From: Hymenopellis radicata
Taxonomy: Eukaryota > Basidiomycota > Agaricomycetes > Agaricales > Physalacriaceae
Assembly: GCA_015501595.1 (NCBI GenBank)
Contig: JADNRX010000041.1
Span: 124,001-188,000 of the forward strand
Length of the DNA stretch: 64,000 nucleotides
Reading direction: 5' to 3'
The notes under the pieces are model-generated. The model worked only from the letters and a program-made list of their open reading frames with translations. It made no database searches and had not been told where the DNA came from. Of this stretch, positions 1-64,000 are shown in pieces. Position numbers and translations under genes: made by a program. Position 1 is the stretch's first letter; each line of letters begins with the position of its first letter.

Positions 1-2671
1 CGTATCGCAAAGACGTTCGGCGCCATCCATGACCAAATAAGCATGGTTCTGCAGTTGAGCAGCCGAAGCACGTCGCTCTGGTGTACTATGCACAGCCTTG
101 TCAGCCGAGTATAGAATCAACATAACGACGGGACCTACAAAGCAAGACAGCATTGCCGAAAACTTTCTGCGTCATAGGAAAGATTCATGCCTTCGGGCGG
201 GGGCGGGGTCTCCAACGCCCGGGCCCTGTCAGCGAGAAAATCCACTACTGAGGCAGCAATTGAGACACTACTCGCCCACAAAGATTCGCCCGTCCACATC
301 TCGTATGCCAGACACCCGAGACTCCATATGTCAACCCTTGTGTCGTACATGACTACTAGATCTCCAAGGCTACAGTTCATCATCTCTGGTGCCATCCAAA
401 AGACGCTACATGCTGCTGGCGTTATGGAACACTTCGTCGCCTTTTCTATTCCAAGCCCACTGTGTAATCCGAATCCACCGATGACACACCGGCCGTCTTC
501 GAGGAAGATGTTGTCGGAGCACAAGTCCTATATTGATATTAGTGGCGTTGATTACTTATACGAGTGGCGTGAAGGGAAATATTTACGCGGTGAATGATGT
601 TCATCGTGTCGTGAAGATATCGAAGACCATTGACGATATCCCAGAGATATGCTCTCGCAAGATAGCTATCTCCAAGCGCGCCATACGTGTTCAGAAAATA
701 GTGCAGGGCGCCGGGCATGTCATATTCAGTAAAATTCGAAAGCCTGTGGGCCTATCGACACTCTACGCAAAAAGAAATGCACAACACGCACGTTTTCGTC
801 ATCCCAGGCGACGCCTCGATTCTGAAATGCTGAATGACATTCTCGTGGTCGGCCAGGTATAAAAGCGTTTGAACACGTTGAGCCGTCCACTGTGGATACC
901 TGTCTGACGCATTCGTGTATTTAATCTACTGGGCGACCATCCTCCAGTCCCCTTCATCGACGAGGTAAACACTGCCTCGACTTCCATGCTCAATAAGCAT
1001 GGCTCTCCGTTCCAACGGAAATGTCGGCGCCTGGGGACTGGATCTCAATTCCGCGACCCGAGACTTGACTCCATTACTGGCCTCAACACGATCGAGCCGT
1101 ACGCGCTTATGATTGACAACCACATCCTCAGCAGCTCGCTTTTTAGGACGCGGGGGGCACGAGCATGGGACGCCAGCCACGAAGGGGCACAGCAGGCATA
1201 CACCCTGAAGTGCTTTGAGCGCGAGGAGGAGCTGGCTAACGGACGGACGGGACGTGGGAATCGGGGAGAGGCATTCCATCACAATCGACCACAACCGTTC
1301 CGAGGGAAACTGGTCCTGGGGTGGTCGAGGCGGCGGCCGCTTCAGCGTTAACACCTCGTGGATCAGGGCGACTTCTGCTTTGATATGCGAATATGGAGGC
1401 AATCCCGTGTACAGCTAAAGGCATGGTTGAATTAATTGATATCAAGGCAAGAATACGGCGTACTAACCTCGATGATGGTACAACCTATAGAATAAATATC
1501 CCTAGCGGCGATTTGAGTTGGATTGAACAGTGTGTGATCCATGCACTCTGGCGGCAGCCAACGAATGGAACCTTGGAACGCTCTTGAAGAACTAGCTGAT
1601 GCTTGAGATTCGGCGACGAGGCTCAGTCCAAAGTCGGCTAAGCAACAATGAAAGTCATCCGTCACGAGGATGTTGGCCTACCATCGTAAGCATATGTATG
1701 CACTACGGGGAAACTTTCAGACACACCCCTCGTATATCAGCGTGGACTATCTGTGGATCGAGGCTATGTAGGTACTCGACGCCTTCGACAATTTCAAGTA
1801 CCTAAATAAGTACGAATTAGACCCCTGTGAAACGATACAACGAAAGAAATCGAACCGAATGGGCTCGGTTGTGCTCCGGGTGCATCTGCAGAAACGCCAT
1901 AATGTTACCGTTCGCCATCCAAGGCGATATCAAACAGAAACTGGGAGTAAATAGATCCGCATTGACACCTAGAAATCCCAAAACGTTAGGATGCCGCAAT
2001 TGGCGCCAAACTAGCGCTTCGCGACAGCAGTCCTGGGGAAACAAACCTGAGATAACCACGGAAAACGAACGGGTAAGACATACCTTTAAAAGTTCTTGAC
2101 GTTGATCACCAGTGATGAAAAACCGCAGGACCTTTAAGCACACGACTTTGGAAAAGTTTGCAGTGTCGTCTACCGCCATGCTGCCCTTCCAGATGTCCTA
2201 CGTACATTGTTAGCTTCTTGTCGATCCCTAATCCCACTTGAAAATTTACCGCGAATCCTCCACCCCAAATCGGATGGTCCCCTTCGCGTTTGACATTTCG
2301 ACAGAAGAACGACGTCGGCACTAGGTCGTATCGTCGTCCCAGGACTCGTAGACATCTCAGACACGTCGAGCGATAGTCGTCTGGAGCCTCGGCTTGATCC
2401 AATTCCTTCAACAGTAGTCAATTAGTATGAATAGAAGGAGTAGTTGGAAACAGACAGCTTGCAGAACGTCCATGACGATTGGAGCGACATCGGGCGCGAC
2501 TGTGCCAATGGTACGCCATGCATCGGGCAGATGCTGCAACAGATGGAGCGTTTGTTCACGCGTGTCCTGGTCCACAGAGGAAACGTTCGTCCAGTCCATG
2601 AACGAGATGTGTAACGGCCTTTGCCCTGTGGACGTTATGGTAGACCTAAGAGTAAGACAACCCCGGGCCAA
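1..2671 (-). CDS. Tandem TKL-type protein kinase, 3' end beyond window
   Basis: Pieces on the minus strand assemble through short introns into two kinase domains. Domain 1: an N-lobe (GGGFADIW glycine loop near 2250-2170, REALVWRQLRHPNVLGFLGV near 2020-1970), a catalytic loop reading HADIRG before an intron and ANILV after it (about 1730-1660), ADFGLS near 1640, and an APE-like WLPPE near 1560. Domain 2 begins near 1010 (EHGSRGSVYLVDEG) and continues with YLADHENVIQHF (850-815). HRD is split by an intron (586-528) as IIHR / DLCSDN, and the DFG position reads GFG. A further intron lies at 791-744. The final exon near 1-85 reads RRASAAQLQNHAYLV, a typical kinase C-terminal helix, so the stop lies outside the window. 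The first exon is uncertain: an upstream reading frame reaches 2870. HAD for HRD in domain 1 is usual in agaricomycete TKL kinases. Substrate unknown; splicing inferred by eye. Confidence 0.75.
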
Positions 2672-2811
2672 GAATCATGATGGATGGCGACAAACATTTC
2701 CACATGGCACGGCCGTTCCTCAATGGGTCCATGGGCCGACCGCGGCAAGAGGTAATCTGCAAAGTGTCAAGTGTAGCAAAGGAGGTAGAATGAACCAGTG
2801 TTGTTGTTGGA

Positions 2812-2836
2812 GTGGTGGTGGTGGTGGTGGTGGTGG
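2812..2836. repeat. (GGT)n microsatellite
   Basis: Uninterrupted GGT triplets, seven to eight copies. The Thr/Gly-rich reading frames over it are simple-sequence artefacts unless the kinase first exon extends this far. Confidence 0.9.
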
Positions 2837-2941
2837 ATGAACAAACCCACGTCTTGTGGAGTGAGTGCAAGAAGGAAACCTCGCGGATAGGGGCGTCGCT
2901 GTATTTGGCCGATCAGAATAACGCGTCTCTTCTCTCTACTG

Positions 2942-3550
2942 TCATAAGCCTCCTTCTAGACGAACACCATGCCTTAGACACTCCATGTTAAACTCTCAGG
3001 TCTTGTCGGTCTCGAAGTGTACAGCTGCCTACGCGATAGAAAGCTAATATATTCAGGTGCCCTCTTTTGTAGGACAACACGTATGTTTCGCGGTCGATGA
3101 GTGTGAGCTTCGTATTTCCGTTCGAGCTATGGTATCTCGCCAGAAAAGGTCTCAAATTGTAGATCAAAGCCAGAGCGTTCCTCCGCACAGACATCGAGTG
3201 TGACTGGATGCAAGGGGATTCTCCTACTCACAATATGAACGGTTTTCCTCACGCCCTCTACAAGGATTCAATGGTCTCATCTCGACGCGCATTGATGGCA
3301 ATCGCTGTGATCTGGCGCACATGGACTACGACAAACGCCTCTTCGGTGATGTCGACGAGCTGGGGCGACGACGCGACAACGCTGGGACGGTGCCACACAC
3401 TGACGCGATACAGGCTGGGAAGCCCGTAGCAGTGAGCACGGGAAAACTTGGCGGCCGACGACTTCTCACTTCAGCAGCGCGCGACATACCGTTTAGACCA
3501 ACACCGTCAATGATCCAGATGTCCTGAATGCCTACCTGTCTCTGTGCAGC
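2942..3550. repeat. Dispersed repeat, copy 1 of a pair
   Basis: Collinear with 6562-7060. Both begin with GTCATAAGCCTCCTT, pass through a shared CGTATGTTTCGCGGTCGATG segment and the GAGTGTGACTGGATGCAAGG segment, and end with GACAACGCTGGGACGGTG. No intact reading frame is shared by the copies. I see no gene between here and 3960. Confidence 0.75.
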
Positions 3551-3962
3551 CTGACAACGACATGTTGCTTCTTGCTAGCAGAACGCAAGCAGATCAGTTC
3601 ATCGATGTCGTGTCTTCAGAGGAGTAGTTGCGTTGGGTGCTACAATAACACTAGCAAGGAGCGGCTGCGAAGCGCTGAACCACTACTAGTTACCCAAGCG
3701 TCGTAAGTCCTCGCGCACTCGCTCCCGTCTCTCATTCCGAGGCTGATTACCTCAAGCCCCGTAGTAGCGTGTCCGCAATCCCGAATCCACTCAGGAATGA
3801 GAGGTGCGTTATCAGACCTAGACTTGGCGATGCGCTGCGCGGGTAGTATTCTTCTTGATGTCGTTGCTAGACTCTAATCTCCTACTATTACAGTAAAGCC
3901 TTATCTCTCTACACCGATCTGGACTGCTCTATACTGGCATGCTAGCCTGTCTGGAAGGCCGC

Positions 3963-5123
3963 CACCGGTAATGGTACAGTATCTACGTCGTCAATTCTGC
4001 GGAAATCCACATTCTGTTCCACTGGCACTATCTCCTCAGGTCCATGCCGCTGTCTGGACATGGGTAAGTACTTATCGCCATTGGAAGACTCGGAGGGATC
4101 CGCTAGTTATTCCAATGCTACCCCCTTTCATTGACGCAGACCACCCCCGGAAAGGAAACTGCAACGTTTACGCTTACGCTTACTTCCTCCGGCTCCCGAG
4201 TGAACGACTGTAAGGAAAAGGCAATGGTTGTATTGCACGTTGGCCACGAGCGTGGGAGATGGCTGGAGTCGCTTAGGTTCTTGCAATGCTTGGTATAATG
4301 TTCAAGACGTGCGGGTGCGTGTGTGGTCCAAGTTCGGAGGTGAGGCGATCCTAATGAGCTGTCAGGTTCTAATCAACTACCACCAGCCTAAAGGTCGAAA
4401 ACGTATTGACCGGTAACTCTACTCAGAAACGTGCGCGGATGGTCACCGGTCAAGAAGCATACGGGATACATACAGCGAGAGGTCGAATGTGGTGGCAGGA
4501 CCATAACAAACTCTGAGTCTGAGCAATGATTCGGGACTCGGTACTCAGGAATCGAGACGAGACGGCACAGGTTCTTAAGTAGAGCTCGTTTGGATGGCAT
4601 GCACAATTCAGGTTTAATTGATACAGAAGGAAGCCGAAGAATGTGTTCCCTGCCACGCATCGAGAAAGAAGCCTGAGATGATTAGCGGGTGTCGTGCTTC
4701 TTGCTGTGAATCCATGTGTGCGTGAGTGTGCTACGGTTGAGACACGAAAAGGAGAAGAAGGAACGGATGCGTATTGATGATCGCGGGCGGCGGACGCTGA
4801 GACGTGTCGGAGGTCATAGCTTGAGTGTCGCAAAGTCATCCGCGGACAGCCGAGAGGACACCTGTTCGCCTAGAGTTACTTGTGGCATTCCGCTTTCGCA
4901 TGGACCCACGGGAGAAGGACTGCCGCTTCGACGACAAGCGCACTCGTCCATCAGCGCCCAGCCCACCACTCCTGCATACCCCAGTTATGAGGAGCGATAC
5001 TCGGACGGGCACCGGCACTAACCTGGCGCAATCAACAAAGGCTGTTTCCCGACTCCCGAGACTTGAGGCCTAGCGGCGGTAACGAAACATGCATCATATG
5101 CAAGAGAATGGTGGCGCCATCCT
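3963..5123 (+). repeat. Left arm of a 1.1-kb inverted repeat
   Basis: Reads as the reverse complement of 9485-10612. Shared landmarks include the GCCACCGGTAATGGTACAGT end, the TTGGCCACGAGCGTGGGAGA block near 4240, and the GGATGGCGCCA end near 5120. The arms differ by many substitutions and small indels, so the event is not recent. Small reading frames inside are not conserved between the arms. Confidence 0.75.
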
Positions 5124-5364
5124 TCCCGCCCGAAGGTAGACAGGCACGCGAGGAAACAGAAAAAACCAAGGTGGCAACCTTTCTCTCAATTGCAAGCATA
5201 CCGATGAGTCATATGTCTGTGGCTAGTGATGAGTTAGGAGAAGCAATTGCCAAGGTGTACGTACATCCAGGTCCGGTTGTGGCAGAGAAATCCACGTTAT
5301 AGAGAAAACCTAGAAAGCAAGATACCATACATGCGAAAACGTACAGTCACACGCCTACTGCCCG

Positions 5365-6480
5365 GTAGTCCTAAAAATGTTACTAACACGTCAATACCTT
5401 AAACACCGAATGGAACCACTAAGCCCCATCGGCGTGGCAGGCTACACTCCAGAGCAGGTTTACGGTGGACGTTGCGGGAAAAGAGCCTCCGGGTATTTCC
5501 GAGCACATTCACGAGGATCTTGCGCGCCGCCATTTCAACAAGAAGTCTAAGCAGGTCTTGACCTTCATGCCAGGCTGCTGTACTGACACTTCGTTTAGGA
5601 CTATCCACCATGTCACTGTCAGCATTCGACCAGAATCTATATCAAAAAACTGCACCTCGATAGGCCAGAAGGACGCGCTACCACTAAGCCACACGTCTTG
5701 AGCAAGGAAAACTGGGGTCCCGCTTGAAGACAAGAGGGTCGCGCGAATCCCAATTTGACAGAGGCTCCGTTGAGTCATGAAGATCAGAACGACATAGAAG
5801 ACACTTAGACAGCAAGCAAAACGATAACATGCGGCCACTAGCGACAAGCATAAAAAGATTTCACAGCTTTAATCCCTAGGGCCAATGCATCTGCTAGGAT
5901 ACACCGGCGTGCGTAGACTAAGTACCACCTAGTCATTATGGGAGAAAGCACAAGAAACAAGGAAAGAGCCAGAGTTGAGCAGGTCTCGTGAATTCCCGAG
6001 TCGTGGAGAACATAAGGAAACACATTCTGATCAGTTCTTCGACTGAAAATAGGAAACGCATTGTGATCAGTTGTTCGACTGACAACATAATCCAAAACAA
6101 TTTTCCGCGCGCGATTATTCATAGAGACGCGCTACCGGTAAGCGATGCGCCTCGAGTGTACAGCCTGAGGGAGAGATAGCAGTGGACGCCGTCAGAGGCA
6201 TGCAAAAAAAGCAAAGAAGACAGCTGGGAAGAGTCGATAGGACGCGGAACAGCTAAGCAACACGCCTCGAGCGGAACACGTCGCAGTCCGCGCTCAGGTT
6301 GATGGCAAGTTAGATATGGCACTAGAGCAATCGCCATGATAGGTGTAGTCGTTCCAGGTTTATACAGCAGGCAGAGAAGACCTAGGAAACAAAAAAGAGC
6401 CTATGCATTGACACAGTTTCATGGACACCTAATGCAACCACTAAGTCACATCAGCATGGCGGCCTGGAATCCAGAGTACA
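5365..6480 (-). repeat. Minus-strand array of tRNA-like cassettes (types 2,6,5,3,7,2)
   Basis: Read on the minus strand, each cassette has an A-box-like head, a unique insert, then a T-run. Heads lie near 6462-6436 (type 2, GTGACTTAGTGGTTGCAT), 6275-6250 (type 6, GTTGCTTAGCTGTTCCGCGT), 6150-6120 (type 5, ATCGCTTACCGGTAGCGCGT), 5912-5880 (type 3, GTGTATCCTAGCAGATGCAT), 5698-5672 (type 7, GTGTGGCTTAGTGGTAGCGC) and 5440-5411 (type 2). T-runs follow at about 6388-6383, 6210-6204 (T7), 5855-5851, 5649-5644 (T6) and 5377-5373. The same order of types recurs at 61.5-63.8 kb. No B-box (GGTTCGANTCC) is seen downstream of the heads, so these are not ordinary tRNA genes. Transcription is inferred, not shown. 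Confidence 0.6.
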
Positions 6481-6561
6481 GTACGTTTATGGCTGATGGT
6501 GCGGGAAAAGATACTCCGGATATATCCGAGCCACGTCGCCGACCCGCTACGACTCTACCGT

Positions 6562-7060
6562 CATAAGCCTCCTTTTTGACGAACATGGTTCCATGTGTAG
6601 ATGCTCCATGTATCAAGAAATTATCAAGTCTTCTAGGCCTTGAATTGTTTATCTGCCTGCGCGAGAGCAAGCTAATATATTCAGGTGCCCTCGTTTGCAG
6701 GAGATACATCAAGTTCAACACGTATGTTTCGCGGTCGATGAGAACGAGCTGCGTAGTTCCGTTAGAGCTATGATATCTCGCCAGAACAGGTCTCAAATGG
6801 TAGATCAAAGCCAGCGTGTTCCTCCGTACACTAGACACCGAGTGTGACTGGATGCAAGGGGATTCTTCTACTCATAATGAGAACGGTTTTCTTCACCCTC
6901 TACCAGCCCTCTACAAGGATTCAATGCTCTCATTTCGACGCGCATTGATGACAATGGCTGTGACGCAGTGCACATGGACTCATCTCGACGAGCTGGGGCG
7001 ACGATGTGACAACGCTGGGACGGTGTGCTAGGACACTGACGCGATACAGGCTGGGACTGA
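6562..7060. repeat. Dispersed repeat, copy 2 (see 2942-3550)
   Basis: Same order of conserved blocks as the copy at 2942-3550, with about 15-20 percent differences by eye. Reading frames over it are interrupted. Confidence 0.7.
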
Positions 7061-7217
7061 CTTAACCTCCAATCAAAACAACGCAGGGCCTCTCTTTCTC
7101 TACGTCCCAGTGGCGTTATTCAACTACTGCGCGCAGTGTGGCGTAAATTTAAAGTCTACCGGACCTTCACATAATAGAGGTTCTCTGGTAAAAGAAAAGT
7201 TTCCTGGAACAGTTGTA

Positions 7218-7310
7218 TGGGGACACCCAGAATTGAACTGGGGACCTCCAGAAAACAAGAGTAGCTTCATACACTTCAGTCTGGTGCTCTCCCAACTGAG
7301 CTACATCCCT
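7218..7310 (-). tRNA. tRNA-Phe(GAA), intron-containing, acceptor stem weakened
   Basis: Cloverleaf read by eye: acceptor 7310-7304, D-arm TAGCTCAGTTGGGAGAGC, anticodon GAA at 7277-7275, intron about 7273-7254 after position 37, variable AGGTC, T-arm CCCAGTTCAATTCTGGG, and discriminator A at 7218. It differs from its four sisters. The acceptor 5' strand is AGGGATG instead of GGGGACA, giving one A-C mismatch and two wobbles. Its anticodon stem is perfect (CCAGA/TCTGG), where the sisters carry an A-G mismatch at 27-43. Function is uncertain because of the acceptor stem. Confidence 0.8.
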
Positions 7311-7530
7311 GATACCTCCTCCTGAGCGGCACCCTTGTCCTTCTTTCCACCAACGGAGAGTCCACACGGGGCACAATGAATGAATGGACTGATAACGCCA
7401 CCCTTCCTCATCCCCAAGCAGCAGTGCCCGCAGCACGAGACACCTAGTCGGAAACATCACGGTCCGTGATTCATGTCATCCACCTGCTCAAATCTCGGAA
7501 CAGAAGACGCGCGTCAGAATCGCCATTCAA
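7311..7530. repeat. Flank shared in inverted orientation with 11340-11569
   Basis: The 220 bp upstream of this tRNA-Phe match, as reverse complement, the DNA upstream of the tRNA-Phe at 11570 (for example CAGAAGACGCGCGTCAGAAT and its complement near 11365). The tRNA gene and its 5' flank were therefore duplicated together. Confidence 0.7.
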
Positions 7531-7888
7531 GTGCCTACCCCTCCACCCTGTCAATGTCATCTTCTCGCCTTCCTTCCCAAACTCGGAACATTCAAAGACA
7601 CACCTTAATCTCACGACTGCCAGGCCATTTGTCCCAGAAGCGCGCGAACCGTACCCGAATACAGACACTTAGGAGCGAACGCGCACCCACAAGCCCGGAG
7701 AAATGCGATCAACACGACATCAAAGGTCCCCGGCCATCCCTAACTTTAGAAGAATGTTCATCACGTCTGCTATTCCAACAATAGTAATCAATGCGATGCA
7801 ACGGGATATAGATTCACAGAGGGTAATAGCGAAATGGAACATACAGGTACGTGCAAAGGGAGAGAACGAGATAAATACAACCCGTCAG

Positions 7889-8940
7889 CTAGAAGGGAAC
7901 TAAAGGCAGCGCTACAACGGCCTTCTTCTCCGCGTTCAAGAGCTCGCTTAACCCGATATAGTACGCGATAAAGGCGGTGATGATACCGAACGCGCCACCG
8001 GCCTTGGTGACATTAGCGTGGGCGCCGGCCTCCCCGACGGCGAGGAGCATGAAGGTGAGGGTAAGGAATCCGAATAGTGCTATAAATGCAGCAGATTTGC
8101 GAAGCGAGGCGATCCTGTGGGAGACGAGTTAATGATAAGAGTATAGGACGCGAGAAGATCACGTACAGGAACATGGCAGTAACAATCATCCAAGCGAACA
8201 AGAAGATGCTAAGCGCATCAGCGAGGGACTCGGGCTCCGTCTCGTATGCGGCGAGAATGCCAGAGTTGGGAATAAGGATGGTGGCGTAGGACATCCAGAA
8301 CGCGCCGTACGAGCTGAACGCTGTCATGGGAAACGATATCAGTAAGCAAGTCAAGTCCGTGTCTTTCAGTGGGAAAAAAAGGAAACACGAGAACAAGTCA
8401 TCATCAGCGCAAGTGCATGCGGAGGAATATGAAATTGGAAATGAATGAATGCGGGGGAACGCGCGCCAGGCAACCAGGATGGGGTAATCGGAGGCTGAGT
8501 GACAGCGGACGATATGAGGGGAAACCGAACCCGAACTCGACTCACCAGTTCCGCCAAAAGTGTTTCCCCGAGGAAACTCCCACATGCCCGCGAGGAGCTG
8601 CGCGAGGCCACCGCAGAACACGGCCATGCCCACCACAACATTGGGCGTGTGGATCCCGCGCGCGTTGACGTTGTACATCGATAGCATGAATCTGCCAAAA
8701 TAAAAAAGCTAAGTCGAGAGGAGCACGAGATGGGATGGGGGCATACGTGGTGGACGCGAAGCTGAAGAGGCCGAGGCTGCCTGGGTTCCCAATCTTCGAC
8801 GGGCGCGGCGTGTGCAGCGTGGTGTTCGTGTAGTGCCCCAAGCCGTGGTGCGCCGCGTTGCTGTACTCCGTGTTTTCCGCGAGCGTCGGCGGGGCGTTGG
8901 CCTGCAGGGCGGAGGAACCTTTCTCGAGATCGCCAGACAT
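7889..8940 (-). CDS. Acetate/succinate transporter family (Gpr1/Fun34/YaaH) membrane protein
   Basis: Four exons assemble cleanly: 8940-8747, 8691-8546, 8320-8167, 8114-7889, with GT-AG introns, giving 239 residues. The family signature NPGSLGL sits at residues 52-58 after a polar N-terminus, and FSSYGAFW marks the usual conserved aromatic segment. About six hydrophobic helices follow (VVVGMAVFCGGLAQLLAGMW, ALSIFLFAWMIVTAMFL, AAFIALFGFLTLTFMLLAVG, AFGIITAFIAYYIGLSELL). Family members such as yeast Ato1/Ady2 move acetate or succinate with protons, or export ammonium, at the plasma membrane; which applies here cannot be read. The start ATG at 8940 precedes a normal-length N-terminus and all phases agree. 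The gene lies between the arms of the 1.1-kb inverted repeat and looks intact. Confidence 0.9.
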
Positions 8941-9484
8941 CGTTCACTAGTAGTGCTAGACGTCAGTCAGTCCTTCGACGAGGGCGGACGAAGATCTACC
9001 TATTATCGTGCAGTAAGGACGGTAGATTAGGGGGAAGGAGAAGGTGGGAGAAAGCACAAGGAAATCGAACGAGTGTGGGGGTTTTAATATCGGCGGTAAC
9101 GTAACGTAATAATGATTGCTTCCCCCACATGATCGGGCATAGAAGAGTGGCTAAGAAAATTTCCAACCCCCGCATCATGTGCGGCTTCGAAAGCGGGGTA
9201 TCCGAAGAACTCTCACCTTACGCTCCCGTCTACCTCGTCTTGTTCTGGACGGATGTACTTGCTATTAGCACACAGCCTGATCCCGCCTCGCACGCGAATC
9301 GAGGTAAGTATCATCACCATCCGGATATATCAGTCTCCTTCCCTGGCTTGTCGCAGCTGCCAATTCATTCGCACCCCCTCCCTCCCCGCGTTTTCTTTCC
9401 CCGTTCTAGCCTCTCGCTCTCGACTGCCCTTGCCCATGGGGAGATTTCCAAATCCACATCCGGTCTTGTGCGTGTCTACGGAGA
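8941..9484. other. 5' flank of the transporter gene; no gene seen
   Basis: Upstream intergenic DNA of the minus-strand transporter. Reading frames on both strands are short, lack recognisable motifs and have no intron support. A pyrimidine-rich stretch lies near 9380-9430. Confidence 0.5.
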
Positions 9485-10612
9485 GGATGGCGCCACTATT
9501 CTCTTGTCAATACACGTATGACGCATGTTTCGTTACCCTCAAACGTAGCATGTCTCGGGAAACAGCCTTCGTTGATTGTGCGTGCCATGTCTCGGGAGTC
9601 GGGAAACAGGTTAGTGCCGGTCGGTGCCCGTCCGGGTATCGCTCAGGCTCATAACTGGGGTATGCAGATGACCAGCGAGTGGTGGGCTGGGCGCTGATGG
9701 ACGAGTGGGCTTGTCGTCGAAGCGGCAGTCCTTCCTCCCGTGGGTCCATGCGAAAGCGGAATGCCACAAGTAACTCTAGGCGAGCTACGTACGGATGACA
9801 TTGCGACACTCCAGTTATAGTCACCCGATCGCGTCTCAGCCTCGCCGCCCTTTCTCCGTACCCGAACTCTTTGTACTTTTCAACCGTAGCACACTAACGC
9901 ACACATGGATTCACAGCAAGAAGTTACACGACACCCGCTAATCACCTCAGGCTTCTTTCTTACCACGTCGTTGCGCAGGGTAGGGAACGCATTCTTCGGC
10001 TTCCTTGTTAATTAGTCCTGAATTGTGCATGCCATACAAATGAGCCTTGGAAATCTCGTCTCAATTCCTGAGTCCTGAATGTTTGTTATCGCAGTATGCA
10101 GAATCCCGTATGCTTCTCCGCCTTTCGCATGTCATTCAGTCGGCACCCGATTATCCGCGCACGTTTCTGAGTCGAGTTACCGGTCAATACGTTTTCGGGT
10201 TTCATGCTCCAAGCCATGGTGGTAGTTGATAAGAACCTGACAGCTCATTAGAATTGCACTTGGACAATACAGTCCGCCCTCTTGAACATATACCAAGAAC
10301 CTAAGCGACTCCAGCCATACGCGTCTCCCACGCTCGTGACCAACGTGCAATACAACCATTACTTACCGGGATACGACTCGGGTGTCGGGGCAAGTAAGCG
10401 TAAAAGGTTCCAGTTTCCTTTCCAGGCCCCAGGGCATGGTTTGCGCGGGTAGCATTGGAATATCTAGCGGATCCTCCGGAAATACTCCAGACTCCAGAGA
10501 CAGCAGAATGGACGGAAGGACGCTTGTCTTTCCTTCGAGCGACTCATAGCGCCATTGGATGTCCGCAGATAGGACAGAATTCAAGTTGACGACGTAGATA
10601 CTGTACCATTAC
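9485..10612 (-). repeat. Right arm of the 1.1-kb inverted repeat
   Basis: Reverse complement of 3963-5123. The arms are about 4.4 kb apart and enclose the transporter gene and one tRNA-Phe. Confidence 0.75.
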
Positions 10613-11339
10613 CGGCGGCAGCCTTCCAGACAAGCTAGCATTCCAGCGTAGAGAGACGAGGCTTGACATCAAGAAGAAAGGGACCCTCGAACAATACTAC
10701 ATACCGACATACCGAGTCTGGATCTGATAACGCACCCTCATTCGCGACGCTGTGGATTCGGGATGGCGGACAGTTGAGGCAATCAGTGCCAGTGTGTACT
10801 AGAAGCGAGACGATATCAAGGGTGTTCTACTAACCATCTCTTGAGAAAAGAGTAGCAACTTCCAAGCGAGGAGCCCAAGAAAGTAATCACGTCGCTGTGA
10901 AAAATCCTAGAGAGACGCCAGCGGATATTTTCATTGAATACGCAGTCCGAGCCTTGTACTTGCACTAGGACGGACGAACATTTGTCTTTCCTTTCAAGCT
11001 CCTTGGGTCGAGATAATGGTGCCAGTCTGAAAACAATTGACCGTGGCGAACTTGACCATGAACCTGACAGAATCTGCGGGTAAGAGAATCAATCACCTGT
11101 GTCTGTACGACCGGAAATACGAAGCGTACATATCTCCTCCAAAGAAAGCCTGAGCGGGAACCTAAATATATTAGCTTGCTACTAGTAGGCGTGGCATGGA
11201 ACTCGGATGCTCAGGCTCATAACCATAGAGAAAAGCTAGCCAAATACCCTACCTCACACTGGCATCCCTAGTGTCGGCATCCTGTCTTCGCGTCCACATC
11301 TCGTTTCACGGGTACTGGACGAACAGTTCCACGCGTGTT
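10613..11339. other. Intergenic, no gene seen
   Basis: No reading frame with a motif, no tRNA fold and no clear repeat structure were recognised here. The stretch near 11100-11180 shares short words with the 3000-3060 dispersed repeat (AATATATTAGCTTGC), so it is probably decayed repeat. Confidence 0.4.
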
Positions 11340-11569
11340 CATCTGTTGGAACGGCGATTCTGACGCGCGTCTTCTGTTCTGTTCCGAGATTTGAGCAGAT
11401 GGATGACATGGATCATCGGATGGACCGCGATGTTACCGACTGGGTGTCTCGTGCTGCGGGGACTGCTGCATTGGGGATGAGGAAGGGTAGTCCATTCATT
11501 CATTCATTGTGCCCCACCCATAAAGCGTTGATGGAAGGAAAGAAATGGGTGGCGGGAGGAGGAGGTATC

Positions 11570-11658
11570 GGGGACATAACTCAGCTGGGAGAGCAACAGA
11601 CTGAAGACGGAACGTTTGTGTATTCTGGAGGTCCCCAGTTCAATCCTGGGTGTCCCCA
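11570..11658 (+). tRNA. tRNA-Phe(GAA), 16-nt intron, D-stem variant
   Basis: Acceptor GGGGACA pairs with TGTCCCC, discriminator A at 11658. Anticodon GAA at 11603-11605, intron about 11607-11622, T-arm CCCAGTTCAATCCTGGG. Position 10 is A instead of G (ATAACTCAG), which removes the 10-25 pair of the D-stem and weakens the A-box. It may therefore be a poor promoter or a pseudogene. Confidence 0.8.
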
Positions 11659-12024
11659 TCCGACATTTCTTGAATGATTTTTTGGTTCTTGAACGGCTCT
11701 CGTGCACTTTTTTCAATGATAGATCATAGCAATCTATACATCCAGGGATTTCATCGACTCTCGCTCCATCTTACCCGAGCGGCAAGAACGTGAACATACA
11801 TGCTAAGTACTTCCCAATGTGAATCTTTTTGTTTTCCTTACCAAGGTCGTTGAGGGTAAACTCCATTCCTAGATCAACAACTCTTTACTCCTACGCTGCA
11901 TTCAACGTGGACTTTGCACACAGAACAAGGTCGGGTGGGCAGCATTTCGTTGGCAGCAGTCTCAACGAAAACACGCTCTGTAATGGATATCCCGCGGATG
12001 GGGGGAGGAGTAGGCCTGCAACTC
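11659..12024. other. Spacer between tRNA-Phe genes; no gene seen
   Basis: A T-run (TTTTTT near 11680) just after the 11570 tRNA gene is a plausible Pol III terminator. No coding signal. Confidence 0.5.
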
Positions 12025-12111
12025 GGGGACATAGCTCAGTTGGGAGAGCAACAGACTGAAGTAGCTACATGATTCTTCTGGAGGTCCCCAGTTCAATCCT
12101 GGGTGTCCCCA
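12025..12111 (+). tRNA. tRNA-Phe(GAA), 14-nt intron
   Basis: Best-formed copy of the cluster. Acceptor GGGGACA/TGTCCCC, A-box TAGCTCAGTTGG, anticodon GAA at 12058-12060, intron about 12062-12075, B-box-like AGTTCAATCC in the T-arm, discriminator A at 12111. A TTTTT run at about 12130 fits Pol III termination. Confidence 0.93.
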
Positions 12112-12270
12112 TGCGAGCTAGATGCACTCCTTTTTGACCGACCATCCCGGAAGCCTTTCATTGCTTTTTATCAATGTCATCCAACAACGGGGTATACCGC
12201 ATAAATAAGTATAACAAATACCGAATCGAACCGAACACCATAAGAATAATAAGTAGAACACCCGCCATTG

Positions 12271-13503
12271 TCAACAACACGCAGCACCCCTCCCGCCGCC
12301 ATGCCTCTTCCTCCTCGCCCCGCTAACCCTCAACGTCGTGCCAACATCGATAAACGACTCCCTCCCCGCCTCCGCGTACCCCAACTGCCTATCCTCCTCC
12401 GAGGCTTCATGCGCATGCGCCGCGAGATACTCAAACACCTCTGCGACGCCCACACCCGACTTGGCCGAGGCGAGGAAATGCGGGGTGTGTCTGTCTTTGT
12501 CCTTCTTCGCGTGGTGCGCGCGGTGATACACCTCGGGCGTGATCGTCGCGAGACTCGGCGTCCGCTTTGGAAAGAGCGACGAGGGGGAGACGTTTCGGAG
12601 GGGTGAGGAGGAGGAGGATCGGATGCGGGATGATGACGCGAGGATGGAGGACGGCGAGTTGCTCCGCGTGAGCAGACTCGCTTCGCGGGCTGTGTACGCC
12701 GAGTAGACGCTGTCGCTGTCGTCGAATGAGGAGGACGGGGTGTGGTAGATGGTCAGCGTCGTAGTGTGCGTCGTCGTCACAGTCCCGAAGCGCATCGACG
12801 CGCTGGGGGAGCGCATCTGAGGCGTGATGGTGGGGGTAATCTCCAATGGCGGTGTAGGCGCTTTCCCCGAAGAGCCCGACGACGCCTGCGCACGATGCGA
12901 CCACCCACTCCCGCTCTCCGCTCTCTCATGTGCGGGAAGCCCCAGCAGCTCCTTGACAAACTCCTCTCCGTCCCTCTCCTCTACCCTCCCTTCTCCCTGC
13001 CCAAGCAAATCGACTTTATTCCCCACAACCACCGCCCTGCCCCGCCGCCTGCCCGCCTCCTCACTCCAGTCCGCGCCCTCCTTGAACACCGCCCACCACC
13101 GCGTGAGCTCGTGCAGCGTCTCGGGCCGGTTCACGTCGTACACCATCACCACCGCGTCCGCGCCCCGGAAAAAGGCGGTAGATAAAGACGAGAAGCGTTC
13201 TTGCCCGGCTGTGTCCTGTCTCATGTCAGCCTTTGCGATTAGAGACGGAGGAGACGACGCACCCAAATCTGCAATACAACTTGGTCTTGTTCAGCCCCTG
13301 GGACGGTGATAGTCTTGCTAATAAAATCAGCACCGATAGTCGCCCGATATCCAGTCGAGAACCGCGAGGTGATGTACTATCACGGGGGTCAGCTTCACGG
13401 TGCGTTAGTAGAGCTGAGGGCACACACACACCTGACTCCGCAGACTCGTCTTGCCCACCCCCGACGCCCCGATGACGACGACCTTGATCGTGTGCTGCAC
13501 CAT
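12271..13503 (-). CDS. Rab7/Ypt7-like small GTPase with long insertion
   Basis: Three exons: 13503-13432, 13376-13263, 13215-12271, about 376 residues. P-loop GASGVGKTS (G1) lies in exon 1. Exon 2 carries FSTGYRATIGADFISKTI, the Rab7-type switch I. DTAGQERF (G3) opens exon 3 at residue 63, GNKVDL (G4) is at 127 and SAKSG (G5) at about 312. Rab proteins normally have about 30 residues between G4 and G5. Here there are about 180, mostly Ser/Thr/Pro-rich, an insertion of about 150 residues. The C-terminus ends in Cys-Cys, the double geranylgeranylation signal. Family role: vacuolar or late-endosome fusion. Intron phases agree. The first two exons and the start of the third are duplicated at 25.6-26.0 and 49.7-50.1 kb. 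Confidence 0.88.
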
Positions 13504-13745
13504 CCAGCGTATATGTCCTTGCTCCGTCGTGTAGTCGATGCCGCCGTTCCTATCCTAGCTGGCAATAAATAAAAACAAGAACCAAGAACGCAGTGATGGT
13601 CGCAAGCAAGAGAGGAGGATCAGACGATGATCGGTGCGGCCCGAATCCCGAGTCTCGAAATCTCCGTTGACGATTAATCGAAAAGATGCAAAAACAACCC
13701 CGCTCTGCTTCAGAAATACGGAAAAGGCCATTAAGAGAAAGCGCA

Positions 13746-13845
13746 TGGGGACACCCAGGATTGAACTGGGGACCTCCAGAACACATAGGATACGCGTATA
13801 TTTCTCTACTTCAGTCTGTTGCTCTCCCAGCTGAGCTATGTCCCC
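13746..13845 (-). tRNA. tRNA-Phe(GAA), 27-nt intron
   Basis: Acceptor GGGGACA at 13845-13839 pairs with TGTCCCC. Anticodon GAA at 13812-13810, intron about 13808-13782 (the longest of the five), T-arm CCCAGTTCAATCCTGGG, discriminator A at 13746. Confidence 0.92.
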
Positions 13846-14051
13846 GATACAGCACCCTTTCTTGCATGTTGAAGAGCCTCTAATTTCGCATCAGTATCCC
13901 CCATCTTTCGCTTCTCCGAGTCGCGCCTTCAGTCGCATTGCAGTAGCCAGAGAGAAGCTGAGAGTAGCGAAATGAGGACGAGGACTGCGCCACATCATGT
14001 GCCGGTAGACCCTATTTCGCAAAAGTAAAAAAATAGGTTGAACCAGGTTGA

Positions 14052-14144
14052 TGGGGACACCCAGGATTGAACTGGGGACCTCCAGAACACCATACGTGGC
14101 TACGACACTTCATTCTGTTGCTCTCCCAACTGAGCTATGTCCCC
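14052..14144 (-). tRNA. tRNA-Phe(GAA), 20-nt intron
   Basis: Acceptor GGGGACA at 14144-14138. Anticodon GAA at 14111-14109, intron about 14107-14088, T-arm as in the sister copies, discriminator A at 14052. The base at position 32 is A rather than C. It forms a minus-strand pair with the copy at 13746. Confidence 0.92.
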
Positions 14145-14297
14145 ATACACTTGGTGTTCCCTCCTCCTCCTCCTCCTCGTCTCCGATTTCAATCCCACAG
14201 CGAAGTAAAGCAGAAACCACAACACAGACAAAATCAATAGAGCAACAAAACGACAGCACAGCACTATACGAGAAATCTAAAGTAGCAGGAATCTGTT

Positions 14298-15860
14298 CTA
14301 CTCTGTCGCATACCCCGAGGTATTATACTCCTTACTATTCGGCTGGCGCTGGACTGGGGTTTCGGGAGAAGGAGCCGGCTTTGTAGGTGCAGCCTGAGAG
14401 GAAAACGCCGACGCAGCGCCCGCAGTGTACCGTTCAAACGCTGAGGGAGCAGGTGCCGGCTGGGCGACAGAAGCAGACGTGGAGGATGGAGCGCTAAATG
14501 CCGGTGTCATGGATGGCTGGCCAAAAGACGAAGGTGTAGGCACCGGCTGAGCGACAAAAGTAGACGCAGGCTGTCCAAAAGCGGACGGCGCTGCAAAGGA
14601 AGACTGCTGTCGAAATCCAGACCCAGAAGCAGACTGCTGCTGCCCAAACCCAGGCAACATCCCAGCCATATCATCCAAAAAACTATCAGCCGCCTTGCTC
14701 AACCTCGGGTCTCTTGCCCGATCATACGTCGTGCCCGGCGCGGGCTGAGGCTGGACGAACGAGGACTGTGGCTGCGAAAACCGTCTCCTCATCCTCCTCC
14801 ATCTCCTCCTCTCCCTCCTCCTCCTCAACACCACCCTCCGCCCTCTCAAGCGTCGTCTCCTCCTCTTCTTCCTCTCCCCTATCCGGCTTGACATCCCACC
14901 TCACATCGGGCGGATGCTGATACGCCTCCGACACGCTCCCGACGACGAGCGCCTCCGCCAGCGGCCTAAAGTTTCTGACAATCCTCTCCCAGTCCATCGG
15001 GTACTTTATGTAAAAGTGCACCGCAAACGCGTGGATCGCGCGCGTGTATCTGCCTTGGATCGTCTCGAGAAAAGAGGAGAAGGAGGCGATGGTTTGTTGC
15101 GCAGAGGAGAGCGATGAAGAGGTGGTGGAGAGGGAGGAGGTGAGGGAGTCGTTGTGTGCTTGAAGCTGGGCGAGAGACTGACGAAGCTGCTCGTCGTCTG
15201 GAGCCGCGTGCACAACCGTCTGTGCATGCTCCCGGACATACGCCTCCGCATCACGTCTTATCCTCCCCCCATACTCCTCCGCATCACGTCTTACCCTCTC
15301 CCTATACTCCTCCGCATCACATCTAACCCTCTTCTCATACTCTTCCGCCTGTCGTCGTGCCTCCTTCGCTGCCTCCCTCGCCTGAAACATCAAGCTCAGG
15401 ACAACGAAGAAAAGACGAGGAATAAACGGATATCATACCTCCACAATATCCCTCGTCGTCTGCTCATGCACCGCCTCACTCGTCCTCCTCGCCTCCTCGT
15501 TCCTCGCGCGAAGCACCTCAACCTGCCCCTCCAACTCCTCCGACTCCCTAACACGCTTTAAGAGGACATCGTTCTCGTGTAGGAGAGCCTGACTCTTCGA
15601 GCGCCCGGCATGGTACTTGGCTTTGTACCTGTCCCCGCGGAGATGCGCCTCGAATTCGCGCTGGAGGATGTGCGAGATGCCTGCGGGTGATGTCCGTGCT
15701 TTTTTGTTGGGTGGAGCGGGGGAGGAGGGACGTTTGCGTTTGAGAGTGGGTGGTGGAGATGCAGAGGGGGTGGGGTATGGCACCTACACGAAACGTGAGT
15801 GCGAAGAACACGACGAGTGGCACCACGTACTTTGGCCTCGTTGGCTGAATAGCTGGGCAT
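14298..15860 (-). CDS. Coiled-coil protein with acidic and FG/PQ-rich C-terminus, function unknown
   Basis: Exon 1 15860-15831 (MPSYSANEAK), intron 15830-15784, exon 2 15783-15439, intron 15438-15382, exon 3 from 15381; phases agree. Exon 2 has a basic Pro-rich start (KRKRPSSPAPPNKKAR, a possible nuclear signal) followed by a long coiled coil. Exon 3 continues the coil with four near repeats of RRDAEEY/RCDAEEY, then a globular segment (FYIKYPMDWERIVRNFRPLA) and a Glu-rich tract. Near 14770 the frame must change to reach the FGQ/AP-rich tail (SFGQPSMTPAFSAP) that ends at 14298. An intron such as GCGGAGG/gtggtg...cgcag does not keep phase perfectly, so either a different splice or a frameshift applies. 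No family recognised. Exons 1-2 are duplicated at 26.1 and 50.2 kb. Confidence 0.65.
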
Positions 15861-16258
15861 TTCCGATATCTAGCAGCTAATCAGCACACGCCTAAATCCC
15901 AGGCGAACCAAAAACGCGCATACCAGGTTGTGTATGCTGGGCGTGCGATATCAAGCGGGGAAAAAATTAAAGTATCCCAACACCCGTCCAGCTATTATAC
16001 CCCCCGCTGCATTGACCAGAGCGTGGGGACCCTCCATTGTCCTGGTCAAAGCGCGCGCGAGAGACAAGACAAATGCCCGGACCCTGAGTCCATGTCCAAG
16101 TCATAGTAACGCCGCGTTACAAGATTTTTCCGCACGCGTAAGGACCAAGGGAGAGCGAGAGGGAACAAGGCAAGGACAAGAGCTGAGAAGGGAAAAGGCA
16201 AAAGGCAAGGTGGATGGGTGACGTGACGCAATCAGTCACACGCCCTTTGCCGCTAACC

Positions 16259-16627
16259 AGGACCCCTGAAAATGCCTACAAGAGGTTCGATCCAAAAAAG
16301 CCAAATCAGCCCGATTTTGAGATTTATGTATGATCCAAAAGGCCAAATCTGAGCACCTTTGACGCGCTATGTTGGATCCCATTTGAGCCAAAAATGAGTG
16401 TTTCCAGAATACGGACCACGTGACAGTCTATATATGGCTAGTCGGCGGCGGGCCGCCCTCGCGCCTCTTGGGCGCGCGGCAAAAATTTGGACGGCATCTC
16501 GGCATTGAGGGCCAAAAACGTGGAGGTCCGATCTAAAAGGCCAAAAATGACGAAAATCGGCCATTTTCGAAAGGCCAAAAACACCCATTTTGGGATCGAA
16601 CCTCTTGTAGGCATTTTCAGGGGTCCT
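16259..16627. mobile_element. hAT-type MITE with 35-bp TIRs
   Basis: 369 bp with perfect terminal inverted repeats starting AGGACCCCTGAAAATGCC. It is flanked by 8-bp target duplications CGCTAACC at 16251-16258 and 16628-16635. The empty site is present in the duplicated unit at about 27003 (GCCGCTAACCCTCG), which fixes both ends exactly. The interior is AAAAGGCCAAA-rich and encodes nothing. An 8-bp duplication is the hAT hallmark; the superfamily assignment rests on that alone. Confidence 0.88.
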
Positions 16628-16714
16628 CGCTAACCCTCGTTCTCATTGCACTTTGACTGCGTTCAGAATTCTATCCAAGACACTAATCGCGTCCAAGGAC
16701 AATACCAAAATCGT

Positions 16715-16862
16715 ACCCGCCTCGTTGTGGTCCTCGTACGCGCCTCGCCGTGGTCCTCGTACGCGCATCGCTGTGGTCCTCGTACACACATCGCTGTGAT
16801 CCTCGCACGCATCGCTGTGGTTCTCGCACGCATCGCCGTGGTCCTCGCAGTCCTCGCTAGTC
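16715..16862. repeat. Minisatellite, about 19-23 bp unit
   Basis: About seven imperfect copies of a unit like CGCATCGCTGTGGTCCTCG. It lies in a stretch (about 16710-17515) absent from the equivalent place of the other two duplicated units, so it is part of an insertion of about 0.8 kb. Confidence 0.8.
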
Positions 16863-17515
16863 CTGGATCGCCATAGGTGTGCTCGTTACGCCTTGGCTGT
16901 CGTGGTCTTGCGGCTCCTAGAGGCTAAAAGTCCGTGGTCCTTGAAGTCGATCCACCCCATCGACCAAGGAGGGGCGGCCAGATAAACGACCCGGAAGGAG
17001 ATGGAGCTGGCAGCAGGTAAAGAGCGACTTGGCGGACTTCGAAAAATTTGAAACCAACATGGCGTGATTGATGACATCATCACGCACACCAATCAATCAA
17101 TCAAAACGTTCAAGTCGGCGCCCTCACCCTCATCCTGTTCCAATCGTACATGTTCTGCCTCTTGCACTCAATGGTCATGTCTGCCTCGTGACTGGACAGT
17201 GGATCCTGGCTACTGCAAGGAAATGCTGCTTTCTCCATCTAGTACTGCCTCCGGGTCGGGGCTGCTTCCCGGCTGTTTACTGGGGACACGTTAAGCCTGC
17301 ATCGGAGGTCAATACCGGTTCTCAACTTTCGTTCTTCCTGTTACTGTAAATGGTATCATGTTGTGCACACAGTCTACATGGTGTAATCCTGTAAGTGCGT
17401 ATTGAGCCGTAATCGTGTAATCAGGCATAATACAGCTAAAATCATGATTTTTTTTACACCGAATTACGCACTTACACTGATTATGCCTAATTATGAGCCT
17501 CCGAACTTCCTGATG
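16863..17515. other. Unit-1-specific insertion, no gene seen
   Basis: The flanks (GGACAATACCAAAATCG before, CCTTTCTCAATCAAACTTTC after) are adjacent in the units at 27.1 and 51.9 kb. An inverted pair around GTAAGTGCG / CGCACTTAC at 17390-17475 suggests a mobile-element end. No intact reading frame. Confidence 0.5.
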
Positions 17516-17614
17516 TCCCTTGTCTCGTTCCCTTTCTCAATCAAACTTTCCACAATCAAACAAGCGCCTCGCGTCACGCACTGCAAGACCCAAGGCCTGC
17601 CGAGATAACCATGA

Positions 17615-18830
17615 ACTGTAGGCTGCCACGCCGATGTAGCTTAGTGGTTGCATGGGTGTTACAACGGCTATACGTTTGGTCAATCTTTTTGTGACTTGAT
17701 GCGCTTCCTAGGTATGCAGCCTGCAATTAAACTCTTTCGCATGCCAGATGGTAAGTCCCTTCTTCTCGACCGCGGCGTATGACCCACTGGTCGTATGCCT
17801 CGAATTCGTGAATGGGCTCCACTGTCTTTTTTATTTCCTACATCTTCAATAGTTCCACTGGCATACGCCGTCAAGACTCAAACCTAAGCGGTTCCACTCG
17901 AGGGGCGTGTTCTCTCTTTTGCGCGCGATTTCATGCCTCTCACTTGTACACTCGAGCGTCTTCATGAAATTTGCACGGAGTGCTAGGGATCCGAGGTCCG
18001 TTGACAATTTCACTACCGATGCTTCTTGTTCTTTCTCCCTAAGCAGTACTCTTCGCACGCCGGTGTATCCTAGCGGATGCATTGGCGCTAAGCATAGTCA
18101 AAGTGAAACTTTTTATGCTTCTAGCAGAGTGCTCGATTGTCTTCTTTATGAACTTTCACGCGATATCGCCAAGTGAAGCGGATCCAGCACTCCGAACTGT
18201 TCCTTCAAACAAATCATGAACCTACGGAACATGCAGGCGTCTGACCTAGCGGTTCGGCGGCTTGATGGCAACTTGAAAGACAGGCTTTTTTAATCGTCGA
18301 TGAACCCCAAGTCAGCAAATGGTGTGTACGATCTCTCCCTACATACTTTCCCGATGCTTACAATCGGAATCCCCAGTCCACACGCGGGCATTTGACCTAG
18401 CGGTTGAACAGCTTGATAATCCAATTCCGTGCAGCCTTTTTTGATATCATGGACTTTCCACCCCAAGTCGGCGTCTTCATACATGCTTTCCCGAGGCAAC
18501 TTTTTCGGTGGTATTCAGCCTAGAGGATCGTCTCTACTTCGTTTACTATACCTATTAGACATCCAATCGGAAACCCCCAGTCCACACGCAGGCGTCTGGC
18601 CTAGCGGTTTGACAGCTTGGTGAGTGAGAAGTTGAACGTCTATCTTTTTATTTCCATCTTCTTGTGCGACCCCAAGAGATATCTCTCTCCCTACATATGT
18701 TTCCGATGTCACTAACCACCTTGAGTGTAGACACCACACACAGGCGTCTGGCCTAGCGGTTCGATGGCTTGATGACAATGATAGTCTTTCCCGATGGAAC
18801 TTTTTCGCCCCAGCTAACCAACACACACAC
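17615..18830 (+). repeat. tRNA-like cassette array, unit 1 (types 2,4,3, then type 1 x4)
   Basis: Heads: type 2 GATGTAGCTTAGTGGTTGCA near 17632; type 4 TATGACCCACTGGTCGTATG near 17777; type 3 GTGTATCCTAGCGGATGCAT near 18064; type 1 near 18243, 18394, 18598 and 18749 (consensus TGGCCTAGCGGTTCGACGGC). A T-run follows each, for example 17686-17690, 17825-17830, 18110-18114, 18286-18291, 18437-18442, 18645-18649 and 18801-18805. Head and tail are shared by all copies of a type; the 15-45 nt between them are not. Type 1 units repeat about every 150-210 bp with a conserved linker (TCTCCCTACATACTTTCCCG, ACTTTCAACGTCGATGAACC). The head fits the Pol III A-box TRGYNNARNGG. Reading frames over the array are artefacts. 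Confidence 0.65.
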
Positions 18831-18883
18831 TTGAATCGTCTCGACTCCGTGAATCGTTTACTATGGGGCACATAGAAACACAT

Positions 18884-19542
18884 CGGGGGAAGCATATTTC
18901 CCTGGCTGAGGAAATAGCTGAGGAAAACGACGGAGGAAATTCAATTTCCTCAGTACGTTCCCGGGCCGAGGAAACCTGATTTCCTCGAATGGGGAAAGTT
19001 CTGAGGAAATCAAATTTCCTCGGCCGTTTCCTCAGCTGAGGTAAGCGGATTTCCTCGGTTGCTTTCGTAAGTGGCTTCCTCGGTGATTTCCTCAGCTGAG
19101 GAAGTTAGATTTCCTGAGCTGAGGAAATCACTGAGGAACTCAGATTTCCTCGTTGATTTCCTCCCTTGAGGAACTATAATTTCCTCAGTACATAAGAGTT
19201 TAAATATCATATTTATTGCCTAGTTTACACTTTAATAAAAAATCTATACTGAGGAAATACATGAGGAAATCATCAAGGAAATCTGAGTTCCTCAGTGATT
19301 TCCTCAGCTCAGGAAATCTAACTTCCTCAGCTGAGGAAATCACCGAGGAAGCCACTTACGAAAGCAACCGAGGAAATCCGCTTACCTCAGCTGAGGAAAC
19401 GGCCGAGGAAATTTGATTTCCTCAGAACTTTCCCCATTCGAGGAAATCAGGTTTCCTCGGCCCGGGAACGTACTGAGGAAATTGAATTTCCTCCGTCGTT
19501 TTCCTCAGGTATTTCCTCAGCCGGGGAAATATGCTTCCCCCG
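18884..19542. repeat. 659-bp near-perfect palindrome of nested GAGGAAAT motifs
   Basis: The two arms (18884-19200, 19246-19542) are inverted copies meeting at an AT-rich centre near 19205-19245. Within each arm, small palindromes such as TTTCCTCAGCTGAGGAAA recur every 20-50 bp. Identical reading frames appear on both strands because of the symmetry and are not genes. It resembles a foldback element. Confidence 0.85.
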
Positions 19543-19553
19543 TTGTGAAAGTG

Positions 19554-20899
19554 GCGGGAAGCCTAGCGGGATCGACCGCTAGCGGGAACCGCTACCCCGC
19601 TAGGCCCGCTAGGGTTACCGCTAGGCTCTCATTAGGGTTACCGCTAGGACCAGGGTAACTCAGCTTATGCGGCGGATTCATCCTAGCGTGTTGAAGTATT
19701 CTACTAGCTGTATGTAAAGACAATATAGTTACCTCTGTAGGTACTTATAGGAACTCGGAAAGAGTTGAAGTTGGCGAGTGAACATAGAAAGTGGGACTGG
19801 ATCGACTCGGAATGGACTTAGTACCTATATTCACCTCTACATTTCTGCGCCGTGATAGACGTCAGTTGCCCTACTCAGTATATGAAGGAAGGACTGTTGT
19901 TGAGATACATCTCGTCCCTCGAGATACTCGGAATTTGCTCGATTTGGCGCTGAGTTGAGGTACGGTCGACTAAGTCTTAGTTGAACACACAACACTTTTT
20001 CTTGCGCAACACAGAAACATCTGCACGACATTGCGACACGGTGCAAAGCTACCAGATGCTTTGAGTAAGTCCCGCTACACAATTCCCGCTAGCGATAAAT
20101 CCCGCTAGTTGTTTGTAAAGGTTTCCCGCTAGCGGGTCCCGCTACCCCGCTAGCCCGCTAGGTCTCGTTACCTTCCCGCTAGCGGTCTCGCTAGCCCGCT
20201 AACGGTCATCCCGCTAGACGTCTGGATATCCCGCTAGCGTGAAATCTTTGTCACGTATGATGCACTGAGGATAATCTCAAGCGCGATCAGATATGAATGC
20301 CGTGACGCGTCAACGTTTCAACGCATCTAACTTCGCATCATCAGTAATGATCTCATCCTGTTGTAAAGACAAGCTAAACCATTAGTGACTCCGAGCGACC
20401 ATAGGATGTTTCCTCAGACTTGGTCTCTTTCTCTCAGTCTCAGACGTCTGGCTGGCGCTGTCTACAGCGCGGTCGAGTTCCTGTCTGCCATCCTGTCCGG
20501 TGCGTAGTCACCGGTGTCTAGGGGTCATCTTCAGAATTCTGTGTCATGCACAAGGAGCAGGAATCATGCAACAAGTCAATCAGAGTCATCGATAGGCAGT
20601 GGGTATCCGGTCAAAGGCTTGCAGACAGACGTCTACTTGACAGTCACAACGATCAAGTACTTACATCGACATAGGACAATTCGTGACAGCGCGATGAAGC
20701 CGACAAAGTAACAGGATACAGAGCTCCCGTGAGAGCACTTAACAAGGTGAGGATAGCGCAGAGTAAACATATTCAACTTGAATTTCAAGGCCTACTACAT
20801 AAATTAGCGTTGGATGTCACAGCGTTACGACCGCTAGGACCAGAGTAATTCCCGCTACCCCGCTAACCGTCACTCCCGCGAGCACGCTAGGCTTCCCGC
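19554..20899. repeat. AGCGGG-repeat segment with inverted ends
   Basis: Both ends carry GCGGGAAGCCTAGCG in opposite orientation, and each end has many copies of CCGCTAGCGGG-like words (19555-19650, 20070-20245, 20825-20900). The middle (19660-20060, 20250-20810) shows no gene. It is possibly a separate element nested beside the palindrome. Confidence 0.6.
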
Positions 20900-20939
20900 T
20901 AAATTCTCTGGGCCCGTTTACTATGCCATCTAGATATCC

Positions 20940-21021
20940 AATCGGAAGCCCCAGTCCACACGCAGGCGTCTGGCCTAGCGGTTCGATGGCTTGATAGACC
21001 GCAAGAAATGTGGGTTTTTTT
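20940..21021 (+). repeat. Single type 1 tRNA-like cassette
   Basis: Head TGGCCTAGCGGTTCGATGGC at about 20971 with its own insert, then a T7 run at 21015-21021. It is the continuation of the unit 1 array after the 2.05-kb insertion. Confidence 0.65.
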
Positions 21022-21029
21022 AAATCCCC

Positions 21030-23065
21030 ATGAACGTTAAATGCAGAGCTGCCTTCGGCACGTGCCGGGCTAATCACCGACCGGCGAGTTCTTTCTCCAA
21101 CAGCCATCATCTCAAGTTTCAACTGTCTGTTTGTCGACTAATACAGTCAACCAATGCATCACATTCTGCGTCTTTTCTGCACCAGGTGCGTGTATGCAGC
21201 AAATGTCGCCTGTTTAAACTTCACACCTCACAATGACCATGTAAGAATAGGAAACATGCCTACTCTCAAGCGAAGACTGCGATGACCAGTCAACGCTCCT
21301 GGATCTGCCAAACGAATGCCTCATGCTTATACTTATTCTCCGAGCCACATCATCTCGGTTGGCACACTATGCCGACGCTTGCGTTCAATCATCACTTTTT
21401 CCGCCTGTCCCACCCCAAAATTATTCATTCATGATCCCTCGACATTCTATGTTGGGCGCTATCGGTCCACGCTTATGTTCATTCCACGCTATCCGACTTG
21501 CTCTTTTCGTGAAACCCTAGATCAATGCGTCTCTCGTTGTCCTCCTTCCCGGCCGAGGTGAGACAGATCACCCAATATTTTGATACCAGGCCGACGTTGC
21601 ATTCGGTGTCAGGACCAGCGGGTCTCGGGTGGTATAAGAGGGATGACCTGTCGCCTCAGGACCTGCGCAACAATCTTCTGACGTTGTGCGACCTGACGCT
21701 CATCGTATCAGACAGCGTTTACATGGGCGGCAAGGTATCCCCACCCGAGCTCCTTCCCCCATATGACGGACCCCTTCTTACGATGCCCCCGCTGTTTACA
21801 CTCTCCTACTGTCCTTACCTTTTCATACGCCCAATTGTCACCTGGAAGATCAAGTCGCTTGATGCCTCACGTCTCGAAGACGTCGATATCGGACCATACT
21901 TGCACGAATTGCGGCTAGACTCGCTGCAGTTCGCAGTCGCTCCGTTACCTAGACGCAACTGAATACTTTCTCATGTCGACATCCATTCATCGACCTCCGC
22001 ATTTCTTCAGAGAGAGCTTGGAGCCCAGCCCTTCCCAAGGTCAAGCAAGTCACAGAACCCTCGTCATTCTTTTCCACATGACTTTCTGTACCGCCTCAGG
22101 CTATCTGCGGGACGTACTTATAGAAGGCCCTCTGTGGACACATACTCTCTCATCTTCCGCCAACCGTGACCATGCTTCACCTGCCTCTCTACCGGCTCGG
22201 CGAATCCGATGAATGGTTGTCCCTGTTCATGGCAGAGCGATTTGAGACGCAGCGTGGGGCTGCCCTTCAGATGGCGCATGACGCAGCAGCGAATGAGGAG
22301 GATTGTCAACTCCGTGGCCCGGCTTCCCGAATTTGAGCGGGGACCAAACGACTTGGAGAACAGAGTTTTGGGGAATGTTGAACTTGGATTGATGTCCCGG
22401 GGTGAACTTGGAAGCCGTGTTTGATGGTGTGGTAAGTTGTTTCAGCGGCAGAGTGTACATTGACTGATTAATTGGGTACAGTGATCAGAGGCGATGTAGA
22501 TGAGCAGCAGAACGAGTAGGCGCGGTTTACTTAACTGGCATTGATCTACGTGGTGTGGTATCTCAATAGACGCTTGGTTCTTCCGACTGTGTAATCGCGA
22601 TCACTTCATTCCAAGGCTTTGCCACACTGCCGAGCGAACGGCTCCATCGTCCTTCCCAAACACAAATCCTCCAGCGTGGTGTGATGATCCCTTGACACGT
22701 ATTCGTTCAGTTGCTGACAAAGTCGTTCCTCAGAGCCACTTACCGCCAAACGCGCTTTCTCCTGTTTCACAAGCCGCTGTCAATGATAGGTCCAAGATCT
22801 CAAGCACAAGATAGCCGAGTCGCGGTCTTGCAAGAGAAATATAGGGAGTTGCGAGCGGTGAGCATGCCACTGGTGGGAGGCGGAACGCGTGTGCTGGACG
22901 AGGAAGGAAATGATGAGGATTTAAGCGCGCGGAGGAAAATGTAGGTGTTTGTTCTATGGTGCCAGCCATGATTGTCTGACGGATGCGCTCGTTCTTTCTT
23001 AGGAAGCACACATACCGGAGCGTCGGTGTAAAGTATGCGTTGCAGGACGACAGTGGATAAGGCGT
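21030..23065 (+). pseudogene. Degenerate F-box-like segment, copy 1
   Basis: A 2-kb block repeated at 45.06-47.33 and 54.87-57.11 kb. It opens with AACGTTAAATGCAGAGC, then a frame reads LLDLPNECLMLIL (about 21295-21335), which resembles an F-box start. Later frames read DLRNNLLTLCDLTLIVSDSVY, SLDASRLEDVDIGPYLHELR (LRR-like) and QRMRRIVNSVARLPEFE. These lie in different frames with stops between, and the three copies differ in indels, so none looks functional. Naming it F-box is tentative. A small intron-like interruption near 22440-22480 is shared by the copies. Confidence 0.4.
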
Positions 23066-23164
23066 TCAGCAACCGTTCTGAACATCAATCACTCTTCGGC
23101 CATAGTCAGCCTGAGGCTTGTGGACGTTCGAAGCCAGCAACCAGAGTCTGTTCGGAAATACCCA

Positions 23165-24320
23165 AAGTCCATCTAGATATTGAATCGCCAACCCGCATGC
23201 AGGCGTTTGACCTAGCGGTTCGAGGCGCTTCATCGATAGTCGGAGTATTGGTTTTTCAATCATGGACTTTCAACGTCGATGAACCCAAGTCTGCAGAGGT
23301 GTAAGTACTGTATCTCTTTCCCGATGTTCAGCTTGGAGGACGTCACTAACCAGGACACACACTTGAATCATCTCTAGTACTCCGTTTACTAGTACTATAC
23401 CATCATGATCTAGACGTCTAATCGGAACCCCCCCAGTCCACATGCAGGCGTTTGACCTAGCGGTTCGACGGCGCTTGATGATAGTACAGGACTTTTAATG
23501 TCAATGGAACCCAGGTCGGCATACATGAATGGTCTCCACTTCGTTTACCCATCATGATCTAGACGTCCAACCGGAGACCCCCAGTCCGCACGCAGGCGTT
23601 TGACCTAGCGGCTGGACGGCTTGATATAGCAGGGCGAGGGTTACTTTTATTTCTATCTTCTTCAACTGAGAGGGACTTTCAACCTCAAGTCGTCGACTAC
23701 AGCATCACTTTTTCGGCGGTATTCAGCTTGAATGGTATCTCTACTTTGTTTACTATACCATCATGAGCTAAATCGGAAACACGCAGGTGTTTGATCTAGC
23801 GGTTGGACGACTTGAATCAATGCGAGCAAAACAGGCTTTTTTCCTCTATCTTCTTCTGAGATGGACTTCTCACCCCAAATCGTTGACTACAGCATATACC
23901 TGGGTGTATTTTTCCGTACATACTTTCATGCTGTGACTTTGAGGTCACTGCTAACCACGCCACACTCGAGTCGGCTCTAACAACGTATTCAATCGGAAAC
24001 CCTCGTCCACACGTAGGCGTCTGGCCTAGCGGTTCGACGGCTGGATCAGAGAGCGAGGACATTAATACGCCTTTTTTAATCTTCTTCTGAGATGGACTTT
24101 CAACGTTAACATCGAAGAATCATAAATATGAGGAGTATCTCTCCCTACAATGCATACTTTCCCGTTCAGCGTAGAGGTCACTGCTAGCTACGGCACACTT
24201 GAATCATCTCTAAGTACTATACCTTCTAGACCGTATTATCGAAAACCCCACCAGGCGTTTGACCTAGCGGTTCGACGGCTTGATGGCGAGGCAAAAAAAA
24301 TGCATATGGCTGGGCCTTTT
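23165..24320 (+). repeat. tRNA-like cassette array (type 1 x6)
   Basis: Heads near 23209, 23454, 23603, 23790, 24023 and 24258; T-runs near 23253, 23492, 23656, 23837, 24071 and 24317. Insert lengths run from about 15 to 40 nt and share no sequence. The insert starting ATATAGCAGGGCGAGGG recurs at the matching place near 47660. Confidence 0.65.
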
Positions 24321-24379
24321 TTTGAACTTTCAACGTCGATACAGGCGTATCTCTCGCCCTACATACTTTCCCGATGTGG

Positions 24380-25080
24380 TACCGGGCGCCCTTGTTTGTG
24401 CTTTCGGCCTGAATCCTTGTTCTCCGCGGCCTCTACCAATGAAGACGTCCCATCAATAGGCAGCGAGTCACCATCGATCCCTCATTTCTTGCTATATAAC
24501 GTCCGACGCGCTACAGGCGCCGGTTTCTATCTCTTCACCCTACGTCCATTCATAAAGACATCAAGCAGCGCGTGACGCCACGATGGCGCGGATCTGCATG
24601 CCCTCAATATCACCTCCATCGTCCCTTCCAGGGCCGGTGCTTTTCTCTGCTTCTCCTTCTCCGCTCGCTTCGAAGTCCCGTCTCGCGCGGGCGCCAGTCT
24701 CCCTCAAAACAAGAGCCCAAGGCCGTCGATGGTCCTTATCTTCGCGTATACACTGTCAGTGGTCACGATGAGCGGCGTCTCCCCCACATTCAATGCTACC
24801 CCAAAGACTAAAGAATCCGGTTCCCCTTCATCGGGTCTGCATTCTTGTGGGGGAGCGCAGTCTCAAACACGAACGAGAGGAGAAGAGATGATATTGCTAT
24901 TCCTCCATAGTACAACTTACAAAAGGTTGATCTAAGTACACAGGAACACAACAACATCACACGTTTGAAAGAGAAAAAAATAGCTGAAAGAAAGAAATGG
25001 AAAATGGTGGATGGGGGAGCGGGGATGATGTATGACATTAAAACCCAAAAGTAACTGTACACCCGGAGAAAGAGACCAGA
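24380..25080. repeat. Conserved anonymous segment, copy 1
   Basis: Shared with 48400-49080 and 59500-60240 in the same position before the FKBP block. Landmarks are TTCCCGATGTGGTACCGGGC, CCCTCATTTCTTGCTATA and CTTCATCGGGTCTGCATTCT. Plus-strand frames (for example HFLLYNVRRATGAGFYLFTL) persist in two copies but lack a common start or end. It could be a decayed gene or the 3' region of FKBP12. Confidence 0.5.
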
Positions 25081-25159
25081 ACAACTTTTCGGTGGGATCT
25101 ATGGTGCAGTCAGCTATCGACGAATGCACGGAAAGACGTGCTACACACCTAGTTGATCT

Positions 25160-25605
25160 TGAGAAGCTCGACCTCAAACTTGAGAATGGCGTTCGCGGTA
25201 TCACAGGCGGGAATCCGCGCGATCCATACGCCTACGAAATAGTGTTAGATGGAGACGCGAACGGTGAGGCAGCGCGTATGGATGGACAACAATAGGGGCT
25301 CGGTGGATGGCATGGATGGGTCGGATGGAGGGAAAGATGGACGAGATGAACGACGCACATAATCCGGGGTCGCCGTCAATATCGCCTTCTCGCCCAAGGA
25401 CAGCTGTGGACACCTATCCAAAAGGCGCATCAGATCGCATCGCATCCATCGCTCGCGACGACGCGCAGCCAGCATCCAGCATGAGGAGCGTGCCCACGTA
25501 GTATATCGCCGCGCACAAAATCGCAAAACGCAAGACGTACCGCCCTTCTTCGGGAACGTGGCGCCATCGCCGGCCTCGAGAGATTCAACAGTGACGCCCT
25601 AACAC
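25160..25605 (-). pseudogene. FKBP12 pseudogene, unit 1 end
   Basis: Matches the intact gene at 60310-60984. The last exon is present ([19 protein letters not shown], with a base change and loss of one base near 25200), followed by [15 protein letters not shown]. Exon 4 and much of exon 3 are deleted and one base is lost beside the exon 5 splice site. At 25605 the sequence switches from FKBP exon 2 directly into Rab exon 3. Confidence 0.8.
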
Positions 25606-26010
25606 CGCGTCCGCGCGCCGGAAAAAGGCGGTGGATAAAGAGGAGAAACGTTCTTGCCCGGCTGTGTCCTGTCGCATGGCAGCCTTTAGCATAGAGAAGG
25701 ATGCAAAACGACGACGACGCACCCAAATCTGCAATACAACCTCCTCTTCCTCAGCCCCTGGGACGGTGATAGTCTTGCTGATAAAATCAGCACCGATAGT
25801 CGCCCGATATCCAGTCGAGAACCGCGAGGTGATGTACTATCCCGCGTCAGCTGAAGCGCGCGTCGAGGGCACACACACCCACACCTGACTCCGCAGACTC
25901 GTCTTGCCCACCCCCGACGCCCCAATGACGACCACTTTGATCGTGTGCTGCACCATCCAGCTCTGCGTTGTTCGAGCTTGTCCCTGTTTGATGCTTGCTC
26001 CTCGCTGAAT
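25605..26010 (-). pseudogene. Truncated Rab7-like gene, unit 2 start
   Basis: Contains exon 1 with its ATG and P-loop, exon 2 with switch I, and exon 3 only as far as FFRRADAV. It then runs into FKBP DNA and meets a stop within a few codons (GRHC then TGA). Splice sites are retained, so a truncated product of about 90 residues is conceivable, but G4, G5 and the prenylation site are gone. Confidence 0.8.
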
Positions 26011-26079
26011 CCCTTGCGCGATGCCGCCGTTCCTATCCTAGCTGGCGGGAACGCGAATAAATAAAACCAAGAGATGATG

Positions 26080-26640
26080 GTCGCACGTGGTGCCTCCTTC
26101 GCTGCCTCCCTCGCCTGCAAAGCCAAGCTCAGGACAACGAAGAAAAGCCGAGATAAGCGTAGACTCGATGCCAGTCGCTTCACCAAGCCGATCGGATCGT
26201 TGGCTCATACCTCCACAATATCCCTCGTGGTCTGCTCATGCGCCTTCTCACTCGTCCCCCTCACCTCCTCATTCCTCGCGCGAAGCAGCCTAACCTGGCC
26301 CTCCAACTCCTTCGACACCCTAACACGCTTTAAGAAGACATCGTTCTCGTGTAGGAGAGCCTAGGTCTTCGAGCGCTCGGCGCGGTACTTGGCTTTGTAC
26401 CTGTCTCCGCGGAGATGCGCCTCGAATTCGCGCTGGAGGATGTGCGGGTGATTTCCGCGGTTTTTTGTTGGGTAGAGCGGGGGAGGCGGGACGTTTGCGT
26501 TTGAGAGTGGGTGGTGGAGATGCAGGGGGGGTGGGGTATGGCGTCTAGACGAGAGCGTAAACGTGAGTGCCAAGAACACGACGAGTAGCACCACATACCT
26601 TGGCCTCGTTGGCTGAATAGCCTGGCATTTCCGTCTAGCA
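26080..26640 (-). pseudogene. Truncated coiled-coil gene, unit 2
   Basis: Equivalent to 15355-15860. Exon 1 (MPGYSANEAK), part of exon 2 (LQREFEAHLRGDRYKAKY) and the first codons of exon 3 remain. The rest of exon 3 and the two tRNA-Phe genes of unit 1 (about 13600-15355) are missing, so the exon abuts the Rab 5' flank. A 45-nt unrelated stretch interrupts the exon 2/3 intron near 26155-26210. Internal stops are present. Confidence 0.75.
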
Positions 26641-27214
26641 GCTGATCAGCACACGCCTAAATCCACGAAAAACGCACATACCAGGTTGTGTATACTGGGC
26701 GTACAATATCAAGAGGGAAAAAAATAGTATCCCAACACCCGTCCAGCTATTATACCCCCGCTGCATTGACCAGAGCGTGGGGACCCTCCATTGTGCTGGT
26801 GAAAGCCCGCGCGCGAGACAAGACAAATGCCCGGGCCCTGAGTCCAAGGGCGGGCCGCGTGTCCAAGTGATAACGAGATTTTGCGATCGCGTAAGGACCA
26901 AGGCATAGCGAGAGGGAACAAGGCAAGGACAAGAGCTGAGAAGGGAAAAGGCAAAAGGCAAGGTGGATGGGTGACGTGACGCGATCAGTCACACGCCCTC
27001 TGCCGCTAACCCTCGTTCTCATTGCACTTTGACCGCGTTCAGAATCCTATCCAAGACACTAATCGCGTCCAAGGACAATACCAAATTCAAACCGCTTCCT
27101 CGTCTCCTACCCTTTCTCAAGAAAACTTTCCCCAATCGAACAAGACTTCGTAGCACAATCCTTACAAACGCAGTGCAAGAGTCAAGGCCTGATCCATGAT
27201 CCCAACCATGAACT

Positions 27215-28345
27215 GCAGGCTGCCACGCCGATGTGGCTTAGTGGTTACATGGGGTGTTTGCACCTCTATTCGTCGATCTTTTTGTGACTTGATGCGCTTC
27301 CTAGGTATGCACTGTGCGACCAAACTCTTTCGCATGCCAGATGGTATCTTCTTCTCTTCCTCGAACGCCGCGTATGACCCACTGGTTGTCTGCCTCGAAT
27401 TCGTCGTATTGGCTATGGTCGTTTTTTTATTTCCTACATCTCGCCGTCAAGACTCAAACCCAAGCGGTTCCACTCGAGGCGCGTTTCTCTCTTTTGCGCG
27501 CGACTTCATGCCTCTCACTTGTACACTCGAGCGTCTTGCGTGGATTGTTTCTCGGTACTATGGATTCGAGTCGGCTTCTCGTTCTTTCTCCCTAGGTAGT
27601 GCTCTTCGCACGCTGGTGTATCCTAGCGGATGCATTGGCCCTATGCCGAACGCGTATTGTTTTATGCTTGTACTCATTGTCTTCTTTATGAACTTTCACG
27701 CGGTACTAGGGACTTGCGGATATCCAGCACTCTGAACTTTCCTCCAAACAAATTATGAACCTACGGAACATGCAGGCGTCTGACCTAGCGGTTCGGCGGC
27801 TTGATGGCAACTTGAAAGACAGGCTTTTTTAATCGTCGATGAACCCCAAGTCAGCAAATGGTGTGTACGATCTCTCCCTACATACTTTCCCGATGCTTAC
27901 AATCGGAATCCCCAGTCCACACGCAGGCATTTGACCTAGCGGTTGAACAGCTTGATAATCCAGGTCCGCGCACTGGCCTTTTTTGATATCATGGACTTCA
28001 ACCCCAAGTCGGCGTCTCAATACTACATGCTTTCCCGAGGCAACTTTTTCGGTGGTATTCAGCCTAGAGGATCGTCTCTACTTTGTTTACTATACCTACT
28101 AGACATTCAATCGGAACTTACCGCCAGTCCACACGCAGGCGTCTGGCCTAGCGGTTTGACAGCTTGGTGAGTGAGAAGTTGAACGTCTATCTTTTTATTT
28201 CCATCTTCTTCGAGATATGTCTCTCCCCACATGCTTTCCTGATGTCACTAACCACCTTGAGTCTAGACACCACACACAGGCGTCTAGCCTAGCGGTTCGA
28301 CTGCTTGATATGCAGTCAAGCGATAGAGATTTTTTAAATCCTCTT
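27215..28345 (+). repeat. tRNA-like cassette array, unit 2 (types 2,4,3, then type 1 x4)
   Basis: Same order as 17615-18830. Heads near 27230 (type 2), 27369 (type 4), 27618 (type 3), and 27780, 27928, 28144 and 28288 (type 1). T-runs near 27281, 27424, 27658, 27825, 27978, 28190 and 28330. The first and third type 1 inserts equal those of unit 1, while the type 2, type 3, second and fourth type 1 inserts differ. The fourth contains a perfect small hairpin (GACTGC-GCAGTC). Confidence 0.65.
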
Positions 28346-28498
28346 CTAAGCCGGACTTCCCACCGCAAGTCACATATGCCCAGGTGTATTTTGTCCCTAC
28401 GGTGTGACTTCTTCAGCCTAGAGGTCACTGCTACTAACCGCGCCGTCTCTACTTACCAGTTTGGTGGTAATCATGGGGAATAATCCAGGTCGTCGCGC

Positions 28499-28700
28499 AT
28501 CTGGCTTCGGGCTTTTCAGGGAGTTTTGTCTGGCTTTTCCTAGTACTTGTCTGGCTTTCCTGCTACTTGTCTGGCTTTGTGGTTCCGGTCTGGCTAGTTG
28601 ATTTTGTGTCCGGCTTTTACAGATGACGTTTGGCTTGTATGGATGTTGTCTGGCTTTTCACACAGGGTGTCTGGCTTGTGCTCATACTGTCCGGCTTTGA
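28499..28700 (+). repeat. Left subterminal repeats, GTCTGGCTTT x about 10
   Basis: Copies of GTCTGGCTTT or one-base variants (GTCCGGCTTT, GTTTGGCTT, ATCTGGCTT) every 15-25 bp, all in one orientation. Such clusters are typical transposase-binding sites at DNA transposon ends. Confidence 0.85.
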
Positions 28701-28939
28701 CAATCTCATGCGCGCTTTCCTAATATCAACTCAGACCTTTGCGTTATAGTACGTAGGACATATGGCTATCTCTTAATAGAAGTACGGCTTATCAATCCAA
28801 CCATTCCGATCTTTCGCCCACGCCGAACCATCAGAAATGGGGGGATTTTTGGGGACTATTGTCATGTCGAGGCAGCACAGCCACACGACCGATTTCACCA
28901 ATTTTTCCCGAGCGACCGATTTTTGACCGATTTTCACCG

Positions 28940-29054
28940 AAGCGACCAATTTGAGGCACGTGACTCGGATGCCTCGGTCATCTCGATTCTCGCCCGAGTG
29001 AGCGAGAGTTCGAATCCTAGCCCCCCCCCCTCTTTTTTTTTTTTTTTTTTTTTT
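28940..29054 (+). repeat. Possible tRNA-derived remnant with poly-C/poly-T tail
   Basis: AGAGTTCGAATCCTAGC near 29003 matches a tRNA T-arm with B-box, followed at once by a C9 run and a T run of more than 20. No acceptable D-arm was found upstream. It may be a short retroposed element; low confidence. Confidence 0.3.
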
Positions 29055-29399
29055 CAAGTCCCTCTAAAAATCGCGCTGCATGGTGAGCGCAGGAGCGGCA
29101 AATTCTGGCGCACACATGTGTCAAGTTCAGTGTAAATATCTACTAACAGAATACACGCGTGCAATCGCTAAGAGACCCCGAGCGGAGCACGGTGCTTGGC
29201 AGAGAGTCGGTTGAGATGTCGGCGCGGCGCAAAATACTCAAAAGAGCAATTCGCATACCAGCGACGAAATCAGTGCTAATAGATGGGGGTGGAATAGATC
29301 TGAGAGAGGGCCAGCACGATGCTGGTGAACGGGAATGAAGATGATGAGAGGAGGTGGGAGATGGCATCAGTATACGCGAACTAAAGATTTTCGAAGTAA

Positions 29400-30175
29400 C
29401 TCACCAAAATCGGCGGGCGAAAATCAGATGCTGCTGGTCTGGTGGAATACTCTCCTCGTCCTGGATCTTCGGCTGAACGTTGTCGAAGGTATCGGATGAG
29501 GCCCCGGGAAACTCCCCTAGGACTCCAGCGATTTTGGCGGATTTGAGAGCCCAAAAATCGCGATTTTGGCGGCGAAAATCCGCGGATTTGAGGCGAAAAT
29601 GGTCAAAAGCCCGGCGGATTTCGCGGATTTGAGAGGATCAGCAGGGGTTCACACCAAATTTTGGCACCATGCCATGCTCGAATTCCGCGGGGTATTACTC
29701 TCGAGCTGCACGGAACGCACTGTTCGGCTGGCCTACGGACGTGAGTGAGCTTCGGAGAGGCACAGAGCGAAATTTCATCCGAAGAAGTCACAACACGTGA
29801 TTTGGAAGCGTGACACAGGGCACGTGGCGTGACTTCCTCGGCGATTTTTGGCGGATTTGAGGCCCAAATCGTCCAAAAGTGCGCGGATTTGAGGGCGATA
29901 TTCGAAGGTCGCGCCGCCAGAGTCCTAGTGGAGTTTCCCGGGGCCTATCGGATGCCTGGATCTCCAGCGTGATGGTCTTGCCGGGCAACGTCTTAATGAA
30001 GATCTGCATACCATCGCGCGGATGAAGGACAAGTTGAAGAGTGGACACTCCTTCTGGATGTTGTAGTTGGAGAGTGTGCGACCATCTTCGAGTTGCTTGC
30101 CAGTGAAGATCAAGCGTTGCTGGTTAGGAGGAGGATCTTGGCCTGCCCAAAGGGAAGATAAGCCGCTGACCTCTA
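29400..30175 (-). pseudogene. Polyubiquitin pseudogene split by a MITE
   Basis: The minus strand reads the end of one ubiquitin repeat ([20 protein letters not shown], then NIQKEC, with a frame change) followed by the start of the next ([20 protein letters not shown], 30008 downward). A 448-bp MITE (29499-29946) interrupts the codons for S-D-T; beyond it the repeat continues as [20 protein letters not shown] and loses identity after HLIFA. Ubiquitin is normally near-invariant, so substitutions such as DRPREGI-type changes and the frame break mark a dead captured copy. It lies near the left end of the 16-kb transposon. Confidence 0.82.
29499..29946. mobile_element. hAT-type MITE in polyubiquitin pseudogene
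   Basis: Terminal inverted repeats start AGGCCCCGGGAAACTCC. Target duplication ATCGGATG at 29491-29498 and 29947-29954. The interior is rich in GGCGGATTTGAG words in both orientations. No coding capacity. Confidence 0.88.
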
Positions 30176-30349
30176 GGAAAACAAGACATACCGAATTGAC
30201 CGGCATGCACGTCGGCGCCCAGCCCATGTTCGCCCTCTGCACACGGGAAGTCACGTCCGCGGCGTCTTTCCACACAACCAACTCCGATAAACTCCTACCC
30301 ACCGGCCACCTCCAGCGTCGTCGTTGTTGGCGTCTGGCGCAAGGCTAGT

Positions 30350-31266
30350 CCGTCGTCGTCCACCCGCATAAGCTTGGATGCCCCATTTCTGGGGGCTTAC
30401 ACTGGGCTGCGTCGTCGAATTGACGGCTTACGCATTCGAGGATATCCAAGTCGTAGGGAGGCGATCCGAGAGATAGAATAAAGAGAAAGCTGTGAGAGTG
30501 GGAGGAAGAAGAGCGATGATCTCTGATCGAGTCGTATCGAAATTGGCCCATGGGCCAAAATCGAGACGACTCTGATCTTCCCGACAAACAGCGTCAAATA
30601 AAGACGCGTTTACTCTCGACTCTCACTCAACGCGACTGCGTCGTCTGCGTGCTCGTCGCGGGAAGATTTCGACAAGTCGAAATCTTCCCGCGCCTCTTTC
30701 TCTCGTCCTCCACGATGTCTGGCCTGCTGGAGCGCTGTCTATCACCCACACTCTCACCCATCGATTACCCAGCACTTTGAACCATTACCCGCGGACCTTT
30801 GGTGCATTGGAGTCATTGCCACATCCACATCTAACCTTGTCATGTCGCCGTCGCCGTGCCTGCTCTTCCTCATCGTTGCCGCCTTACTCATCACGCCCGC
30901 TACGTCCATGGCTCAACGTGTCTTCTACTTGCCGTACATCATCCACCTTCATACTGAGGTCTTATACTTTATTATTGTCTGTGTTTTCGTACTGAACACC
31001 GTTGACAGCTTTGACTCAATGCTTATCCTGCACCCACAATCCCTCACCTCACCCACGATCCCTTACCTCGCCCACGATCCCTTACCTTACCCACGATCCC
31101 TGCCTGCGAACCAGTGCAGTGCCACTTTTGGCGCCGTCGTCAGGTCTTCGACGGTTCGCACCATTCAGCGTCTGGTCGCGTCTGGTCGTCAGCACCGTTC
31201 GACCGCCTCCGTCCACAGATGGCTCAACGTTTTCGATCTGCCCCATGAAGGCGACAGTAGCGTGGC
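30350..31266. other. Transposon interior, no gene recognised
   Basis: Short tandem words CTCACCCACGATCCCTTACC occur near 31040-31100. A 150-codon plus-strand frame (30842-31294) starts with a hydrophobic stretch but lacks motifs and overlaps other open frames, so I do not call it. Confidence 0.4.
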
Positions 31267-32185
31267 ATGGCACTGTACGGCGTCTCCACCATGACGAACC
31301 TCATAGGCGACACGCTCCAGCAGCTTTCCTACCTCCAGCTCTTCTTCCTGCTCGTCGTCGCTCGCTTCGCCTATCTCCTTGTCTATTCATTGTTTCTTCA
31401 CCCACTCAAGGCATTCCGAGGCGCCCGTCTCGCGGCCGTCACAGATTACTATCAAGCCTACTTCGAGGTATGGAAGAATGGAATGTTTGTGCAACTCCTC
31501 CAGTGGTACCCATCCATCCAATATGTACTGCGAGAGGTCCGGTCGTCAGAATATGACCTAATGAAGTATGTATCAGTCTCCTTTGCAACTTGCGTCTGGC
31601 AAGACTAACAATGATGTAGTTCTACTTCAATACGCCTGAAGCATTCTTCGTGATCTATCCGTCCTACGCTGGATTCATCAAGGATCCGGAGTTTTATACG
31701 TGTTTTGGCGAGGACGATTCTGCTTTTGGAATGACGAACGTCCAGAACCACAAGATACGGCGGGAGATTTGAAGCTGGAGATCTTTGTCCAAGAAAAGGT
31801 GGGATTTGGCTTGACATTTTATTATCGCACGATGCTCAAGCCGAACAGGTCGACCTCTTTGTAGGGCAAATTCACAAACACCAAACCGCGCCCATCAACC
31901 TCTTCCGCGGCTTCCGCTCGCTCACCATGGACGTCGTGACCGCATACTTCTTCGGGGGACTCACCACGCCCGGGTTCGACCACCCGATCCTGGGCGCCGT
32001 CGAGGGCGCACTGCCGCTCATGACTGCGACCAAGTTCTTCCCCATCCTACACGTGCTGCACCGTCTCCCGGACTGGCTCGGGGTCGCGCTGAACCCAGAG
32101 ATGGGCGGTGTCGCGCAATTGCGAGTCTCCATGTTGGTACGCTGGCATGCCGGTTGGTATCTATGCACCGGTTGAAACTTGGCGC
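31267..32185 (+). pseudogene. Truncated cytochrome P450
   Basis: The N-terminal half of a fungal P450 is recognisable: a membrane anchor (LQLFFLLVVARFAYLLVY), FLHPLKAFRGARLAAVTDYY, then in a shifted frame ARGPVVRI, FIKDPEFYTCFGEDDSAFGM and NLFRGFRSLTMDVVTAYFFG. Frames change near 31520 and a stop follows HKIRRE near 31770. The I-helix, ExxR and heme-binding Cys regions are absent. It is a captured or decayed host fragment inside the 16-kb transposon, in the same orientation as the transposase. Confidence 0.8.
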
Positions 32186-32189
32186 GACT

Positions 32190-33870
32190 GGCCGTCTGAC
32201 TGATTGTGGTGGACCAGAGACTTGAGCTCGAAACTCGCAAACTGTTTATCCTTGCACTCTTCCATACTCCCCGTCGATCAAGAACAGTTAAATAATGAGA
32301 ATGCCCACGCCGACGAATTGCGGTGCGATCTCTTACGGCGCCAACACTCCTTCCCCCGACTTCTCGCGACTACCCAGCATATTGGCCTTGTTACAACACT
32401 TATCTATTTATTTACCTACCCTACTACCTGTTGAACGGACTTTTAGTGTCGTAGCGCGATTTATGAAAAGTGACTTACTATTGTACTATTATATATTGAA
32501 ATAAACCGGGTTTCTTCACTTCTGGCAGAGACTGTTAGTGTCTTGAATCCAGAGATAATGAAAAAGTGTTACCTCGCAAGTAACCACGATCCATTGTCCA
32601 AGGCCACGCGACGACGAGTCAGGAGCCATCGCGTGAAATGCTGTCAAGTCGGTAAGAACCCACCCAAAGAACAACAGGCTGAATGCTTATCATCTCATTT
32701 CTAGGCATATCCGCGCGCTGCAATCAAATTCGCATCAGTAACAGATAACAAGTAACGAGGAAACAGCTTACTTTGCGAGAAGCCCGTTGTGTTCAGAATT
32801 CGCCATGTACCGAGTTGACACAAGCGGTCTCCAACTGAATCAGACTGTAGCATCGCTGCAAATCCAGCTTTTGATGGACGGTCAGCACATACTTAGTACA
32901 AACATACATAGAGGAGATGAACAAAAAGACTCACCCGTGTTTGAGCCTGCTGCCTCGATAAGGGCGCGATCCTGGCCAGCATCAGCTCAAGGACACGACT
33001 TGCCAGATGCCTTTGTAAACGAAGAAAGTCAGTCACGAGAAGAGGATTGCGAACAAAGGAATTCAAGACTTACCAGAAAGAGAATCCAACTGTTCGCGAC
33101 CCGACAATCAGTCGACGACGAACACAGTAGCAACGAGCTGTCTATGTATGAGCCTGAAAACAAAGAAAAGGTCCATCAACATCCTAGATGAACATCGGCA
33201 CCACGACAACATATAGGATAATAATGGATGACAGCAGTCGAGACGTCGGCATTGAAGTCTTGAAAGCCTGAGGCAACATCCAAGTCTTCGAACAAAGGAC
33301 ATGAACAGAGTTAACGTCACGACAACAACAACAACCCATAGTCGGGCTCGGAGAGTCGAGACAGGGCGGTCGACATTCAGATCTAAGACAATGTTGATGA
33401 GCTATAATGTTGACGAGGAATCTAAATGACCAAGACTTACAATGCACAGTCCAAGATGGGAGAGCGAAGAGTCTACGGGGACATAGTTGAAGGCTGTAAG
33501 GGGGTGAGTGAAGGCAGCGGCGGCGGTGGCGGCAACAACGACGTGTGGTGATAAGAATGCAAGGTAATGTCATCGCGGATTCGGTGATCTCGGCTCCATG
33601 ATGCACGCGTCACTTGTGAGGATGCATCACCGAGTGTGAACGTGCATCTGTGTGGGGACTCGACTACACTCGACAAAGGAGGTAGTAAGATGGGTTGATG
33701 AGCATGGGACGAGGAGGCGGTGGTCTCAAAATAGAACTTGCCTCGGTAGGTTTGGCATCCGGATTTGGATTTGCCTCGGTCTAAAAGTAGCACCAGAGGC
33801 CATTCTGGGTGCCTCGACATGACCAATTTTCCGATTTTTGCTGGTGGTGGAATGTGAGACATTCTGAGAC
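32190..33870. other. Transposon interior, no firm gene
   Basis: Several intron-like GT-AG pairs and hydrophobic minus-strand stretches (near 33420-33560) hint at a small multi-exon membrane protein gene, but no family was recognised and no single splice form is convincing. Confidence 0.3.
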
Positions 33871-33879
33871 AATGCTGCA

Positions 33880-34131
33880 AGTGTGCACACCACAGCAAGC
33901 CGAGTGTTGAGCGCCGGAAATTCGAACCCTGCGTGGGGGGTAGCACAGATAGTGTTCGTCGCCTGCTGAGTGGGACGCGTGAGCCGGCAACTAGTTTTGT
34001 CGGGACAAAGCGTAGTTCGCTCAGTAGCCCGTGGCTGCCTGATCCGGCGAGGCAGTGTGCGGGACCTGGTTGCCGTAAGAACTTGGTAATCGGGTGTATT
34101 ACCTCCCTCATAGCTCATAGCTCATAGCTCA
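33880..34131 (+). repeat. SINE-like repeat with (CATAGCT)n tail, copy 1
   Basis: Inverted relative to 54359-54600. The body has a B-box-like AATTCGAACCC near 33928 and a plausible A-box about 30 bp upstream. It ends in tandem CATAGCT repeats at about 34108-34130, which is how many SINEs end. It lies directly behind the TET/JBP-like pseudogene. Confidence 0.55.
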
Positions 34132-35970
34132 TGATCACTGTGGAAGACAATTGAGACATGCTTGCCCGTGTAATGCAGGTTCAAGTGTGTAATGCGCATG
34201 AATGGAAAAGGAAAGCATCACCGGTATAAGTTCGAACAACAACCCCGGGCTCAACCATGACCAATTCTCCGCCCGTACCTTCATGAGCAGTCAAAACGAG
34301 ACATATGTTTTGGTCTCCATGATCCCGATGACCACGTGTGCAGACATTAAAGTTGAGAACGACACCACCTAAGGGGTATACTGCGGGTTGAGAGCCACCG
34401 GGTAGGCAGTCAATGTATGCGTCGAGAATGGTAAAATCGGGAAGTAGGACTCGCATCTGAGAAACTTGAGTATCTGAAAGTTTGCAAGTGTCGAAACCTA
34501 CCGTCCTAGTGAGGTAATCCGTAATGGGGAGTAACGCACTTCTGAGGCTGTCCCATCGCGCGTCCGCGGCACCCTCACGCGCAGTCCGAGGTAGAGCATG
34601 CCACGAGTCTAAACCCGGGTCTGGCGGGTCGAGTTTGCGCGAGTTTGCATATCTGAAGTCCGGACTTGCAACTTGTCTCAAACTCGCGAGTCGCGGGTCT
34701 AAAACTCGCGAGTTTGCGAGTTTTTGACGAGTTTTGAGCCATAACCCACTCATATCACCTCCAACTGAGGTCAAACTAATGCAAACATGATCTCTATAGC
34801 CTATTGCAGCTCTGTTGGATCATATTCATATGTATAACACAGTTTATATGCATAATATTATATCTTAACCGACTACCAAAACCTGCGCAAGTACTTGCAG
34901 AATGCTCCAACCTCAAACCTGCGACTTGCGCAAACCCGGGTCGCGAGTCGCGAGTCGCAGGTTACCTGCGAGTTACCTGCGCTGGCCGAAACTCGTGGCA
35001 TGCTCTAGTCCGAGGCATGCTCTGGAAGACGTCGGAACGTTTCTGCCCTTCCTTGTCCATCCGCCAAGGGTCTACATCCTCCATAGGTGCATCATGGCCC
35101 TGTTAGGAAATCTGAATGTCTTAGCATCAAAATGTAGCAGAAACACTTATACGGCGTGCAGAACGATTGTACATCGAACAGTGTAATGCACTAAACCGGT
35201 GAGGTCTCGTGCCCTTCTGGGAGTCATAATCCTGAATAATGTTTGGAAAGTTCGCCTGAAGGATTGTCATGAGATTGTCGCGATACTGCTTCGGCACTGT
35301 TGGCAGTGATATCGCAAACAGAATACCCTTCGCGTCGAGGAGATGCACAAATTTGTCAGATCTACGGTAGTCAAGACACATAGAAAGTATTTCAGTAGGT
35401 ACACGTACTCGCTGCCAAGGAGGGTAGGGCGATCAAACAGTACAAAGCTTGAAGGATTGTCGCGGTAGCCTTTTGAGAGCTGCTTCTTCAGCTATAAATG
35501 GAAAGGATTAACACGCTTGCATAGACATGTTGAATCAAGACTTACGTGGTTGCCGAATTCCTTCATGGTAGCCGGTTCCAGTGCTACTGATGCCAATGCT
35601 CGTTGCGCTTCCGTGAACTTTACCGTTTTCGATGCTGTTGCGCCACGTAGCTTGAATGCGTTTTGCGGCAAGGCAAGATCCAGCGAAGTTTTCACCTTCA
35701 CGTGGTTCGGGCCCTTGACACGAGACATCACCTCCAAGACATCTTGCCAAAAGTTGCCAGTTGTAGGCGCTCCTATCTGGGAGGGAACGCGCGATGATGA
35801 CGGTGTGGATGGTGGCGTCGGTAAGGAGGAAATCTGCTGAGGGCTTGGCAGAGACAGAATTTCATGGATTCTCTGCCAATCAGCAAAACTCCAAAAGTAT
35901 GGGAGGAGTATGGGGAGTATGGTAGTATGGAGCATATCTCCCATACTCTCCCATACTTCTTTCTCCATAC
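34131..35970 (-). pseudogene. TET/JBP-like 2-oxoglutarate/Fe(II) oxygenase, disrupted
   Basis: Minus-strand exons include ATMKEFGNH (35570-35545), LKKQLSKGYRDNPSSFVLFD (35480-35420), KGILFAISLPTVPKQYRDNL (35310-35250), then QSMPRT interrupted by a 416-bp MITE and continuing AREGAADARWDSL. The core follows: VLNFNVCTRGHRDHGD with the HxD metal ligands (34350-34300), GGELVMVEPGVVV, and the distal His segment ITHLNLHYTGKHVSIVFHSD (34200-34140). A one-base shift near 34215 separates GDAF from the distal part. These motifs match fungal TET/JBP-like enzymes, some of which oxidise 5-methylcytosine. With the MITE and the frameshift this copy should be inactive. Confidence 0.72.
34592..35007. mobile_element. 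hAT-type MITE in the TET/JBP-like gene
   Basis: Terminal inverted repeats TAGAGCATGCCACGAG. Target duplication GTCCGAGG at 34584-34591 and 35008-35015. Removing it rejoins the oxygenase reading frame. The interior is rich in GCGAGTTTGCGAG words. Confidence 0.88.
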
Positions 35971-36003
35971 TCTACCATACTTCAGAAATTTTACCATACC
36001 TAC
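35889..36003. repeat. CATACT/AGTATG palindromic repeat
   Basis: AGTATGG words on the left half face CCATACT words on the right half around a centre near 35935. It looks like a small MITE of the same style as 40197-40698, but I could not find a target duplication. Confidence 0.6.
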
Positions 36004-36419
36004 TCCAGACAAATCTGAATACTGTACTCAGTTCTCTTACATGACTGTTATTGTTATGTTGCCGCAATGCTAGATGACTAGGGTGCAATGTCGATGCGAG
36101 TGGGATTCAACGAAGTTACGGTTAAGTGACCGGTTATGAACCGGTCCGAGGCACATGGTACGTGCGGGATCACGCAATCGGCCACGTGTTGGTTGGATGC
36201 TTTTTCTCCAAGTCCTCGCTTGCCTTTCGTTCTCTACCTTTCTCTTAGATCTCTACTCCATTTTCAATGTCAAGCGACATGGCAACAACGACCGCTCGTA
36301 CGACGACAGCCGTCCACTCTACCATGACGACTGCGACTGTCTGCTCAACGACGGACAACGATGACTGCCCACAGCTGCACCCACAATGATGGCTCAGGAC
36401 ACGTACCTCGATGGCTCCC

Positions 36420-36531
36420 GGCACCACGACCACTCCCGGCACCACGACCACTCCCCGCACCACGACCACTCCCCGCACCACGACCATTCCCCGCACCACG
36501 ACCATTCCCCGCACCACGACGACTAAATTGC
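36420..36531. repeat. 18-bp minisatellite
   Basis: Six copies of a unit like CACCACGACCACTCCCCG. The Thr-rich frames across it are not supported by neighbouring coding sequence. Confidence 0.88.
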
Positions 36532-36539
36532 ACACCACG

Positions 36540-37860
36540 ACGGCGAGGCTAAGCTCCCACGATGGCGACAACGCGCACCGCACAACGGTGGCTATCTGCA
36601 TCACAACCGCGACCTGCACCATAGCATTGACGATGGTACGGCAGCACGGCAGCACTACCACCACCACGATGACAGCACACCAACCCTACGTAGATGCCAA
36701 AGTGCTTTTCCTGATGAGGGATCACTTGGCTTCGTGCAAGTGAACACTGATTTGGCTTCGGGCAGACTGATTCCCGCCGTCTACCAGACGACACGAAAGG
36801 CGGAACGACCCGCACTAGATATCAGACACCTGAGGTAATCACACTGTATGAACATCGTTGAGGAACCCGTTGTCGCATGATGACATTTTACACTTAGGTT
36901 AATCGCGGTATGCCGTCTAATTACTTCTGTCATGGCGGTCTATGCTAACTACGTTTTTAGAGTGCACTCTCATCGGCAACAGTCAAGACTACGCCTGGCT
37001 CTGTGTCGGGTACTCGCGTCTGATGATGGACATTCGTAGTAACTTTGGCTGTGCGCCGGGGTGTCGGCGTGAGGGCGGAAAGGCGATTTCCAAGGACTGT
37101 ATGGCCTCGATATCCTGAGGACTCGCATGCCATATGTGACACTGACGAAGGCTTGTGGCACATGGGCGCGCGCGTTCATAAATGGTCAGTCTTATCATCG
37201 AACCCTTTTCGTGAGCTGATCACATATACCTCTTAGATTCAGTCTTCAACGACCTTACTGTAAGCCCGGCCCTCAACGACGCCCGCCTTTGGCTGGCAAG
37301 GAAGGTAACCTTCAAATGCTTATACTCTTGAACCTCTGTTTATTCCGAATTTTACTAGCCGACTGTCATCCTCTTCGATTACAGGTACGGGAGTCGGATG
37401 TCGAGATAACGCCCGTCGTTGCTGTTCTCGCATACCTTTGGAAGACGCTGTTTGCCGAAGGCCTCGACTTCATTCGTCGGCTAGTGATGAATCTATTCCA
37501 AGGTTGGATCGTGACAAGGACAGTGCCACCGACCGCGGTGATAGTATTGTAATGCACAATGAACTTCTGGTCGTACATTGTTCTGCGGCCTCCAATAAAT
37601 TACCGTCCATTGAAAGAAGACTCTTTTGACAGGCGCCCAATTAAATGTCACATTTCTGGCAGGTAGGCAACTCTTCACGAAGTACTGCAGTCTCCCTCGT
37701 TTGTTTGTTCATGGGTAGCCTAAATAATCTGGTGCACCAGATTGTGTTTGGAGGATAGGTATAAGCAAACTCGGTCTATTTGTACTCTTCCAGTAGATTT
37801 CATATAAAAGAGTGAGAGTGAGAAATGGTATGCAACTCATCATCTTTCTACCTTGCTGCC
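36540..37860. other. Transposon interior, no firm gene
   Basis: Scattered intron-like signals but no reading frame with a motif. TATAAAAG at 37803-37810 is a plausible core promoter for the gene that starts at 37864 (ATG) or 37825. Confidence 0.35.
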
Positions 37861-37863
37861 ACT

Positions 37864-39530
37864 ATGACCTCTTGTGCTCCCTTCTCCGAAATTGTCATCG
37901 GTCAAATCTGCAACAATCCGGATTGCCCTACTGGATGTCTTTATGCTTACGTCGAAAACAAACCCGAGGACGAGTGGCGACCTAACGACCTCTGCATGTG
38001 CTCCTGCAGTCTACATTGGCATGTACCTAAAAAACCAGCCGTACGTACCATTCCACCTTTGTTATTTTTCTAAGGATATCTTCAGAGTGCGCCACAGAAG
38101 CCTGGCACAGCCACCGACCCCGATTGGGAAACGGAAACCGCGGATCCGGCTACCAAGGTCTGTCTTCCTCTTTCATGTAGCCTGAGTTGCCGACTGATTG
38201 TCTCCGCTACAGGATACGAATAGGACCAACAAAGTCAATGCTGAAGCATTCCAAGGGACGACAGGCGACACTCTGTGAAAGGCGCGTCAAGCAGGCACTA
38301 CATCCACGTCGCCCGACGGCAAGACCTACCACTCTAAAAGTTGGCGGTCCTATAAAAGCTCCGCCTTTGCCAACGCACCCCAGAACTCATTCCGCGAGGC
38401 TTCCAAGAACCGCGAGGAGCAGAGACGCGCCTCATGTGAAAAGGCAGGGATCTCGATTCCAGAGGACTCAGAGAAGGGGAAAGAGAAAGAGAAACACAAA
38501 CCCTTTGATCCTGCTGAGGCAGTACGTTGCACTTACTTGTTGCCCTCATATACAAATTGTGCTCATTTATTTCCAGCGTGTCATGGATCACCTCAAGGAC
38601 AAGACTGGTCGCGCACCCAAACACGTCCGCAAGAAGAAAGCTCCCGAACCAGAGCCTGCTCGTGATAATTGGATACCTGTGGAGTTTGTCCTTCTGCCCG
38701 AAACTGCCAAAGTGCACTGCGGTAGCTTTCCGCGCCCCAACAAAATCATGTACACTGCTCTTCTTCATATCTTGCAGCAGCCTCCGTTAATATTTGTTAG
38801 GTTTGAGACATTATCACGTCCGGAAAACAATTATACTCACAAGATTCAACTTCGTGAAACAAGCAACGCAGAGGAGGTTGACGCGGCCATTATGGAAGTG
38901 TTTGCAGAAGTAGTGGCTGTTATTCCTGAGGCGGACGATGCAGAGGAGCCTACAACCCGCAAGATTGGAGATCTGTTTCATATATGTGATGTCGTGGCGC
39001 CTGAAAAGAGTGGGGCGAGTAGCAAGTTGAGGCCTAACGAGTGGCTCCAAAATGGACAAGCCAGTTTTGCCTACTTGAAGTTGTGAGTTCTACCCTTCCA
39101 TTCGGAGATTGTCTTTGACCATTATTACAGGGCTTTTAAGCGCGCCCAGCCATCCGGAATTACCGTTAGTGAGATGCCGATTTGTGTATACTGTAGCGTT
39201 TCAACCGTAGGTTCGCGGCTTGTGACCCGATATGCTGTGAACTTACAGCAAATAGGTTCGTAGACCCTTAAATTCCCTTATTTGGACAGGCCCGCTGCAG
39301 GCGGGACCTGAAATTTCCGCTTTTGGAGGCCTGTGCCTGGCCAGGAGGCTCCGTGATGCAATATGCAATATGTATAGGTTCGGTTCGTGAGGCTCCGTGA
39401 CCCGATATGAGAATATACGGTTGAAACGCTACAGTATCTCTGCATGTGCAAGGAGTTCGAGGATCTTCCGTTCAACAACCCCAATGCCAAGGTCCCGAAA
39501 GCTCCCAAAGAGAATGAGCCCAAGAGATGA
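37864..39530 (+). CDS. Cargo gene, N-terminal Cys-rich part, function unknown
   Basis: Exon 1 starts MTSCAPF and holds a Cys/His-rich module (CNNPDCPTGCLYAY ... CMCSCSLHWH), possibly a metal-binding fold. Introns about 38041-38085 and 38159-38214 keep phase to SAPQKPGTATDPDWE and DTNRTNKVNAEAF. A Lys/Glu-rich exon then leads to the main domain (38576-39083, RVMDHLKDKTGRAPKHVRKK onward). This part is well-formed coding sequence but matches no family I know. A Tc1-type MITE sits at 39191-39434. Coding continues after it (FEDLPFNNPNAKVPKAPK). It may be one gene with the next entry. Confidence 0.5.
39191..39434. mobile_element. Tc1/mariner-type MITE
   Basis: Terminal inverted repeats CTGTAGCGTTTCAACCGTA, flanked by TA on both sides (39189-39190, 39435-39436). 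244 bp, no coding capacity. Similar in ends and size to 41414-41658. Confidence 0.8.
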
Positions 39531-40196
39531 TCCAGAAAGGTAGGCATGCACCTTCTCATGGTCTGTTTATTCTGACACGACTTGACGTAGCGCAAACCTA
39601 GTAGGTCACCTTCGCCTACTCGATCGTCGCCCGCAACAAGAAGGCCAAGACCGATGAGCTCGAGAAAATGAAGGAATCACCTGTTCCACCGAAGAAGAAA
39701 CGCCAACGCGACGATGAAGAAGAAGTTCCTCCACCCAAAAAATCAAAGGGGCCCGATGTCCAAGGATCTGTGAAAGTACGTTCTCCACCCTATCCGCCTA
39801 GCCTTCAATGCTTACTGATCCATCATTCTTAGGTCCTGACAACACCTCCAGAGTTGGCGCGCATCATACGGAAATCGCTTAATACATCAAGTACGTACAT
39901 TGGCCGCCATTTCGGAGGTGGTTACGGCGGCAGCGGGAAATGGGTACATGTCATATCTTCATCTGCTTGCTTTCAAAACTTACGAATGAGTAGTATGCGA
40001 ATAATGTTACTCAACCCTACGATAAGCTGGTCTTCCTCATTGGCCACCTCAAGGGGATGCACAATCTGGTCCGGGACTCCGAATCTCTCAAGTCCAATCC
40101 CGCGCTTGCAGAAGAACTCCTGACAACCGACTACGCGTATCTCGAAGCGTTCACTCCCTTCAACGACCTGGCCAAGAAAGTACGCCAACATTCAGA

Positions 40197-40698
40197 TAGA
40201 GATGGACGCGAGTATAGAGTATAAAAAATACTCGTGAATAAATGTGTACTCATTGTGCGAGTCAAGAGTATTTCGCGGATGAGTAGAGTAGAGTCTAGAG
40301 TATTTGATGAGTAGTGAATCTACATCTAGTGCTATGAGTATTTAGTAGACTCATACTCATGAATACTCATCACTTCATCTACATGCAATAGCTCAGCAGA
40401 TATGTTGTAAGCCTGCTCCACCTTTACCTCTAGTCTCAACAAAAGTCCTTACTAATATAAATACGACTCAATATCCTACTTGCTAGCTTAAATAAATCCG
40501 CCGACTATCTAATTTGGTGAGTATACTTGAGTATACTCGAGTATTTGTATACTCAAGACTCATGAATACTCGCGAGTAGAGTCTTGAGTAGAGTAGAGTC
40601 TTGAGTAGAGTCGTGAGTCGTGAGTATTGGTCTTGAGGCATGAGTTACTCGCATGATGAGTATGAATATACTTGAGTATAGGCTCGCGTCCGTCTCTA
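40197..40698. mobile_element. hAT-type MITE rich in GAGTA/TACTC
   Basis: Terminal inverted repeats TAGAGACGGACGCGAG (left copy has one change). 8-bp target duplication CATTCAGA at 40189-40196 and 40699-40706. Excision restores an open frame in the cargo gene. The ends resemble those of 34592-35007 (TAGAG..., ...GAG). Confidence 0.9.
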
Positions 40699-41413
40699 CA
40701 TTCAGATCTTCCCGCTGAGCGAAACATCGAGTTTGTATGCCTGTTCAAAACGGGACCTCACGGTTTCAATCTTGCTGTCGACGCTCTCAGCCATCTCAGC
40801 GCTATTGCTATCCGGATTTCCCAGATGTCTGGACTAACACGCCGATCATCCTTTGAACTCGCCGCCGTTTTGGATAACGTCACCCTCTGCGCAGACAACC
40901 TCAGTATTCTCATGGACTACTTCATGAGCAATGTATCCGGCGCCTATTGGTACCCCCTTGGTGGTTATCGTCAGCTCGCGGCTATCGTGAACTTTAATCA
41001 ACCTCTCATTCGGGAACATCTAGTACGTATTTCATTATGCAATGTCCTCACAACTAACATCTTCCTTAGCCAAGAGGCGAACATCACTCCTATCTGCACA
41101 ACAGTCTTTGTCGTCTTCAAGATCTACTCACATCTGACACTATCCCAGCATGTGCCATTACCGACCACCTAGAGGAGAATTTCGGCCATGCCACTGACCC
41201 GGCAAGAATGCGCATCGACATCCTTCAGCACGGACAGTTTGGACTTGAACTTCTCCTCAAGATCCTTCACCATTTCTTGATCAACCTACCAATCAACGCT
41301 CAGTATGATGCGAAGTTCAAGGTCCTCGGAGACTTTTGTATGGCAGTCGCCTGGAAGGTTTGTGCTGTATTGAAGGTATGCCTTATTCTCTCAAGCTGTT
41401 TTCGTGCTCATTA

Positions 41414-41658
41414 CTGTAGTGTTACGACCCCATGTTCATGGGGTGTTACGCGTTATGATCGTGAACTAACAAATTGTTAGTTCATTCAGGGTTCAATTAC
41501 CATAAAAGGAGCGGCGGCGTCAGCCGCCGGAGCGGAAATTCCCTTTTTGGGTCTCCCGACGTGCAAATTTTGGAGTGTTACACGTTATGGGGCATGATTT
41601 AGTTCAGTTCACGACCCCGTGTTACATGTTATGTGAACATGGGGTCGTAACACTACAG
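41414..41658. mobile_element. Tc1/mariner-type MITE
   Basis: Terminal inverted repeats CTGTAGTGTTACGACCCC, flanked by TA at 41412-41413 and 41659-41660. 245 bp. It appears to lie at an intron of the cargo gene. Confidence 0.82.
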
Positions 41659-42573
41659 TATGTTCTTCTAGCGGCCGCGCTTCTACAATCAAACCAGACC
41701 TCGGAACGTCTCGAGTCCAGAGGTAAATAACTATTTCCTGTCACTGTAACTGTTGACACACCAATCCTTAGGCCAAACTCAACGCGTCTACGGGGAATGA
41801 GGAACTAGTAGACAGTTGTGATAACTTTGATAGCGGTACGTATGTTCTATCACTGTTATCTATATAATCTAACCCACTCCTAGTTCTCGAGAAGTGTCCT
41901 GACAGTCCAGATGAACACTGGTACATGGAATTGATTGTTCCCAGTATGTATTTGATTCCCTATTTCGTCTGCATTTTTCTAACAGTTTCTGCAGATACAG
42001 CAGCCTTTCGAGCATTCATGTTTCCCTCAAGTATACCATCTTCTCCACCGGCTGGCAACAGGCATTCGCCATTGCCCATGGATGCAGACATGGCTCCAAC
42101 AACTCGACAACCAGCTACCTCTGAATTGGTGGATCCGCGCCTTGTGAGGGCTTCCGTGTTTGCTGCCGAAATCATGCCTTGGGATATTTTACTTATGCGC
42201 CTCAAAACGGAGTTCCCTCACCCAGTCCGCGATATACGAAACAAGTTCATCAAGGATGCGGCAGTAGGGCTGAGCAAGAAGAAGCAATGGGTGGCCTCAC
42301 AGCTTGTATGTTTCATTGTGACCTACCTAGTTTCGCGAACTCATTGCACCTCTCCAGACCTATCATCCAGATAAGAACAGCGATAACAGTATTCATCAGG
42401 GTTCCATTTGGGAACAGATTTGTACTCAGCTCAACAGTGCCATCAATAGAGCATACGAACGAGGATTTTAGCTTGTACTTTGTATTATCTACCATTTCTT
42501 GTAATCGCATATGCGCCGGCGCCTATTCGAGCTATAGTCATGTGATCTAAGTTCAACGTGCCCTTTTCCCATC

Positions 42574-44180
42574 ATGAATGCTGAAAATCAACGCGACCAT
42601 ATTCACCAATTCCTCGCTCATTGCCATCACCTCATAAATGAAGCACGCTTCATCATCACCTCCTTTCCGAATGCTGACATGGGTGCCGTCGAACGTCTTT
42701 CCCATCAGCTCCAAGCTGTCCGCACCATTGTTCTGAACATCGACGACGTTCACCTCTCCGAGGAGGATGTCGACAGAATGATCCTTACTCTGGATGCCCA
42801 TCTTCAGGACCTGCAGGCATTCATTGACCACCCTCCTCCACCTCGCGCCGATCATATCCCTCGAGTCTACACTGGTAGTGCAGGACGACCAGCCTACTCC
42901 TTCAATCTGGAACGCATCTGTCTACTTCATGATCTTGGCAATACATGGGGAGACATAGCTCGCACATATGGAGTTGACCGAAAAACCATCTTCAACCACC
43001 TGAAGAGAGCCGGATTATCTACGGAGCCCCAGGAATTCACAGTTATCACCGATGAGGACCTTGACGAGGTAGTCGCAGCCTTCTCTTGTCAGCATCCTTT
43101 TACCGGATCTGGGATTCTTCGGGGTCATTTAAAGTCACTCGGGATACATCTGCCGCGAAAGAGAATACAGGAGAGTCTCAGAAGAGTGGATGTTCTCGGT
43201 GTCTTGACTAGGTAAGTTTGTCCATTTTCACTAGGGATTCTCTGAAACATGTTTTAGATGGCGTAATGTCACTAAGCGCCGAGTCTACAAGGTGCGCGGC
43301 GCGAACACCCTATGGCATCAGGACGGCCACGAGAAGTTGAAGTTTTGGGGATTCTGGGTACATGGTTGCGTGGATGGACACTCGCGGCTAATGGTATACA
43401 TGGAATGCCGATCCAATAAACGGGCTAGCACCGTAACACAGTGCTTTCTCGCAGGTGTCAGCATGCTTGGATGGCCGAGTCGCGTGCGGGGAGATTATGG
43501 GCCGGAAAACAATGGAATAGAGAACCGAATGGTCGCTCACTGGGGTGAGCTTCACAAGGCATATCTACACGGAAAGTGAGTGTTATATTCACATCACATT
43601 CATATACTGATTGTGGTTCCTAGATCTACGCATAATGTACGAATCGAACGAATATGGGTCGATATTCAGAAGGACAGTCTTGAGGCGTTTCGGCAGATCT
43701 TTCTCTACTTGGAACGGAACGACCTCTGTCGGAGTCTGGTCCAAGGAGAATCCCATTCACTGTGTCTGTCTCTTCCTTGTATTCCAACCTCGCATTCAAG
43801 CCTCACTCGATCGCGCCAAGCACGCATGGAACCACCATCAGATCCGCACAGCGCGTCACAGGACACCCATCGCCATGTATGAACTGAGCCGGGAAGAACT
43901 CATGGTACAAGGAGTATGGACAGGCGATGTCGGCGATGATGTATCATGTGTGGATGGGTACTACGGCGTGGATGGTGTTGAGGATGATGGCATGGAGATT
44001 CCTACGGATCCCACCGACCCGAACACGGCATTGAACCGGGATGAGGATATCGAGGATGCGCGCATCGCTCTTGGTGATTTTGATTTTGAGGAGGAGGATG
44101 GGAACTGGGGAATTGAGGTTTATTGTCGCGCAGTTGTACTACTACAGGCCGTATCTGATAATCAAGATGACTCTTCCTGA
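42574..44180 (+). pseudogene. Integrase-core (DDE) transposase with one frameshift
   Basis: Exons 42574-43211, 43258-43575, 43624-44180 join in phase. Residues about 110-150 form a resolvase-like helix-turn-helix (NTWGDIARTYGVDRKTIFNH). The integrase core follows with WHQDGHEKLKFWGFWVHGCV (first Asp), PSRVRGDYGPENNG (second Asp) and HNVRIERIWVDIQ (catalytic Glu). The C-terminus has FLVFQPRIQASLDRAKHAWN and DFDFEEEDGNWGIEVYCRAV. This is a widespread agaricomycete integrase-like family. A one-base shift near 43730 separates the catalytic core from the C-terminal domain, so this copy is probably inactive, unless the shift is a sequencing error. It sits just inside the right-end repeats of the 16-kb element, so it most likely moved it. 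Confidence 0.8.
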
Positions 44181-44242
44181 ATTCTTTGGTTGATCAGAAG
44201 CCTCGACCAGTACTGCAAAGGTCAGATAGACACTTAGTACAA

Positions 44243-44460
44243 CAGCCAGACACACATAGAGCAAGCCAGACACAAATAGAGAAAGCCAGACACAAAACAC
44301 AAAAGCCAGACACGAAAGGCAAACCTAAATTCCTCTAAGACTGAAAGTTGAAAAAGCCAGATGCGAATTTGACAAGCCCAACGCGACTTGAGAAAGCCAC
44401 ACACTTGTGGGAAAGCCAGACAGATTCCTCTCAAGTGCCCATGAACGGCAAGCCAAACGG
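44243..44460 (-). repeat. Right subterminal repeats, AAAGCCAGAC x about 9
   Basis: Inverted counterpart of 28499-28700: AAAGCCAGACAC and one- or two-base variants every 15-30 bp, in the opposite orientation to the left cluster. Confidence 0.85.
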
Positions 44461-44524
44461 GTGAAAAGCACGCAAATTGGATTTTTCCCCACTATACCGC
44501 CCATAAACCAGCTACTTCAATCGG

Positions 44525-44945
44525 AAACCCCAATCCACATGCAGGCGTCTGGCCTAGCGGTTCGACGGCTTGATAGTGAAAACAGAGATCACATACACCT
44601 TTTTCAATCTTCTTCCAAGATGGACTTTCAACGTCGATGAGCCCGCTACAGTATAAATATGAGGAGTATCTCCCTACGTACTTTCCTCTAGACTATACAA
44701 TCGGAAAGCCCATTCCATGCGCAGGCGTCTGGCCTAACGGTTCGACAGCTTGATGGAGGGATAGGCAGCTGTTTTTATTTCCATCTTCTTCTGCAATCCC
44801 AAGTCGTCGACGGGATACGGCTCTGCCTACGTACGTTCCCGATGTCAGTAACCACCTTGAGTCTAGACACCACACACAGGCGTCTGGCCTAGCGGTTCAA
44901 CGGCTTGATAGCGGTGTAGTAGATAGGCATTTTTTAAAGATGAAC
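44525..44945 (+). repeat. tRNA-like cassette array (type 1 x3)
   Basis: Continuation of the unit 2 array after the 16-kb insertion. Heads near 44549, 44728 and 44886; T-runs near 44602, 44772 and 44931. The second insert closes a stem with its head (CAGCT...AGCTG) right before the T-run and equals the insert near 53465. Confidence 0.65.
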
Positions 44946-45054
44946 CCGCTACGTATGGGGAGTAGTATCTCTCCGACTCTCCCCGGTACATAACGATGAG
45001 TACGGTATTCAGTAAACCGGACTCCCAGTAGCTACTTCGCTCGTTGTTGATGAT

Positions 45055-47330
45055 GAACGTAACCGTTAAATGCAGAGCAAGCCAACTTTGCCTTCGGCAC
45101 GTACCGGGCTAATCACCGACCGGCAACTTCTTTCTCTCTCCACAACAGTCATCATCTCTGTGGACTAATACATGCCATTCTGCGTCTTTTCTGCACTACT
45201 TAATATGTCTTCAAGCGGACCTTGACTCATCGTCGACGGTCGGCTTGATATTGAATTGGTTTGCTAGAAATTGGGCGGTCCTTTTTGCATCCAAGTCGGG
45301 GTGCGTTTATGCAGCAAATAAATTTCGCCTTTCGCACCTCACAATGGCCATGCCTAGGAAACATCCCTACTTTCAAGCAAGACCACGATGGCGCTAGAGC
45401 TCCTGGGTCTGCCAAACGAAATCCCCATGCGCGACATCATCTCGGTTAACACACTCTGCCGTCGCGTTCAATCATCACTTTTTCCGCCCGTCCCACCCCA
45501 AAATCATTCCCTCGACATGCTATGTTGGGCGCTATCAGTCCACACCTACGTTCATTCCATGTACTACTTTCCGCGAAACCCAAGATCAACGCGTTTCTCG
45601 TTGTCCTCCTTCCCAAATATTTCGATACCAGGCCGACGTTGCATTCAGTGTCCATCGAGCGGGGTCCGGGTGGAATAAACTGGGATGACCTGTGGCCTTG
45701 CAACAATCGTCTGGCCTGACGCTCATCGTACCAGAGAGCGTTTACATCATGATGGCTTTTGGGCAAGGCATCCCCCACCCACGCCTTCCCCCAGATGACG
45801 GACCCCTTGTTACGATGTTACGATGCCCACGCTGTTTACATTCTCCTACTGCCCTTACCGTTTCCTGCGCCCAATTGTCAACTGGACGATCAACGCCTCA
45901 CGTATCCGCAGGCTCGTCGATATCGAACCGTACTTATCCGAATTGCAGCTAGACTCGTTGCAGTCCGCAGTTGCTTCGTTACCCAGACGCATCTAGACGC
46001 ATCTGATTACTTTCCTATGTCGCCATCCATCCCTCCTCATATTTCGCATCTCCTCAGAAGAGAGCTTGGGGCCCAATAACGCTATATGCGACGACGCGCC
46101 TCCCAAGGTCGCACCCTCGTCCTTCATTTTAACATGACTTTCCGTACCTGGTACCCTCGCCTGTCTGCGGGACGACGCATACTCTCTCACCTTCCTCCAA
46201 CCGTAACCACGCTTCACCTATCTCTCTGCCACCTCAGCGAATCTGACGAATGGTTGTCCCTGCCCACCGCAGAGCGAGCTGACGGGAATATGTCGCTTGG
46301 ACATGGGCTGCCCTTCGGATGCAGCAGCGAATGAGCAGGATTGTCGACTCCGTGGCCCCGCTTCCCGAATGTGCGCAGCTTGAGCATGTGGCCAGCGACG
46401 GACCAAACGACTTGAACGATCGATGTCCCGGGGTGAAGGAAGCCGTGTTTCACTTTAAAAAGCTGGCGTGGTAAGTTCTTTCGGTGCCAGAGGGTAAGTA
46501 CGTTGACTGATTGATTGGGTACAGTGATCATCTTGGCGCATGAGGCGAGCAGCAGAACGAGTAGGTGCGGTTTACGTTACTGGCCTGGATCCAACGTGGC
46601 GAGGTATCTCAATAGACGGTTGGTTCTACTAGATTTGCGAAGGCTTTGCCACACCGCCGAGCGAACGTCCTTCCCAAATCCTCCAGCGTGGCGCGATCCC
46701 TTGACACGCGTTTGCTTGATATTCGCGGCGTAGACTTGTAGCTTCACGGCGTAAGATGAGTCTTACAACAACCGTTGGAATAGACTTGCTCGTCATGTTG
46801 TACTAAGGACTTGTCATGACACTGGTCTTTTCCGGTTACAGTCAGTCCCGTCTTTGCAACCTTCAACGCTCCTTCATATCCTTCCTTCAGGATGATGAGC
46901 GATTCATTCTCCCGCACGCTTCAACCGGTGCGTTAAACTTTTTTCCCCGCATTCGTTCAATCGCTGCTGAGAAAGTCGTTACTCAGAGCCACTCACCGCC
47001 AAACGCGCTTTCTCCTATTTCACAAGCCGCTGTCAATGCCCCGTTCGGGTCCAACTTCCAAGATCTCAAGCACAAGATAGCCGAGTCTTGGAAGAGAAAT
47101 ATTGGGAGCTGCGAGCATTGGACTGCCACTGGTGGGAGCAGGAACGCGTGTGCTTAGGCTGGACGAGAAAGGAAACGATGATCTGAGCGCGCGGAGGAAA
47201 GTGTAGGTGTTTGTTCTACGATGCCAGCCATGATTGTCTAACGGACGGGCTCGTTCTTTCTTAGGAAGCACGGTGTAAAGTATGCGTTGCAGGACAACAG
47301 TGGATAAGGTGTTCAGCAACCGTTCTGAGC
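45055..47330 (+). pseudogene. Degenerate F-box-like segment, copy 2
   Basis: Second copy of the 21.0-23.1 kb block. A frame from 45388 reads MALELLGLPNEI, more F-box-like than copy 1, then RVQSSLFPPVPPQNHSLDM. It is soon broken by a 23-bp-scale deletion and frame changes. A later part (45690-46340, 46800-47160) follows the same order as the other copies. Confidence 0.4.
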
Positions 47331-47449
47331 GCCAATCACTCTTCGGCCATAGTCAGGCTTGTGAACGTTCGAAGTCAGCAACCAGAGTCTGTTCGGACGA
47401 TGGAAATACCCAAAGTCCATCTAGGCATTGAATCGCAAACCCCTAATCC

Positions 47450-48365
47450 AGATGCAGGCGTTTGACCTAGCGGTTCGACGGTGCTTAGTGATGGTACAGA
47501 AGCACTGGTTTTTTTGAATCTTGGACTTTCAATGTCAATGGAACCCAGGTCAGCATACATGAATCGTCTCTACTTTGTTTACCCATCATGATCTAGACGT
47601 CCAACCGGAAACCCCCAGGCCACACGCAGGCGGTTGACCTAGCGGTTCGACGGCTTGATATAGCAGGGCGAGGGTTACTTTTATTTCTATCCTCTTCGAC
47701 TGAAAGGGACTTTCAACCTCAAGTCGTCGACTACAGCATCACTTTTTCGGCGGTATTCAGCTTGAATGGCATCTCTACTTTGATTACTACTATACCATCA
47801 TGAGCTACACATCCAATTGAAACCCCCAGTACACACACAGGCGTTTGACCTAGCGGTTCGACGGGTTGATGTCTGATTCATGGCGGCGGATTTTGTTATC
47901 CGATTCTTCTACAGTGAGATGGACTTACCACCCAAGTCGCATATGCCAGGGTGCAAAGTTTGTCCCTACAGACTTTCATGCTGTGACTTCGAGGTCACTG
48001 CTAACGACGCCACACTCTAGTCGTCTCTACACCGTATTCAATCGGAAACCCTGGCAGTCTACACACAGGCGTCTGGCCTAGCGGTTCGACGGCTGGATCA
48101 GAGAGCGAGAACAAATACAATAATACGCCTTTTTTCAATCTTCTTCTGAGATGGACTTTCAACATCGATGAATCATAAATGGGAGGATCTCTCCCTACAA
48201 TGCATACTTTCCCGTTCGGCGTAGAGGTCACTGCTAGTTACGACACGCTTTACTATACCATCTAGACCACTGCATACAATCGGAAAGCCCATTCCACACG
48301 CAGGCGTTTGACCTAGCGGTTCGACGGCTTGATAGGTATAACTTGACGGCCCTTTTTTGAACTTC
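47450..48365 (+). repeat. tRNA-like cassette array (type 1 x5)
   Basis: Heads near 47463, 47635, 47846, 48073 and 48309; T-runs near 47510, 47681, 47892, 48130 and 48353. The first has a clear covarying stem: GTGCTT in the head pairs with AAGCAC before the T7 run. Confidence 0.65.
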
Positions 48366-48399
48366 AACGTCAATACAGGTGTATCTCTGCCTACATACT

Positions 48400-49080
48400 T
48401 TCCCGATGTGGTACCGGGCTGCCTTGTTTTCGCTTTCAGCCTGAATCCTTCTCCGCGGCCTCCGCCAACGAAGACGTCCCATCAATAGGCAGCGAGTCAC
48501 CATTGATCCCTCATTTCTTGCTTTATAACCTCCGACGCGCTACAGGCGCCGGTTTCTATCTCTTCACCCTCGGCACTGGTACGTCCAACATCAAGCAACG
48601 CGTGACGCCACGGTGGCGTCCAGGACCCTTCACTCGGATCTGCACGGCCTCAATTTTGAGTCTACCCCGCCTCCATCATCCCTTCCAGGGCCGTATCCTT
48701 TTCTCTGCTTCTCCTTCTCCGCTCGCTTCGAAGCCCCGTCTCGCACGGGCGCCAGCCTCCAGCCTGTCCCCCCAAAACAAGAGCCGAAGGCCATCGATGG
48801 TCGTGTATACAGATAATAATACACTGTCAGTGGTCAGGATGAGCGGCGTCTCCCCACATTCAATGCTACCCCAAAGACTAAAGAATCTGGTTCCCCTTCA
48901 TCGGGTCTGCATTCTTATGGGGGGGCGCAGTCTCAAACGCGAGCGAGAGGAGATGAGATGATATTGCTATTCGTCCATAGTACAACTTACAAAAGGTTTG
49001 AATCATGATCTAAGTACACAGGAACACAACAACACGATGCGTTTGAAAAGAAAAGAAAAAGCTGAAAGATAGAAATACTG
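48400..49080. repeat. Conserved anonymous segment, copy 2
   Basis: Same order of blocks as 24380-25080 and 59500-60240, with indels. A 152-codon plus-strand frame exists only in this copy, so I do not treat it as a gene. Confidence 0.5.
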
Positions 49081-49169
49081 TACACCCGGAAAAAGAGACC
49101 GGAACAACTTTTCTGTGGGGATCTAGAGTGCGGTTCAGCTATCGACAAATGAACGGAAAGACGTGGTAT

Positions 49170-49727
49170 CCACCTAGTTGATCTTGAGAAGCTCGACCTC
49201 AAACTTGAGAGTGGCGTTCGCGGGTATCACAGGCGGGAATCCGCGCGAGCCATACGCCTACGAAATAGTGTTAGATGGGATCTTTGACAGGACGCGAATG
49301 ACAGTGAGGCAGCGCGCATGGATGGACATTAATAGGCGTTCGGTGAATGGCATGGAAGGGTCAGATGGATGGAAAGATGGACGAGATAAACGACGCACAT
49401 AATCCGGGGTCGCCGTCAATATCGCCTTCTCGCCCAAGGACACCTATCCAAAATGCGCATCAGATCGCCATCGCATCCATCGCTCGCGACGACGCGCACC
49501 TTCGTCCCAACCCTTAATCACCTTGCCCACACCAATCTCCGTGACGAACGGCTTGCCTCTGCATACATCAGCCAGCATCCAGCACGAGGAGCGTGCCCAC
49601 GTAGTGTATCGTCACCTTGTCTGCGCTCATCAGCGCCATCCCGCGCACAAAATCGCAAAACGTAAGACGTACCGCCCTTCTTCGCAAACGTGGCGCCATC
49701 GCGGCCTTGAGAGATTCAACAGTGACG
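49170..49727 (-). pseudogene. FKBP12 pseudogene, unit 2 end
   Basis: The last exon is intact, exon 4 is present ([13 protein letters not shown] region with one change) and exon 2 is present. An 11-bp deletion removes the exon 5 splice junction and VPQ codons near 49440, and a deletion of about 60 bp near 49580 removes the exon 3/4 intron and the codons for [11 protein letters not shown]. It joins Rab exon 3 at 49727 exactly as at 25605. Confidence 0.82.
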
Positions 49728-50150
49728 CCCTAACACTGCGTCCGCGCCCCGAAAAAAGGCGGCGGATAAAGAGGAGAAACGTTCTTGCCCGGCTGTGTCC
49801 TGTCTAATGTCAGCCTTTAGGATTAATGCAAAATGACGACGCACCCAAATCTGCAATACAACTTCGTCTTCCTCAGCACCTGGGACGGTGATAGTCTTGC
49901 TGATAAAATCAGCACCGATAGTCGCCCGATATCCAGTCGAGAACCGCGAGGTGATGTACTATCCCGGGGGTCAGCTGAAGCGCGCGTCGAGGGCACACAC
50001 ACACCTGACTCTGCAGACTCGTCTTGCCCACCCCCGACGCCCCGATGACGACCACTTTGATCGTGTGCTGCACCATCCAGCTCTGCGTCGTTCGAGCTTG
50101 TCCCTGTTTGATGCTTGCTCCTCGTTGAATCCCTTGTGCGATGCCGCCGT
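49728..50150 (-). pseudogene. Truncated Rab7-like gene, unit 3 start
   Basis: Exons 1 and 2 and the first part of exon 3, closely matching 25605-26010, with the same fusion point to FKBP. P-loop and switch I codons are preserved; everything after FFRGADAV is missing. Confidence 0.8.
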
Positions 50151-50199
50151 TCCTATCCTAGCTGGCGGGAACGCGAATAAATAAAACCAAGAGATGATG

Positions 50200-50712
50200 G
50201 TCGCACGTCGTGCCTCCTTCGCTGCCTCCCTCGCCTGCAAAGTCAAGCTCAGGACAACGAAGAAAAGACGAGGAATAAACGGATATCATACCTCCACAAT
50301 ATCCCTCGTCGTCTGCTCATGCACCTTCTCACTCGTCCTCCTCACCTCGTTTCTCGCACGAAGCACCCTAACCTTGCCCTCCAACTCCTCCGACACCCTA
50401 ACACGCTTGAAGAAGACATCGTTCTCGTGTATGATAGGAGCGCCTAGGTCTTCGAGCGCTCGGCGCGGTACTTGGCTTTGTACCTGTCTCCGCGGAGATG
50501 CGCCTCGAATTCGCGCTGGAGGATGTGCGGGTGATTTCCGCGGTTTTTTGTTGGGTGGAGCGGGGGAGGCGGGACGTTTGTGTTTGAGAGTGGGTGGTGG
50601 AGATGCAGAGGGTGTGGGGTACGGCGTCTAGATGAAACGTGAGTGAAAAGAACACGACGAGTGGCACCGCGTACCTTGGCCTCGTTGGCTGAATAGCTGG
50701 GCATTTCCGATA
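50200..50712 (-). pseudogene. Truncated coiled-coil gene, unit 3
   Basis: Exon 1 (MPSYSANEAK, 50704 downward), a shortened exon 2 and the first codons of exon 3 (AREAAKEARRATI), joined to the Rab 5' flank by the same deletion as in unit 2. Unlike unit 2, the exon 2/3 intron here is uninterrupted. Confidence 0.75.
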
Positions 50713-51011
50713 TCTAGCAGCTAATCAGCACTTGCCCAAATCCACGAAAAACGCACATACGAGGTTGTGTATGCTGGGCGTACAATATCAAGCGGGAAAA
50801 AATTAAAGTATCCCAACACCCGTCCAGCTATTATACTCCCCGCTGCATTGACCAGAGCGTGGGGACCGTCCATTGTGCTGGTCAAAGCCCGCGCGAGACA
50901 AATGCCCGGACCCTGAGTCCAAGGGCGGGCCCCGTGTCCAAGATTTTGCACACGCGTAAGGACCAAGGCAGAGCAGGAGCGAGAGGGAACAAGGCAAGGA
51001 CAAGTGCTGAG

Positions 51012-51705
51012 GAAGGAAGGAAGGATTACACGGCTCGGTCCCTTCAGGAACGCCGGCAGACACATGACATGAAGCAGTACGTAGGTCCCAATCTACGATC
51101 CACCTCACTCCTGCATCTCTCCCCACAAGCAACCTTAGCCGAGCTCTCGGCGCCAGCCGGGTAGAACTAAGGTGCCCTAGGAAGCTAAACAACAAGAAGT
51201 CAAGAACTATGGGAAATGGAAGTCAATAATTAGGGCGTGGACCGGACCTGCAGTAAGCATTCATCGTCGGCGCGCATGTCGAGGCCTATGCGGTCGAACG
51301 AGGCGAGCGCGAGGCTAGTTGACATGAATCCCGAGCACACACATGTAGATGGCACGGCTATTTCCGAGAAACTGTACAGTTCCAGAAACCCCTAAAAATT
51401 TAGTTGTCCACAACGCTGCAGTGTCGCCAGGAAAGCAACACATGCACATCGTCGGGATGAAGTAGACACCAGTGGCAGATGCCATGAAGCCAGATGGAAA
51501 CTAGTGGACACGTAACCTCGCCAGGCCTTTTTTGTATGTAACCAACGCGTTCACCTCGCCAGGATATTTATTTGACCAACGCGTTCACCTCGCCAGGATT
51601 TTGTTTGGAACAGAAGACATTTACTTACCGCAACGCCAGTGGCAGAGACCACAAAACAGTGCGAAAATACGATTTTACGATTTTGATCGTGGTGGTAGGA
51701 TGGAT
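51012..51705. mobile_element. Unit-3-specific insertion of about 0.7 kb
   Basis: The sequences GACAAGTGCTGAG before and GGGAAAAGGCAAAAGG after are adjacent in units 1 and 2. Inside, CGTTCACCTCGCCAGG occurs in direct repeats near 51548-51600. No coding capacity; no clean target duplication or inverted repeats found. Confidence 0.55.
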
Positions 51706-51964
51706 GAAAGGGAAAAGGCAAAAGGCAAGGTGGATCGTGACGTGACGCGATACAGGGGTATTAGTCACACGCCCTTTCTAACCCTCATTCTCATTGCACT
51801 TTGACCGCGTTCCGAATTCTATCCAAGCGCGTCCAACGACAACACCAAAATCGTTCCGCTCCCTCGCCTACTTCCATTTCTCAATCAAACTTTCCCCAAT
51901 CAAACAAGCGCCTCGCGTCAATCCTCACAAACGCACTGCAAGACCCAAGGCCTGCCGAGATAAC

Positions 51965-53660
51965 CATGAACTGCAGGCTGCCACGCCGATGTGGCTTAGT
52001 GGTTGCATGGGCTGTACATATGCAAGCTCGATCTTTTTGTGACTTGATGCGCTTCCTAGCTATGCACTGTTCAATTAAACTCTTCCGCATGGATGGTAAG
52101 TATCTTCGTGGATTCCAACTTGCACAGGCGGCGTATGACCCATTGGTAGTGCGCCTCGAATGAGCGAATGGTCCCACTGTCTTTTTTATGTCCTACATCT
52201 TTTGGGCGCGATTTCATGCCCCTCACTTGAACCTCAGGCCTCAGGCTGTACACTCGAGCGTCTTGCGCGGATTGTTTCTCGGTACTATGGATCCGAGTCG
52301 GCTTCTTATTCTTTCTCCCTCGGTAGCGCTCTTCGCACGCCGGTGTATCCTAGCGGATGCATTGGCCATAGGATAATGGGATGAAGTCTTTTTATGCATG
52401 TAGCAGAGTACTCATTTTCTTCCTTGTGAACTTTCACGCGGTACTAGGGACTTTTCCGATATCACCAAGTGAAGCGGATCCAGCACCGCAAATTATGAAC
52501 CTCACTTCATGACGGAACATGCAGGTGTCTGACCTAGCGGTTCGATGGGTTGATGGGAAGGATACTTCTGTTGGGTTTTTTAATCGTCGATGAATCCAAG
52601 TCAGTAAATGGGGTGTACGATCTCTCCCTACATACTTTCCCGATGCTTACAATCGGAATCCCCAGTCCACGCCCAGGCATTTGACCTAGCGGTTGAACAG
52701 CTTGATACTGCGTTTGAAGCTGTTTTTTTGATTTATATCATGGACTTTTCACCCCAAGTCGGCGTCTCCATACATGCTTTCCCGATGCAATGGTATTCAG
52801 CCTAGAGGTCACTAACTGAATCGTCTCTACTTTGTTTACTATAGCATCAATCAGAAACCGCCAGTCCACACGCAGGCGTCTGGCCTAGCGGTTTGACGGC
52901 TTGGTGAGTGAGAAGTTGAACGTCTATCTTTTTATTTCCATCTTCTTCTGCAACCCCAAGTTGACGACGAGATATCTCTCTCCCTACATATGTTTCCGCC
53001 TTGAGTCTAGACACCACACACAGGCGTCTGGCCTAGCGGTTCGACAGCTTGGTGAGGCGCTTCCCGAGAAAGATGCATTTTTTAAAATCCTCTTCCAAGA
53101 TGAACTTTCCACACCAAGTCAGCATATGTCAGGGTGTATTCATCCCTACGCTGGAACTTCTTCAGCCTAGAGGTCACTGCTAACCGCACCGTCTCTACTT
53201 ACCAGCTACTTCAATCAGAAATCCCAGCCCACACGCAGGCGTCTAGCCTAGCGGTTCGACGGCTTGATAATGGGAATGGATATCGAATATGCCTTTTTTC
53301 AATCTTCTTCTGAGATGGACTTTCAACGTCGATGAACCCGCTACAACATAAGGATGGGGAGTATCTCCCCCTACGTACTTTCCTCTACTTTACCATCTAG
53401 ACTATACAATCGGAAAGCCCATTCCATGCGCAGGCGTCTGGCCTAACGGTTCGACAGCTTGATGGAGGGATAGGCAGCTGTTTTTATTTCCATCTTCTTC
53501 TGCAATCCCAAGTCGTCGATGGGACATATCTCTCCCCACATACTTTCCCGATGTCAGTAAGCACCCTGCTGAGACACCACCCGCAGGCGTCTGGCCTAGT
53601 GGTTCGACGGCTTGATATGCTTGATAGTGTAATGTGTTTGGCGAGCCTTTTTTTGAACTT
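51965..53660 (+). repeat. tRNA-like cassette array, unit 3 (types 2,4,3, then type 1 x7)
   Basis: Heads near 51987 (type 2), 52135 (type 4), 52339 (type 3), and 52532, 52682, 52888, 53029, 53250, 53439 and 53591 (type 1). T-runs near 52032, 52181, 52389, 52575, 52724, 52929, 53078, 53295, 53480 and 53648. Compared with units 1 and 2, heads and tails match but most inserts do not. The insert near 52700 forms a perfect CAGCTT/AAGCTG stem before its T7 run. At about 53205 lies the empty site for the 16-kb transposon. Confidence 0.65.
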
Positions 53661-53699
53661 TCAACGTCGATACAGGCGTATCTCTCCGTACATACGTAA

Positions 53700-54865
53700 G
53701 ATGCGAGAGAGAAAACTAAACAGACTGAACAATGTATCTGCACCGGGTGTGATGAGTTCCGAGAGAGTCGTAAAGTTGGAAGGTAGATTTTAGGAAGGAC
53801 GGACCTTCTGACATCGTAGTACCAGAGACGAGAAGGTGGTGGTTCGTCACTAACATCTGTGCTGCCGACACTGGTGGATAAGATCCCAGTCCGAGGAGGT
53901 GGCGCGATTTCGTATGTCGTACCTCTGGCTGTAGGTGATAAAGACAGACAGGTAGTAGTCGATGAAGCACCGTACATCGCACAGTGAGTTTGGAATCGCC
54001 ACGCCGCGTTACAGGCGCTATGAATAGTTTCTCTGCATCGCCTCCTGCAGAAGCGCGTTGATTTGCTGTCGAACATCCTTCGGGAGTAGTTCTAAGGAAG
54101 GACTTGCGTCAGATAGAAAGGCAAAAAAGACTTACTGTAGACATGCAGTCACAGAGATCCTGCATGTCGGACTCATAGGAGTCTGTAGGCACGGCTTGTG
54201 GAGCAAAATCTCTTCCATTTTGCTGTATCGGTCTTGATCAGCCACAGACCATTTACCTTCGCTTTTAGTCTAGAGACAAAAGCCATGAATTTGCGTCAAT
54301 AGTTGGGCAATAAAAGAAAGCGCGTACCTGTCCCAGAACCTCGTTGTCGTCCATTGTTGATGAGCTATGAGCTATGAGCTATGAGGGAGGTAATACACCC
54401 GATTACCGAGTTCTTACGGCAACCAGGTCCCGCATACTGCCTCGCCGGTCCAGGCAGCCACGGGCCACTGAGCGAACAGCGCTTTGTTCCGACAAAACTA
54501 GTTGCCGGCGCACGCCTTCCACTCAGCAGGCAACGAACACTCTCTGCGCTACCTCCCACGCAGGGTTCGCATTTCCGGCACTCAACATCGGCAAGTCGTT
54601 AACTTCTTCCCACTCAACTCGCATTATCATTGTACACAGCCGTCAGCCCCAAATGTAGAGGCGGGAGCCCAGTCAATGGTGTATACAACCACCTGTCTGC
54701 AATAAAATATCCCGTTTTCATGAACTCCTGCTCGACCTCAAACACAAACCGCGCAAAACGGGAAACGACTTTTGACTCCATCGCCAGTATCACAATAACC
54801 TCCGGGGACATCACAGGCACCTCGGCTAGCCGAGCCCTCAGCCTTCCACACGAACTGACTTCGGA
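53700..54865. other. Unit-3-specific insertion with coding fragments
   Basis: This stretch is missing between cassette array and F-box-like block in unit 2. Minus-strand pieces read like protein (SRFARFVFEVEQEFMKTGYF, FIADRWLYTPLTGLPPLHLG at about 54760-54640; MDDNEVLGQ at 54354-54328 followed by an intron-like site), but I cannot assemble a full gene or name a family. Confidence 0.4.
54359..54600 (-). repeat. SINE-like repeat with (GAGCTAT)n end, copy 2
   Basis: Reverse-complement match to 33880-34131 with about 10 percent differences, including the GAGCTAT tandem tail at 54362-54383 and the GGGTTCGCATTTCCGGC box near 54570. Two copies, one inside the 16-kb transposon and one outside, indicate a mobile family. 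Confidence 0.55.
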
Positions 54866-54869
54866 CCAG

Positions 54870-57110
54870 CTGAACGTTAAATGCAGAGCAAGCCAATTTT
54901 GCCTGCGGCATTTTGATCGGCACTTGGCGGCGACCGGCGACTTCACTCCCTCTCCAACAGCCATCATGTCTTTCAACTGTCTGTTTGTCGACTAATTCAG
55001 TCAACCAAATGCCGGGACTTACTGCACGGTTTGTTCTACATGACATTTACATTCATGATCCCTCGTTGGGCGCTATCGGTCCACACCTATGTTCCGTCCA
55101 TGGACTTTCCTAACATTCCGACTTGCTCTTTTCGCGAAACCCTCTTGAACACACGTTTCTCGTTCACCTTCTTCCCCGCCGAGGTGACCCAATATTTCGA
55201 TACCAGGCCGACGTTGCATTCAGTGTCCATCGAGCGGGGCTCGGGTGCAATAAGAGGGATGACCTGTCGCCTCAGGACCTGCGCAACAATCGTCTGGTGT
55301 TGTGCGACCTGACGCTCATCGTACCAGACAGCGCTTACATGAGCGGTAAGGCATCCCCCACCCCGAGCTCCTTCCCCCATACGACGGACCTCTTCTTACG
55401 ATGCCCCCGCTGTTTACACTCTCCTACTGTCCTTACCTTTTCCTACGCCCAACTGTCAACTGGAAGATCAAGTCGCTTGACGCCTCACGTCTCGAAGACG
55501 TCGATATCGGACCATACTTGTTCGAATTGCAGATAGACTCGCTGCAGTCCACAGTCGTTCGGTTACCCAGACGCAACCGAATACTTTCCTATGTTGACAT
55601 CCATCCCTCGTCGACCTCCGCATCTCTTCAGAAGAGAGCTCGGAGGCCAATAATGCTATACGTCAGGACGCCCTTCCTAAGGTCGCACCCTCGTCCTTCT
55701 TTTCTACATGGCTTTAGTCCGTATCCGCAGGCTCGTCGATATCGGACCCTATTTATGCGAATTGCAGCTAGACTCGCTCCAGTCCGGTTCCACCAGACGC
55801 ATCTGATTACTTTCCCATGTCGACGTCCATCCCTCATCGACCTCCGCACTTCTTCAGAAGAGAGCTTGGAGCCCAATAATGCTATACGTGACGATGCCCT
55901 CGAGCAAGTCGCAGCACCCTCATCCTTCTTTTCCACATGGCTGGTACCCTCGCCTCTCTGCGGGACGTACGTATAGAATGCCGGCCATCTACAGACACAA
56001 TCTCTCATCTTTCTCCAACCGTGAGCACTCTCTGCCACCGCAGCGAATCCAACGAATGGTTGTCACTGCCCGCGGCAGAGCGAGCTGACTTGGACATGGG
56101 GCTGCCCTTCGGATGCAGCAGCGAATAAGCAGGATTGTCGACTCCATGGCCCGCTTCCGGAATGTGTGCAGCTTGAGCGTCGGACCAAACGGCTTGGGGA
56201 ACAGAGTTTTTGGGAATGTTGAAGGATTGACGTCCCGGGGTGAAGGAAGCCATGTTTGATGGTGTGGTAAGTTGTTTCGGTGCCAGAGTGTACGTTGACT
56301 GATTGATTGGTACAGTGATAAGAGGCGAGCAGCAGAACGAGTAGGTGCGGTTTACGTTACTGGCATGGATCTACGTGGCGAAGTATCTCAATAGACGCTT
56401 GGTTCCACTAGAATCGCGATCACTTCGTTTCAAGGCTTTGCCACACCGCCGAGCGAACGTCCTTCCCAAATCCTCCAGCGTCGCATGATCCCTTGACATG
56501 CGTTTACTTGATATTCGCGGCGTAGACTTGTAGCTTCACGCCGTAAGATGAGTCTTACAACAACCGTTGGAATGGACTTGCCATGGTGCCGATGCCACAC
56601 TGGTCTTTTCCAGTTACAATAATACGGGCCTGTCATCCCCGACGTTCATATGTTTCCTTCAGGATAATGAGCGATTCATTCCCGCGCGCGCTTCCCCACA
56701 GTGCGTCAAACTTTTTTTCCCATATTAGTTTAATCGCTGACAAAGTCATTACTCAGAGCCAAACGCGCGTTCTCCTGTTTCACAAGGCGCAAGCACAGCT
56801 GTCAATAGCTGAAATCCATGCCCCGCTCGGGTCCAAGATCTCAAGCTCGAGATAGCGGAGTCTTGGAAGAGAAATATTGGGAGTTGCCAGAGGTGAGCAA
56901 GGCATTGGACTGTCACTGGTGGGAGGAGGAACGCGTGTGCTGGACGAGAAAGGAAATGATGATTTGAGCACGCACGGAGGTGTAGGTGTTTGTTCTACGG
57001 TGCTAGCCATGATTGTCTAACGGACGCGCTCGTTCCTTCTTAGGAGGCACGGTGTGAAGTATGCGTTGCAGGAGCCCGGACGATAGTGGATAAAGCGTTC
57101 AGCAACCGTT
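54870..57110 (+). pseudogene. Degenerate F-box-like segment, copy 3
   Basis: Third copy of the block. It contains an extra internal duplication: the GPYLFELQIDSLQ-like segment near 55500 is followed by a second version near 55720-55800. Frames are broken throughout; the beginning with the F-box-like words is missing. Confidence 0.4.
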
Positions 57111-57224
57111 CTGAGCGTCAATCACGCTTCGGCCATAGTCAGGCTGGTGAATGTTCGAAGCCAGCAACCACTGCCTCTTCGGAAATACATACCCAAAGTC
57201 CATCTAGGCCCCATTGAATCGAAA

Positions 57225-57545
57225 ACTCCAGTCCACATGCAGGCGTTTGACCTAGCGGTTTGACGCCCTTCGTATAATCAGAATATTGATTTTTTAATCA
57301 TGGACTTTCAACGTCGATGAACCCAAGTCTGCAGAGGTGTAAGTACTGTATCTCTTTCCCGATGTGCAGCCTGGAGGACGTCACTAACCACTTGAATCAT
57401 CTCTAGTACTCCGTTTACCAGTACTATACCATCATGATCTAGACGTCCAATCGGAAACCCCCCCCAGTCCACATGCAGGCGTTTGACCTAGCGGTTCGAC
57501 GGCGCTTAGTGATAGTACAGAAGCACTGTTTTTTTTTTTAATCTT
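57225..57545 (+). repeat. tRNA-like cassette array (type 1 x2)
   Basis: Heads near 57247 and 57484; T-runs near 57291 and 57530-57539 (T10 or more). The second insert pairs GCTT with AAGC and is a variant of the one near 47475. Confidence 0.6.
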
Positions 57546-57639
57546 GGACTTTCAATGTCAATGGAACCCAGGTCAGCACACATGAATCGTCTCTACTTCG
57601 TTTACCCATCATGATCTAGACGTCCAACCGGAAACCCCC

Positions 57640-58718
57640 GAGCATATAACACTTTCGCCGCACTCACTCTGAGTCAGGGTCAACACACCCACACCGACAC
57701 GACCACACTCACACTCGGGCCGACACTCTCACACTGATCTCGCACACTTGGGAAGATGTAAAGTTCAAATTGGTCATTGCATGGTTGGGAGGACGGTCTC
57801 CGGCGGCTATGTACCCTCGACTCCTCCTGAATCTGCGAGCCTTTACTTACACTCAGCCTTAGTACAGGTGCCAATTAGCCATGCCCGTAATCAGAACTGG
57901 TAAAATATTCCCCCTCGAGGGTGTCGAACCCTCCAAGGCCCCGAACGGCAAGGGAGGTGATATAGGATCCAGGGTGATGCTGACAGTGAGAGGAAATGTG
58001 ATGTTGGGGGAAAAGGGATGATGGCTGACAGTCTAGAAAACGAAGAACAATGTATATTAGGAAAATGGGATGCATAGCAAATCAACGAGAACATACCTTA
58101 CTAGACCTTACTCCTGCCCACAAATCCAGACATTATCCACACTGCATTCCGCCTCTCCTGGCCACCACTGTCTCGCTGCTCTGGATGGTGTCATGCTGCT
58201 CCTAGCATTCCGAGTTGTTCAGACATGGCAGCTGTCTAACGAAAGGTATTGATCAAAATGAAAATGAGAAGAATGCAGGACAACACACAGTTTGTGGCTG
58301 AATGCGTCCACGACGCCCTCCCGCCAGCAAAGCCATCCCGAGTCGTCGGCACTGCAGTCGTCGCCGTCTTAGCTGTCGTTGTCTTTGTCCCATATGGTAT
58401 GTTGTTCGGGCGCTCGTCCTTGCGCGCACGCCGCAGGCGCAGGCGAAAACAGTGAGGCGAGGTATACCTGGGTGCCGAAAGCCCGCGCACGCTGTCCAAT
58501 GGCGTGGCGCCTCGTCTCAAGGACAGATATGGGCGATGGCAACCCCGTAGTGGTGGTACGGGAAAGAATCAACATGGTCACAGGATCTCGGTCGAGTCAT
58601 GACGCGCCTCGTCCAAAAATAGTCGGTGGACGTGTCGGCCCGAGTGTGAGTGTGGTCGCATTGGTGTGGGTGTGTCGACCCTGACCCAGTGTGAGTGCGG
58701 CGAAACTCACCTATCCTC
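57640..58718. mobile_element. 1.08-kb element with long TIRs and 9-bp target duplication
   Basis: Terminal inverted repeats of about 95 bp share TTTCGCCGCACTCAC and CACACTCGGGCCGACAC. GAAACCCCC at 57631-57639 and 58719-58727 is a 9-bp duplication. The empty site is seen at about 47606 (CCGGAAACCCCCAGGCC). Long TIRs plus 9-bp duplication suggest a Mutator-like non-autonomous element. A 68-codon frame (58249-58455) has a hydrophobic stretch but no motif. Confidence 0.8.
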
Positions 58719-58724
58719 GAAACC

Positions 58725-59455
58725 CCCAGGCCACACGCAGGCGTTTGACCTAGCGGTTGGACGGCTTCATCATCAGGAACATGGAACATATCTATGATTT
58801 TTAAGTAGGATACAGTCAGCTGAGGCGAATATGGTTGACCTACGGTTAAAAAGTGTTGGAAAGTGAAAAGTTGACTTAACACAGAGTCCGGGGGTGGCGT
58901 TTGACCTAGCGGTTGGACGGCTTGATATCAGAGTCACGGTATTGTTTCCGCGTAGCCTTTTTTATTTATATTTTCTCCTGCCAGTGAGATGGACGTCCCA
59001 CCTCAAGTCGTCTACTACAGCATATGCCAGGGCCCAGGGTGTATTTGTCCCTACATACCTTCACGCTGTGACTTCGAGGTCACTGCTAACCACGCCACAT
59101 TCTCTGCTTACCATCTACACTGTATTCAATCGGAAACCCTCGTCCACACGTAGGCGTCTGGCCTAGCGGTTCGACGGCTGGATCAGAGAGCGAGAACAAA
59201 TACAATAATACGCCTTTTTTCAATCTTCTTCTGCGATGAACTCTCAACGTCGATGAATCATAAATATGGAGAGTATCTCTCCCTACAATACATACTTTCC
59301 CGTTCAGCGTCGAGGTCACTGCTAGTTACGACACGCTTTACTATACCATCTAGACCACTGTATACAATCGGAAAGCCCATTCCACACGCAGGCGTTTGAC
59401 CTAGCGGTTCGACGGCTTGATAGGTATAACTTGACGGCCTTTTTTTTGAACTTCA
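58725..59455 (+). repeat. tRNA-like cassette array (type 1 x4)
   Basis: Heads near 58747, 58901, 59157 and 59397; T-runs near 58798, 58957, 59215 and 59441. The last two inserts match those at 48090 and 48325, so insert replacement is not universal. Confidence 0.65.
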
Positions 59456-59499
59456 ACGTCGATACAGGCGTAAGTATCTCTCCCTACATACTTTCCCGA

Positions 59500-60240
59500 T
59501 GTGGTACCGGGCTCCCTTGTGTAATTCGCTTTCATGTTCTCCGCGGCCTCCACCAACGAAGACGTCCCATCAATAGACAGCGAGTCACCATCGATCCCTC
59601 ATTTCTTGCTATAACCTCCGACGCGCTACAGGCTCCGGTTTGTATCTCTTCACCCTCGGCACTGGTACGTCCAACGTCAAACAACGCGTGACGCCACGGT
59701 GGCGTCCAGGACCCTTCACCCGGATCTGCACGGCCTCAATTTTAATCTACCCCACCTCCATCGTCCCTTCCAGGGCCGTATAGTTTTCTCTGCTTCTCCT
59801 TCTCCGCTCGCTTTCGAAGCCCCGTCTCGCACGGGCGCCATCCTCCAGGCTCCAGCCCGTCCCCTCATCGATGGTCCTTATCCTTATCGATCTTCGCGTA
59901 TACACTGTCAGTGGTCACGATGAGCGGCGTCTCCCCCACATTCAATGCTACCCCAAAGACTAAAGAATCCGGTTCCCCTTCATCGGGTCTGCATTCTTGT
60001 GGGGGCGCAGAGTCTCAAACGCGAGCGAGAGGAGATGAGATGATATTGCTATTCGTCCATAGTACAACTTACAAAAGGTTTGAATCATGATCTAAGTACA
60101 CAGGAACGCAACAACACGACGCGTTTGAAAAGAAAAAAACAGCTGAAAGAAAGAAATGGAAAATGGTGGATGTGGGAGCGGGGATGATGTATGACATGAA
60201 AACCCAAAAGTAACTGTACACCCGGAGAAAGAGACCGGAA
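59500..60240. repeat. Conserved anonymous segment, copy 3
   Basis: Third copy of the block at 24380-25080, immediately downstream of the intact FKBP12 gene. The part 59900-60240 may be FKBP12 3' flank. Confidence 0.5.
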
Positions 60241-60309
60241 CAACTTTTCGGTGGAGATCTAGGGTGCGGTTCAGCTGTCGACGAATGCATGGAAAGACGT
60301 GGTATCCAC

Positions 60310-60984
60310 CTAGTTGATCTTGAGAAGCTCGACCTCAAACTTGAGAGTGGCGTTCGCGGGTATCACAGGCGGGAATCCGCGCGAGCCATACGCCTACGAA
60401 ATAGTGTTAGATGGGATCTTTGAGAGGACGCGAATGACGGTGAGGCAGCGCGTATGGATGGACATCAATAGGGGGCTCGTGGCATGGATGGGTCGGATGG
60501 AGGGAAGGATGGCCGAGATAAACGACGCACATAATCCGGGGTCGCCGTCAATATCGCCTTCTCGCCCAAGGACAGCTGTGGGACACCTATCCAAAATGCG
60601 GATCAGATCGCCATCGCATCCATCGCTCGCGACGACGCGCACCTTCGTCCCATCCCTTAATCACCTTGCCCACACCAATCTCCGTGACGAACGGCTCGCC
60701 TCTGCGCACATCAGCCACCATCCAGGATGAGATGAGACACGACAATCAACGCACCGATCCCGGCTCGAATCGAACTTGCTCCCATTGAGGAGCGTGCCCA
60801 CGTAGTGTATCGTCACCTTGTCTGCGCTCATCAGCGCCATCGCCGCGCACAAAATCGCAAAACGCAAGACGTACCGCCCTTCTTCGGGAACGTGGCGCCA
60901 TCGCCGGCCTTGAGAGATTCAACAGTGACGCCCTATCTCCAGTCAGCCTGGGCACCACTGCGAGACGTGAGCTAGACGTACCAT
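60310..60984 (-). CDS. FKBP12 peptidyl-prolyl isomerase, intact
   Basis: Six exons: 60984-60982, 60932-60875, 60821-60755, 60701-60643, 60586-60531, 60393-60310. All introns are GT-AG and the sum is 327 nt, giving 108 residues, the usual FKBP12 length. Exon 1 is only the ATG. Recognisable FKBP landmarks are [61 protein letters not shown] and [19 protein letters not shown]. The drug-binding and active-site residues expected of the family (Tyr, Asp of FDSS, Trp of GWDE, Tyr of PDY) are present. FKBP12 is a cytosolic prolyl isomerase and the target of FK506 and rapamycin. It is the sole intact copy of three, at the right end of the triplication. Confidence 0.95.
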
Positions 60985-61480
60985 AGCGATAGAACAAGGA
61001 AAGTGGGATGAGAGGGAGATGAGGGGAGATGGTGGGTGGAGATACCAGATCACATCGACGGCATCTGCCCCTATTATACTAGCGGAGTGCGGATCTTGAT
61101 CCGGAGCCGATGATCAGCCAGGAGATGTCGGCGCTCGCTCGTTGTTCGCTTCGTTGAGGCGCGCCGACCAAAGCGTGCGCGTGGTCATCGCCGGACGTTA
61201 ATGAAGAGACGGTGAGGATCCGTTCGGTCGCCAGGGGATGTTTCACGCAGATTAGATTGGCCGCGATAGTGCTGGCCAATGGTGCGCGGGCTATTTCACC
61301 CACGCCACAGGCGCCGCCGCTGTGGGTCAAGAGATATTGCTCGTTATCGATGGCGCATCGATAAGGACGTAACGGGCGCTTGATTCGAGGCGATACCGTC
61401 ATTCTCGGCCTGAGGTAGAACAGGCGTCAGTCTAAGCACGTAAAAATTGACGGTGTACTGACACTTTGGCTAGGACTGTC
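60985..61480. other. FKBP12 5' flank; no other gene firmly seen
   Basis: A 107-codon minus-strand frame (61079-61402) is open but has no motif and no homologous counterpart in the window. This is where the FKBP12 promoter should lie; no distinct element recognised. Confidence 0.4.
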
Positions 61481-61484
61481 ATTC

Positions 61485-63765
61485 ACTCAGTCAACCATCC
61501 ACTGTGTCAATATTAGACCAGCATCTAAACCAAAAAAGCAGAGCGTTTTCTCATAGAAGGACGCGTTACCACCAAGCCACACGTCTTGACCAGAACGAAT
61601 TGATGTCCCACTTGAAGGAGGGACCCGCGAATCCCAATAAGACTCGCTAGCCTTTCTGTAACAGAAGACAACAAGCAAAACGTTACGCGATGCGGCCGCT
61701 AAGGCCAATGCATCCGCTAGGATACACCGGCGTGCGTAGACTACCACCTAGTCATCATTGGAGAAAGACCAAGAAACAAGGAAAGAGCCGGAGTTGAGCA
61801 GGTCTAGTGAATTCCCGAGTCACGGAGAACATTCTTCGACTGAAAACACAATCCAAAACAATCTCTTTAACCTCAAGAGCTATAACGACGCGCTGCCGTT
61901 AAGCGATGCATCTCGAGTGTACAGCCTGAGGGATAGATAGCAGTGGACGCCGTCACCGGAGGCATGGAATCAATGCAGGTAAAAAAATCAAAGACAGAAC
62001 AGCTATAGGACGCGGAACCGCTGAGCAACGCGCCTCGGGTAGACAAGGTCGCAGCCCGTACTCAGCTTGATGAGGAGTTGGATATGGCAGGAAGTAGTTC
62101 CAGGTTTACACACCTCGTAGGACAGCAGAGAAATCGACGTTAGGGAAGACCTAGGAAACAAAAAGGCTCAAAGGTATACATTTACTTGCAGGCATACCGA
62201 TGAGTCATACGCCTGCGACTGACGATGAGTTCTTCACCGAGAAGCAATTGCCAAGGGTGTACGTAGTTCCAAGTCACGCCTCGCACGTCCACGTTAGAGA
62301 GAAGACCCGGGATGGGTCGCACACCTGCAAGCAACACTGTACCTTTACACCAATCTGAAGAGCCAAATGGACGACGAGCCTAGTCGACCGCCGAAGACGC
62401 GTATGCTCGTAGGGTACGCGGTTCAAGTACATAAGGACGGGTGACGACAGAAATACTGACACGAAGCAGAATGTCAGTAAGAGAGTGACTGACAACGCAC
62501 CTAGGATGCAGTAAAGGCTGGAGAATGCGACACCACGATCTTCACTAAAAGGGAAACGCGTCGCCGAAGCAGACGACATGTATAGGTAGCCAAAGGCATG
62601 GCACCAAAGGTAATCAAAAACAAGTGGGAAGAGCGTCCAAACACCTGATGGACCCACTAAGCCACATCGGCGTGGCAGCCTGGAATCCAGAGTAGGTTCA
62701 TGACTGATGACAGTGCGGGAAAAAGAGCCTACGGGTATTTCCGAGCACGTTGACGAAGAAGAAGAAGAATGACATCCCAGTGATTGGCACTTCAATCACC
62801 GAGTTCTGCACCACATGTTCGCACAACAAGTCTAAGCACGTAAAAAACGAAGGTGTCGACATTCATGCCAGGCTTCTGTACTGAGACTTCGGTTGGGACT
62901 GTCCACGATGTCACTGTCACTGTCAGCATTGGACCAGAATCTATATCAAAACTTCGACAGCATAACAGAGAAGAAGGACGCGCTACCACTAAGCCACACG
63001 TCTTGACCGATGTCCCGCTTGAAGACAAGAGGGACGCGCGAATCCAACTGACAAATGCTCGCTAGCCTTTCTGTCGAGTCATAAAGATCAGAGCAACGTA
63101 GAAGACAGCAAGCAAAATGATTACTTGATGTTGCCGCTGAACGACAAGCGTAACACGCATCAACAGGGCCAATGCATCCGGTAGGATACAGCAGCTGTAC
63201 GAAGATTACCACCTAACGATCATTGAAGAAAGACCAAGCAAGACACAGGGAAAGAGCCAGAGTTGAGCGGGTCTAGTGAATTTCTGAGTCGTGGAGAACA
63301 TCAGGAAACGCAGTTCTTCGACTGAAAACACAATCCCCACGATTTATAAAGACACACTGCCACTAAGCGATGCGCCTCGAGTGTAGTACAGCCTGAGGGA
63401 GAGATAGCAGTAGACGCTGTCATCGGAGGCATGGAATCAATAGAAAAACAAAAAAGAGAGACCCTGGGCCGACAATTCATAGGACGCGGAACAGCTAAGC
63501 AACGCGCCTCGAGTAGAACAGGTCGCTGTCCGCGCTCAGGTCGATGGCGAGTTAGATATGGCACTAGAGCAATCGCCATGCTTGGCACTGATAGGTGTAG
63601 TCGTTCCAGGTTTATACAGCAGGCAGAGAAGGCCTAGGAAACAAAAAAGAGGCTATGGATTGATGCGTTCTTCCTAAACACCTAATGCAACCACTAAGCC
63701 ACATCAGCGTGGCAGCCTGGAATCCAGCGTACGTTTATGGTTGATGGTCATGGTGCGGGAAAAGA
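61485..63765 (-). repeat. Minus-strand array of tRNA-like cassettes (two rounds of types 7,3,5,6,2)
   Basis: In window order, heads: type 7 near 61561-61590, type 3 61700-61735, type 5 61890-61915, type 6 62010-62040, type 2 62648-62685, then again type 7 62976-63003, type 3 63165-63195, type 5 63355-63385, type 6 63480-63513, type 2 63683-63715. On the minus strand each is followed by an insert and a T-run, for example 61537-61532 (T6), 61987-61981 (T7), 62617-62613, 63455-63450 (T6) and 63646-63641 (T6). The tail GATATAGATTCTGG is shared by the type 7 copies at 5640 and 62950. The order equals that at 5.4-6.5 kb. Confidence 0.6.
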
Positions 63766-64000
63766 GCCTTCGGGTATATCCGAGCCACGTCGGCGACCCT
63801 AACTGGGCATCTTTGCCTCGTACGCCGGCTCTTGTACTCTCAGACTTTGACCCGACTTACTTTGTCACAATAAAGACGCGCCAATCCGGGTACCACAGTG
63901 TGTACAACGATACAATACCAGGATGAGGACTGAGGACTCGGGCTGAGGACACGTACTGCTAGCGTCTTGCTCTGCCAGCGATTTGGATCCTGGGGGCGTG
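63766..64000. other. Right edge, no gene seen
   Basis: Ends in short GAGGACT repeats near 63920-63950. No motif-bearing frame. Confidence 0.4.

What the first reader, a model, noticed from the sequence alone, without database searches (positions are those of the whole stretch)
17615..28345. Conserved A-box-like head, hypervariable insert, T-run: a possible new class of short Pol III genes
Across the window about 50 cassettes share one plan: a head that fits the Pol III A-box (TGGCCTAGCGGT, TGGCTTAGTGGT, ATCCTAGCGGAT, TTGCTTAGCTGT and others), a 15-45 nt insert, T4-T7 (sometimes more), and a conserved tail. Predicted transcripts of about 60-80 nt would start with a constant tRNA-like 5' part and end with a unique 3' part. 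At least seven unrelated head types use the same plan, which argues against simple satellite drift. No B-box at normal spacing and no cloverleaf exist, so they are not tRNA genes. Alternative: a tRNA-derived repeat family in which the linker simply evolves fast.
Basis: partly seen in the sequence, partly recalled or inferred. Interest (0 to 1): 0.88.

Follow-up and report, generated by a model that had tools for sequence, protein, structure and literature searches.

The report
Fungal short-RNA genes with swapped tails
A mushroom genome carries clusters of what look like very short RNA genes that begin with the same kind of hairpin but end in a 20-30-letter stretch that, between duplicate copies, is often either kept exactly or wholly different, a pattern that matches no RNA family tested here and may be an unrecognised set of guide-like RNAs.

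Summary
The window holds 63 A-box-like heads of eight types, 21 inside 17615-28345; 62 of 63 have a T4+ run within 45 nt (random positions 14%). Each type can form the same hairpin, 5-6 bp around an A-box loop, and the stem covaries: 86.0% of cells paired against 60.9% shuffled; over the eight types 45 of 48 pairs against 33.25, P=0.0006 (0.017 without the two look-alike types T6 and T7). Further clusters on C500, C529, C696, C752 and C766 largely keep one gene order, T2-T7-T4-T8-T3-T5. Between colinear duplicates 34 of 62 inserts fall below 0.6 identity (background 42 of 361) while 16 are at 0.95 or more. In one near-identical 2-kb pair, one insert of ten is wholly different. No B-box, no Rfam match in the stretches scanned; six inserts tested have no convincing second home in 75.5 Mb. 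Best reading: a multigene family of short, probably Pol III-made RNAs with a constant 5' hairpin and a guide-like 3' segment. Transcription, polymerase and targets are undemonstrated.

The parts
17629..17690 (+). cassette type T2 (A-box 17637)
17772..17832 (+). cassette type T6 (A-box 17780)
18058..18114 (+). cassette type T3 (A-box 18066); T5 run here, T4 in most T3 copies
18234..18291 (+). cassette type T1 (A-box 18242)
18385..18442 (+). cassette type T1 (A-box 18393)
18589..18649 (+). cassette type T1 (A-box 18597); insert identical in 28144 and 52881 although flanks diverge
18741..18805 (+). cassette type T1 (A-box 18749); the same place in the other two blocks (28285, 53029) has other inserts
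20963..21021 (+). cassette type T1 (A-box 20971), single
23200..23256 (+). cassette type T1 (A-box 23208)
23445..23496 (+). cassette type T1 (A-box 23453)
23593..23648 (+). cassette type T1 (A-box 23601); insert identical in 47635
23784..23842 (+). cassette type T1 (A-box 23792)
24014..24077 (+). cassette type T1 (A-box 24022)
24252..24323 (+). cassette type T1 (A-box 24260)
27226..27283 (+). cassette type T2 (A-box 27234)
27367..27428 (+). cassette type T6 (A-box 27375)
27611..27663 (+). cassette type T3 (A-box 27619)
27773..27830 (+). cassette type T1 (A-box 27781); insert identical to 18242
27924..27984 (+). cassette type T1 (A-box 27932)
28136..28196 (+). cassette type T1 (A-box 28144)
28277..28335 (+). 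cassette type T1 (A-box 28285)
44542..44935 (+). block of 3 T1 cassettes (A-boxes 44550, 44730, 44885)
47455..48358 (+). block of 5 T1 cassettes (A-boxes 47463, 47635, 47846, 48074, 48309)
51984..53654 (+). block T2-T6-T3-T1x7 (A-boxes 51992, 52136, 52346, 52530, 52682, 52881, 53029, 53244, 53439, 53592)
57240..57539 (+). 2 T1 cassettes (A-boxes 57248, 57484)
58738..59447 (+). 4 T1 cassettes (A-boxes 58746, 58902, 59159, 59397)
5160..6456 (-). array of 7 cassettes, read on the minus strand T2-T4-T8-T3-T5-T2-T7 (A-boxes 6448, 6260, 6145, 5901, 5691, 5426, 5211)
61532..63709 (-). array of 11 cassettes, read on the minus strand T2-T4-T8-T3-T5-T2-T7-T4-T8-T3-T5

Best explanation
The cassettes are a clustered multigene family of short non-coding RNA genes in an agaric fungus. 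Each gene would give an RNA of about 54-71 nt: a constant 5' hairpin whose loop doubles as an internal Pol III A-box, then an 18-35 nt unique segment, ending in the T-run. The hairpin is the shared handle, perhaps bound by one protein, and the unique 3' segment carries the specificity, most simply by base-pairing with a target. Some inserts are kept and others replaced outright. Shown: shared head, covarying stem, T-run position, recurring gene order, inserts that are wholly different or identical between duplicates. Inferred: transcription, its start, Pol III as the polymerase, termination at the T-run, replacement as the process behind the differences, pairing function.
For: A-box-like loop with a T-run 36-57 nt from the A-box in all but 6 of 122 heads. 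Covarying stem in 93 aligned heads: 86.0% of cells paired against 60.9 (sd 1.5) shuffled and at most 51.3% when slid, both-side changes at all six pairs; over eight types 45 of 48 pairs against 33.25, P=0.0006, 0.0012 with the worse T6 copy and 0.017 without T6 and T7. Recurring order T2-T7-T4-T8-T3-T5. Inserts less alike than background in 12 of 13 block pairs; inserts under 0.6 identity differ with Ts:Tv 51:96, as unrelated letters would. Pair C529/C752: 35 of 267 insert columns differ against 29 of 1760 outside, odds ratio 9, Fisher P=8e-16 (columns within an insert are not independent), from 3 of 10 inserts. Retention: the insert of 18597/28144/52881 is identical with flanks 64-86% identical. 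Inserts are not more structured than shuffled ones and slightly more unpaired (z 0.18, s.e. 0.08, 107 inserts). Piwi-domain matches exist in the genome.
Against: No expression data. No B-box, which type-2 Pol III genes normally have. T3 and T8 mostly have only T4, a weak terminator. The predicted stem forms with mean probability 0.47 in full-length folds, slightly below the shuffled-insert control at 0.49. No target found: six inserts of 112 unique ones tested, substitutions only. With fixed-offset windows further out, inserts are not significantly more divergent than flanks (P 0.08 and 0.12), though that comparison ignores indels. Several high-identity inserts also have high-identity flanks, so local conversion tracts may explain part of the bimodality. 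Conserved tails after the T-run are unexplained.
Confidence: 0.55

Rival explanations
1. Short Pol III genes whose 3' part is free to drift, with the drift speeded by transcription-associated mutation, so the insert has no specificity function.
For: tRNA-Phe genes of the same region also have introns of differing sequence between conserved exons. About half of the inserts are near random-level identity between duplicates. In three of 13 block pairs insert identity is not heterogeneous.
Against: Within 10 of 13 block pairs insert identity is heterogeneous at P<0.01, with identical inserts beside unrelated ones; flank identity varies too, but the 18597 trio and 44730/53439 keep identical inserts with flanks at 64-86%. 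Flanks next to the cassettes are on average more alike than those further out and in about half of the 12 block pairs more alike than the rest, whereas transcription-associated mutation (recalled) also hits flanks. One insert is wholly different in a block whose non-cassette part is 98.6% identical.
Confidence: 0.25
2. tRNA-derived repeats (SINE-like or satellite) whose linker evolves fast.
For: Heads resemble tRNA 5' parts with an A-box; the blocks arose by segmental duplication.
Against: No B-box. T1, T3, T5 and T4/T8 heads searched genome-wide lie in a few clusters (T2, T6 and T7 heads were not searched); the further weak hits in C587, C762 and C809 were read, show no cassette and give no model match, and a three-mismatch hit in C663 was not read. 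Recurring order of different genes; stem covaries.
Confidence: 0.08
3. A DNA-level element: the head hairpin acts as single-stranded DNA (recombination or break site) and the insert is repair filler.
For: A covarying hairpin constrains DNA as well as RNA; inserts differ en bloc with length changes, and both versions of one replaced insert are unique in the genome. An ORF with an integrase core domain (PF24764) ends 362 bp before the cassette block at 44542.
Against: The A-box consensus in the loop and the oriented T-run are not explained. No Pfam match in the three ORF readings tested from the L026 and L029 clusters, but only short stretches were held.
Confidence: 0.07
4. milRNA or siRNA hairpin precursors processed by Dicer.
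For: The genome has Piwi-domain matches; Neurospora milR genes carry T-runs after the milRNA and depend on Pol III (PMC3547838, passages).
Against: Assuming the predicted ends, the insert has no complement in the transcript: folds are no better than with shuffled inserts. Outside cassette inserts, no antisense match of 12 nt or more to an insert was found in the window; insert against insert was not tested.
Confidence: 0.05

Closest known systems
Dictyostelid Class I RNAs (PMC7919456, passages read)
   Same: 42-65 nt, many genes, a short stem kept by structure not sequence, a conserved 11-nt motif, the rest variable; said to be possibly Pol III
   Different: [quoted passage not shown] here the stem is a 5' hairpin around an A-box-like loop and the unique part is the 3' segment
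Neurospora milR-1 to milR-4 (PMC3547838, passages read)
   Same: fungal, Pol III dependent, T-run directly after the small RNA
   Different: milRNAs sit in one arm of a precursor hairpin; milR-1 has no predicted A or B box and uses TATA-like elements; four loci named, not a clustered family
tRNA genes
   Same: A-box-like sequence near the 5' end, tRNA-like first 25-30 nt
   Different: no cloverleaf, no B-box, shorter predicted RNA
CRISPR crRNA of the Cas12a type (recalled)
   Same: works-like comparison only: constant 5' hairpin plus unique 3' segment of guide length
   Different: eukaryotic, A-box-like element and T-run in each unit, no repeat-spacer array; PF07282 search of the genome empty

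Membership tests
tRNA genes | cloverleaf | tested here: not met
   window; E<=1, two stretches
tRNA genes | B-box at normal spacing | tested here: not met
   131 cassettes
tRNA-derived SINEs | dispersed copies | tested here: not met
   T1, T3, T5, T4/T8 heads only in clusters; T2, T6, T7 not searched
tRNA-derived SINEs | A-box plus B-box promoter | tested here: not met
tRNA-derived SINEs | target-site duplications | not tested
   not examined
Pol III transcription unit | A-box-like internal element | tested here: met
   sequence match only
Pol III transcription unit | T-run terminator (T5+) | tested here: inconclusive
   51 of 61; T3 and T8 mostly T4
Pol III transcription unit | Pol III occupancy or inhibitor-sensitive transcript | not testable with these tools
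   no expression data
Fungal milRNA | small RNA within one arm of a precursor hairpin | tested here: not met
   inserts not paired beyond shuffled controls, given the predicted ends
Fungal milRNA | Dicer or Argonaute dependent small RNA | not testable with these tools
   Piwi-domain matches present; no sRNA data
Dictyostelid Class I RNA | stem joining 5' and 3' ends | tested here: not met
   the supported stem is within the head
Dictyostelid Class I RNA | upstream DUSE | not tested
   not searched
CRISPR-like or Fanzor guide system | RNA-guided nuclease in the genome | tested here: inconclusive
   PF07282: 0 matches in own genome; divergent Fanzors could be missed
CRISPR-like or Fanzor guide system | guide matches a target | tested here: inconclusive
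   six of 112 unique inserts against own genome and three 20-mers against viral contigs: none convincing; mycovirus coverage unknown
Any Rfam family | covariance-model match | tested here: not met
   whole window at gathering scores: tRNAs only, elsewhere; E<=1: none in window 17550-18800 or L029

The most novel reading that the evidence does not exclude
A nuclear, genome-encoded repertoire of guide RNAs: a constant 5' hairpin handle plus an individually replaceable 20-30 nt guide, one promoter and terminator per guide, diversified against fast-changing foreign nucleic acids (mycoviruses, mobile elements) or used in self/non-self recognition, with an unknown process that writes new guide sequences between fixed borders.
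Probability: 0.15. Interest if true: 0.95.

Novelty: categorically new. Interest (0 to 1): 0.8.

Why it matters
If transcribed, this would be an RNA gene family in mushrooms that matches none tested here, with 145 heads in the stretches read (122 if the C529 array is counted as the other allele of C752), whose variable ends seem to change by replacement rather than drift. Two questions become testable: what the unique ends recognise, and how new end sequences are written between fixed borders.

Tried and rejected
B-box up- or downstream in either orientation: sites with at most one mismatch not enriched. Insert structure: not different from shuffled except slightly more unpaired. Deaminase-like bias in part-diverged inserts: Ts 34, Tv 21 against 309:269 for whole blocks, P=0.26. 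Copying from another cassette as the source of a replaced insert: both versions of one replaced insert occur once each at up to three mismatches. Inserts matching the own genome outside cassettes, either strand: six tested, one 3-mismatch hit at C1351 whose reversed-pattern control gave two hits. Inserts in viral contigs: three 20-mers, none. Heads in viral contigs: T3 and T5, none. Fanzor-like nuclease by PF07282: none. Weak head hits in C587, C762, C809: read and rejected. Haplotypes C752 and C1252 across 17486-28322: almost only single-base indels plus one 672-bp insertion, so no information on inserts. Literature: searches showed nothing that described this family, judged from titles and abstract openings of the papers listed (20 of 41 listed, 15 of 16, 12 of 61); searches returned no paper; one search was on mutation at tRNA genes. 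The library holds open-licence papers only. Not tested: TATA or other upstream promoter motifs; pairing of one insert with another.

The comparison mixed in non-colinear block pairs (for example D-F1), where inserts and background look alike because most columns are gaps; replace it. One search left out some T4b heads, among them the wholly replaced pair; one search includes them. One search skipped background windows in which either copy had fewer than 12 letters, which favours conserved background. Block pairs in both calls share blocks (A, B, C; D, E, F2; M1; the C529/C752 stretches). From one search's own rows, seven pairs without a shared block (A-B, D-E, G-H, M1-M2, C529a-C752a, C529c-C752c, C500-C766) give 16 of 37 inserts and 19 of 206 background windows below 0.6. 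In one search the T6 representative was the better-pairing of two single copies and the T7 loop was set to 11 nt; one search shows the effect.
Full report
What is there. The window (C752:124001-188000 of a 75.5-Mb, 1405-contig assembly) contains 63 copies of a head that fits the Pol III A-box, 21 of them inside the finding's coordinates. Of the 61 cassettes tabulated, a T4+ run follows within 45 nt of the head in all 61 (random positions 14%) and T5+ in 51 (random 5%); insert lengths are 18-35 nt. Of the two heads outside that table, one has T6 at 24 nt and one has T4 at 49 nt. The copies are related by duplication, so these are not independent events, but each head type shows the T-run. A protein search with one window gene lists Mucidula mucida first (93% identity over 24% of the query), then Armillaria species (78-82%), so the source is an agaric, probably Physalacriaceae (family name recalled).

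One fold behind eight heads. Aligning 93 distinct heads needs no gaps. They place the A-box in a 14-nt loop closed by a 6-bp stem; T7 fits with an 11-nt loop and was left out of that alignment. The stem pairs in 86.0% of cells against 60.9 (sd 1.5) in shuffles and at most 51.3% when slid by one to three columns; all six pairs have changes on both sides. Related copies inflate such counts, so I permuted the commonest arms among the eight types, T7 included: 45 of 48 pairs form, mean 33.25, exact P=0.0006. With the worse-pairing T6 copy it is 43 of 48, P=0.0012; without T6 and T7, whose arms are alike, 33 of 36, P=0.017. T4, T5 and T8 share a 3' arm, so even the types are not fully independent. 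Against this, in full predicted transcripts the stem forms with mean probability only 0.47, slightly below shuffled-insert controls (0.49). The covariation argues for selection on a hairpin; RNA is the natural reading, but single-stranded DNA is not excluded.

Clusters and order. Pattern searches for T1, T3, T5 and T4/T8 heads find them in a few clusters: C500, C529, C696, C752 (near 121-130k, 141-188k and 227-236k), C766 and the haplotype contig C1252; T2, T6 and T7 heads were not searched genome-wide. Weak extra hits in C587, C762 and C809 were read and are not cassettes; one in C663 was not read. A model of the heads finds nothing in the cluster-free stretches held. The order T2-T7-T4-T8-T3-T5 recurs in C500, C529, C696, C752, C766 and the minus-strand arrays of the window, with members missing or extra in places; the inner window has a variant, T2-T6-T3 followed by several T1. 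The window, L016 and L025-L029 give 145 heads; L030 and C1252 are left out as near-identical copies. C529 and C752 may be alleles; without L026 the count is 122.

Inserts differ wholly or are kept. In 13 pairs of colinear blocks (57 cassette pairs) heads average 0.94 identity, flanks 0.80, inserts 0.69; inserts are below their flanks in 42 and above in 14 (P=1.3e-5). With aligned background windows, 34 of 62 inserts fall below 0.6 against 42 of 361 windows; shuffled inserts average 0.45 with a 95th percentile of 0.56. Mean insert identity is below mean background in 12 of 13 pairs (P=0.0005). The pairs share blocks; seven without a shared block, taken from the same rows, give 16 of 37 inserts against 19 of 206 windows, and all seven agree in sign. 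Fixed-offset windows give the same sign against the nearest flanks (P<0.001) but not significantly further out (P 0.08 and 0.12), where unmodelled indels lower flank identity. Of the 62, 16 are at 0.95 or more;'s rows 5 of these belong to the near-identical C529a/C752a stretch and 11 to other pairs. Insert identity is heterogeneous within 10 of 13 pairs (P<0.01), but flank identity varies as well, so conversion tracts may explain part. The clearest change is in a 2-kb stretch shared by C529 and C752: outside inserts 29 of 1760 columns differ, inside 35 of 267, all from 3 of 10 inserts, one of them different in 23 of 29 columns between nearly unchanged flanks. The other two lie near the end of the stretch, where background differences are also commoner. 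The clearest retention is the insert of 18597, 28144 and 52881, identical in all three with flanks 64-86% identical.

Where new inserts come from. Both versions of that replaced insert occur once each in the assembly at up to three mismatches, so neither was copied from a surviving cassette. Four further inserts were searched and match only cassettes, apart from one 3-mismatch hit no better than its reversed control. These searches allow substitutions, not indels, and cover six of 112 unique inserts. Three 20-mers are absent from a viral contig collection. In the window, outside cassette inserts, no insert has a 12-nt antisense match and three have 12-nt sense matches, not set against a control.

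How it most likely works. I infer a short transcript that starts a little upstream of the stem, carries the hairpin as a common handle, exposes the unique segment and ends in the T-run. Exact retention of some inserts beside wholesale change of others suggests that insert sequence matters, which drift alone does not explain well. The pairing partner and the writing mechanism are unknown. Piwi-domain matches exist, but inserts have no complement in their own predicted transcripts, so ordinary milRNA precursors are unlikely.

Comparison. The nearest in plan are dictyostelid Class I RNAs (PMC7919456, passages) and the Pol III milR genes of Neurospora (PMC3547838, passages); the passages shown of the fungal hairpin survey PMC9757828 mention no such family. 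Class I RNAs and milRNAs each fail a defining feature tested here. No Rfam family matches the cassettes in the stretches scanned.

Limits. There is no expression evidence. G000 has no relatives among the genomes held, so conservation in other species is untested. Haplotype differences are mostly single-base indels, probably sequencing errors.

Noticed in passing
window 18875-19546: 672-bp insertion with long inverted ends, absent from the otherwise near-identical haplotype contig C1252: looks like a recently mobile MITE-like element.
   Followed up: partly
window 7218-7310, 12025-12111, 13746-13845, 14050-14145; L009, L016, L017: Several tRNA genes of the Phe type (one labelled Thr by ARAGORN) with near-identical exons but quite different introns.
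   Followed up: partly
window 19559-20240 and 20830-20905: Dense repeats of a CCGCTAGCGG-type palindrome, seen by eye.
   Followed up: no
window 28526-28700 and 44240-44345: Imperfect ~20-nt repeats built on TGTCTGGCTTTT, in opposite orientations at the two places.
   Followed up: no
window 43611-44180: ORF matching an integrase core domain (PF24764), ending 362 bp before a cassette block.
   Followed up: no
window 13150-13604, 25603-26085, 49734-50205: A segment that overlaps a Ras-family ORF (12271-13290) is repeated near the cassette blocks.
   Followed up: no
G000: C302, C1073, C945, C447, C1, C674, C1184: 18 Piwi-domain exon matches on seven contigs: several Argonaute genes likely.
   Followed up: no
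L026 (C529) and L029 (C752): The number of six-gene modules differs between these two closely similar arrays.
   Followed up: partly
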